The translations under genes were made by a program, and so were the position numbers. Below are positions 1-64,000 of a stretch of DNA of 64,000 nt, in pieces (position 1 is the stretch's first letter; each line of letters begins with the position of its first letter). The notes below the pieces were generated by a model that made no database searches, was not told where the DNA came from, and was given only the letters and a program-made list of their open reading frames with translations. Source of the stretch: Kitasatospora gansuensis (lineage in GTDB: Bacteria; Actinomycetota; Actinomycetes; Streptomycetales; Streptomycetaceae); contig NZ_JACHJR010000001.1 of assembly GCF_014203705.1 (NCBI RefSeq), forward strand, positions 1,674,001 to 1,738,000, read 5' to 3'.

Positions 1-2
1 GC

Positions 3-59
3 CCCGGCACCGGGAGCACGCCCGGCGGCCCGGCCCAGGAGGAGGGACACCAGCAGTGA
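3..59 (+). CDS. C-terminal tail of an upstream gene, probably a circularly permuted ATP-grasp protein (partial)
   Basis: An open frame enters from the left edge and stops at TGA 57-59, overlapping the GTG start of the next gene by four bases (GTGA). The 18 visible residues are rich in Pro, Gly and Gln and carry no domain. The assignment rests only on context: in actinobacteria a circularly permuted ATP-grasp gene commonly precedes the alpha-E and transglutaminase genes found here. The frame being real is likelier than the family name. Confidence 0.45.
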   Translation, partial: PGTGSTPGGPAQEEGHQQ

Positions 60-1019
60 TCACCACCGACACCATGCTCTCCCGGATCGCCGAATCCCTG
101 TTCTGGGTCGGCCGTTACGTGGAGCGCGCCGACGACACCGCCCGCATCCTGGACGCCTATCTGCACCGGCTGCTCGAGGACCCGTGGAGCGACGAGGACG
201 CCGCCTGCCGCTCGCTGCACGCCATCCTCGGCGTGGCCGTCCCGACCGAGCAGCACTGCGACATGGACTCGGTCCTGTCCCGGCTCGCCTTCGACGCGGT
301 CAGCCCCGGCTCCATCGAGGGCGCGCTCCGGGCGGCCCGGCAGAACGCGCTGACCGCACGCGACGTGGTCTCCACCGAGATGTGGGAGACCCTCAACTCC
401 ACCTGGCACCAGCTCGCCGAGCAGCGCCGCGCGCCGCACCGGACCGCACGCCTACCTCGAACTCGTCCGCCGCCGCGCCGCCCTCTTCTTCGGGCTGGCC
501 GACTCCACTATGAGCCGGGACGACGGCTGGCGCTTCGTCGTCCTCGGGCGGAGCCTGGAGCGGGTCGACATGATCGCCCGGCTGCTCGCCGTCCGGGTGC
601 TGGCGGCCGTCCACGCACCCGACTGGCCCACGCTGCTCAGCGCGAGCGGCGCCGAGGAGGCGTTCGTCCGGGCCCGTGGCGCCGGCAGCGACCCGGGCGA
701 GGTGGCGGCCTTCCTGCTGCTCGACCGGGGATTCCCGCGCTCGGTCCTGCACGCGCTGAGCACCGCCGAGGAGTGCCTGGCCCAACTCGGCGGCGGCACA
801 CCGGCCTTGCGGCCGCCCGAACCCGCGCGGCTGGCCGTCGGCCGGATGCGCACCAGGCTGGAGTACCTCGACTCCGCCGAGCTGGAGCAGCTGCCCGCGC
901 TGCTCAGCGAACTCCAACTGGCCTGCGGTGCGGCCACCCGGGCCGTGGCCGAACGCTATTTCCCGTACGACGGACCGATCGAGTGGTCCCACCAGTCCGT
1001 GACGCGAGAGGGAGTGTGA
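56..1019 (+). pseudogene. alpha-E domain protein (DUF403) gene, frameshifted near 425-441
   Basis: Alpha-E proteins are all-helical partners of circularly permuted ATP-grasp enzymes and transglutaminases; their biochemical role is unsettled. The N-terminal part reads from GTG 56 (AGGAGGAGGG at 37-46) with the family opening MLSRIAESLFWVGRYVERAD. After about codon 125 it turns into low-complexity Arg/Pro sequence, while the family sequence resumes in another frame (HAYLELVRRRAALFFGLADS, then GRSLERVDMIARLL) and runs to TGA 1017-1019. The two halves join if one base is skipped (or two restored) between about 425 and 441, in a run of GCGC repeats. A natural null mutation and a sequencing error in GC-rich DNA are both possible. 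The next gene happens to lie in the frame of the N-terminal half, which creates a spurious fused frame 56-1867. Confidence 0.8.
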
Positions 1020-1024
1020 TCGGG

Positions 1025-1867
1025 ATGGCCGGCCGACTGCGGATCCGCCACGAGACCCGGGTGGGCTACCCGAGCCCGGCCGGTTCCTCGTACAACGAGG
1101 TACGGATGAGCCCGCTCACCCTGCCGACCCAGACCGTCCTGGACGCGCGGGTGGCCGTCGCCCCGGCCACCTCGCTGTGGACGTACTGGGACTACTGGGG
1201 CACCCAGGTCACCGTGTTCGACCTGGCCGAGTCGCACACCAGCCTCTCGCTGACGGCGACCAGCCTGGTCGAGACCGCCCCGCCGACCCCGCTGCCCACA
1301 CCGCTCGGCCGGACCGAGATCGCCGCCCGGGCGGCCGACTCCCGACTGACGGAGTATCTGGCCGCGACCTCACGCACCGCGGTGAGCCCGGACCTTGCCG
1401 CCCGGGCCCGGGCGGTCGCCGCCGGCCTGGACGCCCACCAGGCCGCGGCGGCGCTCACCGACCTGGTCAGGGAGCGGGTCGCCTACACCCAGGGGACCAC
1501 CGGCGTGCACAGCGGCGCGCAGGACGCCTGGGACCAACAGGCGGGCGTCTGCCAGGACTTCGCCCACCTCACCGCGGCCCTGCTGCGCGCGGCCGGTCTG
1601 CCGGCCCGGTACGTGTCCGGCTATCTGCACCCCTCCCCCGACGCCGAGCTGGAGCGTCCGGTGGCCGGCGAGAGCCATGCCTGGGTCGAGTACTGGGCGG
1701 GCGAGTGGGTCGGCCACGACCCGACCAACGGCACCCATCCCGGCGAGTCCCACGTGATCGTCGCGCGCGGGCGGGAGTACGGCGACGTGCCCCCGCACAA
1801 GGGGGTCTACCGCGGTGCGCCGGGCGAACTGCCCCAGGTGAGGGTGGAGTTCACCCGGCTCGCCTGA
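1025..1867 (+). CDS. transglutaminase-like cysteine peptidase family protein
   Basis: A 280-residue protein of the bacterial transglutaminase-like family that accompanies ATP-grasp and alpha-E genes. The N-terminal beta domain (MAGRLRIRHETRVGY) is followed by the catalytic core with all three expected residues: Cys in AGVCQDFAHL, His in ESHAWVEYW and Asp in GHDPTNG. No signal peptide is visible, so it is probably cytoplasmic. I chose ATG 1025 because AGAGGGAG at 1007-1014 lies about ten bases upstream; an in-frame GTG at 1016 would overlap the previous stop and is the alternative. The three-gene set is likely one operon involved in peptide or amine ligation/cleavage (inference); the substrate is unknown. 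Confidence 0.85.
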   Translation: MAGRLRIRHETRVGYPSPAGSSYNEVRMSPLTLPTQTVLDARVAVAPATSLWTYWDYWGTQVTVFDLAESHTSLSLTATSLVETAPPTPLPTPLGRTEIAARAADSRLTEYLAATSRTAVSPDLAARARAVAAGLDAHQAAAALTDLVRERVAYTQGTTGVHSGAQDAWDQQAGVCQDFAHLTAALLRAAGLPARYVSGYLHPSPDAELERPVAGESHAWVEYWAGEWVGHDPTNGTHPGESHVIVARGREYGDVPPHKGVYRGAPGELPQVRVEFTRLA

Positions 1868-1936
1868 GACCGGCCGGCCGTTGACGGGCGGCGTCGCGGT
1901 AACTCGATCGTTACCCACGCGGGTTGGTGCAAAGGC

Positions 1937-1965
1937 TTGGCGGGGCACAGCACAGGCCATATGTT
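1937..1965 (+). promoter_or_regulatory. putative promoter of the sugar ABC operon
   Basis: TTGGCG at 1937-1942 and TATGTT at 1960-1965 are separated by 17 bases, about 120 bp upstream of the binding-protein start. The -10 element overlaps the palindrome at 1964-1979. Prediction from sequence only. Confidence 0.5.
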
Positions 1966-1979
1966 GTCGCAGGCAACAA
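1964..1979. promoter_or_regulatory. candidate operator of the ROK regulator
   Basis: TTGTCGCAGGCAACAA is an imperfect palindrome of form TTGTnGCnnGCnACAA. It overlaps the -10 box of the predicted ABC promoter, so bound repressor would block transcription. The ROK regulator at the end of the same operon is the obvious ligand-responsive binder (inference). Confidence 0.5.
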
Positions 1980-2083
1980 ACAGGGGGCCAGCCGCGCCCC
2001 CTCCTCGTGCTCGTGCGTCCCCACCCCCCGTCAGCCCATGCACGTCCGGCACAGGTCGGACACGCCTCGAAAGGACCCTGCCC

Positions 2084-3178
2084 ATGCGCAAGGGATTCCT
2101 GTTCGCCACCGCTGCCCTGTCAGCGGCCCTGCTCTCCACGGTCACCGCCTGCTCCTCCTCGGGCTCCGGTACCGGCTCGGGGAGCGCCAAGAAGCCGAAG
2201 ATCGGCGTGATCCTGCCGGACAGCAAGTCGTCCGTCCGCTGGGAGACCGCGGACCGGCCGTACCTCGCGGCGGCCTTCAAGGCCGCCGGTGTGGACTACG
2301 ACATCCAGAACGCCGAGGGCGACAAGCAGACGTTCCAGACCATCGCCGACCAGATGATCACCAGCGGCGTGAACGTGCTGATCATCGTCAACCTCGACAG
2401 CGGCACCGGCAAGGCCGTCCTCGACAAGGCCAAGTCCCAGGGCGTGGCCACCATCGACTACGACCGGCTCACCCTCGGCGGCTCCGCCCAGTACTACGTC
2501 AGCTTCGACAACACCCAGGTCGGCAAGCTCCAGGGACAGGGCCTGACGAAGTGTCTGGGCGAGATGGGCGCCAAGAACCCCGTCGTCGCCGAGCTGAACG
2601 GATCCCCCACTGACAACAACGCCACCTTGTTCGCCAACGGCTACAACAGCGTGCTGGACCCGCTGTACGCCTCCGGGGAGCTGACCAAGGGCCCCAACCA
2701 GTCGGTGCCCGACTGGGACAACGCCCAGGCGCAGACCATCTTCGAGCAGATGTACACCAGCCAGCCGAACATCGCCGGGGTGCTCGCGGCCAACGACGGC
2801 CTGGCCAACTCGGCCATCGCCGTGCTGCGCAAGAACCACCGCAACGGGCAGGTGCCGATCACCGGTCAGGACGCCACCGTGCAGGGCCTGCAGAGCATCC
2901 TGGCGGGCGACCAGTGCATGACCGTCTACAAGGCCGTGAAGAAGGAGGCCGACGCGGCGTCGGCCCTCGCGGTATCCCTGGCCAACGGCAAGAAGGGCGA
3001 CACCAGCGCCACCGTCCACGACCCGACGGGCAACCGTGACGTCCCGTCGGCGCTGCTGACTCCCCAGGCCATCTTCAAGAGCAACGTCCAGGACGTCGTC
3101 ACCGACGGCTACGTGACCAAGGCGCAGCTGTGCACCGCCGAGTACGAGGCGCTGTGCACCAAGGCCGGCATCAAGTAG
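2084..3178 (+). CDS. sugar ABC transporter substrate-binding lipoprotein (XylF/ChvE type)
   Basis: A 364-residue periplasmic-binding-protein-like lipoprotein of the type 1 sugar-binding fold (xylose/arabinose/ChvE-like). The signal peptide MRKGFLFATAALSAALLST ends in a lipobox (VTAC), so the mature protein should be lipid-anchored outside the membrane. Family segments include KIGVILPDSKSSVRWETADRP, IVNLDSGTGKAVLDKAKSQG and VLAANDGLANSAIAVLRK. ATG 2084 follows AAAGGA with normal spacing; longer in-frame extensions lack a ribosome site and would bury the signal peptide. It is the first gene of a four-gene unit with ATPase, permease and ROK regulator. The XylF-like features suggest a pentose or similar aldose as ligand, but specificity cannot be read from sequence alone. 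Confidence 0.88.
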   Translation: MRKGFLFATAALSAALLSTVTACSSSGSGTGSGSAKKPKIGVILPDSKSSVRWETADRPYLAAAFKAAGVDYDIQNAEGDKQTFQTIADQMITSGVNVLIIVNLDSGTGKAVLDKAKSQGVATIDYDRLTLGGSAQYYVSFDNTQVGKLQGQGLTKCLGEMGAKNPVVAELNGSPTDNNATLFANGYNSVLDPLYASGELTKGPNQSVPDWDNAQAQTIFEQMYTSQPNIAGVLAANDGLANSAIAVLRKNHRNGQVPITGQDATVQGLQSILAGDQCMTVYKAVKKEADAASALAVSLANGKKGDTSATVHDPTGNRDVPSALLTPQAIFKSNVQDVVTDGYVTKAQLCTAEYEALCTKAGIK

Positions 3179-3196
3179 CGCTCGCCCGGCCGTACC

Positions 3197-3231
3197 AGTG
3201 GGCCCCGGCCGCCGGTGGCGCGGGGCCCACT
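3197..3231 (+). terminator. intercistronic stem-loop (attenuator or mRNA-stabilising hairpin)
   Basis: Arms AGTGGGCCCC (3197-3206) and GGGGCCCACT (3222-3231) pair perfectly around a 15-base GC-rich loop, in the gap between the binding-protein and ATPase genes. There is no U tract. Such hairpins commonly raise binding-protein expression over the membrane subunits by protecting the 5' message or by partial termination. Confidence 0.6.
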
Positions 3232-3271
3232 CCGCCAAGGAGACAGCCCCCAATTCCCAGGAGCCCCACCC

Positions 3272-4051
3272 ATGACAGAGACACCGACTCTCGAGTTGCG
3301 AGGGATCGACAAGAGTTTCGGGGCCGTCCAGGTCCTGCACGACGTCGCGCTCAGCGCCTACGCGGGAGAGGTCACCGCACTCGTCGGTGACAACGGCGCG
3401 GGCAAGTCGACACTGGTCAAGTGCATCGGCGGCATCCACTCCAGCGACGCCGGTGACTACCTCTTCGACGGCCGGCCGGTCCAGGTGCACAGCCCGCGCG
3501 ACGCCGCCGAGCTCGGTGTGGAGATCGTCTACCAGGACCTCGCGCTGTGCGACAACCTCGACATCGTGCAGAACATGTTCCTGGGGCGGGAGAAGCGCCG
3601 CGGGCTGGTGCTCGACGACTCGACCATGGAGGAGATGGCCGCCGCGACGCTCCGGGGACTCTCGGTGCGTACGGTCAAGTCCCTTCGCCAGAAGGTCTCC
3701 AGCCTCTCCGGCGGCCAGCGCCAGACCGTCGCCATCGCCAAGGCCGTGCTGTGGAACAGCAAGCTCGTGGTCCTCGACGAGCCCACCGCGGCCCTCGGCG
3801 TCGCGCAGACCGCGCAGGTCCTGGAACTGGTGCGCCGGCTGGCCGACAACGGCCTGGCCGTCGTGCTCATCTCGCACAACATGAACGACGTCTTCGCGGT
3901 CTCCGACCGGATCGCCGCGCTCTACCTCGGGCGGATGGCCGCCCAGGTCAAGGCCTCCGACGTGACGCACGCTCAGGTCGTCGAACTGATCACCTCGGGC
4001 CGCAGCGGCAACCTGGGCCCGCAGACCACCCCCAACGGAGCCGCCGTATGA
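3272..4051 (+). CDS. sugar ABC transporter ATP-binding protein
   Basis: A 259-residue ATPase with Walker A GDNGAGKST, Q-loop YQDLALCDNL, signature LSGGQRQ, Walker B VVLDEP and switch His (LISHNMND). Unlike E. coli XylG or RbsA, which carry two nucleotide-binding domains, this protein has only one; it resembles the single-domain FrcA-type sugar ATPases and presumably dimerises. ATG 3272 is preceded by AGGAG at 3259-3263. Its stop overlaps the permease start (ATGA, 4048-4051), indicating translational coupling. It powers import by the binding protein 2084-3178 and permease 4048-5307. Confidence 0.92.
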   Translation: MTETPTLELRGIDKSFGAVQVLHDVALSAYAGEVTALVGDNGAGKSTLVKCIGGIHSSDAGDYLFDGRPVQVHSPRDAAELGVEIVYQDLALCDNLDIVQNMFLGREKRRGLVLDDSTMEEMAAATLRGLSVRTVKSLRQKVSSLSGGQRQTVAIAKAVLWNSKLVVLDEPTAALGVAQTAQVLELVRRLADNGLAVVLISHNMNDVFAVSDRIAALYLGRMAAQVKASDVTHAQVVELITSGRSGNLGPQTTPNGAAV

Positions 4052-5307
4052 CCGCCGCCGTCGCCCCCCAGAAGCCCGAGCGGCCCACCGACTCCGCAGC
4101 AGGCTCCCCCGGCCTGGCGGACGTCGGCCGCGGCTACCTCGAGAAGGTGCGCGCGGGCGAGCTCGGCGCCCTTCCCGCCGTCGCCGGCCTGGTCGTCCTG
4201 TGCGTGTTCTTCGCCCTGCTGCGCCCGGTCTTCCTGTCCAACCTGAACTTCGCCAACCTGCTCACCCAGAGCGCCGGCAGCATCGCCATCGCCATGGGCC
4301 TGGTCTTCGTCCTGCTGCTCGGCGAGATCGACCTGTCGGCCGGCTACGCCAGCGGGGTCTGCGCCGCGGTGCTGGCCATCCTGCTGACCGACCACGGCTG
4401 GCCCTGGTACGCCGCGGTGGCCGCCGCCATGCTGACCGGCGCGGTCATCGGCCTGCTCCTCGGCACGCTCGTCGCGAAAGTCGGCATCCCCTCCTTCGTG
4501 GTGACGCTGGCCGCGTTCCTCGGCTTCCAGGGCGTCGTGCTGATCCTGCTGAAGGAGGGCACGAACGTCTCGGTCAAGGACCCGACCATCCTGGCCGTCG
4601 CGAACGACAACCTCAGCCCCGTCCTCGGCTGGGTCCTGCTGGCCGGCTGCGTGGTCGGCTACGCCGCCCTGCAACTGCGCCGCAGCCGCGACCGGCTCGG
4701 CCGGGGCCTGGCCGGAACTCCGGTGGCACTGCTCGCCCTTCGGACCGGCGCCGTCGTCCTGCTCGGCGGCGCGGCCGTGTACCTGCTCAACCAGGAGCGC
4801 AGCCGCAACGTCATCGTCAGCTCGCTCAAGGGCGTGCCGATCGTGGTGCCGGTGATCGGGGCGCTGCTCCTGCTCGGGACGTTCGCCCTGCAGCGGACCG
4901 GTTTCGGCCTGCACATCTACGCCGTGGGCGGCAGCGCCGAAGCCGCCCGCCGGGCCGGGATCAACGTCGCCTTCATCCGCACCGCCGCCTTCGTGATCTG
5001 CTCCTGCCTGGCAGCCGTCGGCGGCATCATCGCCGCCTCCCGGGGCAACTCCGTGGACCCCAACACCGGTGGCAGCAACGTCCTGCTGCTCGCCGTGGGC
5101 AGCGCCGTCATCGGCGGCACGAGCCTGTTCGGCGGTCGCGGCCGGGAGGTCGACGCCGTGCTGGGCGGCCTGGTCGTCGCGGTGATCCAGAACGGCATGG
5201 GACTGATGGGCTACTCATCGGGTGTCAAGTACGCTGTCACGGGATCGGTACTGCTGGTGGCCGCCGGCGTGGACGCCATGTCCCGCCGCCGCTCAGCCCA
5301 ACGATGA
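4048..5307 (+). CDS. sugar ABC transporter permease (XylH/RbsC family)
   Basis: A 419-residue polytopic membrane protein of the ribose/xylose/galactose permease family. After a cytoplasmic N-terminus of about 45 residues, hydrophobic spans carry family motifs: FVLLLGEIDLSAGYASG, TLVAKVGIPSFVVTLAAFLGF, GGSAEAARRAGINVAFI and GTSLFGGRGREVDAVLGGL. Its length and the extra central loop (about residues 205-260) match XylH-like rather than shorter RbsC-like permeases. It starts inside the ATPase stop codon (ATGA) and ends 12 bp before the ROK gene. Confidence 0.9.
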   Translation: MTAAVAPQKPERPTDSAAGSPGLADVGRGYLEKVRAGELGALPAVAGLVVLCVFFALLRPVFLSNLNFANLLTQSAGSIAIAMGLVFVLLLGEIDLSAGYASGVCAAVLAILLTDHGWPWYAAVAAAMLTGAVIGLLLGTLVAKVGIPSFVVTLAAFLGFQGVVLILLKEGTNVSVKDPTILAVANDNLSPVLGWVLLAGCVVGYAALQLRRSRDRLGRGLAGTPVALLALRTGAVVLLGGAAVYLLNQERSRNVIVSSLKGVPIVVPVIGALLLLGTFALQRTGFGLHIYAVGGSAEAARRAGINVAFIRTAAFVICSCLAAVGGIIAASRGNSVDPNTGGSNVLLLAVGSAVIGGTSLFGGRGREVDAVLGGLVVAVIQNGMGLMGYSSGVKYAVTGSVLLVAAGVDAMSRRRSAQR

Positions 5308-5319
5308 GGGTCGCCAGCC

Positions 5320-6522
5320 ATGAAAGCCGGTCCTTCCCAGGACGAGGTCCGCCAGCAGAACCTGGGTGCCCTGCTGCGCCACGTCCACTTCGACGGGCCC
5401 ACCTCACGAGCCGTCCTGGCCACCCGGCTCGGTCTCAACCGCAGCACCATCCTGGGCCTGGTCGGCGATCTGACGGCCGCGGGCCTGGTCCGCGAGGAGT
5501 TGCCGCAGGAGACCGGCCGGGCCGGGCGGCCCTCACTGGTCGTCAGACCGGAGTCCACCCGCGTGCACGTCCTGGCGGTGGACCTGGGCGTGGAGCGCCT
5601 GGCGACCGCCCTGATCGGACTCGGCGGCGTGTTCCTGGACCGGCGCGAGTGCCCCTGGCCCGACGGCCACCCGCAGGATCCCGCCCAAGTGGCCGCCATC
5701 CTGGCGGGGTTCGCCCAGGAGATGCTGGCCCGCGCACCGGACGGCAGCTCGTGCGTCGGTGTCGCCGTGGCGGTCCGCGGCATCGTCCGCCACCCCGACG
5801 GGCTGGTCAGCCTGACCCCCAACATGGGCTGGAAGGGCGTCGACTTCGCCGGTGCGTTCGCCGCCCGGCTCCCCCTCGACGTCCCGGTCCTGGTCGCGAA
5901 CGAGGCCAACCTCGGCGCGCTCGCCGAACACCGGCGCGGCATCGGCCGCGGCAGCCAGAACCTGGTCTACCTGCACGGCGAGATCGGGATCGGCGCCGGA
6001 GTAATCACCGATGGTGAACTCCTGCGCGGCGAACGCGGATACGCCGGCGAGATCGGCCACATGAACGTCAACCCGTACCAGGGACGGCCGTGCGGCTGCG
6101 GCGCCCACGGCTGCCTGGAGGCTGAGGCGGGTGAGCGCGCCCTGCTGGAAGCCGCCGGCCGGGACGGCCGCCTCACCGGGGCCGACGCCGTGCGGTCGGT
6201 GGTCACCGCCGCCGACCGCGGAGACGTCAGCGCGCGGGCGGCTCTGCACCGCGTCGGGGACTGGCTCGGCATCGGTATCGCGAACCTCGTCAACCTCTTC
6301 GATCCGGACCTGGTCATCCTCGGTGGCACCCTCCGGGACGTCTTCCTCGGCTCCGCCGCGCAGGTGCGCAGCCGGATCAACACCAACGCGCTGGCCGCGG
6401 TGCGGGAGCACCTGCGGTTGCGGGTCAGCGAACTCGGCGACGACACCGTCCTGATCGGCGCCGCCGAGCTGGCGTTCTCCGAGCTGCTCACCCGGCCGCT
6501 GGAGACGCTCACCCGGTCCTGA
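5320..6522 (+). CDS. ROK family transcriptional regulator (XylR/NagC type)
   Basis: A 400-residue regulator. A winged-helix DNA-binding domain (about 10-80; LATRLGLNRSTILGLVGDL) precedes a sugar-kinase-like ROK domain. The ROK zinc motif CGCGAHGCLE and the segment GEIGIGAGVITDGELLRGERG are present, so ligand binding is expected rather than simple catalysis. It follows the permease by 12 bp and probably reports the imported sugar or a metabolite. The palindrome at 1964-1979 is the best candidate operator. ROK repressors linked to xylose-type importers are well known; the actual inducer is not deducible here. Confidence 0.9.
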   Translation: MKAGPSQDEVRQQNLGALLRHVHFDGPTSRAVLATRLGLNRSTILGLVGDLTAAGLVREELPQETGRAGRPSLVVRPESTRVHVLAVDLGVERLATALIGLGGVFLDRRECPWPDGHPQDPAQVAAILAGFAQEMLARAPDGSSCVGVAVAVRGIVRHPDGLVSLTPNMGWKGVDFAGAFAARLPLDVPVLVANEANLGALAEHRRGIGRGSQNLVYLHGEIGIGAGVITDGELLRGERGYAGEIGHMNVNPYQGRPCGCGAHGCLEAEAGERALLEAAGRDGRLTGADAVRSVVTAADRGDVSARAALHRVGDWLGIGIANLVNLFDPDLVILGGTLRDVFLGSAAQVRSRINTNALAAVREHLRLRVSELGDDTVLIGAAELAFSELLTRPLETLTRS

Positions 6523-6530
6523 GGACGAGG

Positions 6531-6567
6531 CGTCGGCGCACCGGGACAAAGCCCCGGTGCGCCGACG
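6531..6567. terminator. bidirectional terminator between convergent genes
   Basis: Perfect 15-bp inverted repeat (arms 6531-6545 and 6553-6567, CGTCGGCGCACCGGG and its complement) with a 7-base loop, lying between the ROK gene on the plus strand and the beta-helix gene on the minus strand. Confidence 0.85.
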
Positions 6568-6578
6568 GAGTTCACCCC

Positions 6579-9308
<2,730 letters not shown>

Positions 9309-9312
9309 TCAC

Positions 9313-9326
9313 TGTGAGCGCTCACA
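9313..9326. promoter_or_regulatory. LacI-family operator-like palindrome
   Basis: TGTGAGCGCTCACA is a perfect 14-bp palindrome with a central CG, the hallmark of LacI/GalR-family operators, and equals the core of the symmetric lac operator. It lies 323 bp upstream of the beta-helix start and is the likely sugar-responsive control of that gene. No LacI-family gene is in the window, so the regulator must be encoded elsewhere (inference). Confidence 0.6.
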
Positions 9327-9454
9327 ATGAGTGCTGTCGTTTGAAACACCCGGTTGCGGCGAAATGAGACTGACACATATGGCGCTGGTACTTCAAGAGC
9401 TGTGCAACACAATCCACCGGCGCCCCACGGGAGTTCGATCACCGGCCAGACGCC

Positions 9455-9495
9455 GAGAGCCGCCCGCACCGGGCTTACCGGTGCGGGCGGCTCTC
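9455..9495 (-). terminator. terminator of the rhodanese gene
   Basis: Perfect 18-bp stem (9455-9472 with 9478-9495) and a 5-base loop, located 16 bp beyond the rhodanese stop codon. Confidence 0.85.
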
Positions 9496-9511
9496 CGACT
9501 GCGGAGCGCGG

Positions 9512-9838
9512 TCAGGCGGTCTCGGTGGGGAGGCCCGCCTCGACCCAGTCCTGGATGCCCTCACGGTACTTGCGGACGTCGGTGTAGCCGATCGCAGTGA
9601 GCCGGTCGGCGACCTGTCCGCTGTTGGGGCACGCCGGATTGGAGCAGTAGGTGACGATGGGCGCGTCGCGGTCGGGGAGCACAGTGGCTGCCTGGGCGTC
9701 GACGTCGGCAAGCACCAGCGCCAGGGCGCCGGACAGGTGCTGCCGGGCGTAGTACTCGCCGCCGAGCGCGTCGACGACGGTCACCGCGCCGGCCTCGATC
9801 GCGGCCGCCAGTTCGTCGCGGGTGATGAGTGTGGTCAT
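9512..9838 (-). CDS. rhodanese-like sulfurtransferase domain protein
   Basis: A 108-residue single-domain rhodanese. Such proteins carry sulfur as a persulfide on an active-site cysteine. Here Cys65 in VTYCSNPACPNS is the expected catalytic residue, and Cys70 in the loop is a second cysteine. The start of the domain (VVDALGGEYYARQHLSGALAL) and the end (YREGIQDWVEAGLP) are intact, so this is full length. No signal peptide. GGGAGG precedes ATG 9838. It is divergent from a TetR gene across a 37-bp gap that contains a palindrome, which suggests control by that regulator, perhaps in response to reactive sulfur or electrophiles (inference). Confidence 0.9.
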   Translation of the reverse strand: MTTLITRDELAAAIEAGAVTVVDALGGEYYARQHLSGALALVLADVDAQAATVLPDRDAPIVTYCSNPACPNSGQVADRLTAIGYTDVRKYREGIQDWVEAGLPTETA

Positions 9839-9859
9839 GCCGGTGCCTCCCAGAGAATC

Positions 9860-9905
9860 GGACTACAGTCCTGTTATGGCTCACGACAATAACGGACTGC
9901 GGTCC
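9860..9905. promoter_or_regulatory. tandem TetR operator candidates between rhodanese and TetR genes
   Basis: Two related palindromes, GGACTACAGTCC (9860-9871) and GGACTGCGGTCC (9894-9905), have centres 34 bp apart. The first lies in the divergent gap; the second lies after ATG 9876 but before the alternative start 9915. Duplicate sites next to a TetR gene are typical of autoregulation. Confidence 0.6.
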
Positions 9906-10490
9906 GGTTCGGCAATGCCGTTGGAACTCCTGCGGACACCGCCGCCCAAGGAACGCGCGGACGCGGCCCGCAACCGGGCCGCGGTGCTGGAGGCGGCCGC
10001 CAGGCTGTTCGCCGAGCACGGCGTCGAGGCGGTGTCGATGGATCAGGTGGCGGCGGCGGCCGGCGTCGGCAAGGGCACCCTGTTCCGCCGGTTCGGCGAC
10101 AAGTCGGGGCTGGCCGTCGCACTGCTGGACGCCCGCGAGCGGGTGCTGCAGGAGGCGGTCCTGCACGGGCCGCCCCCGCTCGGCCCCGGTGCTCCGGCCG
10201 GCGAGCGCCTGGCCGCGTTCCTCGACGCCTACTTCGACTACCTGCTGGAGCACCTGGCGCTGGTCCGGATGTCCGAGACCGCCACCCCCGGCGCCCGGTA
10301 CCGGATCGGGGCCTACCGGTTCTGGCACCGCCACGTGGCGATCCTGCTGACCACCGCCCCCGACCCGGACCACACCGCCCACGCCCTGCTCGCCGCCCTG
10401 GCCGCCGACCACGTCGCCGCACTCCTGCCGGAGCTCGGCGAACAGCGGATGCGCAGCGGCCTGCGCCACCTCGCCCAGGCCGCGATGTGA
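9876..10490 (+). CDS. TetR/AcrR family transcriptional regulator
   Basis: A regulator of 204 residues from ATG 9876, or 191 from ATG 9915. The N-terminal helix-turn-helix domain is clear: RNRAAVLEAAARLFAEHGVE, then MDQVAAAAGVGKGTLFRRFGDK. The C-terminal ligand-binding part includes LDAYFDYLLEHLALVRMSE, similar to TetR_C domains of unknown ligand. Neither start has a good ribosome site; 9876 may be leaderless, and 9915 would leave both palindromes outside the coding region. It is divergent from the rhodanese gene and convergent with the PAP2 gene, whose stop is 14 bp away. Control of the rhodanese gene and itself is the simplest model. Confidence 0.85.
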   Translation: MAHDNNGLRSGSAMPLELLRTPPPKERADAARNRAAVLEAAARLFAEHGVEAVSMDQVAAAAGVGKGTLFRRFGDKSGLAVALLDARERVLQEAVLHGPPPLGPGAPAGERLAAFLDAYFDYLLEHLALVRMSETATPGARYRIGAYRFWHRHVAILLTTAPDPDHTAHALLAALAADHVAALLPELGEQRMRSGLRHLAQAAM

Positions 10491-10504
10491 CGGTCCCTCA
10501 CCCC

Positions 10505-11464
10505 TCAGCGCGCTGCCGCGGCCGCCCGACGCTCGACGAAGCGGGTGACCAGGCGGACGATGACGAAGGCGTAGGCCCAGCCGACCAGGATGTCGATGAC
10601 GAAGTGCTCCGCGCCGTACACCAGGGTGAAGGCCATCGCGGCCGGGTACGCGGCCAGCAGCACGCGGACCCGGCGGGTGGCGGTCGGCCAGAAGAACAGC
10701 GCGATGAGCATCGGGTAGGCGGCGTGCAGCGAGGGCATCGCGGCGACGTCGTTGGCGAACCGGCTGCCGTCCTCGAACACGGACGCGGCACGGGGCAGTT
10801 CGACCTGGCCCAGCACGTCGGCGACGATCCTGGTCACGGCGGGGGTGGCGCCCCGCTCCCCCGCCATCCACGGCGGCACCGCCGGATAGAGCACGTAGGT
10901 GAGGAACCCCGCGTAGGTCAGACCGACGTAGCAGCCGAGCAGATGCCGGAACCGCGCGTGGTTGCGCCGCCAGAGCACCGCGAGCAGCACGAAGACGACG
11001 AAGAAGTGCGACATGTAGACCGTCACGGCGGCGTAGTCGTACCAGTGCGCCGTGCCGGGGGTGTAGAGCGCGTGCTGCAGGCGGACCGACCACGTCTCGC
11101 CGAAGCCGAGCGCCGTGTCGAACGCCAACTGCGGGCGCAGGTGCGGCGCCCAGGGGGTGTGCGCGCCGTAGCCGCGCAGCAGTGAGTACGTCCACACCAC
11201 CGCCATCACCGGGACCCAGTCCCGCAGCACCGACAGGGTCCGGCGCCACCCCTCGCCGCCGTGGACGGCGGCCGCCAGCAGGGCGCCGATCAGCCAGAGG
11301 AACACCAGGTCGTCCGTGTAGGGCAGGCCGTTCACGTACGTCCACCGGGCCAGCAGGACGAAGTAGAGCGGCCAGGCCGCCCAGCGGACGAGGCGCCAAC
11401 GGTGCGGGGAGGCGGACGGCGCGGGGGCGGCGGCTGGTGCTGCGGCCTGGTGCAGATCGGTCAC
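10505..11464 (-). CDS. PAP2/AUR1-like integral membrane phosphatase or phosphotransferase
   Basis: A 319-residue membrane protein of the PAP2 superfamily, inositolphosphotransferase (AUR1)-like branch. Six or so hydrophobic spans are visible (e.g. WPLYFVLLARWTY, VPVMAVVWTYSLLRGY, VYMSHFFVVFVLLAVLW). The two late catalytic motifs are present: AMPSLHAAYP (histidine of motif 2) and GAEHFVIDILVGW (His and Asp of motif 3); the first classic motif (KxxxxxxRP) is not obvious, as usual for this branch. GTG 11464 has GAGGAG eight bases upstream; the longer frame to 11689 lacks support. It probably acts on a lipid phosphate, substrate unknown. Confidence 0.8.
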   Translation of the reverse strand: MTDLHQAAAPAAAPAPSASPHRWRLVRWAAWPLYFVLLARWTYVNGLPYTDDLVFLWLIGALLAAAVHGGEGWRRTLSVLRDWVPVMAVVWTYSLLRGYGAHTPWAPHLRPQLAFDTALGFGETWSVRLQHALYTPGTAHWYDYAAVTVYMSHFFVVFVLLAVLWRRNHARFRHLLGCYVGLTYAGFLTYVLYPAVPPWMAGERGATPAVTRIVADVLGQVELPRAASVFEDGSRFANDVAAMPSLHAAYPMLIALFFWPTATRRVRVLLAAYPAAMAFTLVYGAEHFVIDILVGWAYAFVIVRLVTRFVERRAAAAAR

Positions 11465-11591
11465 AGGCGCGTCTCCTCGGGTCACGGACGAGCGTGGGGC
11501 GCGCTCGCGCCGAGGAAGCCTGTCATGCACGGATGAGCCGAACCTGGGAGTTTGCTGATGATCGGTTAAGGCCATCGGACGTACAAGGACA

Positions 11592-11625
11592 GACCCGGCG
11601 CCCGCTCGGGCAGGGGCGCCGGGTC
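11592..11625 (-). terminator. terminator of the GH95 gene
   Basis: Perfect 12-bp stem, GACCCGGCGCCC (11592-11603) with GGGCGCCGGGTC (11614-11625), directly beyond the GH95 stop. Confidence 0.8.
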
Positions 11626-11631
11626 GTCCGG

Positions 11632-14487
11632 TCAGCTCACCTGGCCGAACCGCCACTTCTGGTTGGCAGCGGTGGCACTGCAGGTCCACTGGATCAGCTG
11701 GACGTCATCGGCCGTCGAGGCACCAGGGACGTCGAGGCACTTGCCGCTCGCCACCGACACCAGCCGGTAGAGGTCCGTCCCGGCGGGCTCGAGCCGCCAC
11801 TTCTGGTTGGCGGCGGCGCTCCCGCACCCCCACTGCTGGATCGGCGCACCCTCGGTTCCGATCTTGGCGCTCGGTACTTCCAGGCACTTGCCGCTGTGCG
11901 CGGCGGTCAGCGTGAACGTACCGCTCCCGGCGTCGGCCGGCCGCCACTGCTGGTTGCCACCGGTGCCCGGCGCGTACTGGATCACCGCCGCGCCGTCGGC
12001 GGTGGAGCCGCCCCGCACGTCGGCCCGCTTGCCGCTGGACAGGCTGGTCAGCGTGTACGTCCGGCCGCTCTGCGGGCCCGTTGCGAGGGCGCCGGTGGCC
12101 CGGTAGGTGTGGCCGGCCACCCCGGCGAAGGTGATCCGGTCTCCACTGAGGGCGGCCGTCACCGGCTGCCCGGTGGTGGTGTCCAGCAGACCGTACGCAC
12201 CGGTGAACATCGGGCTGCGGACGGCGAGTTGGCCGTCGTTGCGCGGGGTCAGGGTGAAGGTCGCGGTGTGATCGGCCTGCCAGTCGGCGCCGACGGTCAC
12301 ATCGCCCCGGGCCTTCAGGCCGCTGACCGACCCGGTGGACCAGGTGGCGGGCAGTGCGGGCAGCATCCGGATGTCCCCGGTCTGACTCTGCACCAGCATC
12401 TCGGTGATCCCGGAGGTGGCACCGAAGTTGCCGTCGATCTGGAACGGCGCGTGGGTGTCGAACAGGTTGGGCAGCGTGCTGCTCCTGAGCTGCTCGGTGA
12501 GCATCTTCTCCGCGTGGTCGCCGTCCAGCAGCCGGGCCCAGAAGTTGATCTTCCAGGCCTTCGACCAGCCGGTGCCACCGTCACCCCGGGCGTTCAGCGA
12601 GACCTTGGCCGCCTCGGTGAACTGCGGGGCGGTGTCGGGCGAGATCTGGTGGCCGGGGTGCAGCGCGTACAGGTGCGAGACGTGCCGGTGGTCGTCGGTC
12701 CGGCTGTCCAAGTCAGCTTTCCACTCCTGGAGTTGGCCCCAGGAGCCGACCCGCAGGCCGGGGTCGAGCTTGCCGAGCGCGGTGCTGAGCCGGCTCTGCA
12801 GGTCGGTGTCGGTGTTCAGCTGCTGCGCTGCCGCGAGGGTGTCGCCGAGCAGCCCGAGGACGATCTGCTCCGCCATCGAGCCGCCCGAGGTGAAGTCGCC
12901 GTGCTCGGGCGAGTAGCTCGGGGTGACGACGAGCCTGCCGTCGCGCGGGTCGGTGCGCAGGTTGGCCAGCCAGAACTCGGCCGCCCCCTTGAGCAACGGA
13001 TAGGCGTGGTCGCGCAGGAAGGTCCGGTCCTGGTTGAACCGGTACAGGTCGTAGACCTGGGAGGCGAGCCAGCCGTTGGCCTCGGGGAACCAGAACGCGG
13101 TGGCCCAGTCGTGGACGCCGGTGAAGCCGAAGGGGTTGGTCTCGTTCTGGACCACCCAGCCCGGGGAGCCGAACATCCGGGTCGCACTCACCGTGCCCGC
13201 CGCCTTGAGGTTCTCGACGAAGGCGGTGAACGGCTCGGCGGTCTCGGCCAGGTTGGCCTGGGCGGCGGGCCAGTAGTTCATCTGGACGTTGATGTTGGTG
13301 TGGTAGTCGGCGCTCCACGGCGGCGCGGTGGAGTTGTTCCACACCCCCTGGAGGTTCGCCGGCAGGGAGCCGGGCCGCGAGGAGGCGATCAGCAGGTAGC
13401 GGCCGTACTGGTAGAACAGCGACTCCAGTGCCCGGTCGTCGTTCGAGCTGCCGCCGGTGTAGGCGGTCAGCAGCTGATCGGTCGGCTTGTCCGGCATCAC
13501 ACCGCCCAGATCGAGCTTCACCCGGTCGAACAGCGCACGGTGGTCGGCGATGTGACCGGCCCTCAGATCGGCGTACGGGCGGGCGGCGGCCGCGTCCACG
13601 GCCGCCGTCACCTTCGCGTGCGGGTCCGCGCCCCGGTAGGTCGGGTAGGACTGGGCGTAGTCGGTGCCCGCGCTCATCACCAGGGTGGCGCTGTTCGCGC
13701 CGACGACCTTGACCTGGCCACCGGTGCTGGTGACGGTGCCGCCGTCGGTGGTGATCTGGACCTGGCTCTCGAACTTCATGCCGTTGTCGGCGAGCGTGCC
13801 GCGCACGGTCAGCCGTCCGCCGCTCGCCGTGGGGGTGAAGTCGGCGCGCGGGGAGGTGTAGCGCAGGGTGAAGGAGATCTTCCCGGCCTGACTGGCGGTC
13901 AGCCGCCCCGCGACCACGTTGCCGGGGTTGGCGGCGAAGTACTCGCGGTCGTAGCCGACCCCGGCGCTGGTGTAGGACACCTTCGCGAGGGCGTTGGCGA
14001 TGTCCAGCGAGCGCCGGTAGCCGGTGTACGAGGGGTTGGCGTCCGCCAGGTCCAGCCGCAGGTCGCCGAAGGTCTGGTTGGCCCCGAAGCCGGACCGGGC
14101 CTGGCCGAGCTTGCTCGCCACCCAGTTGGGGTCGGCCTTGCCGGTGGCGTCGATCGCGTCGACGACCTCCTGGACGGCGGTCGGCCGGGGTGAGGTCCAG
14201 TTGCCGTAGGTGTAGCCGGACGAGCCGGGGCCGCCGGTCCACAGGGTCTTCTCGTTGAACTGCAGCTGCTCGGAGCCCACGCCGCCGAAGACCATGGCGC
14301 CCAGGGCGCCGTTGCCGATCGGCAGGGCGTTGGTCTCCCAGTTCGCGGCGGGCTGCGCGTACCAGAGGGTGTTCGGGTCGGCTGCCGTGGCGGCCGGCGC
14401 CGCGGGGGCGACGGGTACCAGCAGTGCGGCGGTCAGCGCGCCCAGCAGCATGCCGGACCTCGCCGTTCTCCACCGGGGTGCTCGCAT
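11632..14487 (-). CDS. secreted glycoside hydrolase family 95 (alpha-L-fucosidase/galactosidase) with RICIN domain
   Basis: A 951-residue exported enzyme. Signal peptide about 1-35; GH95 N-terminal beta-domain opens with LWYAQPAANWETNALPIGNG. The catalytic (alpha/alpha)6 barrel shows LQGVWNNSTAPPWSADY and NINVQMNYWPAA (the paired Asn of the family, about 380-405) and HAPFQIDGNFGATSGI, whose Asp near residue 684 matches the general acid of characterised GH95 enzymes. A C-terminal trefoil (about 810-951) has three QxW repeats (NQQW, NQKW, NQKW) and binds polysaccharide. GH95 enzymes remove alpha-1,2-L-fucose or alpha-L-galactose from xyloglucan, pectin or mucin glycans. ATG 14487 has AGGAGGAGG eight bases upstream. 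It probably feeds sugars to an importer, though the one at 2084-5307 looks pentose-type. Confidence 0.92.
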   Translation of the reverse strand: MRAPRWRTARSGMLLGALTAALLVPVAPAAPAATAADPNTLWYAQPAANWETNALPIGNGALGAMVFGGVGSEQLQFNEKTLWTGGPGSSGYTYGNWTSPRPTAVQEVVDAIDATGKADPNWVASKLGQARSGFGANQTFGDLRLDLADANPSYTGYRRSLDIANALAKVSYTSAGVGYDREYFAANPGNVVAGRLTASQAGKISFTLRYTSPRADFTPTASGGRLTVRGTLADNGMKFESQVQITTDGGTVTSTGGQVKVVGANSATLVMSAGTDYAQSYPTYRGADPHAKVTAAVDAAAARPYADLRAGHIADHRALFDRVKLDLGGVMPDKPTDQLLTAYTGGSSNDDRALESLFYQYGRYLLIASSRPGSLPANLQGVWNNSTAPPWSADYHTNINVQMNYWPAAQANLAETAEPFTAFVENLKAAGTVSATRMFGSPGWVVQNETNPFGFTGVHDWATAFWFPEANGWLASQVYDLYRFNQDRTFLRDHAYPLLKGAAEFWLANLRTDPRDGRLVVTPSYSPEHGDFTSGGSMAEQIVLGLLGDTLAAAQQLNTDTDLQSRLSTALGKLDPGLRVGSWGQLQEWKADLDSRTDDHRHVSHLYALHPGHQISPDTAPQFTEAAKVSLNARGDGGTGWSKAWKINFWARLLDGDHAEKMLTEQLRSSTLPNLFDTHAPFQIDGNFGATSGITEMLVQSQTGDIRMLPALPATWSTGSVSGLKARGDVTVGADWQADHTATFTLTPRNDGQLAVRSPMFTGAYGLLDTTTGQPVTAALSGDRITFAGVAGHTYRATGALATGPQSGRTYTLTSLSSGKRADVRGGSTADGAAVIQYAPGTGGNQQWRPADAGSGTFTLTAAHSGKCLEVPSAKIGTEGAPIQQWGCGSAAANQKWRLEPAGTDLYRLVSVASGKCLDVPGASTADDVQLIQWTCSATAANQKWRFGQVS

Positions 14488-14561
14488 CTTTCGGTCCTCC
14501 TCCTGGCGGGAGCGCGGCTGTCGGGTGGGGCTCCCTGCCAGTACCGGAGTGTGTGATAGAT

Positions 14562-14628
14562 CCGACCTATTGGGCAATACTTTGCGCATTATCGAGTCAG
14601 ATTGAGACAGAGTCCGATATTCATCGGA
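14562..14628. promoter_or_regulatory. GH95 upstream region: palindrome and possible minus-strand promoter
   Basis: A palindrome TCCGAT-attc-ATCGGA spans 14613-14628. On the minus strand, TCGGAC and GATAAT separated by about 18 bases lie next to it and point toward the GH95 start at 14487. The palindrome overlaps the putative -35, as a repressor site would. Weak prediction. Confidence 0.35.
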
Positions 14629-14644
14629 TCTCATGGACGCCCGA

Positions 14645-14676
14645 GAGGCCGCACGCTCTGCTGAGCGGGCGGCCTC
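14645..14676 (-). terminator. terminator of the propeller-RICIN gene
   Basis: GAGGCCGC (14645-14652) pairs with GCGGCCTC (14669-14676), and the loop contains a second GCTC/GAGC pair, giving an extended hairpin 26 bp beyond the stop of the gene at 14703. Confidence 0.65.
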
Positions 14677-14702
14677 CCTTCACCGGTTCAGTGGCGTGCG
14701 TG

Positions 14703-17171
14703 TCAGCTGACGGTCCATCGCTGCAGGGCGGAGCCGGTGTCCGGCTGCTGGGTGACGAGGGATCCGTTCGAGGTGGTGGCGGTGGTCAGCAGGAGTCCGC
14801 TCTTCTGGGAGGCGATCTTGTAGCCACCACCGCTCGCGGGGGTGACCAGCCAGCGCTGGTTGCTGCCGCCGGTGCAGGCCCACTGGATCACCTGGGCGCC
14901 CGCCGACGTCGAGCCACCGCTGACGTCCATGCACAGCTGCGACAGGCCGTTGACGATCTGGTACGAGCCGTCGGTCTGCTGCGTGAAGACCCAGTTCTGG
15001 TTCGCGCCGCCGTTGGGGCTCCAGGTGACGAACTGGGTGCCCTGGCTGGTGGAGTGGTCGGGGTCGTCGAGCGCCTTGCCCGAGGTCAGCACGGTGTGGG
15101 TGCCGCTGAGCGCCGGGTTGACCGTCCAGCTGAAGGACAGCGTGCCGGTCGCGGTGCCCGAGGTCGCGGTGACGGTGACCGTGGACGCCCCGGGGGTGGT
15201 GGGCGTTCCGGAGACCAGGCCGGCGGAGCTGATCGACAGCCCGGCCGGCAGGCCCGTGGCGGAGTAGGTCAGCGGCTTCCCGGCGGAGTCGGTCGCACCG
15301 AGCTGGAGCGAGACGGCCGTGTTGACCTTGGTGGACTGGTCACCGGGGTTGGCGATCACGACCGTCTCGGGTGCCGAACCGGTCTGAGTGAGGGTCAGGG
15401 TCTGCTCGCCCGCGGCACGCGTCCCGCCGACGGCGTTGCCGGTGGCGTTGTTCCAGCTGCGGGTGGGCGTGGTCTCGGCGAGCCGGCTGCTGTCCGAGGA
15501 CATCCCGATCACCAGGCCGCTGTAGCGGTTGACCAGCCGGTACGTACCGGTCGGCGCGTTGCCCGCGGTGGTGCCGGGGATGATGAACCACTGCTGTCCG
15601 ACGCTCGAACCCGCCGCGGTGACGGTGGGCTTGGCACCCCAGGCACGGCCGGCGGTGGAGGCGGAGTTGACGCCCAGCAGCTGCCCGGTCGAGGCGTTGG
15701 CGATCCGGTACGAGCCGTCACCGTTGGAGCTGAACATCCAGGACTCCAGCGCGGAACCGGTGGCGCTCGCCACCGAGGTGGTCGCCGAGCCGCCGGAGAC
15801 CTGGGCCAGGACCCGGCCGTTGCCGCTGGAGATCCGGTACGCCTTGGTCGGGTCGACCGGGGGTGCGGCGGGTGCCGAGGAGCCGATGGTGACGTTCACG
15901 TACTGCCCCGACGCGCCGCCCGAGCAGCCGAACGAGCAGTACGAGCGGAAGGTCTTGCCGACGATCGTGGAGCTGGTGCGGTTCGCGCCGTCGAGGAACC
16001 AGCGGTACCAGGAGGCGGTGTGGTAGCTGCCGGAGTCGCCGATCGGGAACCACTTCTGGGTGGAGAGGTCGTCGGTGGCGTAGTACTGCTGCGGCGCGTT
16101 GCCGCTCTGGTCGACGGCCTGCGGCTCGGCGATGTACAGACCCAGGTAGGCGTTGTAGGTGACGTCCATGACGAACAGCGGCGAGGTCGGGGGCATCTTC
16201 CCGGCCGCGATCTGCTGGTCGGCGGTGCCGGTGTTCGCCGGGTCGTACTCGCCGGCCACCGGGGTGTAGCCGGTGGTGTTGGACGCACCGACGGGCACCA
16301 TGTTGCTCTCCCGGCCGCCGGTACCGGCCTCGGACCAGGAGCCGTCGTACCACTTCTGCCAGGAGCCCGGGGCCATCTTGGACGCGATCGGGGCGCGAGC
16401 CACGTGCGCGTGGAAGGCCTTCCAGCTGCCGTTCTTGTCGACCACCCGGGAGCCGTAGAAGACGTAGAAGTACCCGGAGGCGGTGTCGACCAGCAGCCGC
16501 TGGTCGCCGTCGCCGTAGTCGTACGTCTGGTTCGGGAAGGCGGCGGTGTCACCCCGGGCGGTGCTGTACGGCGAGGTGATCACGTGGTCCTTGATGGTCC
16601 AGGTCTTGCCCTGGTCGGTCGAGACCGCGTAGTCGATCGCGTCGAAGTGCAGGCCGTCGCCGAACGGCTGCGGGGTGAACTCGTTGTGGACCAGGCCGTA
16701 CCAGTCACCGGTGTCCGGATCGACCCACAGCCCCGACAGGTCGCAGTAGTTCTTCTGCGCGTAGCCCGAGCCGCTCGGCGCGAAGGTGGCCTGCAGACCG
16801 GTCGGGCTGTTGTTGCAGCGCCAAGTGGTGTCGTTGTTCCGGTCGTTGGAGTTGGCCGGGTTGACGGCGTTGCTGATCGCCGTCGAGCGGGTGGCGGTGT
16901 CGAAGTCGGTGCCGGTGAAGAAGTCCCAGTACCGGGGGTCGGTCTTGCCGTAGAGCGCCGCGGACTGCTGGAAGTAGAAGGTGCCGTCCTTGTCGATGTA
17001 CGGCACGGCCGGGGTGTCCGTCGGGTGCGTGTACTGCACCGGCGCGGAGACGGTGACCGTGTACGTGGCGGCGGGGGGTGCGGCCTGCGCGGGCCCGGCC
17101 GTCGTACCGGCCAGCGAGAGCAGGGTGGCGCCGAGTGCGACGGCAATTCTTCTGCGGGGTGGGGAGTACAC
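14703..17171 (-). CDS. secreted Asp-box propeller protein with putative-Ig and RICIN domains, function unknown
   Basis: An 822-residue exported protein. After a signal peptide (about 1-30, ending GPAQA) comes a ~400-residue domain with one clear Asp box, STDQGKTW (about 184-191), and Trp/Asp-rich strands such as DLSGLWVDPDTGDWYGLVHN; this resembles sialidase-type propellers, but no catalytic set can be named. A ricin-like stretch follows (RISSGNGRVLAQVSGG), then a putative-Ig (He_PIG) domain (LTYSATGLPAGLSISSAG) and a C-terminal trefoil with NQNW, NQRW and LQRW repeats. GTG 17171 has AAGGAG upstream; the frame extends further but without signal-peptide logic. Third RICIN protein in 11 kb, so likely part of the same glycan-degrading set (inference). 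Confidence 0.8.
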   Translation of the reverse strand: MYSPPRRRIAVALGATLLSLAGTTAGPAQAAPPAATYTVTVSAPVQYTHPTDTPAVPYIDKDGTFYFQQSAALYGKTDPRYWDFFTGTDFDTATRSTAISNAVNPANSNDRNNDTTWRCNNSPTGLQATFAPSGSGYAQKNYCDLSGLWVDPDTGDWYGLVHNEFTPQPFGDGLHFDAIDYAVSTDQGKTWTIKDHVITSPYSTARGDTAAFPNQTYDYGDGDQRLLVDTASGYFYVFYGSRVVDKNGSWKAFHAHVARAPIASKMAPGSWQKWYDGSWSEAGTGGRESNMVPVGASNTTGYTPVAGEYDPANTGTADQQIAAGKMPPTSPLFVMDVTYNAYLGLYIAEPQAVDQSGNAPQQYYATDDLSTQKWFPIGDSGSYHTASWYRWFLDGANRTSSTIVGKTFRSYCSFGCSGGASGQYVNVTIGSSAPAAPPVDPTKAYRISSGNGRVLAQVSGGSATTSVASATGSALESWMFSSNGDGSYRIANASTGQLLGVNSASTAGRAWGAKPTVTAAGSSVGQQWFIIPGTTAGNAPTGTYRLVNRYSGLVIGMSSDSSRLAETTPTRSWNNATGNAVGGTRAAGEQTLTLTQTGSAPETVVIANPGDQSTKVNTAVSLQLGATDSAGKPLTYSATGLPAGLSISSAGLVSGTPTTPGASTVTVTATSGTATGTLSFSWTVNPALSGTHTVLTSGKALDDPDHSTSQGTQFVTWSPNGGANQNWVFTQQTDGSYQIVNGLSQLCMDVSGGSTSAGAQVIQWACTGGSNQRWLVTPASGGGYKIASQKSGLLLTTATTSNGSLVTQQPDTGSALQRWTVS

Positions 17172-17513
17172 GGGTTCTCCTTCGGTGACAGCGCGGGGCT
17201 GTGAGGGGGAGCGCTGGACCGGGTCGGCTCGGGCGGCGACCACGGTGCCTGAAGTTGCTCAAATGGGTGGCTTGGCAAGCAACTTCGCTCAAACCGTGGC
17301 AGCGGATACGGGGCCTGTCAAGGACCCCACCGCCATCGGCCCGGCAGCCCGCGCAGCGCGCCGAAAAGTCCAAGTGCGCCCCTACAAAGGTCCTTTGACC
17401 GGGAGGTTCCGACTGAGCAGAATTGCCCGACGAGCAGCAACAGCCGCACCCCTCGAACCCGGGCAGTAAAATGATCTAGCTACGTTCGGAGGATTGGGCC
17501 TAGGCTGCCCGCC
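17172..17513. other. divergent intergenic region between the propeller gene and the LURP-like gene
   Basis: 342 bp with no supported gene. It contains an inverted repeat at 17251-17286 about 80-115 bp upstream of the propeller gene start, and a GGAGGA at 17488-17493 that is too distant from ATG 17514 to be its normal ribosome site. TAGGCT at 17501-17506 could be a -10 giving a near-leaderless transcript of 17514-18236. Confidence 0.5.
17251..17286. promoter_or_regulatory. inverted repeat upstream of the propeller-RICIN gene
   Basis: GAAGTTGCT (17251-17259) and AGCAACTTC (17278-17286) form perfect 9-bp arms with an 18-bp spacer. The segment GCTCAAA occurs next to both arms as a direct repeat. 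Candidate regulator-binding site; binder unknown. Confidence 0.45.
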
Positions 17514-18236
17514 ATGTCCCAGAACACGAACACCCCGGATATCGCCGGGCAGCCGACCGCCCCGGCCGGCGACTCCGCCAAGGTCCAGCGTCAGGTGCAG
17601 CGGCAGGCGGGCGTAGCACCGGTCACCGGTGGCGGCGGCACTCTTTTCTCCGAGCCGGTCCTGGTGGTGAACCAGAAGGCCAAGCTGATCGAGCTGACCA
17701 ACGAGTACGCGGTCTTCGACCAGCAGGGCGCCACGCTGGGCTCGGTGGTCCAGGTCGGCCAGAGCGGTCTGCGCAAGATCGTGCGACTGCTCTTCTCCAT
17801 CGACCAGTACCTGACCCACAAGCTGGAGATCCGCGACGCCCAGGGCGCCCCGGCGCTGCTGCTGACCCGCCCGGCGAAGTTCATCAAGTCGCGGGTGATC
17901 GTGCAGCGTCCGGACGGCCAGGAGGTCGGCCAGATCGTCCAGCAGAACGCCATCGGGAAGATCAACTTCGCGCTGGAGGTCGGCGGCCGGAAGGTCGGCG
18001 CCGTCAAGGCGGAGAACTGGCGGGCCTGGAACTTCTCCATCGTCGACGAGACGGACACCGAGATCGCCCGGATCACCAAGACCTGGGAAGGCCTGGCGAA
18101 GACGATGTTCACCACGGCCGACAACTACGTGCTCCAGATCCACCGCCCGCTCGCCGAGCCGCTGATCAGCCTGGTCGTGGCGACCGCGCTGACCGTGGAC
18201 ACCGCGCTGAAGCAGGACGCCCGCGGTCTCGGTTAG
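17514..18236 (+). CDS. LURP-one-related / phospholipid scramblase-like protein
   Basis: A 240-residue cytoplasmic protein whose core (about 40-230) has the tubby/LURP-one/scramblase beta-barrel pattern: LFSEPVLVVNQKAKLIELTN, QGATLGSVVQVGQ, HKLEIRDAQGAPALLLTRP, GKINFALEVGGRKVG and WNFSIVDETDTEIARITK. The first ~40 residues are Pro/Gln-rich and disordered. Such proteins are frequent and uncharacterised in streptomycetes; lipid binding is suspected from the fold. Monocistronic: a strong terminator follows at 18255-18294. Confidence 0.8.
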   Translation: MSQNTNTPDIAGQPTAPAGDSAKVQRQVQRQAGVAPVTGGGGTLFSEPVLVVNQKAKLIELTNEYAVFDQQGATLGSVVQVGQSGLRKIVRLLFSIDQYLTHKLEIRDAQGAPALLLTRPAKFIKSRVIVQRPDGQEVGQIVQQNAIGKINFALEVGGRKVGAVKAENWRAWNFSIVDETDTEIARITKTWEGLAKTMFTTADNYVLQIHRPLAEPLISLVVATALTVDTALKQDARGLG

Positions 18237-18254
18237 GCACCGACCGTGCGCTGT

Positions 18255-18294
18255 GCCGAGCCCCGCCTCCGACGATCGGGAGGCGGGGCTCGGC
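18255..18294 (+). terminator. terminator after the LURP-like gene
   Basis: Perfect 16-bp stem (18255-18270 with 18279-18294) around an 8-base loop. Confidence 0.85.
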
Positions 18295-18383
18295 CGGTTC
18301 CGGTACTCCCCGGAAATCGGACGCGGTCGGCCGCCCGGATGCCGCAGACTCGGACTGATCACTTTTCGAACCGGAGGATGTTC

Positions 18384-19217
18384 ATGGTTGACCGGCCCTT
18401 GACACTGATGGCAGTGCACGCCCACCCCGACGACGAGGCCACGGGGACGGGCGGTGTCCTGGCGCGCTACGCCGCCGAGGGCATCCGCACGGTCCTCGTC
18501 ACGTGTACCGACGGCGGTTGCGGTGACGGGCCGGGAGGCGTGAAGCCCGGGGACCCCGGGCACGATCCGGCGGCCGTCGCGGCGATACGCCGTCAGGAAC
18601 TCGAGGCGAGCTGTGAGGTGCTGAAGATCAGTCACCTGGAGCTGCTGGAGTACGCCGACTCCGGAATGATGGGCTGGCCGACCAACGACGCGCCCGGTTC
18701 GTTCTGGCAGGCCCCGGTGGCGGAGGGTGCCGCCCGTCTCGCCGCACTGCTGCGGCAGTACCGGCCCGACGTGGTCGTGACCTACGACGAGAACGGCTTC
18801 TACGGCCACCCCGACCACATCCAGGCGAACCGCATCACCATGGCGGCGCTGGAGCTGACCGACCTGACGCCGAAGGTGTACTGGACCACGGTGCCGTTCT
18901 CGACGATGCGGCGGTTCGGCGAGGCCATGCGCGAGCTCGGCGGGGACGAGGAGCAGCCGGAGTCGGAGGAGGCCGTCGACTTCTCCGACATCGGGCTCCC
19001 CGACGAGGAGATCAGCACCTGGGTGGACACCGCCGCGTTCGCCGGCCAGAAGTTCGACGCCCTGGCCGCACACGCCAGCCAGGGCGAGAACATCTTCTTC
19101 CTGAAGATGGGCCTGGAGCGGTTCACCGACCTGATGGGCGTGGAGACCTTCGTCCGGGTCCGGGACACCACCGACGCGGCGCTGCCCGAGGACGACCTCT
19201 TCGCCGGACTGCGCTGA
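18384..19217 (+). CDS. PIG-L family zinc deacetylase
   Basis: A 277-residue deacetylase of the GlcNAc-PI/mycothiol (MshB/Mca) superfamily. The metal-binding motif HPDDE (residues 14-18) and the second histidine motif YGHPDHIQANR are both present, as is VTYDENGFYGHPDH, giving two His and one Asp for zinc. Actinobacterial relatives deacetylate GlcN-Ins intermediates or cleave mycothiol S-conjugates; the segment LELLEYADSGM is seen in both types, so I do not choose. GGAGG at 18373-18377 sits six bases before ATG 18384, which is preferred over ATG 18378. Convergent with the kinase gene. Confidence 0.88.
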   Translation: MVDRPLTLMAVHAHPDDEATGTGGVLARYAAEGIRTVLVTCTDGGCGDGPGGVKPGDPGHDPAAVAAIRRQELEASCEVLKISHLELLEYADSGMMGWPTNDAPGSFWQAPVAEGAARLAALLRQYRPDVVVTYDENGFYGHPDHIQANRITMAALELTDLTPKVYWTTVPFSTMRRFGEAMRELGGDEEQPESEEAVDFSDIGLPDEEISTWVDTAAFAGQKFDALAAHASQGENIFFLKMGLERFTDLMGVETFVRVRDTTDAALPEDDLFAGLR

Positions 19218-19223
19218 CCCCCC

Positions 19224-19252
19224 GCTGACCGCCTCCTACGGGGGCGGTCAGC
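19224..19252. terminator. convergent terminator between PIG-L deacetylase and kinase genes
   Basis: GCTGACCGCC (19224-19233) pairs with GGCGGTCAGC (19243-19252); the right arm contains the stop codon of the minus-strand kinase gene. Confidence 0.7.
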
Positions 19253-20909
19253 CGGACTTGACCACCTTGAGCACCTTGCCGGTGGCGCCCGCGGTGAGGT
19301 AACCGCCGCCGTAGTCGTCCGAGAGGTAGTACCGGATGGTGATCTCGTCGGCGAACCAGCCGTAAGTGATGATCAGGTAGCGCGACTTGGGGTTGGCGAC
19401 ACCGAGCTCGGTCTGGGCCTTGGGCAGCACCGTCGGGAGCTGGTTCCAGTCGATCTTGGTGAGGTCCACCGTCTTGGTGCTGTCGACGGAGCCGCCGGGC
19501 TTGCTGGTGGCCTTGCCGTTGCGGTAGTCGACGGTGTCGTAGTGCTTGGGGTTGTCCTTGTTCACCACCTTGGCGCTGGCGTAGTCCGGATAGACCGTCA
19601 GATCGGTGATCGTGGTGCTGCCGGTGGCCGCGCGGATCGCGTCGACCAGGGCGCGGGCGCCGTTCGGGGTGAGCAGGTCCTTGGCGGCGGCGACGGAGGG
19701 CGCGGCCTTGGGGGTGGTGCTGGTGGTGGCGGGGGTCAAGGCAGGGGCGGTGCCGGTGACTTGGGGGGAAGAGCCGGTGGCGTCGGGGTTGCCGAACTTC
19801 AGCGTCCCCTGGCTGAGCGACCAACCCAGCAGGCCGACCACTGCCACGCCGGCCACCGCCGCCAAGACCGGGCCGGTGCGCCGGCGGGTGGTCGGGCGCT
19901 GCTCCGGCTGGTGCCCGCCGGTGTCGTACCCGGGCGGCACCTTGTCAGCGGGGCCGGCGGGTTGGGGCACCGTGCCGGTGAGCTGGGTCGGCGTGTACGG
20001 GACGCTGTCGCTCGACTGGGTGGGCGAGAAGACCGACCCGCCGCCGACGGTCCCGTCGATGCCCTGCTCGGCCGCGGCGAGCAGGCGGTCGAGCTGGGAG
20101 GCGTCGGGCCGGACGGCCGGGTCGCGGGCCAGCAGCGCCATCAGCGTGGGGCCGAGCGGGCCCGAGCGCACCGGCGGCGGGAGCGGCTCGTCCAGGACGG
20201 CGGCCAGGGTCGCGAAGCTGGTGGCGCGGCGCAGCGGGTGGTGGCCCTCCACGGCGACGTACAGCATCATGCCGAGCGACCAGAGGTCGGAGGAGGGATT
20301 GCCCTCGTGGCCGCGGATCCGCTCCGGGGCGATGTACTCGGGCGAGCCGATCAGCGAGCCGGTCGCGGTCAGGCTGGTCGTCTCGCTCAGCGCGGCGATG
20401 CCGAAGTCGGTCAGCACCGGGGTGCCGTCGGTGCGCATCAGCACGTTGGCGGGCTTGACGTCGCGGTGCTGGATGCCGGCGGCGTGGGCGGCGCGCAGCG
20501 CGGAGAGCACGCCGCGGCCGACCCGGGCGGCCTGCTGGGGCGAGAGTGCGCCCTGGTTGATCCGGTCGTGCAGCGAGCCGCCGGTCACCAGCTCCATCAC
20601 CAGCCAGGGGTGGGCGAGTTCGGCGGTGTCCACGATGTGATAGATGATCACCACATTGGGGTGCTGGAGCCTGGCCAGCGCCTGGGCCTCGCGCAGCACC
20701 CGCTCGCGCAGCTCGAAGGCCGCGGCCGGGTCGGCGGCGAGCATCGCCGGGTCCTGCGGGCGGACCTCCTTGAGCGCGACCTCACGCTGCAGCACGATGT
20801 CCCGGGCCCGCCAGACCAGACCCATGCCGCCGCCACCGAGCCGCTCGAGCAACTCGAACCGGCCGTCGACGAGCTGGGCGCCCGGCCCCCCTGTAGTCAT
20901 GGCCGTCAT
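19248..20909 (-). CDS. transmembrane Ser/Thr protein kinase (PknB-like) with unassigned extracellular domain
   Basis: A 553-residue Hanks-type kinase. The kinase domain (about 15-275) has the Gly-rich loop LGGGGMGLVWRAR, VAIK-type Lys (EVALKEVRP), catalytic HRDVKPANV, DFG (LTDFGIAA) and APE (YIAPERI). A Pro/Thr-rich linker leads to one transmembrane helix (VLAAVAGVAVVGLLGWSL, about 355) and a ~170-residue external domain that lacks PASTA repeats and that I do not recognise (KIDWNQLPTVLPKAQTELGV). The domain may sense an extracellular ligand. ATG 20909 or 20900 are possible; neither has a clear ribosome site. It is followed upstream on the same strand by an L,D-transpeptidase, so a link to the envelope is plausible. 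Confidence 0.88.
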   Translation of the reverse strand: MTAMTTGGPGAQLVDGRFELLERLGGGGMGLVWRARDIVLQREVALKEVRPQDPAMLAADPAAAFELRERVLREAQALARLQHPNVVIIYHIVDTAELAHPWLVMELVTGGSLHDRINQGALSPQQAARVGRGVLSALRAAHAAGIQHRDVKPANVLMRTDGTPVLTDFGIAALSETTSLTATGSLIGSPEYIAPERIRGHEGNPSSDLWSLGMMLYVAVEGHHPLRRATSFATLAAVLDEPLPPPVRSGPLGPTLMALLARDPAVRPDASQLDRLLAAAEQGIDGTVGGGSVFSPTQSSDSVPYTPTQLTGTVPQPAGPADKVPPGYDTGGHQPEQRPTTRRRTGPVLAAVAGVAVVGLLGWSLSQGTLKFGNPDATGSSPQVTGTAPALTPATTSTTPKAAPSVAAAKDLLTPNGARALVDAIRAATGSTTITDLTVYPDYASAKVVNKDNPKHYDTVDYRNGKATSKPGGSVDSTKTVDLTKIDWNQLPTVLPKAQTELGVANPKSRYLIITYGWFADEITIRYYLSDDYGGGYLTAGATGKVLKVVKSG

Positions 20910-20986
20910 CGTAGGGGCTCGGGCGGACAGCTTTCGAACGAGGTGCGGCGGCACCACCGGCGTACGTGGGCCGGTGGCCGGAGCCG

Positions 20987-22183
20987 CTACCACTTGCTCC
21001 AGGGGACGTTCCAACCGCTGTAGCCGTTCGAGGGATTGACCGGTTCGCCGACGGAGTTCTTGATCGTCACGACGTCCCCGACGATGGAGTCGGCGAAGAA
21101 CTTGCCGGCCGGTGAGTCCGGACTCCCCTTGTCGCCCACGGTGTCCTGCAGGCCGACGCAGCCGTGGCTGACGTTCTCGCGGCCGAACACGCTGGCGTCG
21201 GACCAGTTGTTGCCGTGCACGTACGTGCCCGAGGTGGTCAGGCGCAGCGAGTGCGGGACGGGGTGCTTGTAGTCGCTGCCCTCCAGGCCGGGAACGGTGG
21301 AGGAGTCCATCACCTCCGACTCCTTCCGCTCCATGACGGCCATGGTGCCGTTGTAGGCGTTCCACGACTTCGGGGAGCTGGCGCCGGTGCTGATCGGGAT
21401 GGTCTCGACGACGCGGCCGTCCTTCTCCACGGTCATCTGGTGCGTGGCGGCATCGACGGTGCTGCGCTTGTCGCGGCCCACCGTGAAGGTCTGGTCGCTG
21501 TCGATGCCTCCGTAGACGCCGGGTGCGACCTCGATGCTCTTCAGCCGGTAGTGGACGGTGACCTTGCTGCCGGACTTCCAGAACGTCTCGGGCCGGAAGT
21601 CGACCCAGCGGTTGTTGAACCAGTGGCCCTTGACCGGAGCGCCGTCCGAGGTCTCGAAGGTGACGGCCTTCTCGACGGCGGCCTTGTCCTTGACGTCCTC
21701 CTTGAACTCCAGCCGAACGATCATGCCGACGCCGTAGGTGGAGCCGTCGACGATGTTGTCGTGCGGACCGGCCTCCTTGGCGGGGGTGAGCGTGGCGAAG
21801 GAGCTGTCGGTGCTGGTCGCCGTGCCCTTGGCGTCGGCCGCCTCGACGTGCACCGTGTACCGGGAGGCGACCGCCAGGCCCGCCGACGGGGCCCAGCCGC
21901 TGTTGTCCGGCAGCAGTGCGCCGGGCACCTGCTTGCCGGTCTGGTCCGTGACGGTGACCTTGGTCAGCTTGCCTTCCGCCACCGAAACCTTCAGCCCACT
22001 GCCCGGTTTGACGTCCGTGGCGCCGTTGGCCGGCTCCACGCTGATCTTGGCGGCGGACACCGCGGCCTTCGCCGACGCACCGTCAGCCGACCCGCCGTCA
22101 CCGCCACTGCCGCTGCATGCCGCCGTGCACATCAGCACGCCGACACCGATCCCGGCCATGACGGCCTTGCCCAGCCTGTTCAT
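20987..22183 (-). CDS. L,D-transpeptidase lipoprotein (YkuD domain with Ig-like domains)
   Basis: A 398-residue lipoprotein forming 3-3 crosslinks in peptidoglycan. Signal peptide with lipobox (CTAAC) near residue 24. Two bacterial Ig-like domains (about 50-150 and 150-250; ISVEPANGATDVKPGSGLKV) precede a YkuD catalytic domain with the motif HGNNWSDASVFGRENVSHGC; the catalytic Cys is near residue 342. This is the layout of mycobacterial LdtMt2 and its streptomycete homologues. ATG 22183 has GGAGGGG upstream. Full length and intact. Confidence 0.93.
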   Translation of the reverse strand: MNRLGKAVMAGIGVGVLMCTAACSGSGGDGGSADGASAKAAVSAAKISVEPANGATDVKPGSGLKVSVAEGKLTKVTVTDQTGKQVPGALLPDNSGWAPSAGLAVASRYTVHVEAADAKGTATSTDSSFATLTPAKEAGPHDNIVDGSTYGVGMIVRLEFKEDVKDKAAVEKAVTFETSDGAPVKGHWFNNRWVDFRPETFWKSGSKVTVHYRLKSIEVAPGVYGGIDSDQTFTVGRDKRSTVDAATHQMTVEKDGRVVETIPISTGASSPKSWNAYNGTMAVMERKESEVMDSSTVPGLEGSDYKHPVPHSLRLTTSGTYVHGNNWSDASVFGRENVSHGCVGLQDTVGDKGSPDSPAGKFFADSIVGDVVTIKNSVGEPVNPSNGYSGWNVPWSKW

Positions 22184-22236
22184 CTCGTCCCCTCCGCGCT
22201 CCTGGTTGTTTACACGCCCAAACCGGCGAAAAGGTT

Positions 22237-23508
22237 TCACGATGCGACGAACTCGGCGCCGACCGCTGCCGGGTGTGCGTCCGCTCCGGATCGCAGCGCT
22301 GCCTCGACCCGGCGGTTGCTGGTCATGGTCGCGGTGACGGCGGTCATCGCGAGGAGGAGGCCGGCGGCGGTGTAGAGCGGGGTGCGTACGTCGTAGGTCG
22401 TGGCCAGCCAGCCGCCGAGGAAGGCGCCGAACGGGGCGGCGCACATGCCGAGCATCCGGGAGGTGGAGGCGACCCGGCCCATCAGGTGGGCGGGGACGAT
22501 CGCCTGCCGCAGGGACGGGCCGAGCACCATCGTGGCGCCCATGCCCGCGCCGCAGACGGCGAGCGCGAGGCCGGCCACGTACGGGTTCGGGGCGGCGGCC
22601 AGGCCCAGGATGGCGAGCCCTTCGACCGCGGCCGTGCAGGTCAGCGCGGTGCCGGTGCCGAGTCGTCGGCCGAGGAAGGAGGCGATGCCCGCGCCGAGCA
22701 GGCCACCGGTGGCCTCCGCGGTGAGCAGCAGGCCGAAGCCGAAGCTGCCGACACCGAGCCGGTCGTGCGCGAAGAGGGCGAGCACCGTCTCCACGGCGAG
22801 GAAGGCGATGTTCCCGACCGCCGGACGCAGCGCGAGCCCGAGCAGCAACTGATCCCGGAACACGTACGAGGCACCGGCCCGCGCCTGCCGCAGCAGCGAC
22901 TCACGGGCCTCCGGTACGGGCCTGGGCGCGGCCGGCAGCGACCGTACGAGCAGTGCGGAGAGCGCGAACGAGACCGCGTCGGCGAGCAGCGGGACCGCCC
23001 GCCCGAGCGCGAGCAGGGCGCTGCCTGCGGGCGGCCCGGCGAAGCCGGACGCGGCGGTCTGGGCGCTGCGCAGGCGGGAGTTGGCGCGCTCCAGGAGCGC
23101 GGGGTCGCGGCCGAGCAGGTCCGGCAGATAGGCCGTGGCGGCCGTGTCGAAGAAGATCCCGCCGAGGCCGAGCAGGAACGCGACGGCCGCCAGCAGCGGA
23201 ATGCTCAGCGCGTCGAGCGCGGCGGCGGCCGCCGGTATCGCGAGCAGCACCGCGCGGGCCGCGTCCGTGACCCACATCGTGCGCCGACGGTCCCAGCGGT
23301 CCACCAGCGCACCACCGAGGACCCCGAACAGCAGCCACGGCAGCGTCCCGGCGGCCGTGACGACGGCGAGCGCCATCGGATCCCGCGTCAACGTCAGCGC
23401 GAGCAGCGGCAGTGCGGCATGTGACACCCCGTCACCGAGCGAGGACACCGTCTGCGCCGTCCACAGCCGTCCGAACCCGGTCGGCAACTTCGTTGTCCCT
23501 GAGCTCAC
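22237..23508 (-). CDS. MFS transporter
   Basis: A 423-residue major facilitator of the enterobactin-exporter/ DHA3-like group with about 12 hydrophobic spans. The loop between helices 2 and 3 has GALVDRWDRRRTMWVTDAAR, the usual MFS motif A variant. It starts with GTG 23508 inside the stop codon of the upstream ArsR-type regulator (GTGA overlap), so both are cotranscribed and translationally coupled. Likely drug or metabolite efflux controlled by that regulator; the substrate is unknown. Confidence 0.88.
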   Translation of the reverse strand: MSSGTTKLPTGFGRLWTAQTVSSLGDGVSHAALPLLALTLTRDPMALAVVTAAGTLPWLLFGVLGGALVDRWDRRRTMWVTDAARAVLLAIPAAAAALDALSIPLLAAVAFLLGLGGIFFDTAATAYLPDLLGRDPALLERANSRLRSAQTAASGFAGPPAGSALLALGRAVPLLADAVSFALSALLVRSLPAAPRPVPEARESLLRQARAGASYVFRDQLLLGLALRPAVGNIAFLAVETVLALFAHDRLGVGSFGFGLLLTAEATGGLLGAGIASFLGRRLGTGTALTCTAAVEGLAILGLAAAPNPYVAGLALAVCGAGMGATMVLGPSLRQAIVPAHLMGRVASTSRMLGMCAAPFGAFLGGWLATTYDVRTPLYTAAGLLLAMTAVTATMTSNRRVEAALRSGADAHPAAVGAEFVAS

Positions 23509-24044
23509 TTGGAGTCCCCCTCAACCTGCCGGCGCGGTGCCGGGTGGAACAGTGCGAAGACCAGCGAGGCGTCCGGCAGTGCCGGATCGGACAACTCCCG
23601 GTACTCGTCCGTCAGCGCCTGCAGCCGCGCCCCCAGCTCCGCGAACTGCTCCTCGGTGAGCCGCAGGTGCGCCATCCGCACGTGCCGCTCGCCGTCCACC
23701 GGCGATGCCTCCAGGTCGGCCACCGCGTGCCGCATCAGCACATCAGGCCCGCCCTCGCCCGGATCCGGCAGCACAATCGACCGCGCGGCCATGGCGTAGT
23801 ACCGCTCGGTGACCCCCCGGACCTTCCGCGTCCGCACCACCTTGACCAGGCCGGCCCGCTCCAGCAGCCGTACGTGGTAGCTGGAACTCCCCTTCGCCAG
23901 GCCCACCCGCTCGGCGATCTGAGTGATCGTCGCAGGCTCGAAGCGGAGCACGGCCATGATCCGGTGGCGCGTGAGATTGGAGACGGCGCGTAGCTGCTCG
24001 TCGGTGGAGACGTGGAACGCCTCGGGAAGATCATCGGTGGGCAT
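23505..24044 (-). CDS. ArsR-family winged-helix regulator
   Basis: A 179-residue protein with an N-terminal ArsR-like winged helix (LRAVSNLTRHRIMAVLRFEP, ITQIAERVGLAKGSSSYHVRLLERAGLVKVV) and a C-terminal region of unknown ligand. ATG 24044 is preferred to the upstream ATG 24080, because the latter would place the operator inside the gene. TTGCCA upstream with GACCAT 17 bp later would put transcription at or next to ATG 24044 (leaderless). It probably represses itself and the coupled MFS gene through the palindrome at 24051-24074. No metal-binding Cys motif is seen, so it is not a metal sensor of the classic kind. Confidence 0.85.
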   Translation of the reverse strand: MPTDDLPEAFHVSTDEQLRAVSNLTRHRIMAVLRFEPATITQIAERVGLAKGSSSYHVRLLERAGLVKVVRTRKVRGVTERYYAMAARSIVLPDPGEGGPDVLMRHAVADLEASPVDGERHVRMAHLRLTEEQFAELGARLQALTDEYRELSDPALPDASLVFALFHPAPRRQVEGDSK

Positions 24045-24050
24045 GGGTCC

Positions 24051-24074
24051 AATGGTCAACACTTCTTGACCATT
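24051..24074. promoter_or_regulatory. operator palindrome of the ArsR-type regulator
   Basis: AATGGTCAA (24051-24059) and TTGACCATT (24066-24074) are perfect 9-bp arms with a 6-bp spacer, immediately upstream of the regulator start. Position and symmetry make it a strong autoregulatory site candidate. Confidence 0.7.
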
Positions 24075-24225
24075 TGGCAAGGGGGTTTGTTCGACTTCCG
24101 GAATCCCGCCCTCGGCTGGTGCAGCCGGATCCGCTCGACGAAGCTCCGGTGAGCGCGATGTCCTGACGGGGCGGCAGGTCGGCCGTCCAGGCGACCGTTG
24201 GGTGGGCGGTTCGCGCGGGTACGGC

Positions 24226-24262
24226 AGCGGGCCCGGAACGGTGGTGCCGTTCCGGGCCCGCT
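24226..24262 (-). terminator. terminator of the giant DUF11 gene
   Basis: Sixteen-bp perfect stem (24226-24241 with 24247-24262) and a 5-base loop, 18 bp beyond the stop codon. Confidence 0.85.
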
Positions 24263-24279
24263 TGAGGGTGCGTCAGGAG

Positions 24280-27200
24280 TTACGCCCGGCCGCGCCGCCT
24301 GCGCCGGTTGGCGAGGACGAGGCAGCCGAGTCCGGCCGGGAGCAGGATCGCTGCGGCTGCGGCGATGAGCGTCACGGCGGTGCCGGTGTACGGGAGGGGC
24401 TTCGGTGCGGGCTTCGGCTGGGCCTTGCCGGTGTGGAGCGGGCCGCCGTCGGGGCCGTTGGTGCCGGCCTTGTTGCTGTTGTTGGAACGGTCGGGGTCGG
24501 GGGTGTCGGAGGCGGCGGTGGCGATGTTGTCGACGTCCTTGCCGTTGCCGGCGTAGGCGGGGTCGAGCTTGACGAGGATGCGGTGGACCGTCTGGTCGCC
24601 GGGTGCGAGTCGTGCGACGGGTCCGCAGGTGACGGTCCGTCCGTTCGCGGTGCAGCCGTCCGGGGAGGAGACGAACGACAGCGCGGTCGGCAGCGGGTCG
24701 GTGACCTCGGCGTTCACCGCGGTGGACGGGCCGTGGTTGGTGGTGGTGAGGGTGTAGGTGAACGTGTCGCCGGGGTCGACCCGGGTCTTGCCGGCCGGGT
24801 AGGCGGCGGACTTGGTCAGTGCGAGGTCGGCGGCGGGTGTGCCGATCCGCAGCGTGTAGGTGTCCTCGTCGTTGTCGGGGCGCCGGTCGGCCGGGTCGCT
24901 GACCCGGATCTTCTCGGTGAGGGTCTGGCCGCCCACCGCGTCCGGGGACACGCGCACGGCGAACGAGGTGTCCACGTAGCCGTCCTGCGCGGCGCGGTTT
25001 CCGGTACGGGACCGCGGCAGGATCCCTGCGGGGAGCTTGCAGGTCGCCCGCTGCGGGGTGTCGACGGTGCAGTGGCCCGGCAGGTCCCGGGCGAAGGAGA
25101 GCTGGGCGGGCAGGGTCACCGAGAAGGTGGCCTCGCCGTGGTGGGTGGACGGTCCGTGGTTGCTGATCCGGCCGGTCAGGTTCACCGTCTCGCCGGGCAC
25201 CGCGGTTTCCTTGGAGAGGATGGCCTGCGCGGCCATGTCGCGCTTGTGCGGTGCGGGTCGGCCCTCGTCGGGCAGGGGAGCGGTGTCGGTGTCGTTGGCG
25301 GGGTTGGGGTCGGTGGTGTCGGCGTCGACCACGGCGCGGTTGACGATGTCGCTGCCGTCACCGGTGTAGGAGGAGTCCAGACGGGTGGTGAGCACGTAGG
25401 TGAACTTCTCACCGACCTTCAGCCGGCCCTTGGCCGGGCAGGTGACCGTCCGGCCCGCGGCATCCACGGTGCAGCCGGCCGGCTGGGAGGACACGTACGT
25501 CAACGGCTTCGGCAGCTGGTCGGTGAGGACCACCTGGTAACTGTCCGACGAGGGGCCGTTGTTGGTGACGGTGATCGTGTAGTCGACGTTCTCCCCGGGA
25601 GCGATCGCGGGGCCGTTCGACGACTTGTCGATCGCGAGGTCGGCTTCACCCCGGGCGGGCTTGCCACCGGGCAACCCGGCGGCAGCGGAGGAGTTGTTCG
25701 ACAGGTCCGGGTCGGCGGTCGCGGTCGAGACCTTCGCGATGTTGCGGATGTCCGAACCGTTCCCCTCGTAGTCCTGGTCCAGTCGGACGGTGAAGGTGAA
25801 AGTCCTCGACCCGTTGGCTGCCAGTGCCGCCTGGGCCGGGCAGGTCACGTCCTGACCGGTCGCGGTGCATCCGTCTACCGAGGAGACGAATGCCAGCGGC
25901 GCGGGAAGCGCGTCGGTCGTCTTCACGTCCAGCGCCTGCGCCGGACCGGCGTTGGTGACGGTGACCGTGTAGTCGAACGTCCCGCCCGGAGGCACCGGTG
26001 TGGTGGAGGCCGGCTTCTTGGTCACCGACACGTCCGCCTTGGCCGGGGCCGGCGGGTTCGGGCCGGGACCCGGGCCCGGCAGACCGCCGGTGGCGGCGTC
26101 GGAGGTGTTGTTGCTCAGGTCGGGGTCGGCGCTGTCGGTGGCGACCTTCGCCTGGTTGCGCACGTCCGTACCATCGCCGGTGTAGGCCGGGTCGAGCTGC
26201 ACCTTGATGGTGTAGGTCTTGGACGCCTTGACCGCCAGGGTGCCCAGCTTGGGGCAGGTCACGCTCTGGCCGACGGCCGTGCAACTGTCGCTCGCCGAAA
26301 CGAACTTCAGCGTCGAAGGCAGCTCGTCCGACACCACCAGGCCCGAGGCCTGGGAGGGGCCGTTGTTGGTGACGGTGACGGTGTAGTCGAACGTCTCACC
26401 AGGACCCACGGGCGTGGTGCTCGCCGGCTTCTTGGTGATCGCCACATCAGCCTTGACCGGAGCGGGCGGATTCGGACCGGGCCCGGGCAGGGTGCCGGTG
26501 GCTCCGTCGGAGGTGTTGTTGCTCGGGTCGGGGTCGGCAGTGTCCGTGGCGACCTTCGCCTGGTTGCGCACGTCCGTACCATCGCCGGTGTAGGCCGGGT
26601 CGAGCTGGACGGTGATCGTGTACGACTTCGAAGCACCCACCGCCAAGGACACCAGCTTCGGACAGGAGACCTCCTGGCCGGCCGCAGTGCAACTGTCGCT
26701 CGCCGAAACGAACTTCAGCACCGACGGCAGCGCATCCGTGACCACCAGGCCGGACGCCTGCGAGGGCCCGTTGTTGGTGACGGTGACGGTGTAGTCGAAC
26801 GTCTCGCCCGGAGCCACCGGCGTGGTGCTCGCCGGCTTCTTGGTGATCGTCACGTCCGCCTTGGCCGGGGCCGGCGGGTTCGGGCCGGGGCCCGGACCGG
26901 GAAGACCGCCGGTGGAGGCGTCGGAGGTGTTGTTGCTCTGATCCGGGTCCGGGCTGTCGGTGACGACCTTCGCCTGATTGCGCACGTCCTTGCCGTCACC
27001 GGCGTACGCCGGGTCCAGCTGCACCGTGATCGTGTAGGTCCTGGACGCCTTCGCCGCGAGGACGGGAACCTTGGGGCAGGTCACGTCCTGGCCGTTGGCG
27101 GTGCAACTGTCGCTCGCCGAAACGAACTTCAGCATCACCGGCAGCGCATCCGACACCACCAGACCACTGGCGTCCGACGGCCCGTTGTTCGTCACCGCAA

Positions 27201-30200
27201 TCTCATAGGTAAAGATCTCGCCCGGCGCGACGGGGGTGGTGCTCGTGGCCTTCTTGGTGATCGCCACGTCCGCCTTCACCGGGGCCGGCGGATTCGGACC
27301 AGGGCCCGGGCCGGGGAGACCACCCGTGGAGGCGTCCGAGGTGTTGTTGCTCTGATCCGGGTCCGGGCTGTCGGTGACGACCTTCGCCTGGTTACGCACA
27401 TCCGTACCGTCACCGGCGTACGCCGGGTCCAGCTGCACCGTGATCGTGTACGACTTCGAAGCACCCACCGCCAGGGACGCGAGCTTCGGACAGGTCACAC
27501 TCCGCCCAGCAGCAGTACAACCATCGCTCGCGGACACGAAGTTGAACACCGATGGCAGCTCGTCCGACACCACGAGACCGGCAGCCTGCGAGGGGCCGTT
27601 ATCGGTGACGGTGATCGTGTAGTCGAACGTCTCACCCGGCGCGACCGGGGTGGTGCTCGTGGCCTTCTTGGTGATCGCCACGTCCGCCTTCACCGGAGCC
27701 GGCGGATTCGGACCAGGGCCCGGGCCGGGGAGACCACCCGTGGAGGCATCCGAGGTGTTGTTGCTCTGATCCGGGTCCGGGCTGTCGGTAGCGACCTTCG
27801 CCTGGTTACGCACGTCCGTACCGTCACCGGCGTACGCCGGATCGAGCTGCACCGTGATCGTGTAGGTCTTGGACGCCTTCACCGCCAGGGTGCCCAGCTT
27901 CGAGCACGTCACGTTCTGGCCTGTCGCCGTGCAACTGTCGCTCGCCGAGACGAACTTCAGCATCGAAGGCAGCTCGTCGGTCACGGCCAGGCCCTTGGCG
28001 TCCGAGGGGCCGTTGTTGGTGACGGTGACGGTGTAGTCGAACGTCTCGCCCGGCGCGACCGGGGTGGTACTCGCGGCCTTCTTGACGATCGCCACATCCG
28101 CCTTCACCGGAGCCGGCGGATTCGGACCAGGGCCCGGGCCGGGGAGACCACCCGTGGAGGCGTCCGAGGTGTTGTTGCTCTGATCCGGGTCCGGGCTGTC
28201 GGTGACGACCTTCGCCTGGTTACGCACGTCCTTGCCGTCACCGGCGTACGCCGGGTCCAGCTGCACCTTGATCGTGTAGGTCCTGGACGCCTTCGCCGCG
28301 AGGACGGGGACCTTGGGGCAGGTCACGTCCTGGCCGTTGGCGGTGCAACTGTCGCTCGCCGAAACAAACTTCAGCATCGACGGCAGCGCATCCGACACCA
28401 CCAGGCCCGAGGCCTGCGAAGGACCGTTGTTCGTCACCGCGATCGTGTAGTCGAACGACTCACCCGCAGCCACCAGCGTGCTGCTCGCGGCCTTCTTGAC
28501 GATCGCCACATCCGCCTTCACCGGAGCCGGCGGATTCGGACCAGGACCCGGACCCGGCAGACCACCAGTCGACGCGTCCGACGTGTTGTTGCTCAGGTCG
28601 GGGTCGGCGCTGTCCGTGGCCGCCTTCGCCTGGTTCTTCACGTCCTTGCCGTCACCCGCATACCCCGGATCGAGCTGCACCGTGATCGTGTAGGACTTCG
28701 ACGCCTTCGCCGCCAACGTGGCCAGCTTCGGACACGTCACATCCTGCCCGGCAGCAGTGCAACTGTCGCTCGCCGAAACAAACTTCAGCATCGACGGCAG
28801 CGCATCCGTCACCACCACACCTGAAGCGTCCGAGGGCCCCTTGTTGATGACCGTGATCGTGTAGTCGAACGACTCACCCGCAGCCACCAACGTGGTGCTC
28901 GCGGCCTTCTTGACGATCGCGACATCCGCCTTCACCGGAGCCGGCGGATTCGGACCGGGTCCGGGCAGAGTGCCGGTGGCGCCATCGGAAGTGTTGTTGC
29001 TCAGGTCCGGGTCGGCGCTGTCGGTCGCGGCCTTCGCCTGGTTGCGCACGTCCGAGCCGTCACCGGTGTAGGCCGGGTCGAGCTGAACGGTGATCGTGTA
29101 CGTCTTCGACGCCTTCGCAGCCAGCGTGGCCAGCTTGGGGCACGTCACGTCCTGCCCGGCAGCGGTGCAACTGTCGCTTGCGGAGACGAACTTCAGCACG
29201 GCGGGCAACGCGTCCGTGACCACCAGGCCCTTCGCGTCCGAAGGCCCGTTGTTGGTGACGGTCACCGTGTAGTCGAACGACTCCCCCGGAGCGACCGGTG
29301 CGGCCGACGCGGGCTTCTTGGTGATCGCGACGTCGGCCTTCACCGGCGCCGGGGGGTTCGGGCCCGGGCCCGGGCCGGGCAGGCCACCGGTGTTGGCGTC
29401 GGAGGTGTTGTTGCTCAGGTCCGGGTCGGCGCTGTCCGTGGCCGCCTTCGCCTGGTTCTTCACGTCCTTGCCGTCACCGGCGTAGGCCGGGTCGAGCTGC
29501 ACGGTGATCGTGTAGGACTTCGACGCCTTCGCCGCCAACGTGGCCAGCTTCGGACACGTCACGTCCTGCCCGGCAGCAGTGCAACTGTCGCTCGCCGAAA
29601 GAAACTTCAGCACCGACGGCAGCGCATCCGTCACCACCACACCTGAAGCGTCCGAGGGCCCGTTGTTGATGACCGTGACCGTGTAGTCGAACATCTCACC
29701 AGGGGCGACCAACGTGGACGACGAAGCCTTCTTCGTGATCGCGACGTCTGCCTTCACCGGTGCCGGCGGGTACGGACCCGGGTCCGGACCCGGCAGCGTG
29801 CCGGTCGACGCATCCGAGGTGTTGTTGCTCAGGTCCGGGTCGGCGCTGTCGGTCGCGGCCTTCGCCTGGTTGCGGACGTCCGAGCCGTCACCGGCATACG
29901 CCGGATCCAACTGCACCTTGATCGTGTAGGACCTCGCCGCCTTGGCCGCCAGCGTGGCCAGCTTCGGACAGGTCACATCCCGGCCGGCGGCAGTGCAACT
30001 GTCAGGCGACGAGATGAACTTCAGCATCGACGGCAGCGCGTCGGTGACTACGAGGCCGGAAGCCTGCGAGGGTCCGTTGTTCGTCACGGTGATCGTGTAG
30101 TCGAACGTCTCACCCGGAGCCACCGGGGTCGGGGACGCGGGCTTCTTGGCGATGGCGACGTCGGCCTTCACCGGTGCCGGCGGGTTGGGCATCGGGCCCG

Positions 30201-33200
30201 GGCCGGGCAGGCCGCCGGTCGAAGCGTCCGAGGTGTTGTTCGAGGTGTCCGGGTCAGCGGTGTCGGACTTGACGGAGGCCTGGTTGCGAATGTCCTTCCC
30301 GTCGCCGGCGTAGGCCGGATCGAGCCGCACCGTGATCTTGTAGACCTGGGTCTTGCCCGGGTCCAGGGTTGCCGGTCCGGTGCAGGTGATGTCCTGACCG
30401 GCGGCGCTGCAGCCGGGAGCTGCGGACACGAACGCCAGCTGCGCCGGCAGTGCGTCCGTCACCACGAGGCTCTTCGCCTGCGAGGGGCCGTTGTTGGTGA
30501 CCGTGATCTCGTAGTCGTAGGTGCCGCCGGGCGGGACCGGTGCGGTTCCCAGGGGCTTCTTGGTGATGGCGAGGTCGGCGTTGGCCGGGGCCGGGGGGTT
30601 GGGCTGGGGGCCGGGGCCGGGCAGGCCGCCGGTCGACGCGTCCGAGGTGTTGTTCGAGGTGTCCGGGTCAACGGTGTCGGACTTGACCGTTCCCTGGTTT
30701 CGGATGTCCTTGCCGTCGCCGGAGTAGGCCGGGTCCAGTTGCACGGTGATCTTGTAGACCTGGGTCTTGCCCGAGTCCAGTGTCGCGGGGCCGGCGCAGG
30801 TCACCTGCTGGCCCGTGGCGGTACAGCCGGTGTCGGCCGAGACGAAGTTGAGCACCGTGGGCAGGTTGTCGGCCGTGGTCAGGTTCTTCGCCTGGGAGGG
30901 GCCGTTGTTGGTGACCGTCAAGTTGTAGCTGAAGGTCTGACCCGGCGAGACCAGCGCCGCGCCTTCGGCCTGCTTGACGATGGCGAGGTCGGCGGACGCG
31001 GGGGCCGGCGGATTGGGATCAGGTCCCGGGCCGGGCAGACCCCCGGTCGAAGCGTCCGAGGTGTTGTTCGAGGTGTCCGGGTCAACGGTGTCGGACTTGA
31101 CGGAGGCTTGGTTGCGAATGTCCTTCCCGTCACCGGCGTACGCCTGGTCGAGCCGCACCGTGATCTTGTAGGTGCGTGTGGCCTTGGCATCCAGTGCAGC
31201 CGGGCCGGTGCAGGTCACCGTCTGGCCGGAGGCCGTGCAGCCGGTGTCGGCAGAGACGAAGCGCACCTGTACTGGCAGTGCGTCGGTGACCGTGACGTTC
31301 TTCGCTTGTGAGAGGCCCTTGTTGGTGACCGTGATCTCGTAGTCGAACGTGGTGCCCGGTGTGACGAGCGTGGTGCCGAACGGCTTCTTGGTGATGGCGA
31401 GGTCGGCAGTGGCCGGCGCCGGCGGGTTGGGGCCCGGGCCGGGGCCGGGCAGGCCGCCGGTCGACGCGTCGGAGGTGTTGTTCGAGGTGTCCGGGTCAGC
31501 GGTGTCGGACTTGACGGAGGCTTGGTTGCGGATGTCCTTGCCGTCACCGGTGTAGGCCTGGTCGAGCCGCACCGTGATCTTGTAGACCTGGGTCTTACCG
31601 GGGTCCAGGGTCACCGGGCCGGTGCAGGTCACTGCCTGGCCCGAGGCGGTGCAGCCGGTGTCGGCGGAGACGAAGTGCAGTTCCGCCTGGAGCTGGTCCG
31701 TGACGGTGATGTTCCGTGCTTGGGAGGGGCCGTTGTTGGTGACGGCGATCTCGTAGTCGAACGTGCCGCCGGACGGGACCAGGGCCGAGCCGAGGGGCTT
31801 CTTGGTAATCGCCAGGTCGGCCTTCGCCGGCGCCGGAGGATTCGGGGACGGACCAGGACCCGGCAGACCACCGGTCGCAGCGTCCGAAGTGTTGTTCGAC
31901 GAGTCGGGGTCAGCCGTGTCCGACTTCACCGACGCCTGATTCCGGATGTCCTTCCCATCACCCGCATAGGCAGGGTCCAGCCGAACCTTGACCGTGTAGA
32001 CCTTGCTCCCCGCAGGAGCCAGTACCGCCGGGCCGTTGCACGTCACCGTCTGCCCGGCCGCCGAGCAACCGGTGTCACCCGAGACGAACGTCAACTCCTT
32101 CTGCAGCGTGTCCGTCACCACCACGTTCGCCGCCTGCGACGGACCCTTGTTCGTCACCGTCAGCTGATACTCGAAGGACTCACCCGGAGCCACCGACGTA
32201 GTGCCCACCGGCTTCTTCGTGACCGTCAGATCCGCCGAACCCGGCTTGGGCGGGTTCGGCGACGGACCAGGACCCGGCAGACCACCGGTCGCCGCGTCCG
32301 AGGTGTTGTTCGACGAGTCGGGGTCGGCCGTGTCCGACTTCACCGACGCCTGATTCTTGATGTCCTTCCCGTCGCCGCTGTACGCGGGATCGAGCATCAC
32401 CTTGACCGTGTAGACCTTGCTCCCCGCAGGAGCCAGTACCGCCGGGCCGTTGCACGTCACCGTCTGCCCGGCCGCCGAGCAACCGGTGTCACCCGAGACG
32501 AACGTCAACTCCTTCTGCAGCGTGTCCGTCACCACCACGTTCGCCGCCTGCGACGGACCCTTGTTCGTCACCGTCAGCTGATACTCGAAGGACTCACCCG
32601 GAGCCACCGACGCCGTACCGACCGGCTTCTTCGTGATCGCCAGATCGGCGCTCGGCTTGGCCGGCGGATACGGCCCCGGATCCGGGCCAGGACCGGGAAG
32701 GTGACCGGTCGAGGCATCCGAGGTGTTGTTCGACAGATCCGGATCCGTCGCGTCCGAGGACACCGACGCCTGGTTCTTGATGTCCGTACCGTCACCGGTA
32801 TAGGCCGGGTCGAGCTTCACCGTGATCTTGACGACCTTCGACGCACCGGCACCCAACGCAGTACCCAGCGTGCACGTGACCTTCTGCCCTGAAGCCGTAC
32901 ACCCAGAATCTGACGAGACGAAAGTCAGCGGGCTCTGGAGGGTGTCGGTCACGACCACGTTCGTCGCCTGCGACGGGCCCTTGTTCGTCACCGTCAGCTG
33001 GTACTCGAACGTCTCACCCGGAGCCACCGCCTTCGACCCCACCGGCGCCTTGGTGATCGCCAGGTCGGCCGTCGCCTTCGCCGTGGTCTTCAGTGTGAAG
33101 TCCGCCGAGTTGTTCGTGGCGACGCCGTCCTCGGTATTCGCCACGGCGGCCTTGCCACCCGACAGCGTGGTGTCCAGCGGCGCGTCCTGGTCGATCGCCA

Positions 33201-36200
33201 CAGCGACCGGGAACGAGGTCGAGGCGCCGGCCTTCAGACCGGCCGCGATGGTGCAGGTCACCGTCTTGCGGTCGGCCGCCGCGGTGCAGCCGGCCGGCTG
33301 CGTCGCGGCGGCCTTGGTGTTGGCCGGCATGGTGACCGTCACGGTCGAGGCGGAGGTGGTGTCCGACGGGCCGAGGTTCTTGACCGTCGCCGTGACGGTC
33401 GCCACGGTGCCCGGGGTCTGGGCGTCGGTCGGAGCCGACACCGCCATCGACAGGTCGTTGGACGCCTTGGCCGTCGTGGACAGCGCCACAGCCGCCGTGT
33501 TGTTCGCGGTGTTCGGATCGTCCGGGGAGGCCACCACCGCCGATCCGCCCGACAGGGCGGTCGCGAGCGGGGCGTTCGAGTCGACGACCAGCGGGATCTC
33601 GAAAGTGCTCGTGCCGTCCTTGGCCAGGCCGGCGGCGACGGTGCAGGTGACCGACTTGCCGTCAGTAGCCGCCGTGCAGCCGGACGGGAGCGGCGAACCG
33701 AGCGTGGTGCGCTGCGGCAGGGTGAACGTCACGGTCGCCACGGATTCCGTCGCCAGCGGCCCCTTGTTGGTGACCGTCAGGGTCGCCGTGGACTTGCCGC
33801 CGGGTGCCACCGGGTTCGGAGAGGCCGCCGCGGTCATCGCCAAGTCGCTGGACCGCACCGAGACCTTGGCGTTCGGGCAGGTGGCCGGCTTCGAAGCATC
33901 CGTACACAGCGTGTTGGTGTCGAACGTGTCCGAGGTCAGCGCCGTCACGGCGTTGAGGAACTCACCCTCCTTGGTGCCCTTCACCGTGATCTTCAGTGTC
34001 GCGGTCGCGTCCTTGGCCAGGGCGCCGACCGTCCACTTGCCGGTGGCCTTGTCGTACTTGCCCCCCGAGTCGTCCGACACGTAGGTGAGGCCCGACGGCA
34101 GCTGGTCGGTGAGTACGACGTTGACCGCCGCGTTCGGGCCCTCGTTCTTCACGGCGACGGTGAACACCGCCTGACCGCCGATCAGCACCGACGACTTGTC
34201 CACGGTCTTGGTCACGGCCAGCGCCGCCGGCGGCGCGATCGATACCGGCGCCACCTTCGACAGGGTCGTCAGGGCATCCCCGGCGAAGTCGTTGGTGGCG
34301 GTGCCCATTGGCGCCGCGCTCTTCACCTTCGCCTGGAAGGTGAACGAGTACGATTTGCCGGCGGCCACCGTGAACAGGCCGGCCCAGGCCACTTTGGAGC
34401 CGGTGACGGTCGGTTCGTCCAGGCCCGTTCCCTCGCTCGAGCCGGCGACGTAGTCCAGCCGGCTGTCCAGCGTGTCGGTGAAGCCGAAGGTGGTCGCCGA
34501 ATAGGAATTCGGGTTGGTGAACTTCACCGTGTAGGTGACGGTTTCGCCCGGCTGCACCTTACTCGGCGACACCGTCTTCTCCGACACCATCGGCTTCACG
34601 TCCGCCGGGCGGAAGTAGGTGAAGAAGCTGTAGGTCTTGGACTCACCCGCCGCCAGCGAGTACGGCCACGAAATAGCCATGCCACTGTCGACGCTGTTCG
34701 TGCAATCACAGGTGCTGGGCAGCGCCTTGCCACTCTGGACCTGGCTCCTGACCGTGCCGTAGTTCCCCTCCGAGTACGAGCTGCCGGGAGTCAGCGGCAC
34801 AAACATCATCGCCTGGCCGGTGCCGTCGGAGTTCTTCACGCACGCGATGCCGTTGCCCACCCCCGGGGCCCGCGGCAGCACCACGCCATAACTGCTGTCA
34901 CTGCCCTGCAGGTAGCAGTCGCCGGCCCGGTACAGGTTGCCGGTCTGCTTCTTGCTGTCATTGTTCGTGACCGTGATGTCGACCCGGAACCCGTGCTCGC
35001 CGTTGACGTACGTCTCCGTCTGGGACAGGCTCATCACCGAGGCGGCCGTGAAATCCGTCGTCATGGTGAACGGGTCGGCCGAGGTGCCCGCGCCGGTGGT
35101 CGGCGTCTGATTGACGGCCTGGGTCCGATAGGACGAGCCGCTCGACACGTAGTCCACAGCGCCGTAGACGTTGCTCCCCACACTGATGCCGGTACCGCAG
35201 CTGTCGCTGAAGAACTGCTTCGTGTCGTTGTAGTACGCGTAACACCCACCGGTCGTCGTCGTCTGGATCGAGGTCACCGGCTTGCCTGTGATGGTGCCGC
35301 TGCTGGACACGATGACCCCGACAGTGTCGGTGAGGGCCTGTGCCCCGGTCGCCGTCTGGGTCGCGGTATACGTCACCTTGCTGCTGCTCGTGCTCTGCCC
35401 GGCGGCGATGATCGACCAGGTCCCGTCAGCCGCGACGGTCGCCGAGCCGACGGTCGACGAGCCGCGGGTGAGCGTCACCTTTGCCCCCGGCATGCCGGTG
35501 CCCGTGAACTCGGTGGTGGTCCCGACGGTCTCACCCTCCGTCGGCGACGTGATCTTCACAGCCGGGATCTGCCACTCGACCACGACCGCGCCGGCGGTCT
35601 GCGGGTTGCCGTACTTGTCGCTGTCGTAGAACGCGTCGTCCGTACCGCCGGGCGTCTTGCCCGAGCCCGCGGTAGTGGTGCCGCCCGGGACCTTCGCGGT
35701 GTCCACATAGCCGCTGCCGCCGCCACCACCGGCGGCGCTCTGGCTCACCAGACCACCGTCACCGCCCGCGCCACCGGCGTAGCCGGAACCACCGGCGCCG
35801 CCGCCGTTGCTGCCGCCGGTCCCTGCCGCACCGCCCGCGCCGCCTGCCCCGAGCGGCCCGTCACCGCCCGCCTTGCCCGCACGGGTGCCGCTGACCTTCC
35901 CCGCGGCGCCTCCGGTCTTACCGACCGCGCCGTTGCCGCCCTTGGCGTCCGAAGTGCCGCCGGCGTCACCGCCGTTCGCGCCATCCGTGCCACCGCCGGC
36001 CCCACCGCTACCCCCCGAGGCTCCCCGGCCACCGCCGCCACCACCGCCGGCGACCAACAGCAGGGTGCCGGAGTTGTCCTTCACCCAGACCGCACCGCCA
36101 CCGGTGCCCGCACCGGAGCTGGTGGACGCCGCTGAAGGGATGGAGATCGAGTACGACGTCGCCAGCGGCGCCGAGATGTTCCCGAGGGTGTAACCGCCGC

Positions 36201-36492
36201 CACCGCCGGAACCGGCGCCCTTGGTGTCGTCCGAGTTGCCGCCGCCACCACCCCACAGGTGGAAACGCACCGCAGTCGCCCCGGCCGGCGGCGTGAACGT
36301 CTGCGTGGAGCTGCTGCTTCGGAAGACCTGGCACTGGTTGTAGCCCGAGGTCTTCGCGGTACACGCCCCCGCCGCGGCCCGCGGCTGCGGCGCTCCGGAG
36401 CCGGCCCCGACCGGGATCGCGATGGACGGCATGCCCAGGACCGTCGCCCAGGCCAGTGTGGCCGCGAACAGTCGTCTCATCCCGCTGACCAT
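24280..36492 (-). CDS. giant cell-wall-anchored DUF11 repeat protein (4,070 residues)
   Basis: A single uninterrupted gene of 12.2 kb. Order: signal peptide (about 1-40); glycine-rich domain (about 45-310; SSTQTFTPPAGATAVRFHLW then long Gly tracts); a bacterial Ig-like domain (about 310-395); a ~240-residue unassigned beta-rich domain; four divergent DUF11-type domains (about 635-1140); 18 closely related ~138-residue DUF11 modules (about 1140-3610), each with VAPGETFDYTVTVTNNGPS, one Cys pair (SCTAAGQDVTC) and an LPGPGPGPNPPAP linker; three more divergent DUF11 domains; then LPYTG at residue 4033, a hydrophobic segment and an RRRRRGRA tail. This is a sortase substrate that would project far from the wall, as a stalk or adhesin (inference). 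No sortase gene is in the window. ATG 36492 is used; ATG 36480 is possible. Confidence 0.9.
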   Translation of the reverse strand: MVSGMRRLFAATLAWATVLGMPSIAIPVGAGSGAPQPRAAAGACTAKTSGYNQCQVFRSSSSTQTFTPPAGATAVRFHLWGGGGGNSDDTKGAGSGGGGGYTLGNISAPLATSYSISIPSAASTSSGAGTGGGAVWVKDNSGTLLLVAGGGGGGGRGASGGSGGAGGGTDGANGGDAGGTSDAKGGNGAVGKTGGAAGKVSGTRAGKAGGDGPLGAGGAGGAAGTGGSNGGGAGGSGYAGGAGGDGGLVSQSAAGGGGGSGYVDTAKVPGGTTTAGSGKTPGGTDDAFYDSDKYGNPQTAGAVVVEWQIPAVKITSPTEGETVGTTTEFTGTGMPGAKVTLTRGSSTVGSATVAADGTWSIIAAGQSTSSSKVTYTATQTATGAQALTDTVGVIVSSSGTITGKPVTSIQTTTTGGCYAYYNDTKQFFSDSCGTGISVGSNVYGAVDYVSSGSSYRTQAVNQTPTTGAGTSADPFTMTTDFTAASVMSLSQTETYVNGEHGFRVDITVTNNDSKKQTGNLYRAGDCYLQGSDSSYGVVLPRAPGVGNGIACVKNSDGTGQAMMFVPLTPGSSYSEGNYGTVRSQVQSGKALPSTCDCTNSVDSGMAISWPYSLAAGESKTYSFFTYFRPADVKPMVSEKTVSPSKVQPGETVTYTVKFTNPNSYSATTFGFTDTLDSRLDYVAGSSEGTGLDEPTVTGSKVAWAGLFTVAAGKSYSFTFQAKVKSAAPMGTATNDFAGDALTTLSKVAPVSIAPPAALAVTKTVDKSSVLIGGQAVFTVAVKNEGPNAAVNVVLTDQLPSGLTYVSDDSGGKYDKATGKWTVGALAKDATATLKITVKGTKEGEFLNAVTALTSDTFDTNTLCTDASKPATCPNAKVSVRSSDLAMTAAASPNPVAPGGKSTATLTVTNKGPLATESVATVTFTLPQRTTLGSPLPSGCTAATDGKSVTCTVAAGLAKDGTSTFEIPLVVDSNAPLATALSGGSAVVASPDDPNTANNTAAVALSTTAKASNDLSMAVSAPTDAQTPGTVATVTATVKNLGPSDTTSASTVTVTMPANTKAAATQPAGCTAAADRKTVTCTIAAGLKAGASTSFPVAVAIDQDAPLDTTLSGGKAAVANTEDGVATNNSADFTLKTTAKATADLAITKAPVGSKAVAPGETFEYQLTVTNKGPSQATNVVVTDTLQSPLTFVSSDSGCTASGQKVTCTLGTALGAGASKVVKITVKLDPAYTGDGTDIKNQASVSSDATDPDLSNNTSDASTGHLPGPGPDPGPYPPAKPSADLAITKKPVGTASVAPGESFEYQLTVTNKGPSQAANVVVTDTLQKELTFVSGDTGCSAAGQTVTCNGPAVLAPAGSKVYTVKVMLDPAYSGDGKDIKNQASVKSDTADPDSSNNTSDAATGGLPGPGPSPNPPKPGSADLTVTKKPVGTTSVAPGESFEYQLTVTNKGPSQAANVVVTDTLQKELTFVSGDTGCSAAGQTVTCNGPAVLAPAGSKVYTVKVRLDPAYAGDGKDIRNQASVKSDTADPDSSNNTSDAATGGLPGPGPSPNPPAPAKADLAITKKPLGSALVPSGGTFDYEIAVTNNGPSQARNITVTDQLQAELHFVSADTGCTASGQAVTCTGPVTLDPGKTQVYKITVRLDQAYTGDGKDIRNQASVKSDTADPDTSNNTSDASTGGLPGPGPGPNPPAPATADLAITKKPFGTTLVTPGTTFDYEITVTNKGLSQAKNVTVTDALPVQVRFVSADTGCTASGQTVTCTGPAALDAKATRTYKITVRLDQAYAGDGKDIRNQASVKSDTVDPDTSNNTSDASTGGLPGPGPDPNPPAPASADLAIVKQAEGAALVSPGQTFSYNLTVTNNGPSQAKNLTTADNLPTVLNFVSADTGCTATGQQVTCAGPATLDSGKTQVYKITVQLDPAYSGDGKDIRNQGTVKSDTVDPDTSNNTSDASTGGLPGPGPQPNPPAPANADLAITKKPLGTAPVPPGGTYDYEITVTNNGPSQAKSLVVTDALPAQLAFVSAAPGCSAAGQDITCTGPATLDPGKTQVYKITVRLDPAYAGDGKDIRNQASVKSDTADPDTSNNTSDASTGGLPGPGPMPNPPAPVKADVAIAKKPASPTPVAPGETFDYTITVTNNGPSQASGLVVTDALPSMLKFISSPDSCTAAGRDVTCPKLATLAAKAARSYTIKVQLDPAYAGDGSDVRNQAKAATDSADPDLSNNTSDASTGTLPGPDPGPYPPAPVKADVAITKKASSSTLVAPGEMFDYTVTVINNGPSDASGVVVTDALPSVLKFLSASDSCTAAGQDVTCPKLATLAAKASKSYTITVQLDPAYAGDGKDVKNQAKAATDSADPDLSNNTSDANTGGLPGPGPGPNPPAPVKADVAITKKPASAAPVAPGESFDYTVTVTNNGPSDAKGLVVTDALPAVLKFVSASDSCTAAGQDVTCPKLATLAAKASKTYTITVQLDPAYTGDGSDVRNQAKAATDSADPDLSNNTSDGATGTLPGPGPNPPAPVKADVAIVKKAASTTLVAAGESFDYTITVINKGPSDASGVVVTDALPSMLKFVSASDSCTAAGQDVTCPKLATLAAKASKSYTITVQLDPGYAGDGKDVKNQAKAATDSADPDLSNNTSDASTGGLPGPGPGPNPPAPVKADVAIVKKAASSTLVAAGESFDYTIAVTNNGPSQASGLVVSDALPSMLKFVSASDSCTANGQDVTCPKVPVLAAKASRTYTIKVQLDPAYAGDGKDVRNQAKVVTDSPDPDQSNNTSDASTGGLPGPGPGPNPPAPVKADVAIVKKAASTTPVAPGETFDYTVTVTNNGPSDAKGLAVTDELPSMLKFVSASDSCTATGQNVTCSKLGTLAVKASKTYTITVQLDPAYAGDGTDVRNQAKVATDSPDPDQSNNTSDASTGGLPGPGPGPNPPAPVKADVAITKKATSTTPVAPGETFDYTITVTDNGPSQAAGLVVSDELPSVFNFVSASDGCTAAGRSVTCPKLASLAVGASKSYTITVQLDPAYAGDGTDVRNQAKVVTDSPDPDQSNNTSDASTGGLPGPGPGPNPPAPVKADVAITKKATSTTPVAPGEIFTYEIAVTNNGPSDASGLVVSDALPVMLKFVSASDSCTANGQDVTCPKVPVLAAKASRTYTITVQLDPAYAGDGKDVRNQAKVVTDSPDPDQSNNTSDASTGGLPGPGPGPNPPAPAKADVTITKKPASTTPVAPGETFDYTVTVTNNGPSQASGLVVTDALPSVLKFVSASDSCTAAGQEVSCPKLVSLAVGASKSYTITVQLDPAYTGDGTDVRNQAKVATDTADPDPSNNTSDGATGTLPGPGPNPPAPVKADVAITKKPASTTPVGPGETFDYTVTVTNNGPSQASGLVVSDELPSTLKFVSASDSCTAVGQSVTCPKLGTLAVKASKTYTIKVQLDPAYTGDGTDVRNQAKVATDSADPDLSNNTSDAATGGLPGPGPGPNPPAPAKADVSVTKKPASTTPVPPGGTFDYTVTVTNAGPAQALDVKTTDALPAPLAFVSSVDGCTATGQDVTCPAQAALAANGSRTFTFTVRLDQDYEGNGSDIRNIAKVSTATADPDLSNNSSAAAGLPGGKPARGEADLAIDKSSNGPAIAPGENVDYTITVTNNGPSSDSYQVVLTDQLPKPLTYVSSQPAGCTVDAAGRTVTCPAKGRLKVGEKFTYVLTTRLDSSYTGDGSDIVNRAVVDADTTDPNPANDTDTAPLPDEGRPAPHKRDMAAQAILSKETAVPGETVNLTGRISNHGPSTHHGEATFSVTLPAQLSFARDLPGHCTVDTPQRATCKLPAGILPRSRTGNRAAQDGYVDTSFAVRVSPDAVGGQTLTEKIRVSDPADRRPDNDEDTYTLRIGTPAADLALTKSAAYPAGKTRVDPGDTFTYTLTTTNHGPSTAVNAEVTDPLPTALSFVSSPDGCTANGRTVTCGPVARLAPGDQTVHRILVKLDPAYAGNGKDVDNIATAASDTPDPDRSNNSNKAGTNGPDGGPLHTGKAQPKPAPKPLPYTGTAVTLIAAAAAILLPAGLGCLVLANRRRRRGRA
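24382..24396 (-). other. LPYTG sortase motif codons
   Basis: Encodes L-P-Y-T-G near the end of the giant protein, followed by a ~25-residue hydrophobic stretch and a basic tail. This is the classic LPXTG arrangement, whereas streptomycete chaplins use LAXTG recognised by class E sortases. Confidence 0.85.
25640..33075 (-). repeat. array of 18 tandem ~414-bp DUF11 modules
   Basis: In-frame tandem repeats inside the giant gene. The linker landmark (complement of the Pro-rich linker) recurs at 27281, 27695, 28109, 28523 and 28937, exactly 414 bp apart, then at 29345 (408 bp, because that linker lacks two codons). Modules at the protein N-terminal side start DLAITKKP; those at the C-terminal side start DVAITKK. 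Several neighbours are nearly identical at the DNA level, indicating recent duplication or gene conversion. Confidence 0.9.
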
Positions 36493-36540
36493 TGCGTTCC
36501 CATCGAAGCAGTTGCCGGATCAAATCTGCCCAAGCGGCTA

Positions 36541-36656
36541 TAAAAGGGTGTATAGGTCGCGAGTGATGGCGTCACGTACAAAACCTATAAACAGTCATCA
36601 GATCAACCCGATCAGCGCACTACCGTGCGCATATGACCATCCGTTAGGACGAAGTC
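36541..36656. promoter_or_regulatory. AT-richer divergent promoter region of the two DUF11 genes
   Basis: The gap between the giant gene and its divergent neighbour is visibly richer in A/T than the surroundings. TATAGGT (36551-36557) and ACCTATA (36583-36589) form an inverted repeat with a 25-bp spacer, so each strand carries a TATA-like element reading outward. Probably the shared control region; exact -35/-10 pairs are uncertain. Confidence 0.4.
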
Positions 36657-37286
36657 ATGCCTCTGGTGTCGGCGATCCTCGTACTCGCAATGAGCCTGCC
36701 GAACAGCGCGTCAGCTACCGACCACACCAACCCGCCGGCCCCGGAGGCCGCCCCACTCAGCGTCACGGTCCACCGCGACGCCGCCACCGTGGCCGAAGGC
36801 GACAAGGTCACCTACCGGATCGAGGTCGACAACCGCTCCTCGACCGACTACCCGGCGGCTTCGCTCACCCAGCTGATGCCGAGCGGCATGCGGCCGCTCG
36901 CCATCGACGAGAACGGTGTGGCCGCGAACGGCGGGGTCGAATGGACCGCGCACCTGGCCCCGCACTCCGTGATCCAGCGCACCCTCACCGTCGAGGTCGG
37001 CAACAGGCAGCAGGTCGAGCACGCGCAGATCGTCCACGTCGTCCAGCCCAGCCGGGCCCCGAAGTCGGACGGTGCGCGGTTCACCACGACGGCGTGCATC
37101 CGGCCCGAGGCCGCCGCCGCGCTGACCTGCGGATCCGACGTCGCGGCCTGGAAGAGCCCCGACCACGGGCACGGGCTGCTGTGGGGCGGCACGGCAGCCG
37201 CCCTGCTCAGCGCCTGCGCCGGCTTCCTGGCCTGGCGCAGGTGGGGACGCAAGCGCACCGGACCGGCGATCAGGACCGGCAACTGA
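36657..37286 (+). CDS. small secreted membrane-anchored DUF11-like protein
   Basis: A 209-residue protein with a signal peptide (MPLVSAILVLAMSLPNSASA), one DUF11-like beta domain (about 35-130: VTVHRDAATVAEGDKVTYRI, LTQLMPSGMRPLAIDENG), two cysteines in the following stretch (TTACIRP, ALTCGSD) and a single C-terminal transmembrane helix with an RRWGRKR stop-transfer tail. No LPXTG motif. AGGACG lies upstream of ATG 36657. It is transcribed divergently from the giant DUF11 gene over a 164-bp gap. A membrane-bound partner, docking factor or assembly helper for the giant protein is plausible but unproven. A terminator follows at 37288-37322. Confidence 0.75.
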   Translation: MPLVSAILVLAMSLPNSASATDHTNPPAPEAAPLSVTVHRDAATVAEGDKVTYRIEVDNRSSTDYPAASLTQLMPSGMRPLAIDENGVAANGGVEWTAHLAPHSVIQRTLTVEVGNRQQVEHAQIVHVVQPSRAPKSDGARFTTTACIRPEAAAALTCGSDVAAWKSPDHGHGLLWGGTAAALLSACAGFLAWRRWGRKRTGPAIRTGN

Positions 37287-37287
37287 A

Positions 37288-37322
37288 GGGTGCCCGCGTC
37301 GAGGTCCTCGACGCGGGCACCC
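37288..37322. terminator. bidirectional terminator
   Basis: Perfect 16-bp stem, 37288-37303 with 37307-37322, and a 3-base loop, between convergent genes 36657-37286 and 37334-38785. Confidence 0.88.
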
Positions 37323-37333
37323 GGCGGTACGCC

Positions 37334-38785
37334 CTACTCCGGCGCCTGGAAGCCGCCGATCCGCTGCTCGAGCAGTTCGGCCAGCCGCAGCGGGGTGCGG
37401 TCCTCGAACATCGGGCCGATGAGCTGCACGCCCACCGGCAGACCCTCCGGGGACCGGCCGGCCGGTACGGCGGTGGCTGGCAGGCCGGGCATGGTGGCCA
37501 GACCGGCCCAGACGAGCTGGTCGAAGTACGGGTACGTGACACCGTCGACGTCGATCAGGCGTTCCATCGGACTGGGACGGTGGTCGTGCGGGAACGCCGG
37601 AGTGGGGGTGACGGGGCACACCACGACGTCGAACTCGGCGAAGAGCTGCCGCCAGCCGTGGCGGTGGAGCTCGCGACGGCCGTTCACCTCAACCCAGTCG
37701 CTGTGGCTGAGCACCATGCCGCGCAGCCGCGCCGCGTCGAGACTCCGGTCGTCCTCGCTCAGCTCGGCCACCCGTGACTGCACCTGCTCGCGCGCTTCGA
37801 CGGGAAAGCGTGCGACGGAGCCCGACACGAGCAACTGCATGTAGAGCCTCGCGGCTTCGCTCAGGTCGGGGAGCAGCGCGCTGTACCGTTCGACGCGCGC
37901 TCCGCCGTCGGCCAGCGCGTCGGCCACACGGTTGACGCCCGCCCGCACGGCGGATCCGGTCGCGATGAGCGGATGGTCCTCGATGACCAGGACCCTGAAG
38001 TCGCGGAGCTCCTCGTGACGCGCGGGCGGCAGCCGCAGGTCGTAGGCCACACCGTGCGTCAGCGGGTCGGGTCCGGCCATGACGTCGAGCAGGAGCGCGA
38101 GGTCGCGGGCGCTGCGCGCCATCGGACCGACGACGGCGAGGTCGAGGTCGGTCGGCAGCACCGGCGCGAGCGGTGCGACCATGCCGCGACTCGCCACCAG
38201 CCCGAGGGTCGGTTTGTGTGCGTAGACCCCGCAGAAATGTGCGGGGGTGCGCAGCGAGCCGGCGAGGTCGGAGCCGATGGACAGCGCACCGAATCCGGAC
38301 GCCAGGGCCGCCGCCGACCCGCCGGAGGATCCACCCGACGTGCGAGCGTGGTCCCACGGGTTGTTGGTGGTGCCGTAGATCTCGTTGAAGGTCTGCACGT
38401 CCTGCAGTCCCAGGGGCACGTTGGTCTTGCCGAGCACCACCGCGCCCGCGGCCTTGAGTCGCGACACCTGCACCGCGTCCTCGGCGGGCAGGTGGTTCCG
38501 GTGCAGCGGTATGCCCCAAGTCGTGGGCAGCCCGGCGATGTTGTACGACTCCTTGACCGTCACCGGAATGCCGAGCAGCGGCCGGTCCTCACCACGGGCA
38601 CGCGCCCGGTCGGCATCGCGCGCGGCGGCCCGGGCACGGTCGAAGTCCGGTACGCAGATCGCGTTGATCGCCTTGTCGTCCCGCTCGATACCGGCGATCG
38701 CCGCGTCGGTCAGTTCCGCCGAGGTCACCTCACCGGCACGCAGAGCAGCGGCGAGGGTTTCGGCTGTTTGAAAGTTCCACTCCAT
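37334..38785 (-). CDS. amidase signature family hydrolase
   Basis: A 483-residue amidase (amidase signature family, Ser-cisSer-Lys triad). The Lys is in IPVTVKESYN, the cis-Ser and the Gly/Ser-rich signature in RTSGGSSGGSAAALASGFG, and the nucleophilic Ser in GSDLAGSLRTPAHF. It is most like aryl-acylamidase or indoleacetamide hydrolase-type enzymes rather than GatA, since no gatB/gatC neighbours occur and the C-terminal part (ATMPGLPATAVPAGRSPEGLPVG) is standard. ATG 38785 begins the family N-terminus (NFQTAETLAAALRAGEVTSAELT). No signal peptide; cytoplasmic. Substrate unknown. Confidence 0.9.
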   Translation of the reverse strand: MEWNFQTAETLAAALRAGEVTSAELTDAAIAGIERDDKAINAICVPDFDRARAAARDADRARARGEDRPLLGIPVTVKESYNIAGLPTTWGIPLHRNHLPAEDAVQVSRLKAAGAVVLGKTNVPLGLQDVQTFNEIYGTTNNPWDHARTSGGSSGGSAAALASGFGALSIGSDLAGSLRTPAHFCGVYAHKPTLGLVASRGMVAPLAPVLPTDLDLAVVGPMARSARDLALLLDVMAGPDPLTHGVAYDLRLPPARHEELRDFRVLVIEDHPLIATGSAVRAGVNRVADALADGGARVERYSALLPDLSEAARLYMQLLVSGSVARFPVEAREQVQSRVAELSEDDRSLDAARLRGMVLSHSDWVEVNGRRELHRHGWRQLFAEFDVVVCPVTPTPAFPHDHRPSPMERLIDVDGVTYPYFDQLVWAGLATMPGLPATAVPAGRSPEGLPVGVQLIGPMFEDRTPLRLAELLEQRIGGFQAPE

Positions 38786-38868
38786 GAATCCGACCGTAGC
38801 GACCCCTCGAAAGAGCCACGAAATGCCGCTTCGTGCAAGGGGAACCGAACGCCGTCCGGCTGCGTGCA

Positions 38869-38903
38869 GTGAGTGGGCTTGCCCGGTGCGGGGGCCCACT
38901 CAC
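38869..38903. terminator. hairpin upstream of the DUF4232 remnant
   Basis: GTGAGTGGGC (38869-38878) pairs with GCCCACTCAC (38894-38903) around a 15-base loop. It is terminator-like but follows no intact plus-strand gene, so it may be a relic or belong to the regulatory region of the decayed gene. Confidence 0.4.
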
Positions 38904-38920
38904 CGTTCTGGGAGCACGCT

Positions 38921-39133
38921 TTGAAGACTCGTCACCTGACCGTCGCGACCGTCCTGGCGTGTGCGGCGCGCCGGCCTGCGGCGGCTCCGAGCGCGAGAGC
39001 GACATCACCGGTGAGCTGACCGAGCTGGACAAGAGCGCCGCTCCCCGGTGGTCCGGCGTCATCAAGCTCACCAACGTCTCGAAGCACGCCTGCAAGCTGT
39101 ACGGGCCCGTTGCAGACCCTCACCACCAAGTAG
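38921..39133 (+). pseudogene. decayed DUF4232-type secreted protein gene
   Basis: TTG 38921, preceded by GGAG, opens a signal-peptide-like stretch (KTRHLTVATVLACAA). The frame then breaks, and a DUF4232-like segment (LDKSAAPRWSGVIKLTNVSKHACKLYG) appears in a second frame, and a typical terminal QTLTTK followed by TAG 39131 in a third. The usual central ~100 residues are missing. This is a relic with internal deletion and frameshifts; intact relatives are small exported proteins of unknown function. Confidence 0.55.
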
Positions 39134-39145
39134 CGGGGCCCGGGG

Positions 39146-40126
39146 TCAGCCGCCGTACGGCACGGTGACCACGGCCCAGTCGAGGCCGCGTTCGTGGCGG
39201 TCGATCGCGGCCCGGACGCCGTTGACGAAGCCGTTCCAGTAGTACGAGGCGACGACGCCCTGGCCGGCGGTGCCCACGCGCTTCGCCGCGGTGCTCCAGT
39301 CACCGAACATCATCCTGCGCAGCTCGGTGGAGATCTCCAGCTGGGCACCCGCGCCGGTGTAGGTGCGGTTGACGATGTTGGTGGGCTCGTCGCCGTTGAT
39401 CTTCGTACCCTCGGCCGCGATGGTGACGTTGACGGGGGCGAGGTCCGGGCTGGTGAACCGGCTCTCCAGCACGCCCCGGATGTTGCGTATCAGCCGCTGG
39501 TCGCGGCCGCCGATCAGGACCTGCACGGCCCCGCCGATCGGCTTCCCGCTCGCGTCCTTGTCGGGCGAGAAACCGTGCAGCGAGACCGCGTACCTGCTGC
39601 CACCGGTGACCGCCAGGGCGGCCGGGTCGTCGCAGTGGGTCGAGGTCACGTGCAGCGGGTTGCCTTCGATGTCGGCCAGCGCCTCGAACAGCCAGTAGTC
39701 CCGCACCGGTACGCCGTTGCCGACCGGCTGCGGCAGCGGCGGGTTCGGCTCCGCCTCGGTGACGATCCCGGGAAGGATCGGCTGGTACCCGGCGATCGCC
39801 AGGCAGAGCTCGCTGGTGCCCCGCTCGATGACGCCGCCGTGCGGGGCGACGACCGAGGTGAGCGACATCTCCGGGCTGCTCGCCTTGAGGTTGTCCACCG
39901 CCTCGTGGCGACGGTAGCGGCGCACCCAGTGCTGGCCTTCCAGGTGCTCCGTGGAGGCGTAGAGGTCGGTGTTGGAGCTGTACCGCTCCGGCAAGCCGCT
40001 GACGACGGAGCCCTCCGCGGCGGCTCGACTGCCGTGCCCGGCGAGGTCGTTGAGCAGCGGCAGACCGGCGGCGGCCGCTGCGAGGCTGGTGAGAACAGCG
40101 CGTCTGGTGGTCACGCGCACGATCAT
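39146..40126 (-). CDS. Tat-exported poly-gamma-glutamate hydrolase-like protein
   Basis: A 326-residue protein with a twin-arginine signal (TTRRAVLTSLAAAAAGLPLL). The mature part matches the poly-gamma-glutamate hydrolase/zinc amidohydrolase family first known from phages: LTSVVAPHGGVIERGTSELC supplies a metal-binding His and Glu, and AVSLHGFS supplies a second His. Such enzymes cut gamma-glutamyl bonds of capsule polymers. ATG 40126 and GTG 40114 both precede the signal. No neighbour suggests a polymer source; scavenging of gamma-PGA from soil bacilli is a reasonable guess. Confidence 0.8.
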   Translation of the reverse strand: MIVRVTTRRAVLTSLAAAAAGLPLLNDLAGHGSRAAAEGSVVSGLPERYSSNTDLYASTEHLEGQHWVRRYRRHEAVDNLKASSPEMSLTSVVAPHGGVIERGTSELCLAIAGYQPILPGIVTEAEPNPPLPQPVGNGVPVRDYWLFEALADIEGNPLHVTSTHCDDPAALAVTGGSRYAVSLHGFSPDKDASGKPIGGAVQVLIGGRDQRLIRNIRGVLESRFTSPDLAPVNVTIAAEGTKINGDEPTNIVNRTYTGAGAQLEISTELRRMMFGDWSTAAKRVGTAGQGVVASYYWNGFVNGVRAAIDRHERGLDWAVVTVPYGG

Positions 40127-40274
40127 GGCCGATGAACTGACGATCTGTCACCGGTGTTCTGCCGCTGGTCGATCGTCCAGTCCGAGAGTGGATCACTGGT
40201 GTGCCACCCCACTCGTTCCCGTGGTCGGGCGTTGCTTCAATCGCCCTATCGAGCCGGTGAGGACGGTGGACAAC

Positions 40275-41099
40275 GTGGATCTGAACACGGTGCTTGAGGT
40301 GCGCGACGCCCGTCGGGGCGGCGCGTGGCGGCCCGGGGACGCCTGGCTGGGCGGCGGTACGTACCTCTTCTCCGAACCGCAGCCCCACCTCCGCCGGCTG
40401 GTCGACCTGAGCCGGATGGGCTGGGAGCCGCTGACGGTGACCCCCGACGGGGGTCTGGAGATCGCCGCGACCTGCACGATCGCCCAGCTCTCCCGCTTCC
40501 CCAAGCCCGCCGGGTGGGCGGCCGCGCCGCTGTTCGAGCAGTGCTGCCGGGCCTTCCTCGCCTCGTGGAAGATCTGGAACATGGCGACCGTCGGCGGCAA
40601 CCTGTGCAACTCGCTGCCCGCCGGCCCGATGATCTCGCTGGCCGCCGCCCTGGACGGCGTCTGCCTGCTGCGTTCCCAATCGGGCGCCCTACGCAGGGTC
40701 CCGGTCACGGACTTCGTCACCGGTGCCGGACGCAACGTGCTGCAGCGAGGCGAGCTGCTGCGCTCGGTGACCCTGCCGGCCCGGACGCTGGCAGGACGGA
40801 CGGCGTTCCGGCAGGCCTCGCTGTACGGACTGGGCCGCTCCGGCGTCCTGGTGATCGGCGCGCTCGACCCGATCGACGGCGAGTTGACGCTCACCGTCAC
40901 CGCCTCGACCGTGCGGCCGGTCCAGCTGCGGTTCGCCCTGCCACCGAACGCCGAGGCGCTGCGCGAGGCGGTCGAGTACGCGATCGGGCCGGACGAGTAC
41001 TTCGACGACATCCACGGACTGCCCGCCTGGCGACGGCACTTGACGTTCCGTATCGCCGAGGGGATCCGCCGCGAACTGGCCGAGGAGACGCACCGATGA
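40275..41099 (+). CDS. xanthine dehydrogenase-type FAD-binding subunit
   Basis: A subunit of ~274 residues of a molybdenum hydroxylase. The FAD-binding segment reads AWLGGGTYLFSEPQPHLRRL, followed by CTIAQLSRFP and NMATVGGNLCNSLPAGPMIS (the second FAD contact). The C-terminal CO-dehydrogenase flavoprotein domain is present. Start uncertain: GTG 40275 gives MDLNTVLEVRDARRG; GTG 40266 and 40257 are alternatives and none has ideal ribosome spacing. Its stop overlaps the next start (ATGA at 41096-41099). It passes electrons from the Fe-S clusters to NAD or another acceptor. Confidence 0.85.
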   Translation: MDLNTVLEVRDARRGGAWRPGDAWLGGGTYLFSEPQPHLRRLVDLSRMGWEPLTVTPDGGLEIAATCTIAQLSRFPKPAGWAAAPLFEQCCRAFLASWKIWNMATVGGNLCNSLPAGPMISLAAALDGVCLLRSQSGALRRVPVTDFVTGAGRNVLQRGELLRSVTLPARTLAGRTAFRQASLYGLGRSGVLVIGALDPIDGELTLTVTASTVRPVQLRFALPPNAEALREAVEYAIGPDEYFDDIHGLPAWRRHLTFRIAEGIRRELAEETHR

Positions 41100-43846
41100 G
41101 CTTCGGGATCCGGATCAACGACGAGCCCTTCGACGCCGAGCCGAGGCCCGGGCAGTGCCTGCGCACCTACCTGCGGGAGCGCGGCTGGTTCGGGGTGAAG
41201 AAGGGCTGCGACGCCGGGGACTGCGGGGCGTGCACCGTACACGTGGACGGGGAGCCGGTGCACAGCTGCCTCTACCCGGCGGTCCGGGCCGAGGGCCGCT
41301 CGGTGACGACCGTCGAGGGGCTCGCCGAGGACGGTGAACTCCACCCGGTGCAGCAGCGGTTCCTGGACGCGCAGGGCTTCCAGTGCGGCTTCTGCACGGC
41401 CGGCCTCCTGATGACCGCGGCCAAGCTCGACGAGGATCAACTCCAGGATCTGCCAAGGGCCTTGAAGGGAAACCTGTGCCGCTGCACCGGCTACCGGGCG
41501 ATCGAGGACGCCGTCCGCGGGGTCAGGCACACCGAGGAGCCGTGCGCCGGACAGGCCGTCGGCCGGAACCTCGGGGCGCCGGCCGGCCCGAAGGTGGTCA
41601 CCGGCACCGCCCGGTACACCTTCGACCTCGAGGTCGAAGGGCTGCTGCACATGAAGCTGCTGCGCTCGCCGCACCCGCACGCCCGGATCGTCTCGATCGA
41701 CACCTCGGCCGCGCTCCGAGTACCGGGCGTGCAGGCCGTGTTCACCCACCACGACGCGCCCGAGCGGCTGTACTCCTCCGCCCGGCACGAGCACCCCACC
41801 GAGGACCCCGACGACACCCGGCTGCTGGACGACGTGGTGCGGTTCGCCGGGCAGCGGGTCGCGGCGGTGGTCGCCGACAGCGAGGCGGCGGCCGAGGAGG
41901 GGTGCCGCCGGGTCGTGGTGGAGTACGAGGTGCTGCCGTTCGTCCTCGACCCCGAACCGGCTATGGCGCCGGGCGCCCCGGTGCTCCACCCCAAGGGCTC
42001 CGAGTCGCGGATCGCCCGGGCGGAGCACAATGTCTGCGGTGAGGTGCACGGCGAGGTCGGCAGCGTCGAACAGGGCTTCGCCGAGGCTGACTTGGTCTTC
42101 GAGGAGACCTTCCGGACGCAGCGGGTCCAGCACGCCAGCCTGGAGACCCACGGCTGCGTCGCCTACTTCGAGGAGAACGAGGAGACCGGCCGGGAGCGGA
42201 TCGTGGTCCGCTCCTCCACCCAGGTCCCGTTCCTGACCCGGCGTGCGATCTGCGCGCTGTTCGACCTGCCGCCCGACGACGTCCGGGTGGTCGCGGGCCG
42301 GGTCGGCGGCGGGTTCGGCGGCAAGCAGGAGATGCTCACCGAGGACATCGTCGTGCTGGCCGCGCTGCGGCTGCGCCGGCCGGTGAAGCTGGAGTTCACC
42401 CGCGCCGAGCAGTTCTACGGCGCCACCACCCGGCACCCGTTCACCGTCACGGTCAAGGCGGGCGCGAAGGCCGACGGCACGCTGACCGCGCTGCAGTTCC
42501 GGGTCGTCGCCAACACTGGCGCGTACGGCAACCACGGCCCGGCGGTGATGTTCCACAGCGTGGGCGAGTCGATGGGCGTGTACCGGGTGCCCAACAAGAA
42601 GGTGAACGCCTACTCCGTCTACACCAACTGCGTTCCCGCCGGGGCGTTCCGGGGCTACGGGCTGGGGCAGGTGACGTTCGCCGTGGAGTCGGTGCTGGAC
42701 GAGCTGGCCCGGCGGCTCGGTGTCGATCCGCTGGTGTTCCGGGAGAAGAACGTCATCGGCCCCGGCGAGCACCTGATCAGCCCCGGCGGCGAGGAGGAGG
42801 ACCTGCACATCGCCAGCTACGGCCTCGACCAGTGCCTCCAGGTGGTCCGCGACGCCCTCGCCGAGGACCGCAGTGCCCGGGACGCACCGGCGGGCTGGCT
42901 GGTCGGGCAGGGCTTCGCGATGTCGATGATCGCCACCGGCCCGCCCGGCGGGCACTTCGCCGACGCCACGGTGCAGCTGTTGGAGGACGGCACGTACGAC
43001 CTCGCGGTCGGCACCGCCGAGTTCGGCAACGGGACCACCACCGTGCACCAGCAGATCACCGCCGGGGCCCTGGGCACCACGGCGGACCGGATCGCGGTCC
43101 GGCAGTCCGACACCGACGTCGTCCGGCACGACACCGGAGCGTTCGGCTCGACCGGCACGGTGGTGGCGGGCAAGGCGGTGATGAAGGCCGCCAACGCGCT
43201 GGCCGAGCGGATCCTGTCCTTCGCCGCGGAGTACGCCCGGACGCCCCGGAGCCTGCTCCGGCTGACCGCGGACGCGGTGGAGTGCGGCGGACGGCTGGTG
43301 TCGCTCAAGGAGCTGTTCGAAGCCGCTCAGGGCAAAGGAGTTGAGCTCGCGGGCGTCGGCCACTGGGGCGGCTCGCCGCGCTCGGTGGCCTTCAACGCCC
43401 ACTGGTTCCGCCTCGCCGTCGATGGGGACACCGGCGAGATCAGGATCCTGCGCAGCGTGCACGCCGCGGACGCGGGGCGGGTGATGAACCCGATGCAGTG
43501 CCGCGGTCAGGTCGAGGGCGGCGTCGTCCAGGCACTCGGCGCGACCCTGTTCGAGCAGGTGCTCGTCGACGACGCCGGTCAGGTCAGCACCGCCGCGTTC
43601 CGCCGCTACCGGCTGCCGGCCTTCGCCGACGTACCGCGGACCGAGGTCCACTTCATGGAAACCTCCGACGCCATCGGCCCGTTGGGCGCCAAGTCGATGA
43701 GCGAGAGCCCCTTCAACCCGGTGGCGCCCGCCTTCGCCAACGCCCTGCGCGACGCCACCGGCATCCGCTTCACCGAGACCCCGTTCCTCCGCGACCGGGT
43801 CTGGCAGGCCATCGCCGAGCACCGCGCGGCGGCGCGCGGGCGGTAG
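41096..43846 (+). CDS. xanthine dehydrogenase-type fused [2Fe-2S]/molybdopterin subunit
   Basis: A 916-residue protein combining two normally separate parts. Residues 1-160: plant-type [2Fe-2S] domain (KKGCDAGDCGACTVHVDGEP) and the second [2Fe-2S] domain (FQCGFCTAGLL, GNLCRCTGYRAI). Residues ~165-916: aldehyde oxidase/xanthine dehydrogenase molybdopterin domains with RVGGGFGGKQEM, GAFRGYGLGQVTF and HDTGAFGSTGTVVAGKA. The expected catalytic Glu is Glu870 in KSMSESPF. With the FAD subunit this makes a complete purine or N-heterocycle dehydrogenase; the downstream PucR-type regulator supports purine use. Streptomycetes commonly carry this fused form. Confidence 0.93.
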   Translation: MSFGIRINDEPFDAEPRPGQCLRTYLRERGWFGVKKGCDAGDCGACTVHVDGEPVHSCLYPAVRAEGRSVTTVEGLAEDGELHPVQQRFLDAQGFQCGFCTAGLLMTAAKLDEDQLQDLPRALKGNLCRCTGYRAIEDAVRGVRHTEEPCAGQAVGRNLGAPAGPKVVTGTARYTFDLEVEGLLHMKLLRSPHPHARIVSIDTSAALRVPGVQAVFTHHDAPERLYSSARHEHPTEDPDDTRLLDDVVRFAGQRVAAVVADSEAAAEEGCRRVVVEYEVLPFVLDPEPAMAPGAPVLHPKGSESRIARAEHNVCGEVHGEVGSVEQGFAEADLVFEETFRTQRVQHASLETHGCVAYFEENEETGRERIVVRSSTQVPFLTRRAICALFDLPPDDVRVVAGRVGGGFGGKQEMLTEDIVVLAALRLRRPVKLEFTRAEQFYGATTRHPFTVTVKAGAKADGTLTALQFRVVANTGAYGNHGPAVMFHSVGESMGVYRVPNKKVNAYSVYTNCVPAGAFRGYGLGQVTFAVESVLDELARRLGVDPLVFREKNVIGPGEHLISPGGEEEDLHIASYGLDQCLQVVRDALAEDRSARDAPAGWLVGQGFAMSMIATGPPGGHFADATVQLLEDGTYDLAVGTAEFGNGTTTVHQQITAGALGTTADRIAVRQSDTDVVRHDTGAFGSTGTVVAGKAVMKAANALAERILSFAAEYARTPRSLLRLTADAVECGGRLVSLKELFEAAQGKGVELAGVGHWGGSPRSVAFNAHWFRLAVDGDTGEIRILRSVHAADAGRVMNPMQCRGQVEGGVVQALGATLFEQVLVDDAGQVSTAAFRRYRLPAFADVPRTEVHFMETSDAIGPLGAKSMSESPFNPVAPAFANALRDATGIRFTETPFLRDRVWQAIAEHRAAARGR

Positions 43847-44011
43847 GGCAACTGTGCGGACGACCGGGGCCCGACCGCGCGCGAAACCCCGTCTCTGGGT
43901 GATCAAACAAGAGGATGATCCGTGGATTGACCTGCATTTACTATGCCTGCACGCACATTTCCCTCGCTGATGCGATGAGCAGGAGCCGGTGCGGAGCACA
44001 AGGAGCAAGAC

Positions 44012-45484
44012 ATGATCGTCGGGGACCTGCTGGAGCTGGACGACCTGCACATCGAGGTGGCCTGGGCGACCCGCGAGCTGCTGGACCGCGAGGTCACCGG
44101 GGTCACCTCCACCGACCTCCACGATCCGGCGCGCTATCTGCAGGCGGGCGAACTGGTCCTCACCGGGCTGGTCTGGTGGCATCCCGAGGACGCCTCGGCC
44201 TCGCTGCGGTTCGCCAACTCCCTGCGCAGCGCCGAGGTGTCCGCCCTGCTCGCGGGCGAGGGCACCCACGGAGCCGTCCCCGCCGAGCTGATCGACGCCT
44301 GCCGTCGGCACGGGATAGCCCTGCTGTCGGTGCCGGCCGGGACCAGCTTCCGGGCCGTCACCGACCGGGTGTACCTGCGGCTTTGGGGCGATCTCCAGGC
44401 GCGCTCGGAAGGCGTCGCGGCCGTTCCGGCCGCGATCCGGCGGGAGTTGGCCGGCCTGCTGCACGCGGGCGCGGCACCGGCCGACATCCTCGCCCGCGCG
44501 GTGGCCGGCCTCGGCCTGCCGGACTGCTCCCTGGTCACGGCCGGCGGGCGGGTCCTGGGCTCCTCGGCTCCCGGGCTCGGGCTCGGGCTCGGCAGCGCGG
44601 TGCCGGTCGGACCGCCGGGCACCTCGCCGTTCGACGGCTGGCTGCTGCGCCCGCACGCGACGCCCACACCCACCGCCACCACCGTGCTGCACGGGCTGGC
44701 GGAACTGCTCGCCCCGCTCGCCACCCGCGCCCGGGCGACGGCCGCGGCGCAGCGTCAAGCAGCCGTACGGGTGGTGGAGTTGCTCCACCGGGGCGGCGGG
44801 CTGGGCCTCGACGAGGCGCTGGCCGCCTGCGGCCTGCCCGGGCGGCAGCCCCTCACGCCGATCGTCGTACGGATCGAGAACGGCCCCGAAGCCTGGGCCG
44901 CCGCAGCCCTCGCCGAGGCCCTGCACCGGCTCGACGCGCCGTTCGTCGCCGCCCCCGACGGTCGGGGCGGTGCGACCGGGCTGTCGGCGGCCGGTGAAGC
45001 CGAGGTCGGCGCCGCCCTCCGGGCCACCTGGCCGACGCTGAACGGCAGACTGACGGAGCGTCAGCAGCTGCGCGCGGGCGTCGGCCCCACCGCCGCGGCC
45101 ACCCTGCCGGAGTTGCGGGGCGCGCTGGTGCAGGCCGGCTACGCGCTGGACTCGCAGGCGGCCGGCGCCGTCGGCAGCAGCCTCGAACTCGGCTCGCTGG
45201 CAGCCCTGTTGCGCGGTGTACCGGCCGAGGTCAAGGCATCGTTCCGCAGCAGGCTGCTGGCGCCGCTGGCCGAGCACGACCGGACCAACACCGTCTCGCT
45301 GCTCGCCACGCTCGACTCCTTCCTGAGCCACGACGCCTCCTGGTCCCGCACGGCGCAGGCCCTGCACATCCACGTGAACACCGTGCACTACCGGATCAAG
45401 CGCATCGAGGAACTCACCGGCCGCAGCCTGGTCCGGCTCGAGGACCGGCTCGACCTCCGGGCCGCCCTGATCTGCGGCGACTGA
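44012..45484 (+). CDS. PucR family transcriptional regulator
   Basis: A 490-residue regulator. The N-terminal PucR domain (about 1-125; VGDLLELDDLHIEVAWATRE, DLHDPARYLQAGELVLTGL) is the purine-catabolism sensor module. A central GGDEF-like/linker region follows, and the C-terminal helix-turn-helix (HTH_30) reads SLLATLDSFLSHDASWSRTA, HIHVNTVHYRIKRIEELTGR. AAGGAG precedes ATG 44012. It lies 165 bp downstream of the dehydrogenase genes in the same direction and probably activates them in response to purines. PucR of Bacillus subtilis is the characterised model. Confidence 0.9.
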   Translation: MIVGDLLELDDLHIEVAWATRELLDREVTGVTSTDLHDPARYLQAGELVLTGLVWWHPEDASASLRFANSLRSAEVSALLAGEGTHGAVPAELIDACRRHGIALLSVPAGTSFRAVTDRVYLRLWGDLQARSEGVAAVPAAIRRELAGLLHAGAAPADILARAVAGLGLPDCSLVTAGGRVLGSSAPGLGLGLGSAVPVGPPGTSPFDGWLLRPHATPTPTATTVLHGLAELLAPLATRARATAAAQRQAAVRVVELLHRGGGLGLDEALAACGLPGRQPLTPIVVRIENGPEAWAAAALAEALHRLDAPFVAAPDGRGGATGLSAAGEAEVGAALRATWPTLNGRLTERQQLRAGVGPTAAATLPELRGALVQAGYALDSQAAGAVGSSLELGSLAALLRGVPAEVKASFRSRLLAPLAEHDRTNTVSLLATLDSFLSHDASWSRTAQALHIHVNTVHYRIKRIEELTGRSLVRLEDRLDLRAALICGD

Positions 45485-45495
45485 CTCCACTCCGG

Positions 45496-45517
45496 CCACT
45501 GTGCCACCACACAGTGG
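45496..45517. terminator. inverted repeat after pucR-type gene
   Basis: CCACTGTG (45496-45503) and CACAGTGG (45510-45517) pair around a 6-base spacer, 12 bp beyond the regulator stop. It could terminate that transcript or be an operator for the gene at 45640. Confidence 0.5.
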
Positions 45518-45639
45518 GCCTTGCCCTCGCCTGTGCGATGGACCAGGAGACTCTGGGCTTGCAGCTGCGGCAGAGTGATCGCGGCTCCTCGACGCCCTTC
45601 GTCGATGGGCGCCACCTCCGATCAGCACAGGAGAGACCG

Positions 45640-46719
45640 ATGAAGAAGAGACCTCTGCGGCACCTCGTCGCGGGCAAGGCCCTGGCCCTGGGAGCCGCAC
45701 TCGCCATGGCCGTTGCCGGAACGGCGTACGCCAACTCCGTGGGCGTGACCGTGAAGACGCCCGGGGCCACCCTCGGGCCCGCGTCCACGTTCGCCGAGAT
45801 CTCCACCCACGCGGACTGCAGCAGCGGCCTGATCTCCGGCGGCGGGATCAACCAGGCCATCGGCACCGGCACTTCGTCCAACGGCAACAAGGTGAACGGC
45901 AGCGCGCCCAGCCCCGACGGCAGCACCGAGTACACCGGCTCCACCGGCGTGGTCGGCACGGACGTCACGCACTGGCTCGGCATCGGCGGCAGCGGCGGCG
46001 CGGTCAACAGCGACTTCTCCAGCACTCCGTACGCGGTGTGCTTCACCAGCAGCCTGGTCAACCACACCCAGGTGGTCATGAACAAGCTCGCCGGTCCCAC
46101 CACCAGCGGGACGGTCGGCCTGGTCGTGGCGACCTGCCCGGCCAACACGCGGCTGCTCGGCGGCGGGGCCCGGATCACCCCGGCGAGCGTCGGCAGCCTC
46201 AAGCCGATCGCGAGCTTCCCCACCTACAACAACTCCGCTCACAGCTACGGCCAGATCGCCGCCGCCGACGGGGAGACCAACCCCGACTCCTGGGCGGCGG
46301 TCGGCTGGAACGGCGGTGGCGGCAACAGCAACAACACCACCTACGCATACGCGATCTGCAGCGGGAACAACATCAACGTCAGCGGCGCCACCGTGAAGGT
46401 CCGCCACAGCGAGGTGAGCGGACCGACCGCGGCGACCTCCGGGCAGACCGCGACGGTCGGCTGCGGCGGCGGGGACGGGAAGCTGGTCAGCGGGGGTGCC
46501 GCCATCAGCGGCGGCAGCGTGACCAGCACCGCCTTCACCGGCCCCGGTTCGGTCGGCGACCACCTGAACGGGAGCTTCCCCAGCGACTCCGGCGGCAGCC
46601 CGGTCGGTGACGGCAGCACCACGGCGGCGTACTGGACCGCGTACACCCACACCGGGGGCGGCAGTTCGCCGAGCACGTACACCGACGCCTGGGTGCTCTG
46701 CGCCGACGACGGCGTCTGA
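45640..46719 (+). CDS. secreted protein of unknown function with repeated cysteine-bearing segments
   Basis: A 359-residue exported protein: signal peptide (ALGAALAMAVAGTAYA), then a Ser/Gly/Thr-rich mature region of about 330 residues. Three similar stretches recur: CSSGLISGGGINQA, CPANTRLLGGGARIT and CGGGDGKLVSGGAAISGG, each followed by a segment ending with AVCF, AICS or VLCA. Thus the protein is an internal triplicate of ~110 residues with two Cys each, probably disulfide-linked beta domains. I do not recognise the family by name. AGGAGAG precedes ATG 45640. Not lipid-anchored. Confidence 0.75.
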   Translation: MKKRPLRHLVAGKALALGAALAMAVAGTAYANSVGVTVKTPGATLGPASTFAEISTHADCSSGLISGGGINQAIGTGTSSNGNKVNGSAPSPDGSTEYTGSTGVVGTDVTHWLGIGGSGGAVNSDFSSTPYAVCFTSSLVNHTQVVMNKLAGPTTSGTVGLVVATCPANTRLLGGGARITPASVGSLKPIASFPTYNNSAHSYGQIAAADGETNPDSWAAVGWNGGGGNSNNTTYAYAICSGNNINVSGATVKVRHSEVSGPTAATSGQTATVGCGGGDGKLVSGGAAISGGSVTSTAFTGPGSVGDHLNGSFPSDSGGSPVGDGSTTAAYWTAYTHTGGGSSPSTYTDAWVLCADDGV

Positions 46720-46800
46720 GCAGGCGACCGCCCCGACCCGCGGACTACACCCGCCCCACCCCGGCCGCTCACCACCGGCCCTGAAAGATGGTCAACTCCC

Positions 46801-48462
46801 GTGCACTTTCGTCCGATTGCCCGTCCCCGTACGCTCCGATCCAGGCTGCTGATCGCCGGCGCGGCCGGTCTGCTGACCGCCACGGTGACACCGTTCACCG
46901 CGACCGCCGACCCGGCTACCCCCTGCGGAACGGGCGGCGTGCTGACCACGTCACCGTTCACCTGCGACTACACCGCCGTGGGCACCGACACCTTCACCGT
47001 TCCCGACGGGGTGACCGCGGTGAGCATCGACCTGTTCGGCGCCGAAGGCGGCAGCGCGGCCGGGTTCGTCGCGCCCAACCCGCCGAACGCGGGTGCACCC
47101 GGCGGGCTCGGCGGTGAGACCCGGGCGACGCTGGCCGTCCGCGCGGGGCAGGTCCTCCGGATCACGCTGGGCGCAGCCGGAAGTTCCGGCACCTCCCGGC
47201 ACGGCGAGTACGCCCGGCCGGGCGGCGTCGGCCACGGAGCCGGTGGGGGCGGTGCGCACGGCGGGGGCGGCTCCGGCGGCGGTGGCTCCGACGTGCGGGT
47301 CGACGGCCTCGACGGATCGGATCGGGTGCTGGTGGCGGGCGGCGGCGGAGGGGCAGGCAACGGCGGACCCCAGCTGCGCGGCGGGGACGGCGGCGGCCCG
47401 GCCGGCGGAACCGGCGGCCAGAGCGGCGTCGAGGGGGCCGGCCTGGCCGGCGCCGGCGGAACCGGGACCGCACCCGGGGCGGGCAGCCCCAACTCCCGCC
47501 TCGGCGGCCCCGGCGTGGCCGGCAGCGACATCGACCCCGACACCGGTCTGCCCAACCCCGGCAGCGGCGGCCCCGGGGGCAACGGCGGTCGCGGCGGCAA
47601 CGGCGGCGGCGGGGGTGGCGGCGGCTACTTCGGCGGCGCGGGCGGCTCCGGCGGCGGAAACCCGGGCAACCTCCCAGGCGCGGGCGGCGGCGGGGGCAGC
47701 AGCTTCGCCGCCCCGACCGCGACCGGGGTCGCCCTCCTCCCGGGCGTCAACCACGGCAACGGCAGGGCGGTCGTCTCGTTCCGGTACGGCACCTTGGTCT
47801 CGCTCACCCCCGACACGTCCACCCCGCTGTTCGGGCACTCGGTGACCGTCACCGCCACCGTCGCCTCGGCTGTGGGCGCCCCGAACGGTACGGTCACCTT
47901 CTCGGACGGGACGACGCCACTGGCCACCGTCCCGCTGACTGCCGGTCAGGCTGCCTTCAGCACCGGCGGGTTCCAGCCCGGGGCCCACGCGATCACCGCC
48001 CACTACGACGGGGACGCCGGCTTCGTACCGAGCGCCACGACCACCGATCTCGTGGTCGGCTTCAGCCGGCCGTGCCTCACGACGGCCCACCACGGTCCCC
48101 TGACCGTGGCCGCCGACGAGGCGCTCTGCATCGCCGCCGGCGGCACCCAGAACGGACCGGTCACGGTCCGTCCCGGCGGATCCCTGGCCATTGCGGACGC
48201 CGCCGTCACCGGTCCCCTGACCTCCGACGGCGCCCTCGCCCTCACGATCTGCCGCTCGACCCTCACCGGTCCGGTCAGCGTCGGGCGGACCAGCGGCCAC
48301 GTCCTGCTCGGCTCGGATCCCGCCCACCCGACGGCCTGCGGCGGAAACACCATCCGGGGCCCGCTGACCCTGAACGCCAACACCGGCTGCGTCCAGACCC
48401 TCGACACCACGGTCACCGGGCCGGTCCGGGTCACCGGCCCGCGGTCGGGGTCGTGCGACTGA
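46801..48462 (+). CDS. secreted glycine-rich protein with Ig-like domain
   Basis: A 553-residue exported protein: signal peptide (LLIAGAAGLLTATVTPFTATA), a head with TDTFTVPDGVTAVSIDLFGA, then ~230 residues of Gly-rich loops, an Ig-like (Big) domain (SVTVTATVASAVGAPNGTVTF, about 335-420) and a C-terminal ~130-residue beta-rich part with repeating GPVTVRPGGSLAIADAAVTGP-like rungs. The head plus Gly tract resembles the N-terminal domain of the giant protein (FTPPAGATAVRFHLWGGG). GTG 46801 has no good ribosome site, so the start is uncertain. No sortase or lipid signal. A terminator follows at 48477. Confidence 0.75.
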   Translation: MHFRPIARPRTLRSRLLIAGAAGLLTATVTPFTATADPATPCGTGGVLTTSPFTCDYTAVGTDTFTVPDGVTAVSIDLFGAEGGSAAGFVAPNPPNAGAPGGLGGETRATLAVRAGQVLRITLGAAGSSGTSRHGEYARPGGVGHGAGGGGAHGGGGSGGGGSDVRVDGLDGSDRVLVAGGGGGAGNGGPQLRGGDGGGPAGGTGGQSGVEGAGLAGAGGTGTAPGAGSPNSRLGGPGVAGSDIDPDTGLPNPGSGGPGGNGGRGGNGGGGGGGGYFGGAGGSGGGNPGNLPGAGGGGGSSFAAPTATGVALLPGVNHGNGRAVVSFRYGTLVSLTPDTSTPLFGHSVTVTATVASAVGAPNGTVTFSDGTTPLATVPLTAGQAAFSTGGFQPGAHAITAHYDGDAGFVPSATTTDLVVGFSRPCLTTAHHGPLTVAADEALCIAAGGTQNGPVTVRPGGSLAIADAAVTGPLTSDGALALTICRSTLTGPVSVGRTSGHVLLGSDPAHPTACGGNTIRGPLTLNANTGCVQTLDTTVTGPVRVTGPRSGSCD

Positions 48463-48476
48463 CGACTGCATCCCGC

Positions 48477-48522
48477 CCTGCCCGTCCCCTCAGGAGGAAT
48501 GAGACCTGAGGGGACGGGCAGG
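48477..48522 (+). terminator. terminator after the glycine-rich protein gene
   Basis: Perfect 18-bp stem (48477-48494 with 48505-48522) and a 10-base loop. Confidence 0.88.
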
Positions 48523-48566
48523 CGCGTCGTACGGCCGAGAAGCGAACCGGACAGGAGGCGGTCACC

Positions 48567-48866
48567 ATGAACGCCGACGAACCCACCGTGCCGACGAGCA
48601 GGGACCAGACCCTCCTCCTCGAACAGGCCCACCTCTACGGCTGGAAGCCGCAGTGGCAGCTCCCCGAACACGAGCGCGCCACCGAACGCCTGCTGCTGAC
48701 CCTCGAGGACACCTCACTGACCGCGGTGTTCTCCCACGACGGCACCCTGAGCTTCGCCCGCCTCACCGAGCTCGGCACCGCGACCACCGAACTCGACCTG
48801 CCCGCGGCACTGGCCGCGATGCGGGAACGCGCCGGGGCACCGGCCGGCGGCAGCGGTAGTCGGTAA
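48567..48866 (+). CDS. small hypothetical protein
   Basis: A 99-residue soluble protein preceded by AGGAGG with good spacing, lying between a terminator and the ACAD operator region. It contains a Trp-bearing start (HLYGWKPQWQLPEH) and a short predicted strand/helix pattern (TLEDTSLTAVFSHDGTLSFA, LDLPAALAAMRERAG). I do not recognise a domain. Ribosome site and codon use support it being real. Confidence 0.6.
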   Translation: MNADEPTVPTSRDQTLLLEQAHLYGWKPQWQLPEHERATERLLLTLEDTSLTAVFSHDGTLSFARLTELGTATTELDLPAALAAMRERAGAPAGGSGSR

Positions 48867-48902
48867 CGGGACCCAGCAGGGCACGGAGTTCACCCGGCCG
48901 AA

Positions 48903-48945
48903 GGCACTCAGTGCCGAAGGGCTGGCCGAGATGGCACAGAGTGTG
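48903..48945. promoter_or_regulatory. pair of TetR operator candidates upstream of the acyl-CoA dehydrogenase
   Basis: GGCACTCAGTGCC (48903-48915) is a perfect 6+1+6 palindrome; a degenerate copy, GGCACAGAGTGTG, lies at 48933-48945, 30 bp away centre to centre. The same motif occurs upstream of the TetR gene at 52827-52839, linking the two promoters. Confidence 0.7.
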
Positions 48946-48954
48946 GTCTATTAG

Positions 48955-48969
48955 GGGAACTTGGTTCCC
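48955..48969. promoter_or_regulatory. palindrome in the ACAD leader
   Basis: GGGAACttgGTTCCC is a perfect 6+3+6 palindrome about 22 bp upstream of ATG 48992. It could be a second operator or an mRNA hairpin near the ribosome site. Confidence 0.45.
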
Positions 48970-48991
48970 TATCGCTCTGGAGCGCCGCGCC

Positions 48992-50143
48992 ATGGACAAG
49001 GTGTTCGATCTCTTCCGGCTTTCCGAGGAGCACGAGATGCTCCGGGAGGCGGTGCGGTCGCTGGCGGAGGCGAAGATCGCCCCGTTCGCGGCGGAGGTGG
49101 ACGAGCAGGGCCGGTTCCCGCAGGAGGCGCTGGACGCGTTGCAGGCCAATGAGCTGCACGCGGTGCATGTGCCGGAGGAGTACGGCGGTGCGGGTGCGGA
49201 CGCGCTGGCGACGGTGATCGTGATCGAGGAGATCGCGCGGGTGTGCGCTTCGTCCTCGCTGATCCCGGCGGTCAACAAGCTGGGTTCGCTGCCGGTGCAG
49301 CTGTCGGGCTCGGAGGAGCTGAAGGCGAAGTACCTGGGTGCGCTGGCCCGGGGCGAGGGTATGTTCTCGTACTGCCTCTCGGAGCCGGACGCGGGTTCGG
49401 ACGCGGCGGGGATGAAGACCCGCGCGGTGCGCGACGGCGACTTCTGGGTGCTCAACGGTGTGAAGCGCTGGATCACCAACGCGGGTGTCTCGGAGTTCTA
49501 CACGGTGCTCGCCGTGACCGACCCGGAGCTGCGCACGAAGGGCATCTCGGCGTTCGTGGTGGAGAAGGGCGACGCGGGTGTGTCGTTCGGCGCGCCGGAG
49601 AAGAAGCTCGGGATCAAGGGCTCGCCGACCCGCGAGGTCTACTTCGACAACGTGCGGATCCCGGCGGACCGGATGATCGGCGCCGAGGGCACCGGTTTCG
49701 CGACCGCGATGAAGACCCTGGACCACACCCGGGTGACCATCGCCGCGCAGGCGGTGGGCATCGCGCAGGGCGCGCTGGACTACGCCAAGGGCTACGTGCG
49801 GGAGCGCAAGCAGTTCGGCAAGCCGATCGGTGACTTCCAGGGCGTGCAGTTCATGCTGGCCGACATGGCGATGAAGCTGGAGGCCGCCCGGCAGCTCACC
49901 TACGCGGCCGCCGCGAAGTCCCAGCGGGTCGACGCCGACCTGACGTTCTTCGGCGCGGCCGCCAAGTGCTTCGCCTCGGACGCCGCGATGGAGATCACCG
50001 TCGACGCCGTCCAGCTGCTCGGCGGTTACGGGTACACCCGTGACTACCCGCTGGAGCGGATGATGCGCGACGCCAAGATCACCCAGATCTACGAGGGCAC
50101 CAACCAGATCCAGCGGATCGTCATGTCCCGCAACCTCCCGTAG
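48992..50143 (+). CDS. acyl-CoA dehydrogenase
   Basis: A 383-residue FAD enzyme of the short/branched-chain acyl-CoA dehydrogenase type. Markers: YCLSEPDAGSDAAGMKTRA, LNGVKRWITNAG, RKQFGKPIGDFQGVQFMLAD and IYEGTNQIQR, whose Glu (about residue 367) is the catalytic base position of this family. It oxidises an acyl-CoA and passes electrons to ETF, encoded immediately downstream (gap 39 bp). GGAG at 48979 precedes ATG 48992. It probably forms an operon with etfB and etfA, controlled by the TetR regulator encoded at the end of the block. Confidence 0.93.
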   Translation: MDKVFDLFRLSEEHEMLREAVRSLAEAKIAPFAAEVDEQGRFPQEALDALQANELHAVHVPEEYGGAGADALATVIVIEEIARVCASSSLIPAVNKLGSLPVQLSGSEELKAKYLGALARGEGMFSYCLSEPDAGSDAAGMKTRAVRDGDFWVLNGVKRWITNAGVSEFYTVLAVTDPELRTKGISAFVVEKGDAGVSFGAPEKKLGIKGSPTREVYFDNVRIPADRMIGAEGTGFATAMKTLDHTRVTIAAQAVGIAQGALDYAKGYVRERKQFGKPIGDFQGVQFMLADMAMKLEAARQLTYAAAAKSQRVDADLTFFGAAAKCFASDAAMEITVDAVQLLGGYGYTRDYPLERMMRDAKITQIYEGTNQIQRIVMSRNLP

Positions 50144-50182
50144 TTCTTCCCACACATACACCGTCAGAAAGGAGCAGACGCC

Positions 50183-50968
50183 GTGAGCTTGAGGATCGTT
50201 GTCTGTGTGAAGTACGTGCCCGACGCGACCGGTGACCGTCGCTTCGCGGACGACACCACCACCGACCGGGACGCCGTGGACGGCCTCCTGTCGGAGCTGG
50301 ACGAGTACGGCGTGGAGCAGGCCCTGCGCATCGCCGAAACCCACGGCGACGCCGAGGTCACCGTCCTGACGGTGGGCCCCGACGACGCCAAGGACGCCCT
50401 GCGCAAGGCCCTGTCCATGGGCGCCGACAAGGCCGTCCACGTCAACGACGACGACATCCACGGCACCGACGTGATCGGCACCTCCGCCATCATCGCCAAG
50501 GCCCTGGAGACCACCGGCTACGACCTCGTCGTGTGCGGCATGGCCTCCACCGACGGCACCATGGGCGTCCTCCCGGCCCTGCTCGCCGAACGCCTCGGCG
50601 TCCCCCAGGCCACCCTGCTCTCCGAGGTCACCCTCGACGGCACCACCGTGACCGGCCGCCGCGACGGCGACGCCGCCACCGAGCAGATCTCCGCCACCCT
50701 GCCCGCCGTCATCTCCGTCACCGACCAGTCCGGCGAAGCCCGCTACCCCTCCTTCAAGGGCATCATGGCCGCCAAGAAGAAGCCGGTCACCTCCCTCGAC
50801 CTCGACGACCTCGGCATCGACACCGACACCGTCGGCCTCACCGGTGCCTGGACCGCCGTCGAGACGATCACCGCCCGCCCCGCCCGCACCGCCGGCACCA
50901 TCGTCAAGGACGAGGGCGAGGGCGGCAAGGCCCTGGCCGCCTACCTCGTCGAGCAGAAGTTCATCTAA
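50183..50968 (+). CDS. etfB: electron transfer flavoprotein beta subunit
   Basis: A 261-residue EtfB. It opens with IVVCVKYVPDATGDRRF and contains the family segments LDEYGVEQALRIAE, VTVLTVGPDDAKDALRKALS, DLVVCGMASTDGTMGVLPAL and YPSFKGIMAAKKKP. With EtfA it accepts electrons from acyl-CoA dehydrogenases and passes them to ETF-quinone oxidoreductase. AAAGGAG lies eight bases before GTG 50183. It sits between the dehydrogenase and etfA in one operon. Confidence 0.96.
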   Translation: MSLRIVVCVKYVPDATGDRRFADDTTTDRDAVDGLLSELDEYGVEQALRIAETHGDAEVTVLTVGPDDAKDALRKALSMGADKAVHVNDDDIHGTDVIGTSAIIAKALETTGYDLVVCGMASTDGTMGVLPALLAERLGVPQATLLSEVTLDGTTVTGRRDGDAATEQISATLPAVISVTDQSGEARYPSFKGIMAAKKKPVTSLDLDDLGIDTDTVGLTGAWTAVETITARPARTAGTIVKDEGEGGKALAAYLVEQKFI

Positions 50969-51015
50969 CCCCACACGCGTTAGCGCATCCAACGATCGAT
51001 CAGGAGCAAGAAATC

Positions 51016-51981
51016 ATGGCTGAGATCCTGGTTCTCGTGGACCACGCCGACGGTGTGGTCCGCAAGCCGGCCCTCGAACTGCTCACCCTGGCCCGCCGCA
51101 TCGGCGAGCCCTCGGCGGTCGTCCTGGGCGCCGGCCCGGCCGCCACCGACATCGCCGCCAAGGCCGCCGAATACGGCGCCGCCAAGGTCTACACCGCCGA
51201 CGGCGCCGAGTTCACCGACCAGCTCGTCGTCCCCAAGGTCGACGCGCTGACCCAGATCGCCACCGCCGCCAACGCCGGCGCGGTGCTCGTCACCTCCTCC
51301 GGCGAGGGCAAGGAGATCGCCGCCCGCGTCGCCCTGCGCCTTGGCTCCGGCATCATCACCGACGCCGTCGACCTCGAAGCCGGCACCGACGGCAGCCCCG
51401 TCGCCACCCAGTCGGTGTTCGCCGCCTCCTTCCAGGTCAAGTCCAAGGTCTCGCACGGCACCCCGGTCATCACCGTCAAGCCGAACTCCACCACCCCGGA
51501 GGCCGCCCCGGCCGCCGGCACCGTCGAGACCGCGAGCGTGGAGTTCACCGGCAACGCCGCCACCGTCACCGCCCGCACCCCCCGCGTCTCCTCGGGGCGC
51601 CCCGAGCTCACCGAAGCCGCCATCGTCGTCTCCGGTGGCCGCGGCGTCGGCGCAGCCGAAGGCTTCGCCGTCGTCGAGGACCTCGCGGACGCGCTCGGCG
51701 CGGCCGTCGGCGCCTCCCGCGCCGCCGTCGACGCCGGCTGGTACCCCCACACCAACCAGGTCGGCCAGACCGGCAAGCAGGTCTCCCCCCAGCTCTACGT
51801 CGCGGCCGGCATCTCCGGCGCCATCCAGCACCGCGCCGGCATGCAGACCTCCAAGACCATCGTCGCCATCAACAAGGACCCCGAAGCCCCCATCTTCGAA
51901 CTCGTCGACTACGGCGTCGTCGGAGACCTCTTCACCGTCCTCCCCCAGCTCACCACCGAGGTCAAGACCCGCAAGGGCTGA
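51016..51981 (+). CDS. etfA: electron transfer flavoprotein alpha subunit
   Basis: A 321-residue EtfA. The C-terminal FAD domain carries [35 protein letters not shown] and [17 protein letters not shown], the standard FAD-binding motifs. The N-terminal half ([20 protein letters not shown]) pairs with EtfB. AGGAG at 51002 precedes ATG 51016. It closes the dehydrogenase-etfB-etfA block; a very strong terminator follows. Confidence 0.96.
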
Positions 51982-51988
51982 GCCTCAA

Positions 51989-52033
51989 CAGCACGAAGCC
52001 GGACGGCAGTTGCTGCCGTCCGGCTTCGTGCTG
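51989..52033. terminator. strong bidirectional terminator
   Basis: Perfect 21-bp stem (51989-52009 with 52013-52033) with a 3-base loop, between etfA and the convergent TetR gene. Confidence 0.92.
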
Positions 52034-52044
52034 TCCGCGCGTGA

Positions 52045-52773
52045 TCAGCCCCGGCCGAGGCCCGCTTCGACGTCCCTGACGACCCGCCACATCGGGGTGG
52101 AGCGCTTGGTGATGACGATGACCACCTCGTCCTCCTCCGCCGCCCCGTCGGCCGGGGACCGCTCGGGCGTCCAGGCCCGGGCGACGTAGTCCAGGGCGTG
52201 GTCCACCGCCGCCGACGCGTCGCCCTCGCCCCCGGCCCGGAGCCAGGCGCGCAGGGCGTGGTTGTGCGCGGTGACCACGGCCGAGGCGATCACGTCGGCC
52301 CGCAGCGTGCCGTCCCGGCGGGCCGAGAACCGGGCCCGCAGGTACTCGGCGAGCGTGCGCTCGTAGCGCCAGACCACCGAGAGTTCGTACGTGCGCAGGC
52401 CCGGCACCTTCTTGGTCAGCTGGTAGCGCTGGACCGAGAAGACCGGGTTCTCGGCGTACATCCGCAACACCAGCCGGGCGGCGTCACAGACCCGGGCCAC
52501 CGGGTCGTCCCCGTCCTCGCTGGCCTCCAGCAGGGCGGTCATGTCCGCCAGGCACTGTTCGTGGTCGGGGAAGACCACGTCCTCCTTGGAGGGGAAGTAG
52601 CGGAAGAACGACCGGCGGCCGACCCCGGCCAGCGTCACGATGTCGTCGATCGTGGTCTGCTCGTACCCGCGCTCCAGGAACAGCTGGAAGGCCGCCGCGA
52701 CCAGGGCGTCCCGCATGGCGGGCTTCGCCGGGGTGGCGGAGGTCTCGGAGCTGGTGTCCCGTGCGGCGGTCAT
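52045..52773 (-). CDS. TetR family regulator of the ACAD-ETF block
   Basis: A 242-residue TetR protein. HTH: RDALVAAAFQLFLERGYEQT, TIDDIVTLAGVGRRSFFRYF. The C-terminal domain (AENPVFSVQRYQLTKKVPGLRTYELSV) is of the type often found beside fatty-acid oxidation genes. The perfect-type palindrome at 52827-52839 and a weaker copy at 52804-52816 lie upstream of its start, and the same motif lies upstream of the acyl-CoA dehydrogenase. The simplest model is a repressor of its own gene and the etf operon that is released by an acyl-CoA (inference). It is convergent with etfA. Confidence 0.88.
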   Translation of the reverse strand: MTAARDTSSETSATPAKPAMRDALVAAAFQLFLERGYEQTTIDDIVTLAGVGRRSFFRYFPSKEDVVFPDHEQCLADMTALLEASEDGDDPVARVCDAARLVLRMYAENPVFSVQRYQLTKKVPGLRTYELSVVWRYERTLAEYLRARFSARRDGTLRADVIASAVVTAHNHALRAWLRAGGEGDASAAVDHALDYVARAWTPERSPADGAAEEDEVVIVITKRSTPMWRVVRDVEAGLGRG

Positions 52774-52803
52774 GGCGTGAATTTAGCATTTTCGGCCCCG
52801 GAT

Positions 52804-52839
52804 GGCACTTGATGCGCGTGATCGACAGCACTGAGTGCC
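52804..52839. promoter_or_regulatory. TetR operator candidates upstream of the regulator gene
   Basis: AGCACTGAGTGCC (52827-52839) differs from the ACAD site GGCACTCAGTGCC at the centre and first base only. A weaker copy, GGCACTTGATGCG, lies at 52804-52816, 23 bp away. Confidence 0.65.
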
Positions 52840-52895
52840 AACGGGTGTCCGTGCACGTCGCAGCCGGGCCCTGGCTGCGACGGGTCAGCGCCGGG

Positions 52896-53448
52896 TCAGG
52901 AGAGCCAGCTCGTGTTGGTGCCGAGCAGCTGTCCGCCGGTGCCGTACACCGTGATGGACCGGGCCTTGGTGCCCGGACGCTCGGCCACGCCGATCAGGCG
53001 GACCGGCCGTCCGGCCCGGTCGGCTCGGGCAGGTCGGAGCCCACCGCGTGCTGCTCCTGCCAGATCAACCTGGCCTGCTCGAGGGACTGCTCCCTGCTCG
53101 CCAGCGGCCAGAGCGCGGCCCAGGCCTTCCACTCCTTGCCGTCCACGACGCCCTGCGCGACCACGGCCCGGACCGGTGCGAGCGGGTCACGGGCGGCGGA
53201 CGAAGCACTCGCGGACGACCTCGCCGTCGGGCCAGACGCCACAGCACCCCACCGCCGACCACCGCGGCGGTCACCAGGGCCACCGATCCGGTCAGCACCG
53301 CCCGCCGTCGCCGCAGCCGCCTGCGGCCACCGGCCGTCAGAGCGGCGATGGGGGCCGGGCCGATCTCCACCGTGTCCACCAGACCGGCCAGGACGATCCC
53401 CACCTGTACCGCCAACTCCTCATGCCCGGGCTGTCGTTCGCCGGTCAT
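52896..53448 (-). pseudogene. broken membrane protein gene next to a truncated sigma factor
   Basis: ATG 53448 overlaps the stop of the sigma-factor remnant. The first ~75 residues look like a cytosolic tail and one membrane helix (LTAGGRRRLRRRRAVLTGSV, ALVTAAVVGGGVLWRLA). The product then shifts frame twice: the continuation VVAQGVVDGKEWKAWAALWP and LEQARLIWQEQHAVGSDLPE is in a second frame, and RLIGVAERPGTKARSITVYG up to the stop is in a third. The joined protein would be ~180 residues with one membrane anchor and an external domain, as in proteins encoded next to SigE-like factors. Two frameshifts suggest loss of function rather than a single error. Confidence 0.7.
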
Positions 53449-53657
53449 GCCGCACCGCGGCGTACGTACGCATCCCGGTCGTCGGCCCGGCGCACCTTCC
53501 CCCAGGCCGCGTAGGCCCGCTCCAGGGTCGACCGGACCAGGTCCTCGCCCGCGTGCTGGTCCCCGGCGAGCAGGAACGCGGTACGCAGCAGTCGCGGCCA
53601 GGCGACGACGGTGAACGCCTGGAGCTCGCTGTCCCGGTCGGTCTTCGGTTCTCCCAT
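53445..53657 (-). pseudogene. truncated SigE-type sigma-70 factor (region 2 only)
   Basis: ATG 53657 with GAGGAGG upstream opens a SigE-family sigma factor: LQAFTVVAWPRLLRTAFLLA, AGEDLVRSTLERAYAAWGKV, RRADDRDAYVRR. The frame ends after 70 residues with TGA overlapping the next start, so region 4 (the -35-binding helix-turn-helix) is absent; intact relatives have ~170 residues. The missing part points to an internal deletion. It forms a decayed pair with 52896-53448. Confidence 0.7.
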
Positions 53658-53748
53658 GAGCACCTCCTCACCCTCCCAGAGCCCGGAACGGCCCCCGACC
53701 GTTGCCTCGGCGGCGGGAACAGTTCCGTCGGCGCTCCGCAACCGGCGG

Positions 53749-53913
53749 TCAGCGGTACTCGCGCAGCCGGGGCCGGACCCCGAGCACGGTCAGTTCGTGG
53801 ATCCTCCGGTCGTCCCGCAGGGCCGGGCGGCGCAGCACCGCCCGTAACCGGGCCAGCATCTTCAGCGCGCGCAGGAGCTGCGGCTCGTCGTCTACCACCA
53901 GGATCCGGCTCAC
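53749..53913 (-). pseudogene. kdpE: kdpE response-regulator remnant (internal deletion)
   Basis: GTG 53913 overlaps the kdpD stop (GTGA), the normal kdpDE coupling. The product starts like KdpE (SRILVVDDEPQLLRALKML) but jumps straight to the receiver's end (ARLRAVLRR), then 25 more residues to TGA at 53749. Only 54 codons remain of the usual ~230. The phosphorylated Asp, the rest of the receiver and the DNA-binding wing are missing. It also contains a rare TTA Leu codon. Function as a response regulator is excluded; a full kdpE could exist elsewhere. Confidence 0.8.
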
Positions 53914-56444
53914 GGCGCCACCTCGACAGGGCCGGGACCGGCGGCCGGCAGGGTGAGCAGCATGGTGGTGCCGCCACCCGGGGTGTCCTCGACCTCGAGG
54001 GAGCCGTTCATGGCTTCGGCCAGGCCCCGGGAGAGTGCGAGGCCGAGGCCGACGCCGGTGGTGTTGTCGGTGTCGCCGAGGCGTTGGAACGGGAGGAAGA
54101 CCTGTTCCCGGTCCTCCGGTGGGATGCCGGGGCCGCGGTCGATGACGCGGATCTCCACCCGGTCCAGGTGGGCGCTGGCGGCGACCAGGACAGGAGCGCC
54201 GGGGGCGTTGTGCCGCAGGGCGTTGGTGATGACGTTGGCCAGCACCCGTTCCAGCAGTGGCGGGTCGGCGAGTACGGGCGGTGCTTCGGCGAGGCCGAGC
54301 GGCTGGATCGGGGCGTCCGGGTCGGCGAGCGAGTCGACGGCGCGTGGGAGGACGTCCTCCAGGTGGGTCGGCATCAGATGGAGGGTCAGGGCACCCGCTT
54401 GGAGGCGGCTCATGTCGAGCAGGTTGTCGACCAGGCGGTTGAGCTTGAGCAGGGATTCGTCGGCGGTAGCCAGGAGTTCGGCCTGGTCCTCCTCGGAGAA
54501 CTCCACGTCGGGGCTGCGCAGCGAACCGACCGAGGCGAGCGCGGCGGCCAGCGGGGTGCGCAGGTCGTGGCTGACCGCGGCGAGCAGGGCGGTGCGCATC
54601 CGGTCAGCGGCCTTGATCGGTTCGACCTCGGCGGCGACCGTGGCGAGCCGGTCCCGTTCCAGGGCGGCGGCGACGTGGGCGGCGAACGCGGTCAGCACCC
54701 GCTGGTCGGCGGCGGGCAGCCGCCGCCCGGCCAGGATCAGCAAAGCATCGGAACCGACCGGGACTTCGGTGACTTCGCGGTCGGCGGCGGGCGCTCCGGC
54801 GGCGTCGCTCCGGGCCAGCACCTCACCGCCGGTGCGGTCCAGCAGCGCGACGGAGTCCATGCCGAAGGCGGTCCGGGACTTCTCCAGCAGAGCGGGCAGC
54901 GCGTCGGCGCCGCGCAGCACGCTGCCCGCCAGGGTGGACAGGGTCTCCGCCTCGGCGGTGGCGCGAGCGGCCCGGGTGGTGAGGCGGCCGGCATGGTCAA
55001 CCACGGTGGAGACGGTGAGCGCGACGACGGCGAACACCGCCAGCGCGATGATGTTGTTCGGCTCGGTGATGGTGAAGGTGTGGACCGGCGGGATGAAGTA
55101 GTAGTTGAGGAGCAGTGAGGCGGTCACCGAGGCGAGCAGGGCGGAGGTCGCACCGCCGAGCAACGCGACGGCCACCACGCCGAGTTGGAAGATGAGCGCG
55201 TCGGTGGTGAGGTTGAGGGTGGTGTGCGACAGCAGCAGCGTGAGCAGCACGGGCAGCACCAGTCCGGCGGCGTACCCGGCGAGGGTGCGCCTGGGTGAGT
55301 GCCGGCGGCCGAGCGCGGGCAGCCGGCCGCGGCCGGTGAACTCGTGGGTGACCATGTGGACGTCGATGTCCTCGGAGCCGTCCACGGTGGTCTCGCCGAT
55401 GCCGGGGCCGGTGAGGAACCGGGCGATCCGGCCGCGCCGGCTGGTGCCCAGCACCAGCTGGGTGGCGTCGTGCGCGCGGGCGAAGGTCAGCAGCGAGTCC
55501 GGGATGTCGTCGCCGACCACCACGTGGTAGCTGCCGCCCAGGGTCTCCACCAACTGCCGTTGCTCGGCCAGGTTTCCGGGTGAGGCGCCGGCCAGGCCGT
55601 CGCTGCGGGTGATGTGCACGGCGAGCAGTTCGCCGCCCGCCGTACGGTCCGCGATCCTGGCCGCGCGGCGGATCAGCGTCTCGCCCTCGGGGCCGCCGGT
55701 GAGGGCGACCACGACGCGTTCCCGAGTCTCCCAGACCCGGTCGATGTTGTGGGTGGCACGGTAGTCCCGCAGGCCCTCGTCGACCCGGCCGGCCACCCAG
55801 AGCAGGGCGAGTTCCCGAAGGGCCGTCAGGTTGCCGACCCGGAAGTAGTTGGAGAGCGCGGCGTCCACCTTCTCGGCCTTGTAGACGTTGCCATGGGCCA
55901 TCCGGCGGCGCAGCGCCTGCGGGGCCATGTCGACCAGTTCGAGCTGGTCGGCCCGGCGGACCACCTCGTCGGGGACGGTCTCCCGCTGCGGGATGCCGGT
56001 GATCTTCTGCACCACGTCGTTGAGCGACTCCAGGTGCTGGATGTTGACGGTGGTGATCACGTCGACCCCGGCCGCCAGCAGCTCCTCGACGTCCTGCCAG
56101 CGCTTCGCGTTCCGCCCGCCGGGGACGTTGGTGTGGGCGAGCTCGTCCACCAGCGCCACGGCCGGGCGGCGGGCCAGCACCGCGTCGAGGTCCATCTCGG
56201 TGAACTCGGTTCCCCGATAAGTCCGTTGGGCTCGGGGAATGACGTCCAGACCCTGCAGCATGTGCTCGGTGTGCCGGCGGCCGTGGCACTCGATGTAGCC
56301 GACCACCACGTCCGCGCCGCGTTCCTGTCTGCGGCGGGCCTCGTCCAGCATCCGGTAGGTCTTGCCGACGCCGGGGGCGGAACCGAGGTAGACCCTCAGC
56401 CGGCCGCGGCGGTGCGCGGTGCCGGGGGTGAGGTCGCGAGACAT
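53910..56444 (-). CDS. kdpD: potassium-sensing histidine kinase KdpD
   Basis: An 844-residue intact KdpD. Order: KdpD N-terminal domain with Walker A (GSAPGVGKTYRML) and Walker B-like ALVDELAHTNVPGG; a Usp-like domain (about 245-370; LVLGTSRRGRIARFLTGPG); four transmembrane helices (about 390-490); a GAF-like region; HisKA with the phosphorylated His near residue 624 (AVSHDLRTPLAAA); and HATPase (NVITNALRHNAPGAPVL, DRGPGIPPEDREQVF). It senses low potassium and would phosphorylate KdpE, which here is only a remnant. ATG 56444 follows the kdpC gene by 89 bp that includes a hairpin. Confidence 0.94.
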   Translation of the reverse strand: MSRDLTPGTAHRRGRLRVYLGSAPGVGKTYRMLDEARRRQERGADVVVGYIECHGRRHTEHMLQGLDVIPRAQRTYRGTEFTEMDLDAVLARRPAVALVDELAHTNVPGGRNAKRWQDVEELLAAGVDVITTVNIQHLESLNDVVQKITGIPQRETVPDEVVRRADQLELVDMAPQALRRRMAHGNVYKAEKVDAALSNYFRVGNLTALRELALLWVAGRVDEGLRDYRATHNIDRVWETRERVVVALTGGPEGETLIRRAARIADRTAGGELLAVHITRSDGLAGASPGNLAEQRQLVETLGGSYHVVVGDDIPDSLLTFARAHDATQLVLGTSRRGRIARFLTGPGIGETTVDGSEDIDVHMVTHEFTGRGRLPALGRRHSPRRTLAGYAAGLVLPVLLTLLLSHTTLNLTTDALIFQLGVVAVALLGGATSALLASVTASLLLNYYFIPPVHTFTITEPNNIIALAVFAVVALTVSTVVDHAGRLTTRAARATAEAETLSTLAGSVLRGADALPALLEKSRTAFGMDSVALLDRTGGEVLARSDAAGAPAADREVTEVPVGSDALLILAGRRLPAADQRVLTAFAAHVAAALERDRLATVAAEVEPIKAADRMRTALLAAVSHDLRTPLAAALASVGSLRSPDVEFSEEDQAELLATADESLLKLNRLVDNLLDMSRLQAGALTLHLMPTHLEDVLPRAVDSLADPDAPIQPLGLAEAPPVLADPPLLERVLANVITNALRHNAPGAPVLVAASAHLDRVEIRVIDRGPGIPPEDREQVFLPFQRLGDTDNTTGVGLGLALSRGLAEAMNGSLEVEDTPGGGTTMLLTLPAAGPGPVEVAP

Positions 56445-56485
56445 GGGCGCGGCATCTTTCGGTGCGAGGGCGGATACGGCGGACC

Positions 56486-56509
56486 GACCCTGCCCAGGGG
56501 GGCAGGGTC
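56486..56509 (-). terminator. hairpin between kdpC and kdpD
   Basis: GACCCTGCCC (56486-56495) pairs with GGGCAGGGTC (56500-56509). It may terminate part of the structural-operon transcript and lower kdpD expression. Confidence 0.7.
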
Positions 56510-56533
56510 GGACCGTTCAGTCAGCGATCGATG

Positions 56534-57163
56534 TCACTTGAGCTCGCTGAGTGCCTTGTTGAGCAGGACGACGTTGACGCCGTCCTGGCCGAGGAAGCCG
56601 AGCGTGCGCCCCACGGTGTACTTGTCGACCAGTCGGTTCACCGCGTCGGCCGACAGCTTGCGCTCCTTGGCGACCCGGGCGACCTGCTCCTCGGCGTACG
56701 CGACCGAGATCTCCGGGTCGAGACCGGAGCCGGAGGCGGTGACCGCGTCGGCGGGGACGGCGGCCGGGTCGACACCGTCGAAGGCGGCGATCGCGGCCCG
56801 GCGCTCCCCCACCGCCTTGAGCAGGTCCTCGCTGTTGGGGCCGAGGTTGGAGGCACCGGAGGCCTTCGGGTCGTAGCTCCCGGCGGAGAACCGGGGTTGG
56901 AACCACTTCGGGTCCGGCTGGGCCGCCTCGTCCGGGTCATCCGGGTTCTTCTTGGGGAGATTGAAGTTCTGGCCGAGCAGGCTCGAACCCACCTCCTTTC
57001 CCTCGGACTTGACGATCGATCCGTTCGCCTTGGAGGCGAACGCGACCTGGCTCAGGCCGGTCACCAGCAGCGGGTAGGCGAGACCGAGGATCACGGTCAT
57101 CACCAGCAGCATCCGCAGCGCGGTCAGGTGGTTGCGCACGGCGTTGGGCAGTGGCTTGGACAC
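56534..57163 (-). CDS. kdpC: potassium-transporting ATPase subunit KdpC
   Basis: A 209-residue single-span subunit of the KdpFABC pump. The N-terminal helix (ALRMLLVMTVILGLAYPLLV) and the family segments GSSLLGQNF, FQPRFSAG, DAVTASGSGLDPEISVAYAE and RVAKERKL are present. KdpC stabilises the KdpA-KdpB complex and raises ATP affinity. GTG 57163 lies 17 bp downstream of the kdpB stop. Confidence 0.96.
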   Translation of the reverse strand: MSKPLPNAVRNHLTALRMLLVMTVILGLAYPLLVTGLSQVAFASKANGSIVKSEGKEVGSSLLGQNFNLPKKNPDDPDEAAQPDPKWFQPRFSAGSYDPKASGASNLGPNSEDLLKAVGERRAAIAAFDGVDPAAVPADAVTASGSGLDPEISVAYAEEQVARVAKERKLSADAVNRLVDKYTVGRTLGFLGQDGVNVVLLNKALSELK

Positions 57164-57179
57164 TGTTCCGACGCTCCTT

Positions 57180-59300
57180 TCAGCTCAGGCCGGGGATGAA
57201 CTGGACGATCAGGTCGATCGCCTTGATCCCGATGAAGGGGACGACCAGACCACCCAGGCCGTACACCCCGATGTTCCGGCGCAGCAGCGAACTGGCATCG
57301 GACGGACGGTACTTGACGCCGCGCAGGGCGAGCGGGATGAGACCGATGATGACCAGGGCGTTGAAGATGATCGCCGAGGTGATCGCGGACTCGGGGCTGT
57401 GCAGCTGCATGATGTTCAGCTTGTCCAGGCCCGGGTAGACGGTGGCGAACATCGCCGGGATGATCGCGAAGTACTTGGCGACGTCGTTGGCGATCGAGAA
57501 GGTGGTCAACGCCCCACGGGTGATCAGGAGTTGCTTGCCGATCTCGACGATCTCGATCAGCTTGGTGGGGTTGGAGTCCAGGTCCACCATGTTGCCGGCC
57601 TCCTTGGCCGCCATGGTGCCCGTGTTCATCGCCACGCCGACGTCGGCCTGGGCCAGGGCAGGGGCGTCGTTGGTGCCGTCGCCGGTCATCGCGACCAGCT
57701 TGCCACCCGCCTGCTCCTTCTTGATCAGGGCCATCTTGTCCTCGGGGGTGGCCTCGGCGAGGAAGTCGTCCACGCCCGCCTCCTCTGCGATCGCCTTGGC
57801 GGTCAGCGGGTTGTCGCCGGTGATCATGACGGTCCGGATGCCCATCCGGCGGAGCTCGTCGAACCGCTCCTTCATGCCCTCCTTGACCACGTCCTTGAGG
57901 TAGATGACACCCAGGGCACGAGCGGGGGCCGAGCCGATCTTCGAAGCCACCAGGAGCGGGGTGCCACCGGCTGCCGAGATCTGCTGGACGAGGTCGGTGA
58001 CGTCGGTGCCGACCGTGCCGCCGTTGTCGGTCACCCACTGGGCGACCGAGCCGGAGGCGCCCTTGCGGACCGCGTGGACGCCGTCGGCCTCGTCCAGGTC
58101 GACACCGGACATCCGGGTCTGCGCGGTGAACGGGACCCAGGTGGCGTGCGTCAACTCGCCCTGGGCGCGGGCCCGCAGGCCGTAGCCGGTCTTGGCGAGC
58201 ACCACGATGGAGCGGCCCTCGGGGGTCTCGTCCGCGAGCGAGGAGAGCTGGGCGGCGTCCGCCAGTTCCTCGACCGTGACGCCGGCGGCGGGCTGGAACT
58301 CGGCCGCCTGACGGTTGCCCAGGGTGATGGTGCCGGTCTTGTCCAGCAGCAGGGTGTTGACGTCACCGGCGGCCTCGACCGCCCGGCCCGACATGGCGAG
58401 TACGTTGCGCTGGACCAGGCGGTCCATGCCCGCGATACCGATCGCGGAGAGCAGCGCGCCGATGGTGGTGGGGATCAGCGCGACCACCAGGGCCACCAGC
58501 ACGATCATCGACTGCGGGGCGCCCGCGTACGTCGCCATCGGCTGGAGGGTGCAGACCGCGATCAGGAAGACGATGGTGAGCGAGGCGAGCAGGATGTTCA
58601 GCGCGATCTCGTTCGGCGTCTTCTGCCGGGCGGCGCCCTCGACCAGGGCGATCATCCGGTCGATGAAGGTCTTGCCGGGCTCGGAGGAGATCTTCACCAC
58701 GATCCGGTCGGAGAGCACCTTGGTGCCGCCGGTGACGGCCGAGCGGTCGCCGCCGGACTCGCGGATGACGGGGGCGGACTCGCCGGTGATCGCGGACTCG
58801 TCGACCGAGGCGACCCCCTCGACCACGTCGCCGTCCCCGGGGATGGTCTGGCCGGCCTCGACCACCACGTGGTCGCCGAGCCGCAGCGCGGTGCCGGAGA
58901 CCTCCTCCTCGTCGCCCGAGGCGGGCCAGTTGACGAGGCGTCGGGCCACCGCGTCGGTCTTGGTCCGGCGCAGGGTCTCGGCCTGCGCCTTGCCGCGCCC
59001 CTCGGCGACGGCCTCGGCCAGGTTGGCGAAGACCGTGGTGAGCCAGAGCCAGAGGGTGATCGCCCAGGCGAACACGGACGGGTCGGCGATCGCGGCGACG
59101 GTGGTGACCACCGAGCCGACCTCGACCACGAACATCACCGGGTTCTTGACCATCACCCGGGGGTCGAGCTTCTTCACCGCGTCGGGCAGCGAGGCGACGA
59201 TCAGCTTCGGGTCCAGCAGGCCGCCACCGGAGACTCTGTGCGGGGCCTGCGGCTGGTCCGCCGGAGCGGAAGCGGACGTGGGGGTAAGGGTGGACGACAT
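57180..59300 (-). CDS. kdpB: potassium-transporting P-type ATPase subunit KdpB
   Basis: A 706-residue P-type ATPase, full length. The phosphorylated Asp is in [13 protein letters not shown] near residue 320. Actuator TGES is in [12 protein letters not shown], hinge [20 protein letters not shown] is intact, and the KdpB hallmark [20 protein letters not shown] is present. ATG 59300 overlaps the kdpA stop (ATGA). It hydrolyses ATP to drive K+ uptake through KdpA. Confidence 0.97.
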
Positions 59301-60961
59301 CAGTGCAGACCTTCCGCGATCGGCCCGAGTGCCAGGGCCGGGAAGTAGGTGAGGCCGACGACGATCAGGATCACTCCCGACAGCAGGCCCACGAACAGCG
59401 GTTTGTGGGTGGGCAGGGTGCCCGGGGTGGCGGGGACGGGCTGCTGCTTGGCGAGCGCACCGGCCAGCGCCAGCACGAACACCATCGGCAGGAACCGTCC
59501 GAGCACCATGGCCAGGCCGAGCGCGGTGTCGTACCACTCGGTGTTGACGGTGATGCCACCGAACGCGGAGCCGTTGTTGTTGGCGGCGGAGGTGAACGCG
59601 TACAGCACCTCGGAGAAGCCGTGCGCACCGGAGTTGAGCATCCCGGCCCGCTCGCCCGGCAGCGCCATCGCGATCCCGGTGCCGACCAGCACCAGCGTCG
59701 GCGTGGTGAGGATGTAGAGCGAGGCGAACTTCATCTCCCGGCCGCCGAGCTTCTTGCCCAGGTACTCGGGCGTCCGGCCGACCATCAGACCGGCCACGAA
59801 GACCGCGACGATCGCCAGGATCAGCATCCCGTACAGGCCGGAACCGGTGCCGCCGGGCGCGATCTCACCGAGCATCATGTTGAAGATCGCCAGACCGCCG
59901 CCGAACGGCGAGTACGAGTCGTGGAACGAGTTCACCGCACCCGTCGAGGTCAGCGTGGTGGAGGCGGCGAACAGACTCGACGCCGCGATGCCGAAGCGCT
60001 GCTCCTTGCCCTCCATCGCGGCGCCGGCCGCCTGGGCGGCGGTGCCGGAGTGCTGGAACTCGAAGAAGGTGACCAGCGCGGCCGAGGCGACCCAGAACAG
60101 GGCCATCACCGAGACGATCGCGTACCCCTGGCGGTGGTCACCGATCATCCTGCCGAAGGTGCGCGGCAGGGCGAACGGGATCAGCAGCAGCAGGAAGATC
60201 TCCAGCAGGTTGGTGAAGCCGTTCGGGTTCGAGAAGGGGTGGGCGGAGTTGGCGTTGTAGAAACCGCCGCCGTTGGTGCCCAGCTCCTTGATGACCTCCT
60301 GCGAGGCGGCCGGCCCGCCCGGGATCGACTGCGGGTCGCCGGCCAGGGAGGTCAGCTCGTGGAAGCCGTGGAAGTTCTGCACCACACCGTTCGCCACCAG
60401 CACGAGCGCGAACACGATCGAGAGCGGCAGCAGCAGGCGCAGCACGATCCGGGTCAGATCGACCCAGAAGTTGCCGACCCGGTCGGTGCGGTTGCGGGTG
60501 AAGCCCCGGATCAGGGTCGCCAGGACGGCTATGCCGACGGCGGCCGAGACGAAGTTCTGCACGGCCAGGCCGGCCATCTGCACCAGGTGGCCCATCGCGG
60601 CTTCGCCGCTGTAGGACTGCCAGTTGGTGTTGGCGGTGAACGAGATCGCGGTGTTCCAGGCCTGGTGGGCCGGCATCTCGGGGACCCCGAGACTGAGCAG
60701 CAGGTGGTTCTGGAGGCGAATCAGGCCGTAGAGGAAGAGCACGGAGACGGCCGAGAAGGCCAGCACCGAGCGGAGGTAGACCGGCCAGCGCTGGTCGGCG
60801 TCCGGGTCGACGCCGACCACCTTGTAGAGGCCGCGTTCGACTCTCAGGTGCTTGGCGGTGGTGAGGAGCTTGGCGATGTGGTCGCCAAGCGGGCGGTAGC
60901 ACAGGGCCAGGGCGCCCACCAGGGCGAGGGCCTGCAGCCAGCCCGCGAGTGTGGAGCTCAT
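59300..60961 (-). CDS. kdpA: potassium-transporting ATPase subunit KdpA
   Basis: A 553-residue, ten-span K+ channel-like subunit. The selectivity-filter segments are visible: [60 protein letters not shown] and [17 protein letters not shown] 60961 follows the kdpF stop by two bases. Intact. Confidence 0.97.
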
Positions 60962-60963
60962 GG

Positions 60964-61053
60964 TCAGAACTTCTCCGGGTAGATCAACGCCACGACGAGG
61001 TAGCCGACGAGCGCGACGGCGACGATGAGACCTGCGAGGTTCTCGGCGCTCAC
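60964..61053 (-). CDS. kdpF: KdpF small subunit
   Basis: A 29-residue single-helix peptide ([20 protein letters not shown] followed by YPEKF), the usual KdpF ending. GTG 61053 overlaps the stop of the 27-residue ORF upstream and is preceded by GGAG. KdpF stabilises KdpABC. Confidence 0.93.
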
Positions 61054-61133
61054 AGCTTCTCCACCCCTCGCGCGATCAGGGCGATGACGGCGAACACGGC
61101 GACCGTGATCCCGACGAAGACGATGTCGGACAT
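61050..61133 (-). CDS. 27-residue membrane peptide preceding kdpF
   Basis: A short ORF ([20 protein letters not shown], then ARGVEKL) consisting of one transmembrane helix and a basic end. Its stop overlaps the kdpF start (GTGA), so translation is coupled. I believe similar peptides precede kdpF in other streptomycetes, from memory; function unknown. Too short for standard gene finders. Confidence 0.7.
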
Positions 61134-61259
61134 GGGCTCCACCAGAGTGGTTCAGAGGCCTGGCCGCGCTTCGCCTTCGGGGCTCAGCACGGCGCCGGCG
61201 GCAGACCGGCTCCGCCAGCAAATCAGCTGGTCAGGGCCGTAAAGCCGTTCCTGACGCCC

Positions 61260-61297
61260 TCCATACGGCCGGGCCGGGAACCTTGACGCGGTCTTGA
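61260..61297 (-). promoter_or_regulatory. candidate KdpE box and promoter of the kdp operon
   Basis: On the minus strand TCAAG occurs twice at an 11-bp step (plus-strand CTTGA at 61282-61286 and 61293-61297), the helical-phase direct repeat expected of OmpR-type regulators. TATGGA (61265-61260, minus) could be the -10, so the box overlaps the -35 position. It lies ~150 bp upstream of the first kdp ORF. Confidence 0.45.
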
Positions 61298-61330
61298 TGC
61301 CGCCCCGGAACCCGCCCGCCCGGGAACGGC

Positions 61331-61369
61331 TCGGGGCCCCCGGGCGGCAGTGCCGTCCAGGGGCCCCGA
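61331..61369 (-). terminator. terminator after the first KimA-like gene
   Basis: GGGGCCCC-type outer arms with an inner CGGCA/TGCCG hairpin between 61331 and 61369, directly downstream of the transporter stop on the minus strand. Confidence 0.65.
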
Positions 61370-61376
61370 CGGTGCG

Positions 61377-63398
61377 TCAGACCTGTACCTTCTTGGCCGT
61401 ACGGGCCGGTTCGCCACGCCGCACCGAGCCCGGCGCCCGGCGGGCCGGACGGTCCGCCCGGGGGGCGGAGGAGAGCTGCCACGGCACGCTGATCACCATC
61501 ACGCCCGGGGTGAACAGCAGTCGGCTCTTCAGCCAGAGGGCGGACTGGTTGTGCAGCAGGTTCTCCCACCAGTGCCCGACCACGTACTCCGGGATGAACA
61601 CCGCGACCACGTCACGGGGACTCCCCCGCCGGACACTCCGGACGTACCCGACCACCGGCTTGGTGATCTCCCGGAACGGCGAGTCCAGCACCTTCAGCGG
61701 CACCTGGACGTCGAACTCGTCCCACTGCGCCCGGAGTTCGGCCGTGGACTCCTTCTCCACCTCGACCGTCAGCGCCTCCAGGGTGTCCGGTTTGAACGCC
61801 TGCGCGTAGCCGAGCGCCCGCAGGGTCGGCTTGTGCAGCTTGGAGACCAGCACGATGCCGTGCACGTTCGACGGCCGGGCGGACTCCTCGTGCGGGTCCT
61901 CCACCGTCAACTCCTCGGCCACCCGGTCGTAGTGGCGCCGGATACCGCGCATCATCACCCACAGCACCACCGCCGCCAGCACGGCCAGCCAGGCACCCTG
62001 GACGAACTTGGTGGCCAGCACGATCACCAACACCAGCCCGGTGACGACCGCGCCCAACGCGTTGATGATCCGGGCCCGTTGGGCGGTGCCCCGGACCGTG
62101 GCGTCCGTCTCGGTGGCCAGGGTGCGGTTCCAGTGCCGGACCATGCCGATCTGGGACAGCGTGAAGGAGGTGAAGACGCCCAGGATGTAGAGGTGGATCA
62201 GGTTCGTCACGTCGGCGTCGTACAGCCAGAGCAGCCCGCCGGCCACCACGGCCAGCGCGATGATGCCGTTGGAGAACGCGAGCCGGTCGCCTCGGGTGTG
62301 CATCTGCCGTGGCAGGTACCGGTGTTCGGCCAGGATCGAGGCCAGCAGCGGGAAGCCGTTGAACGCGGTGTTCGCCGCCAGGATCAGCACCAGCGCGGTC
62401 GCGGCCTGGATCACGTAGAACAGGATGCTGTCGCTGCCGCCGAAGATCGCCGCCGCCAGCTGGGCGATCACGGTCTGCTGCGGCACGGTGGCGCAGTCCG
62501 GGTAGCCGGTCAACTGGCAGGCGTTCTCGGTGATGTGGACGTCGGCGATCAGCGCGAGGGCGGTGATGCCGGTGAACATCACGATCGCGGTGATGCCCAT
62601 CACGGCCATCGTGCTCGCGGCGTTCTTCGACTTCGGCGCCCGGAAGGCGGGCACGCCGTTGGAGATCGCCTCGACGCCGGTCAGCGCGGTGCAGCCGGAG
62701 GCGAAGGCCCGCAGGCCGAGCATCAGCAGCGCGACCCCGGCCAGCGCGTCCTTGCCATGCTCGGGCATGACCCCGTACCGGGCGCTCTCGGCGACCGGGG
62801 CGTCCCCGAGCGCCAGCCGGACCAGGCCGGTGACGATCATCAGCAGGATGGCGCCGATGAAGAGGTAGGTCGGCGCGGCGAAGGCGTTGCCGGACTCCCG
62901 TACGCCACGCAGGTTCATCGCCGTCAGGACGGCCACGAAGCCGACCGCCAGCATCACCCGGTGATCGGCCAGGCTCGGCAGCGCGGAGATGATGTTCGCC
63001 ACCCCGGAGGCGACCGACACCGCCACCGTCATCACGTAGTCGACCAGCAGCGAGGCGGCGACCACCAGGCCGGCGTTCGGCCCGAGGTTCTTCGAGGCCA
63101 CCTCGTAGGAGCCGCCACCGCTGGGGTAGGCGTGCACCACCTGACGGTACGACAGCACCACGACCACCATCAGCGCGACGACCGCCAGCGCGATCCACGG
63201 GGTCAGGTAGAGGAAGGCGGTCCCGCCGACGGTGAGCACCAGCAGGATCTCCTGGGTGGCGTAGGCCACCGAGGAGAGCGGGTCGGAAGCGAAGATCGGC
63301 AGCGCCAGCCGCTTGGGGAGCAGGGTCTCGCCCAGCTCCTCGCTGCGCATGGCCTTGCCGATCACGAGGCGCTTGAGCGCCTGGGGCAGATTGAACAC
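61377..63398 (-). CDS. KimA/KUP-like potassium importer (APC superfamily)
   Basis: A 673-residue membrane protein from GTG 63398. About 12 hydrophobic spans carry the KimA (YdaO) pattern: LALPIFASDPLSSVAYATQE, VVLSYRQVVHAYPSGGGSYE, LVDYVMTVAVSVASGVANII, FASGCTALTGVEAISNGVPA and RGDRLAFSNGIIALAVVAGG. The C-terminal cytosolic domain (HGIVLVSKLHKPTLRALGYA, LLHNQSALWLKSRLLFTPGV) is Usp-like as in KimA, which binds c-di-AMP in Bacillus. KimA is a K+/H+ symporter; the kdp operon next door supports potassium as substrate, though many relatives are annotated only as amino-acid permeases. The frame continues to 63515 without a ribosome site. Confidence 0.82.
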   Translation of the reverse strand: MFNLPQALKRLVIGKAMRSEELGETLLPKRLALPIFASDPLSSVAYATQEILLVLTVGGTAFLYLTPWIALAVVALMVVVVLSYRQVVHAYPSGGGSYEVASKNLGPNAGLVVAASLLVDYVMTVAVSVASGVANIISALPSLADHRVMLAVGFVAVLTAMNLRGVRESGNAFAAPTYLFIGAILLMIVTGLVRLALGDAPVAESARYGVMPEHGKDALAGVALLMLGLRAFASGCTALTGVEAISNGVPAFRAPKSKNAASTMAVMGITAIVMFTGITALALIADVHITENACQLTGYPDCATVPQQTVIAQLAAAIFGGSDSILFYVIQAATALVLILAANTAFNGFPLLASILAEHRYLPRQMHTRGDRLAFSNGIIALAVVAGGLLWLYDADVTNLIHLYILGVFTSFTLSQIGMVRHWNRTLATETDATVRGTAQRARIINALGAVVTGLVLVIVLATKFVQGAWLAVLAAVVLWVMMRGIRRHYDRVAEELTVEDPHEESARPSNVHGIVLVSKLHKPTLRALGYAQAFKPDTLEALTVEVEKESTAELRAQWDEFDVQVPLKVLDSPFREITKPVVGYVRSVRRGSPRDVVAVFIPEYVVGHWWENLLHNQSALWLKSRLLFTPGVMVISVPWQLSSAPRADRPARRAPGSVRRGEPARTAKKVQV

Positions 63399-63446
63399 AC
63401 GGGCGAGCGTAGGGCGCGGGGGGGATCTGCCGCAGCGCGCCGCAAA

Positions 63447-63483
63447 CCCCGTCCAACCTGCTGTTTGCGCAGGTCGGACGGGG
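63447..63483 (-). terminator. hairpin in the leader of the first KimA-like gene
   Basis: Fifteen-bp stem with one G-T pair (63447-63461 with 63469-63483), 49 bp upstream of GTG 63398 and followed on the minus strand by a short T-run. It may terminate the upstream gene 63576-64000 or act as an attenuator. Confidence 0.65.
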
Positions 63484-63575
63484 TCCGTGCGTCTGTCAAG
63501 GGCCCGTTGGGACAAGCGTTAAGGGATCGTCAAGATATTCGGAGCGAATGACTTGATAAGGGTCATATCAGCCGA

Positions 63576-64000
63576 TTACATCCGCAGCCGGAGACGGCAG
63601 ACCACCGCATCCGTGTGGCGGCGCAGCGCGCGGTCGATCAGGGCCCCGCGCTGGTTCTGCAGGACCCGCTCCCACAGGCGGGCCGGCTCGACCTCGGGGA
63701 TCAGGACGGTGATCCGGCCGTACGCGTGCTCGGAGCCGAGCTCGTTGACGAAGCCGACCAGCGGGCGGCCGAGCCGTCGGTGGGCGTCGGGGACCTCCAC
63801 CAGCGGGACGCCCGGGTGCCAGAGCTCCCAGTCCCGGCGAAGCGCGTCGGCGTTCTCCCGGTCCTCGGTGTCCGGCACGATGTGGACCACGGTGACGGCC
63901 AGCACCTCGTCGCCGAGCGAGACGGCGGCGCTCAGCGCGTCGCGGGTCAGCCGGGTGATGGCGTGCACCGGGACGACCACCAGCGAGCGCTGCCGGGTGA
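63576..64000 (-). CDS. C-terminal part of a second KimA-like transporter (partial)
   Basis: The frame is open at the window edge and stops at 63576. The visible ~140 residues are a Usp-like C-terminal domain (SLVVVPVHAITRLTRDALSA, AVSLGDEVLAVTVVHIVPDT, LWERVLQNQRGALIDRALRR) equivalent to the end of the neighbouring transporter (LLHNQSALWLKSRLLF). The membrane part lies beyond the window. It suggests tandem KimA-like paralogues. Confidence 0.8.
   Translation of the reverse strand, partial: TRQRSLVVVPVHAITRLTRDALSAAVSLGDEVLAVTVVHIVPDTEDRENADALRRDWELWHPGVPLVEVPDAHRRLGRPLVGFVNELGSEHAYGRITVLIPEVEPARLWERVLQNQRGALIDRALRRHTDAVVCRLRLRM

Follow-up and report, generated by a model that had tools for sequence, protein, structure and literature searches.

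A giant, probably wall-anchored CLIPPER-stalk protein of Kitasatospora gansuensis with a head domain outside Pfam and an adjoining partner gene

A single gene of 12.2 kb in Kitasatospora gansuensis raises the question of what kind of surface protein its 4,070-residue product is, and of which of its parts depart from systems already described. The gene lies in a stretch of 64,000 nucleotides (contig NZ_JACHJR010000001.1, positions 1,674,001 to 1,738,000), referred to here as the window, whose own numbering is used throughout. What is known of sortase-displayed proteins in streptomycetes comes mainly from the chaplins. An earlier note on this DNA had proposed a wall-anchored stalk of DUF11 domains, a reading that fits the sequence, an AlphaFold model and the literature. 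The gene is real, and by our reading it encodes a fibrillar surface protein with a CLIPPER stalk, a known kind of protein; this variant bears an unrecognised supersandwich head and has a partner gene beside it. The stalk design is already known; what is new is a head without a Pfam match, the fast change of that head, and the adjoining partner gene. No paper on this giant protein was found in the open-access literature, including searches that combined DUF11 with Kitasatospora, and it is not named in the accessible portions of PMC8401907, PMC11573180 and PMC9210967.

Table 1. Features of the giant gene and its partner, in window coordinates
Feature	Position	Strand	Basis
Whole gene, giant CLIPPER (DUF11) stalk protein, 4,070 aa	24280..36492	-	Frame, translation, Pfam, composition
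Signal-peptide-like segment, residues about 1-40	36373..36492	-	By eye: MRR and hydrophobic stretch
Gly-rich N-terminal region, residues about 45-288	35629..36360	-	Translation; model pLDDT below 50 over the middle
Ig-like (Big_6-like) domain, residues 289-402	35287..35628	-	Pfam match below cut-off
Head domain, residues 403-630, predicted barrel-free supersandwich	34603..35286	-	Model; no Pfam-A family
Four N-terminal DUF11/DUF7927-type domains, residues 631-1140	33073..34602	-	Profile; two with Lys/Asp/Asn triad, two apparently without
Core array of 18 CLIPPER repeats with Pro-rich linkers, residues 1142-3604	25681..33069	-	All 18 with triad and Cys pair
Three C-terminal CLIPPER-type domains, residues 3617-4008	24469..25644	-	Middle one apparently without triad
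Sorting tail, residues 4033-4070: LPYTG, hydrophobic stretch, Arg-rich end	24283..24396	-	By eye
Partner gene, 209 aa	36657..37286	+	One DUF11-like domain; start and membrane span by eye

By the list of open reading frames and by translation, the gene is one frame without an internal stop, running from an ATG at 36492 to a stop codon at 24280–24282. The earlier note had described this frame and its length correctly and had left the strand unnamed; it is the minus strand. The GC content at codon positions 1, 2 and 3 (0.60, 0.57 and 0.89) is that of coding DNA, and the TTA codon is absent from the gene. Long frames on the plus strand, for example 24202–28824, were taken to be antisense frames of GC-rich DNA, and a promoter scan was uninformative (one found against 0.5 expected). 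A repeat array of this length might be suspected of being an assembly artefact, which the earlier note had named as an outcome that would undo its reading. This is unlikely, because the repeats have diverged in DNA (the 17 repeat units compared share a mean identity of 72% and a maximum of 91%, and the longest exact repeat within the gene is 214 bases) and because three other genomes carry a gene of the same layout; the artefact was therefore rejected. These relatives, all intact, have 4,660 residues (G050), 4,908 residues from the start chosen (G039) and, in a second genus, 5,916 residues in the printed frame (G113). Since all three are larger, the suggestion that the window protein is one of the largest surface proteins to be expected in a streptomycete did not hold up. 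Further DUF11 proteins of 2,740–3,897 residues were found in another five or more of the 70 genus genomes, and DUF11 in general is common, being present in at least 64 of the 70.

The greater part of the chain is a series of such domains. Pfam DUF11 (PF01345) scores 1608.9 bits over the whole protein in 24 stretches, above its curated cut-off, and DUF7927 scores 172.9 bits; NCBIfam reports a DUF11-type repeat in 22 stretches and an isopeptide-forming fimbrial domain in 14. A profile of our own, based on repeats taken from four related proteins, recognises 25 DUF11-type domains, in agreement with the earlier estimate of about 25: four follow the head, 18 form a core array that repeats every 138 residues or so (414 bp), and three precede the tail. 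The same profile matches 28, 31 and 35 domains in G050, G039 and G113, respectively. The Ig-like domain also reported earlier is present as a Big_6 match, at a sub-threshold score (23.2 bits against a cut-off of 27.6), and the Gly-rich region has no Pfam match. Elsewhere in the window, positions 46801–48462 encode a protein that looks secreted and combines a Gly-rich ALK/LTK-type domain with a Big_3_5 Ig-like domain, and at 17514–18236 a scramblase-family match, here in a bacterium, adjoins a gene for a PIG-L deacetylase.

In 2025 DUF11 was renamed CLIPPER, and a crystal structure (9IFR) showed an isopeptide bond between Lys and Asn, with an Asp close by; according to the available part of that report, the bond confers resistance to heat and proteases (PMC12617251). 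Searched at E up to 0.01 against 177,635 distinct PDB sequences, the repeat profile has 9IFR as its sole match (E 0.0012). A model of two adjacent repeats made with AlphaFold (mean pLDDT 87.8; residues 123–135, in the linker, below 50) superposes on 9IFR with Z 12.7 and rmsd 2.5 over 116 residues, which gives the predicted repeat a CnaA-like fold. Integrin legs outscore 9IFR over both domains of the model (Z up to 15.2), but at an rmsd near 7, and the pilins EbpB, BcpA and PilA are also among the fold neighbours. In the alignment of the profile with the PDB sequence, the Lys and Asp of the repeat align with a Lys and an Asp of 9IFR, whose spacing in that alignment exceeds by one the spacing given by the published residue numbers.

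The full Lys/Asp/Asn triad is found in 22 of the 25 window domains, and the other three apparently lack all three residues; this count combines 21 fully aligned domains (20 complete, one empty) with four partial alignments settled by eye (two complete, two empty). Domains three and four are without the triad in all three intact relatives, as is the last-but-one domain in G039 and G113, its counterpart in G050 not being matched by the profile. Partial sets occur in one G039 domain (residues 1019–1128), which has an Asn at the aligned place with neither an Asp nor an aligned Lys, and in one G113 domain (1160–1277), which keeps Asp and Asn without Lys. Because the three residues are mostly kept or lost together, albeit in domains that are not independent of one another, the pattern supports a coupled function, and in each CLIPPER domain Lys and Asn are probably joined in an isopeptide bond aided by Asp. 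In addition, 23 of the 25 window domains carry a pair of Cys residues at one site, which probably forms a disulfide. In the part of PMC12617251 available, disulfides are reported for 41.3% of the isopeptide domains of this sort in Actinomycetota and, in CLIPPER domains, at various sites. The three pairs of repeats tested gave pN/pS values of 0.17–0.37. Both the window domains and the solved structure 9IFR support reading this part of the protein as a stalk, and the arrangement, with tandem stalk domains inside a long protein that is presumably secreted given its signal-peptide-like start (an MRR and a hydrophobic stretch, by eye), is that of a fibrillar adhesin. With two possible covalent locks in each domain, the repeats may suit the making of tough protein filaments.

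At the other end, the chain closes with PKPLPYTG, some 25 mostly hydrophobic residues and RRRRRGRA, as read by eye, the LPYTG lying at residues 4033–4037 (24382–24396). The three intact relatives end in LPDTG, LPHTG and LPDTG, and an LPXTG-type tail is thus common to all four intact genes; against an anchor, the TIGR01167 (LPXTG_anchor) profile did not report the window tail in the genome search at E up to 1, nor at E 0.001. The genome holds eight sortase-family matches, none within the window. Two exceed the class E cut-off (256 and 228 bits against 160) and four that of class F (193–214 bits against 166), and none of the eight lies above the cut-off for class C or class D, the classes for which the earlier note had suggested a search. 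The other two, sortase-like membrane proteins below all class cut-offs (L007 and L008, at G000:C1:557229-557477 and 5526320-5526634) are without Cys at the TLTTC/LITCG place and are possibly inactive sortase relatives. The best class E sortase has SrtE1 of Streptomyces coelicolor as its closest PDB match (5CUW, E 1e-64). In the available portions of the respective papers, SrtE1 is described as cleaving both LPETG and LAETG in vitro, the peptide with Ala two-fold better (PMC5148588), and SrtE of Actinoplanes missouriensis as responsible for SspA, with LPVTG as the motif that its authors inferred (PMC13251363). The tails read in the K. gansuensis genome, from 20 tail-profile loci among the 26 places listed, comprise 10 of LAXTG type, six of LPXTG type and four of neither. 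The proposal that a tail unlike the LAXTG of chaplins might be attached by a different sortase is therefore weak: classes E and F alone are represented above a class cut-off, LPXTG tails are ordinary in this genome, and SrtE1 accepts LPETG in vitro. By these motif and profile comparisons a class E or class F sortase could suffice for the LPYTG tail, and anchoring to the wall would be by a resident sortase, most likely of class E. The same genome has a second DUF11 cluster (L074, G000:C1:6020083-6025696), which includes a 754-residue protein ending in LPDTG.

The head is the least familiar part of the protein. No Pfam-A family matches it at E up to 0.1 in any of five copies (window, G050, G039, the second G113 copy and G126), and the NCBIfam matches in four copies all lie below cut-off, the window copy resembling a protease model (E 0.068) and the G126 copy a large-adhesin model (E 0.0013); neither collection places a known adhesive family in the head above cut-off. 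A profile of the head matched none of the PDB sequences at E up to 1. The model of the whole head region, computed from six sequences, is of moderate quality (mean pLDDT 66.3), with much of the Gly-rich part below 50, and its last 228 residues superpose on the N-terminal supersandwich of GH94 cellobiose phosphorylase with Z 17.0 and rmsd 3.1 over 210 residues; GH116 follows with Z 16.8. In GH94 and GH116 enzymes a catalytic (alpha/alpha)6 barrel comes after the N-terminal supersandwich. In the window protein the supersandwich is followed by DUF7927 and DUF11 domains, and no glycosidase is among the 17 Pfam families reported. The shared fold is by itself no proof that the head binds sugar. The head most likely binds a ligand as the tip of the protein and, to judge by the predicted fold, perhaps a polysaccharide. 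The open-access literature listed for supersandwich together with adhesin held nothing judged relevant by listing alone.

This head changes faster than the adjoining stalk domains. In the ortholog pairs window-G050, window-G039 and G050-G039, pN/pS is 0.76, 0.80 and 0.87 in the supersandwich and 0.56, 0.52 and 0.39 in the next 509–510 residues, values to be compared within the gene only, as codon bias lowers pS. The Gly-rich region gives 0.50, 0.47 and 0.51 and the Ig-like domain 0.87, 0.59 and 0.63, the first of these above the head; by pN alone, the supersandwich is the highest of the four parts in all three pairs. The fast change could instead reflect relaxed constraint.

All four intact genes, which span two genera, have retained the supersandwich, but the domain is rare. 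It is found in three of 70 genus genomes (E up to 1e-10), in five of 394 family genomes, those three included, and in two of 391 order genomes, one of them the window's own. G113 carries it twice, and in G126 it stands with an Ig-like stretch, recognised by eye. In G399 (L047) the same head is followed by DUF11-like domains and, by eye, a long collagen-like GPTG repeat. Pattern scans of genome contigs yielded no relative among 116 pattern matches with one profile (A2) and one among 51 with another (A3): Streptomyces sp. CC208A, in which the frame of the giant gene stops after 1,051 residues, within the first core repeat. In G034 a C-terminal remnant is all that is left, with a stop and a frame change. 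The giant gene is dispensable, as its rarity (three of 70) and its breakage in CC208A and G034 show. Five other giants of the genus (in G064, G069, G059, G019 and G025; 2,740–3,897 residues) begin with a Gly-rich region and have 18–27 domains matching our profile, and four of them end in LPxTG, the incomplete frame of G025 ending without an anchor; the head was not matched in these five genomes in the genus search.

Upstream of the giant gene, on the opposite strand, lies a small gene whose product of 209 residues has a signal-like start, one DUF11-like domain (29.9 bits) and a conserved TTAC...C-S-D segment, and ends in a stretch resembling a membrane span and an Arg tail, with no LPXTG. This partner gene stands beside all four intact giant genes. 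At E below 1e-8 it is matched in exactly three of the 70 genus genomes, which are those with the head, and in each it adjoins the giant gene; the partner beside the G113 giant is matched at E 5.8e-4. G039 holds a second copy elsewhere, and a DUF11 cluster (8164617-8170721) lies about 12 kb from that copy. Weaker matches (3.5e-6 to 8.9e-5) occur in five other genus genomes, four of them in frames of at least 506 residues and the fifth, in G034, beside the remnant of the giant gene. No partner was found in G126, nor at E 0.01 in CC208A, where the giant gene is broken and the search had no positive control; G399, with the head and no giant gene seen, has three matches on other contigs. The association between partner and giant gene is clear, but it is based on few, related genomes. 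The partner probably has a role in export, folding or attachment of the base. Near the giant and partner genes of G050 lies a gene (L034) for a 774-residue protein that resembles a metalloprotease, contains an HELGH motif and ends in an LPDTG tail.

Our preferred reading, which we regard as probable though far from settled, is that of a single-chain, sortase-anchored fibrillar stalk that presents a fast-changing head at the cell surface, acts as a monomer and is served by the partner. The chain would be exported by way of its signal peptide, and each CLIPPER domain would fold into a CnaA-like Ig sandwich carrying a Lys-Asn isopeptide bond and a disulfide from its Cys pair. Pro-rich linkers would string these locked beads into an extensible stalk with a reach of roughly 0.2 micrometre, because 18 domains of 4–5 nm alternate with linkers of similar length. 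A resident sortase, most likely of class E, would cleave the LPYTG tail and link the chain to the wall, so that the N-terminal end of the stalk could display the Gly-rich region, the Ig-like domain and the supersandwich, the last most likely binding a ligand that might be a polysaccharide. The adjoining membrane-anchored partner, with its single DUF11 domain, would probably assist at one of the steps named above. More tentatively, and with rather less confidence, one may picture an adhesion module of two genes in filamentous actinomycetes, in which a supersandwich freed of its glycosidase barrel has become a fast-evolving sugar-binding tip, the stalk behind it consists of as many as 30 or so beads locked by isopeptide and disulfide bonds, and secretion, folding or seating of the chain depends on the partner. 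Were this so, the head would found a new family of adhesive domains and the partner would be a new kind of assembly factor.

The stalk might, on the other hand, be the functional part itself, a brush on hyphae or spores that spaces surfaces or masks shorter proteins, with the N-terminal domains as mere caps. The five genus giants that pair a Gly-rich start with CLIPPER-type domains in genomes without a head match agree with such a role, and steric regulation has been raised for proteins of this type in the accessible part of PMC9210967. We nevertheless consider it somewhat unlikely, given that the supersandwich is kept in four intact genes, occurs twice in G113 and stands before a collagen-like stalk in G399, and that it changes faster than the stalk domains next to it. 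Rather improbable, too, is that the head serves secreted glycosidases by capturing polysaccharide of plants or fungi. This would suit its predicted fold and the genes for a GH95 glycosidase and a ricin-type lectin that lie 7–18 kb away in the window (6582–17243), but near the genes of the relatives the sole trace of such neighbours is one partial lectin match, beside that of G039, and binding residues were not identified in the head.

Two further possibilities bear on the gene as a whole rather than on its head. Were the protein a pilin that a class C sortase polymerises head to tail, the NCBIfam domain RrgB_K2N_iso_D2, the isopeptide-forming fimbrial domain found above cut-off, and the pilins among the fold neighbours would be explained, but such an assembly is exceedingly improbable and was rejected, none of the eight sortase matches exceeding the class C cut-off and none lying within the window; one chain, moreover, already has about 4,000 residues. 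It is the sortases present that favour a monomer over a polymerised pilus. A decaying relic or an assembly artefact without function would account for the rare and patchy occurrence, the broken gene of CC208A and the remnant in G034, yet 4,070 open codons of coding composition, the pN/pS of 0.17–0.37 in the repeat pairs, four intact long genes in two genera and the divergence of the window gene's repeats in DNA make this very improbable. The family offers a giant stalk in which almost every domain probably carries a covalent lock, together with an unrecognised head and a partner gene. Since some related genomes have the gene intact, some have it broken and others do not have it, a part in adhesion or in hyphal spacing is directly testable by deletion.

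Among known systems, one of the closest is the CLIPPER fibrillar adhesin B9T28_05395 of Acinetobacter silvestris (9IFR), which shares the CnaA-like Ig domain and the Lys/Asp/Asn triad; the window protein differs in having 25 domains, 23 of them with a Cys pair nine residues apart, whereas in 9IFR the last strand contains a CTTC motif. CLIPPER adhesins at large likewise place tandem repeats mid-way in a long secreted protein, and from these the window protein is set apart by its uniform Pro-rich core linkers, its LPXTG tail and its unrecognised head. The Gly-rich-start giants of its own genus resemble it in their N-terminus, their CLIPPER-type domains and, in four of five, an LPxTG end, but the supersandwich is matched in the window protein and not in their genomes. 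GH94 and GH116 enzymes resemble the head in its predicted fold (Z up to 17.0), which in the window protein comes without the (alpha/alpha)6 barrel and at 10–15% identity. Periscope proteins, such as Sgo_0707 with its SHIRT repeats, also combine a head, a repetitive stalk and a wall anchor, and their repeat number varies among relatives, as far as the available text of PMC8201768 describes them; their repeats are highly identical, whereas those of the window protein average 72% in DNA. Finally, the SrtE-anchored proteins, namely the chaplins of S. coelicolor and SspA, CwpA and CwpB of A. missouriensis, are like the window protein surface proteins of filamentous actinomycetes with sortase tails, but CwpA and CwpB have 337 and 436 residues, SspA is called disordered, and none of these three is described as a CLIPPER stalk in the part of PMC13251363 available.
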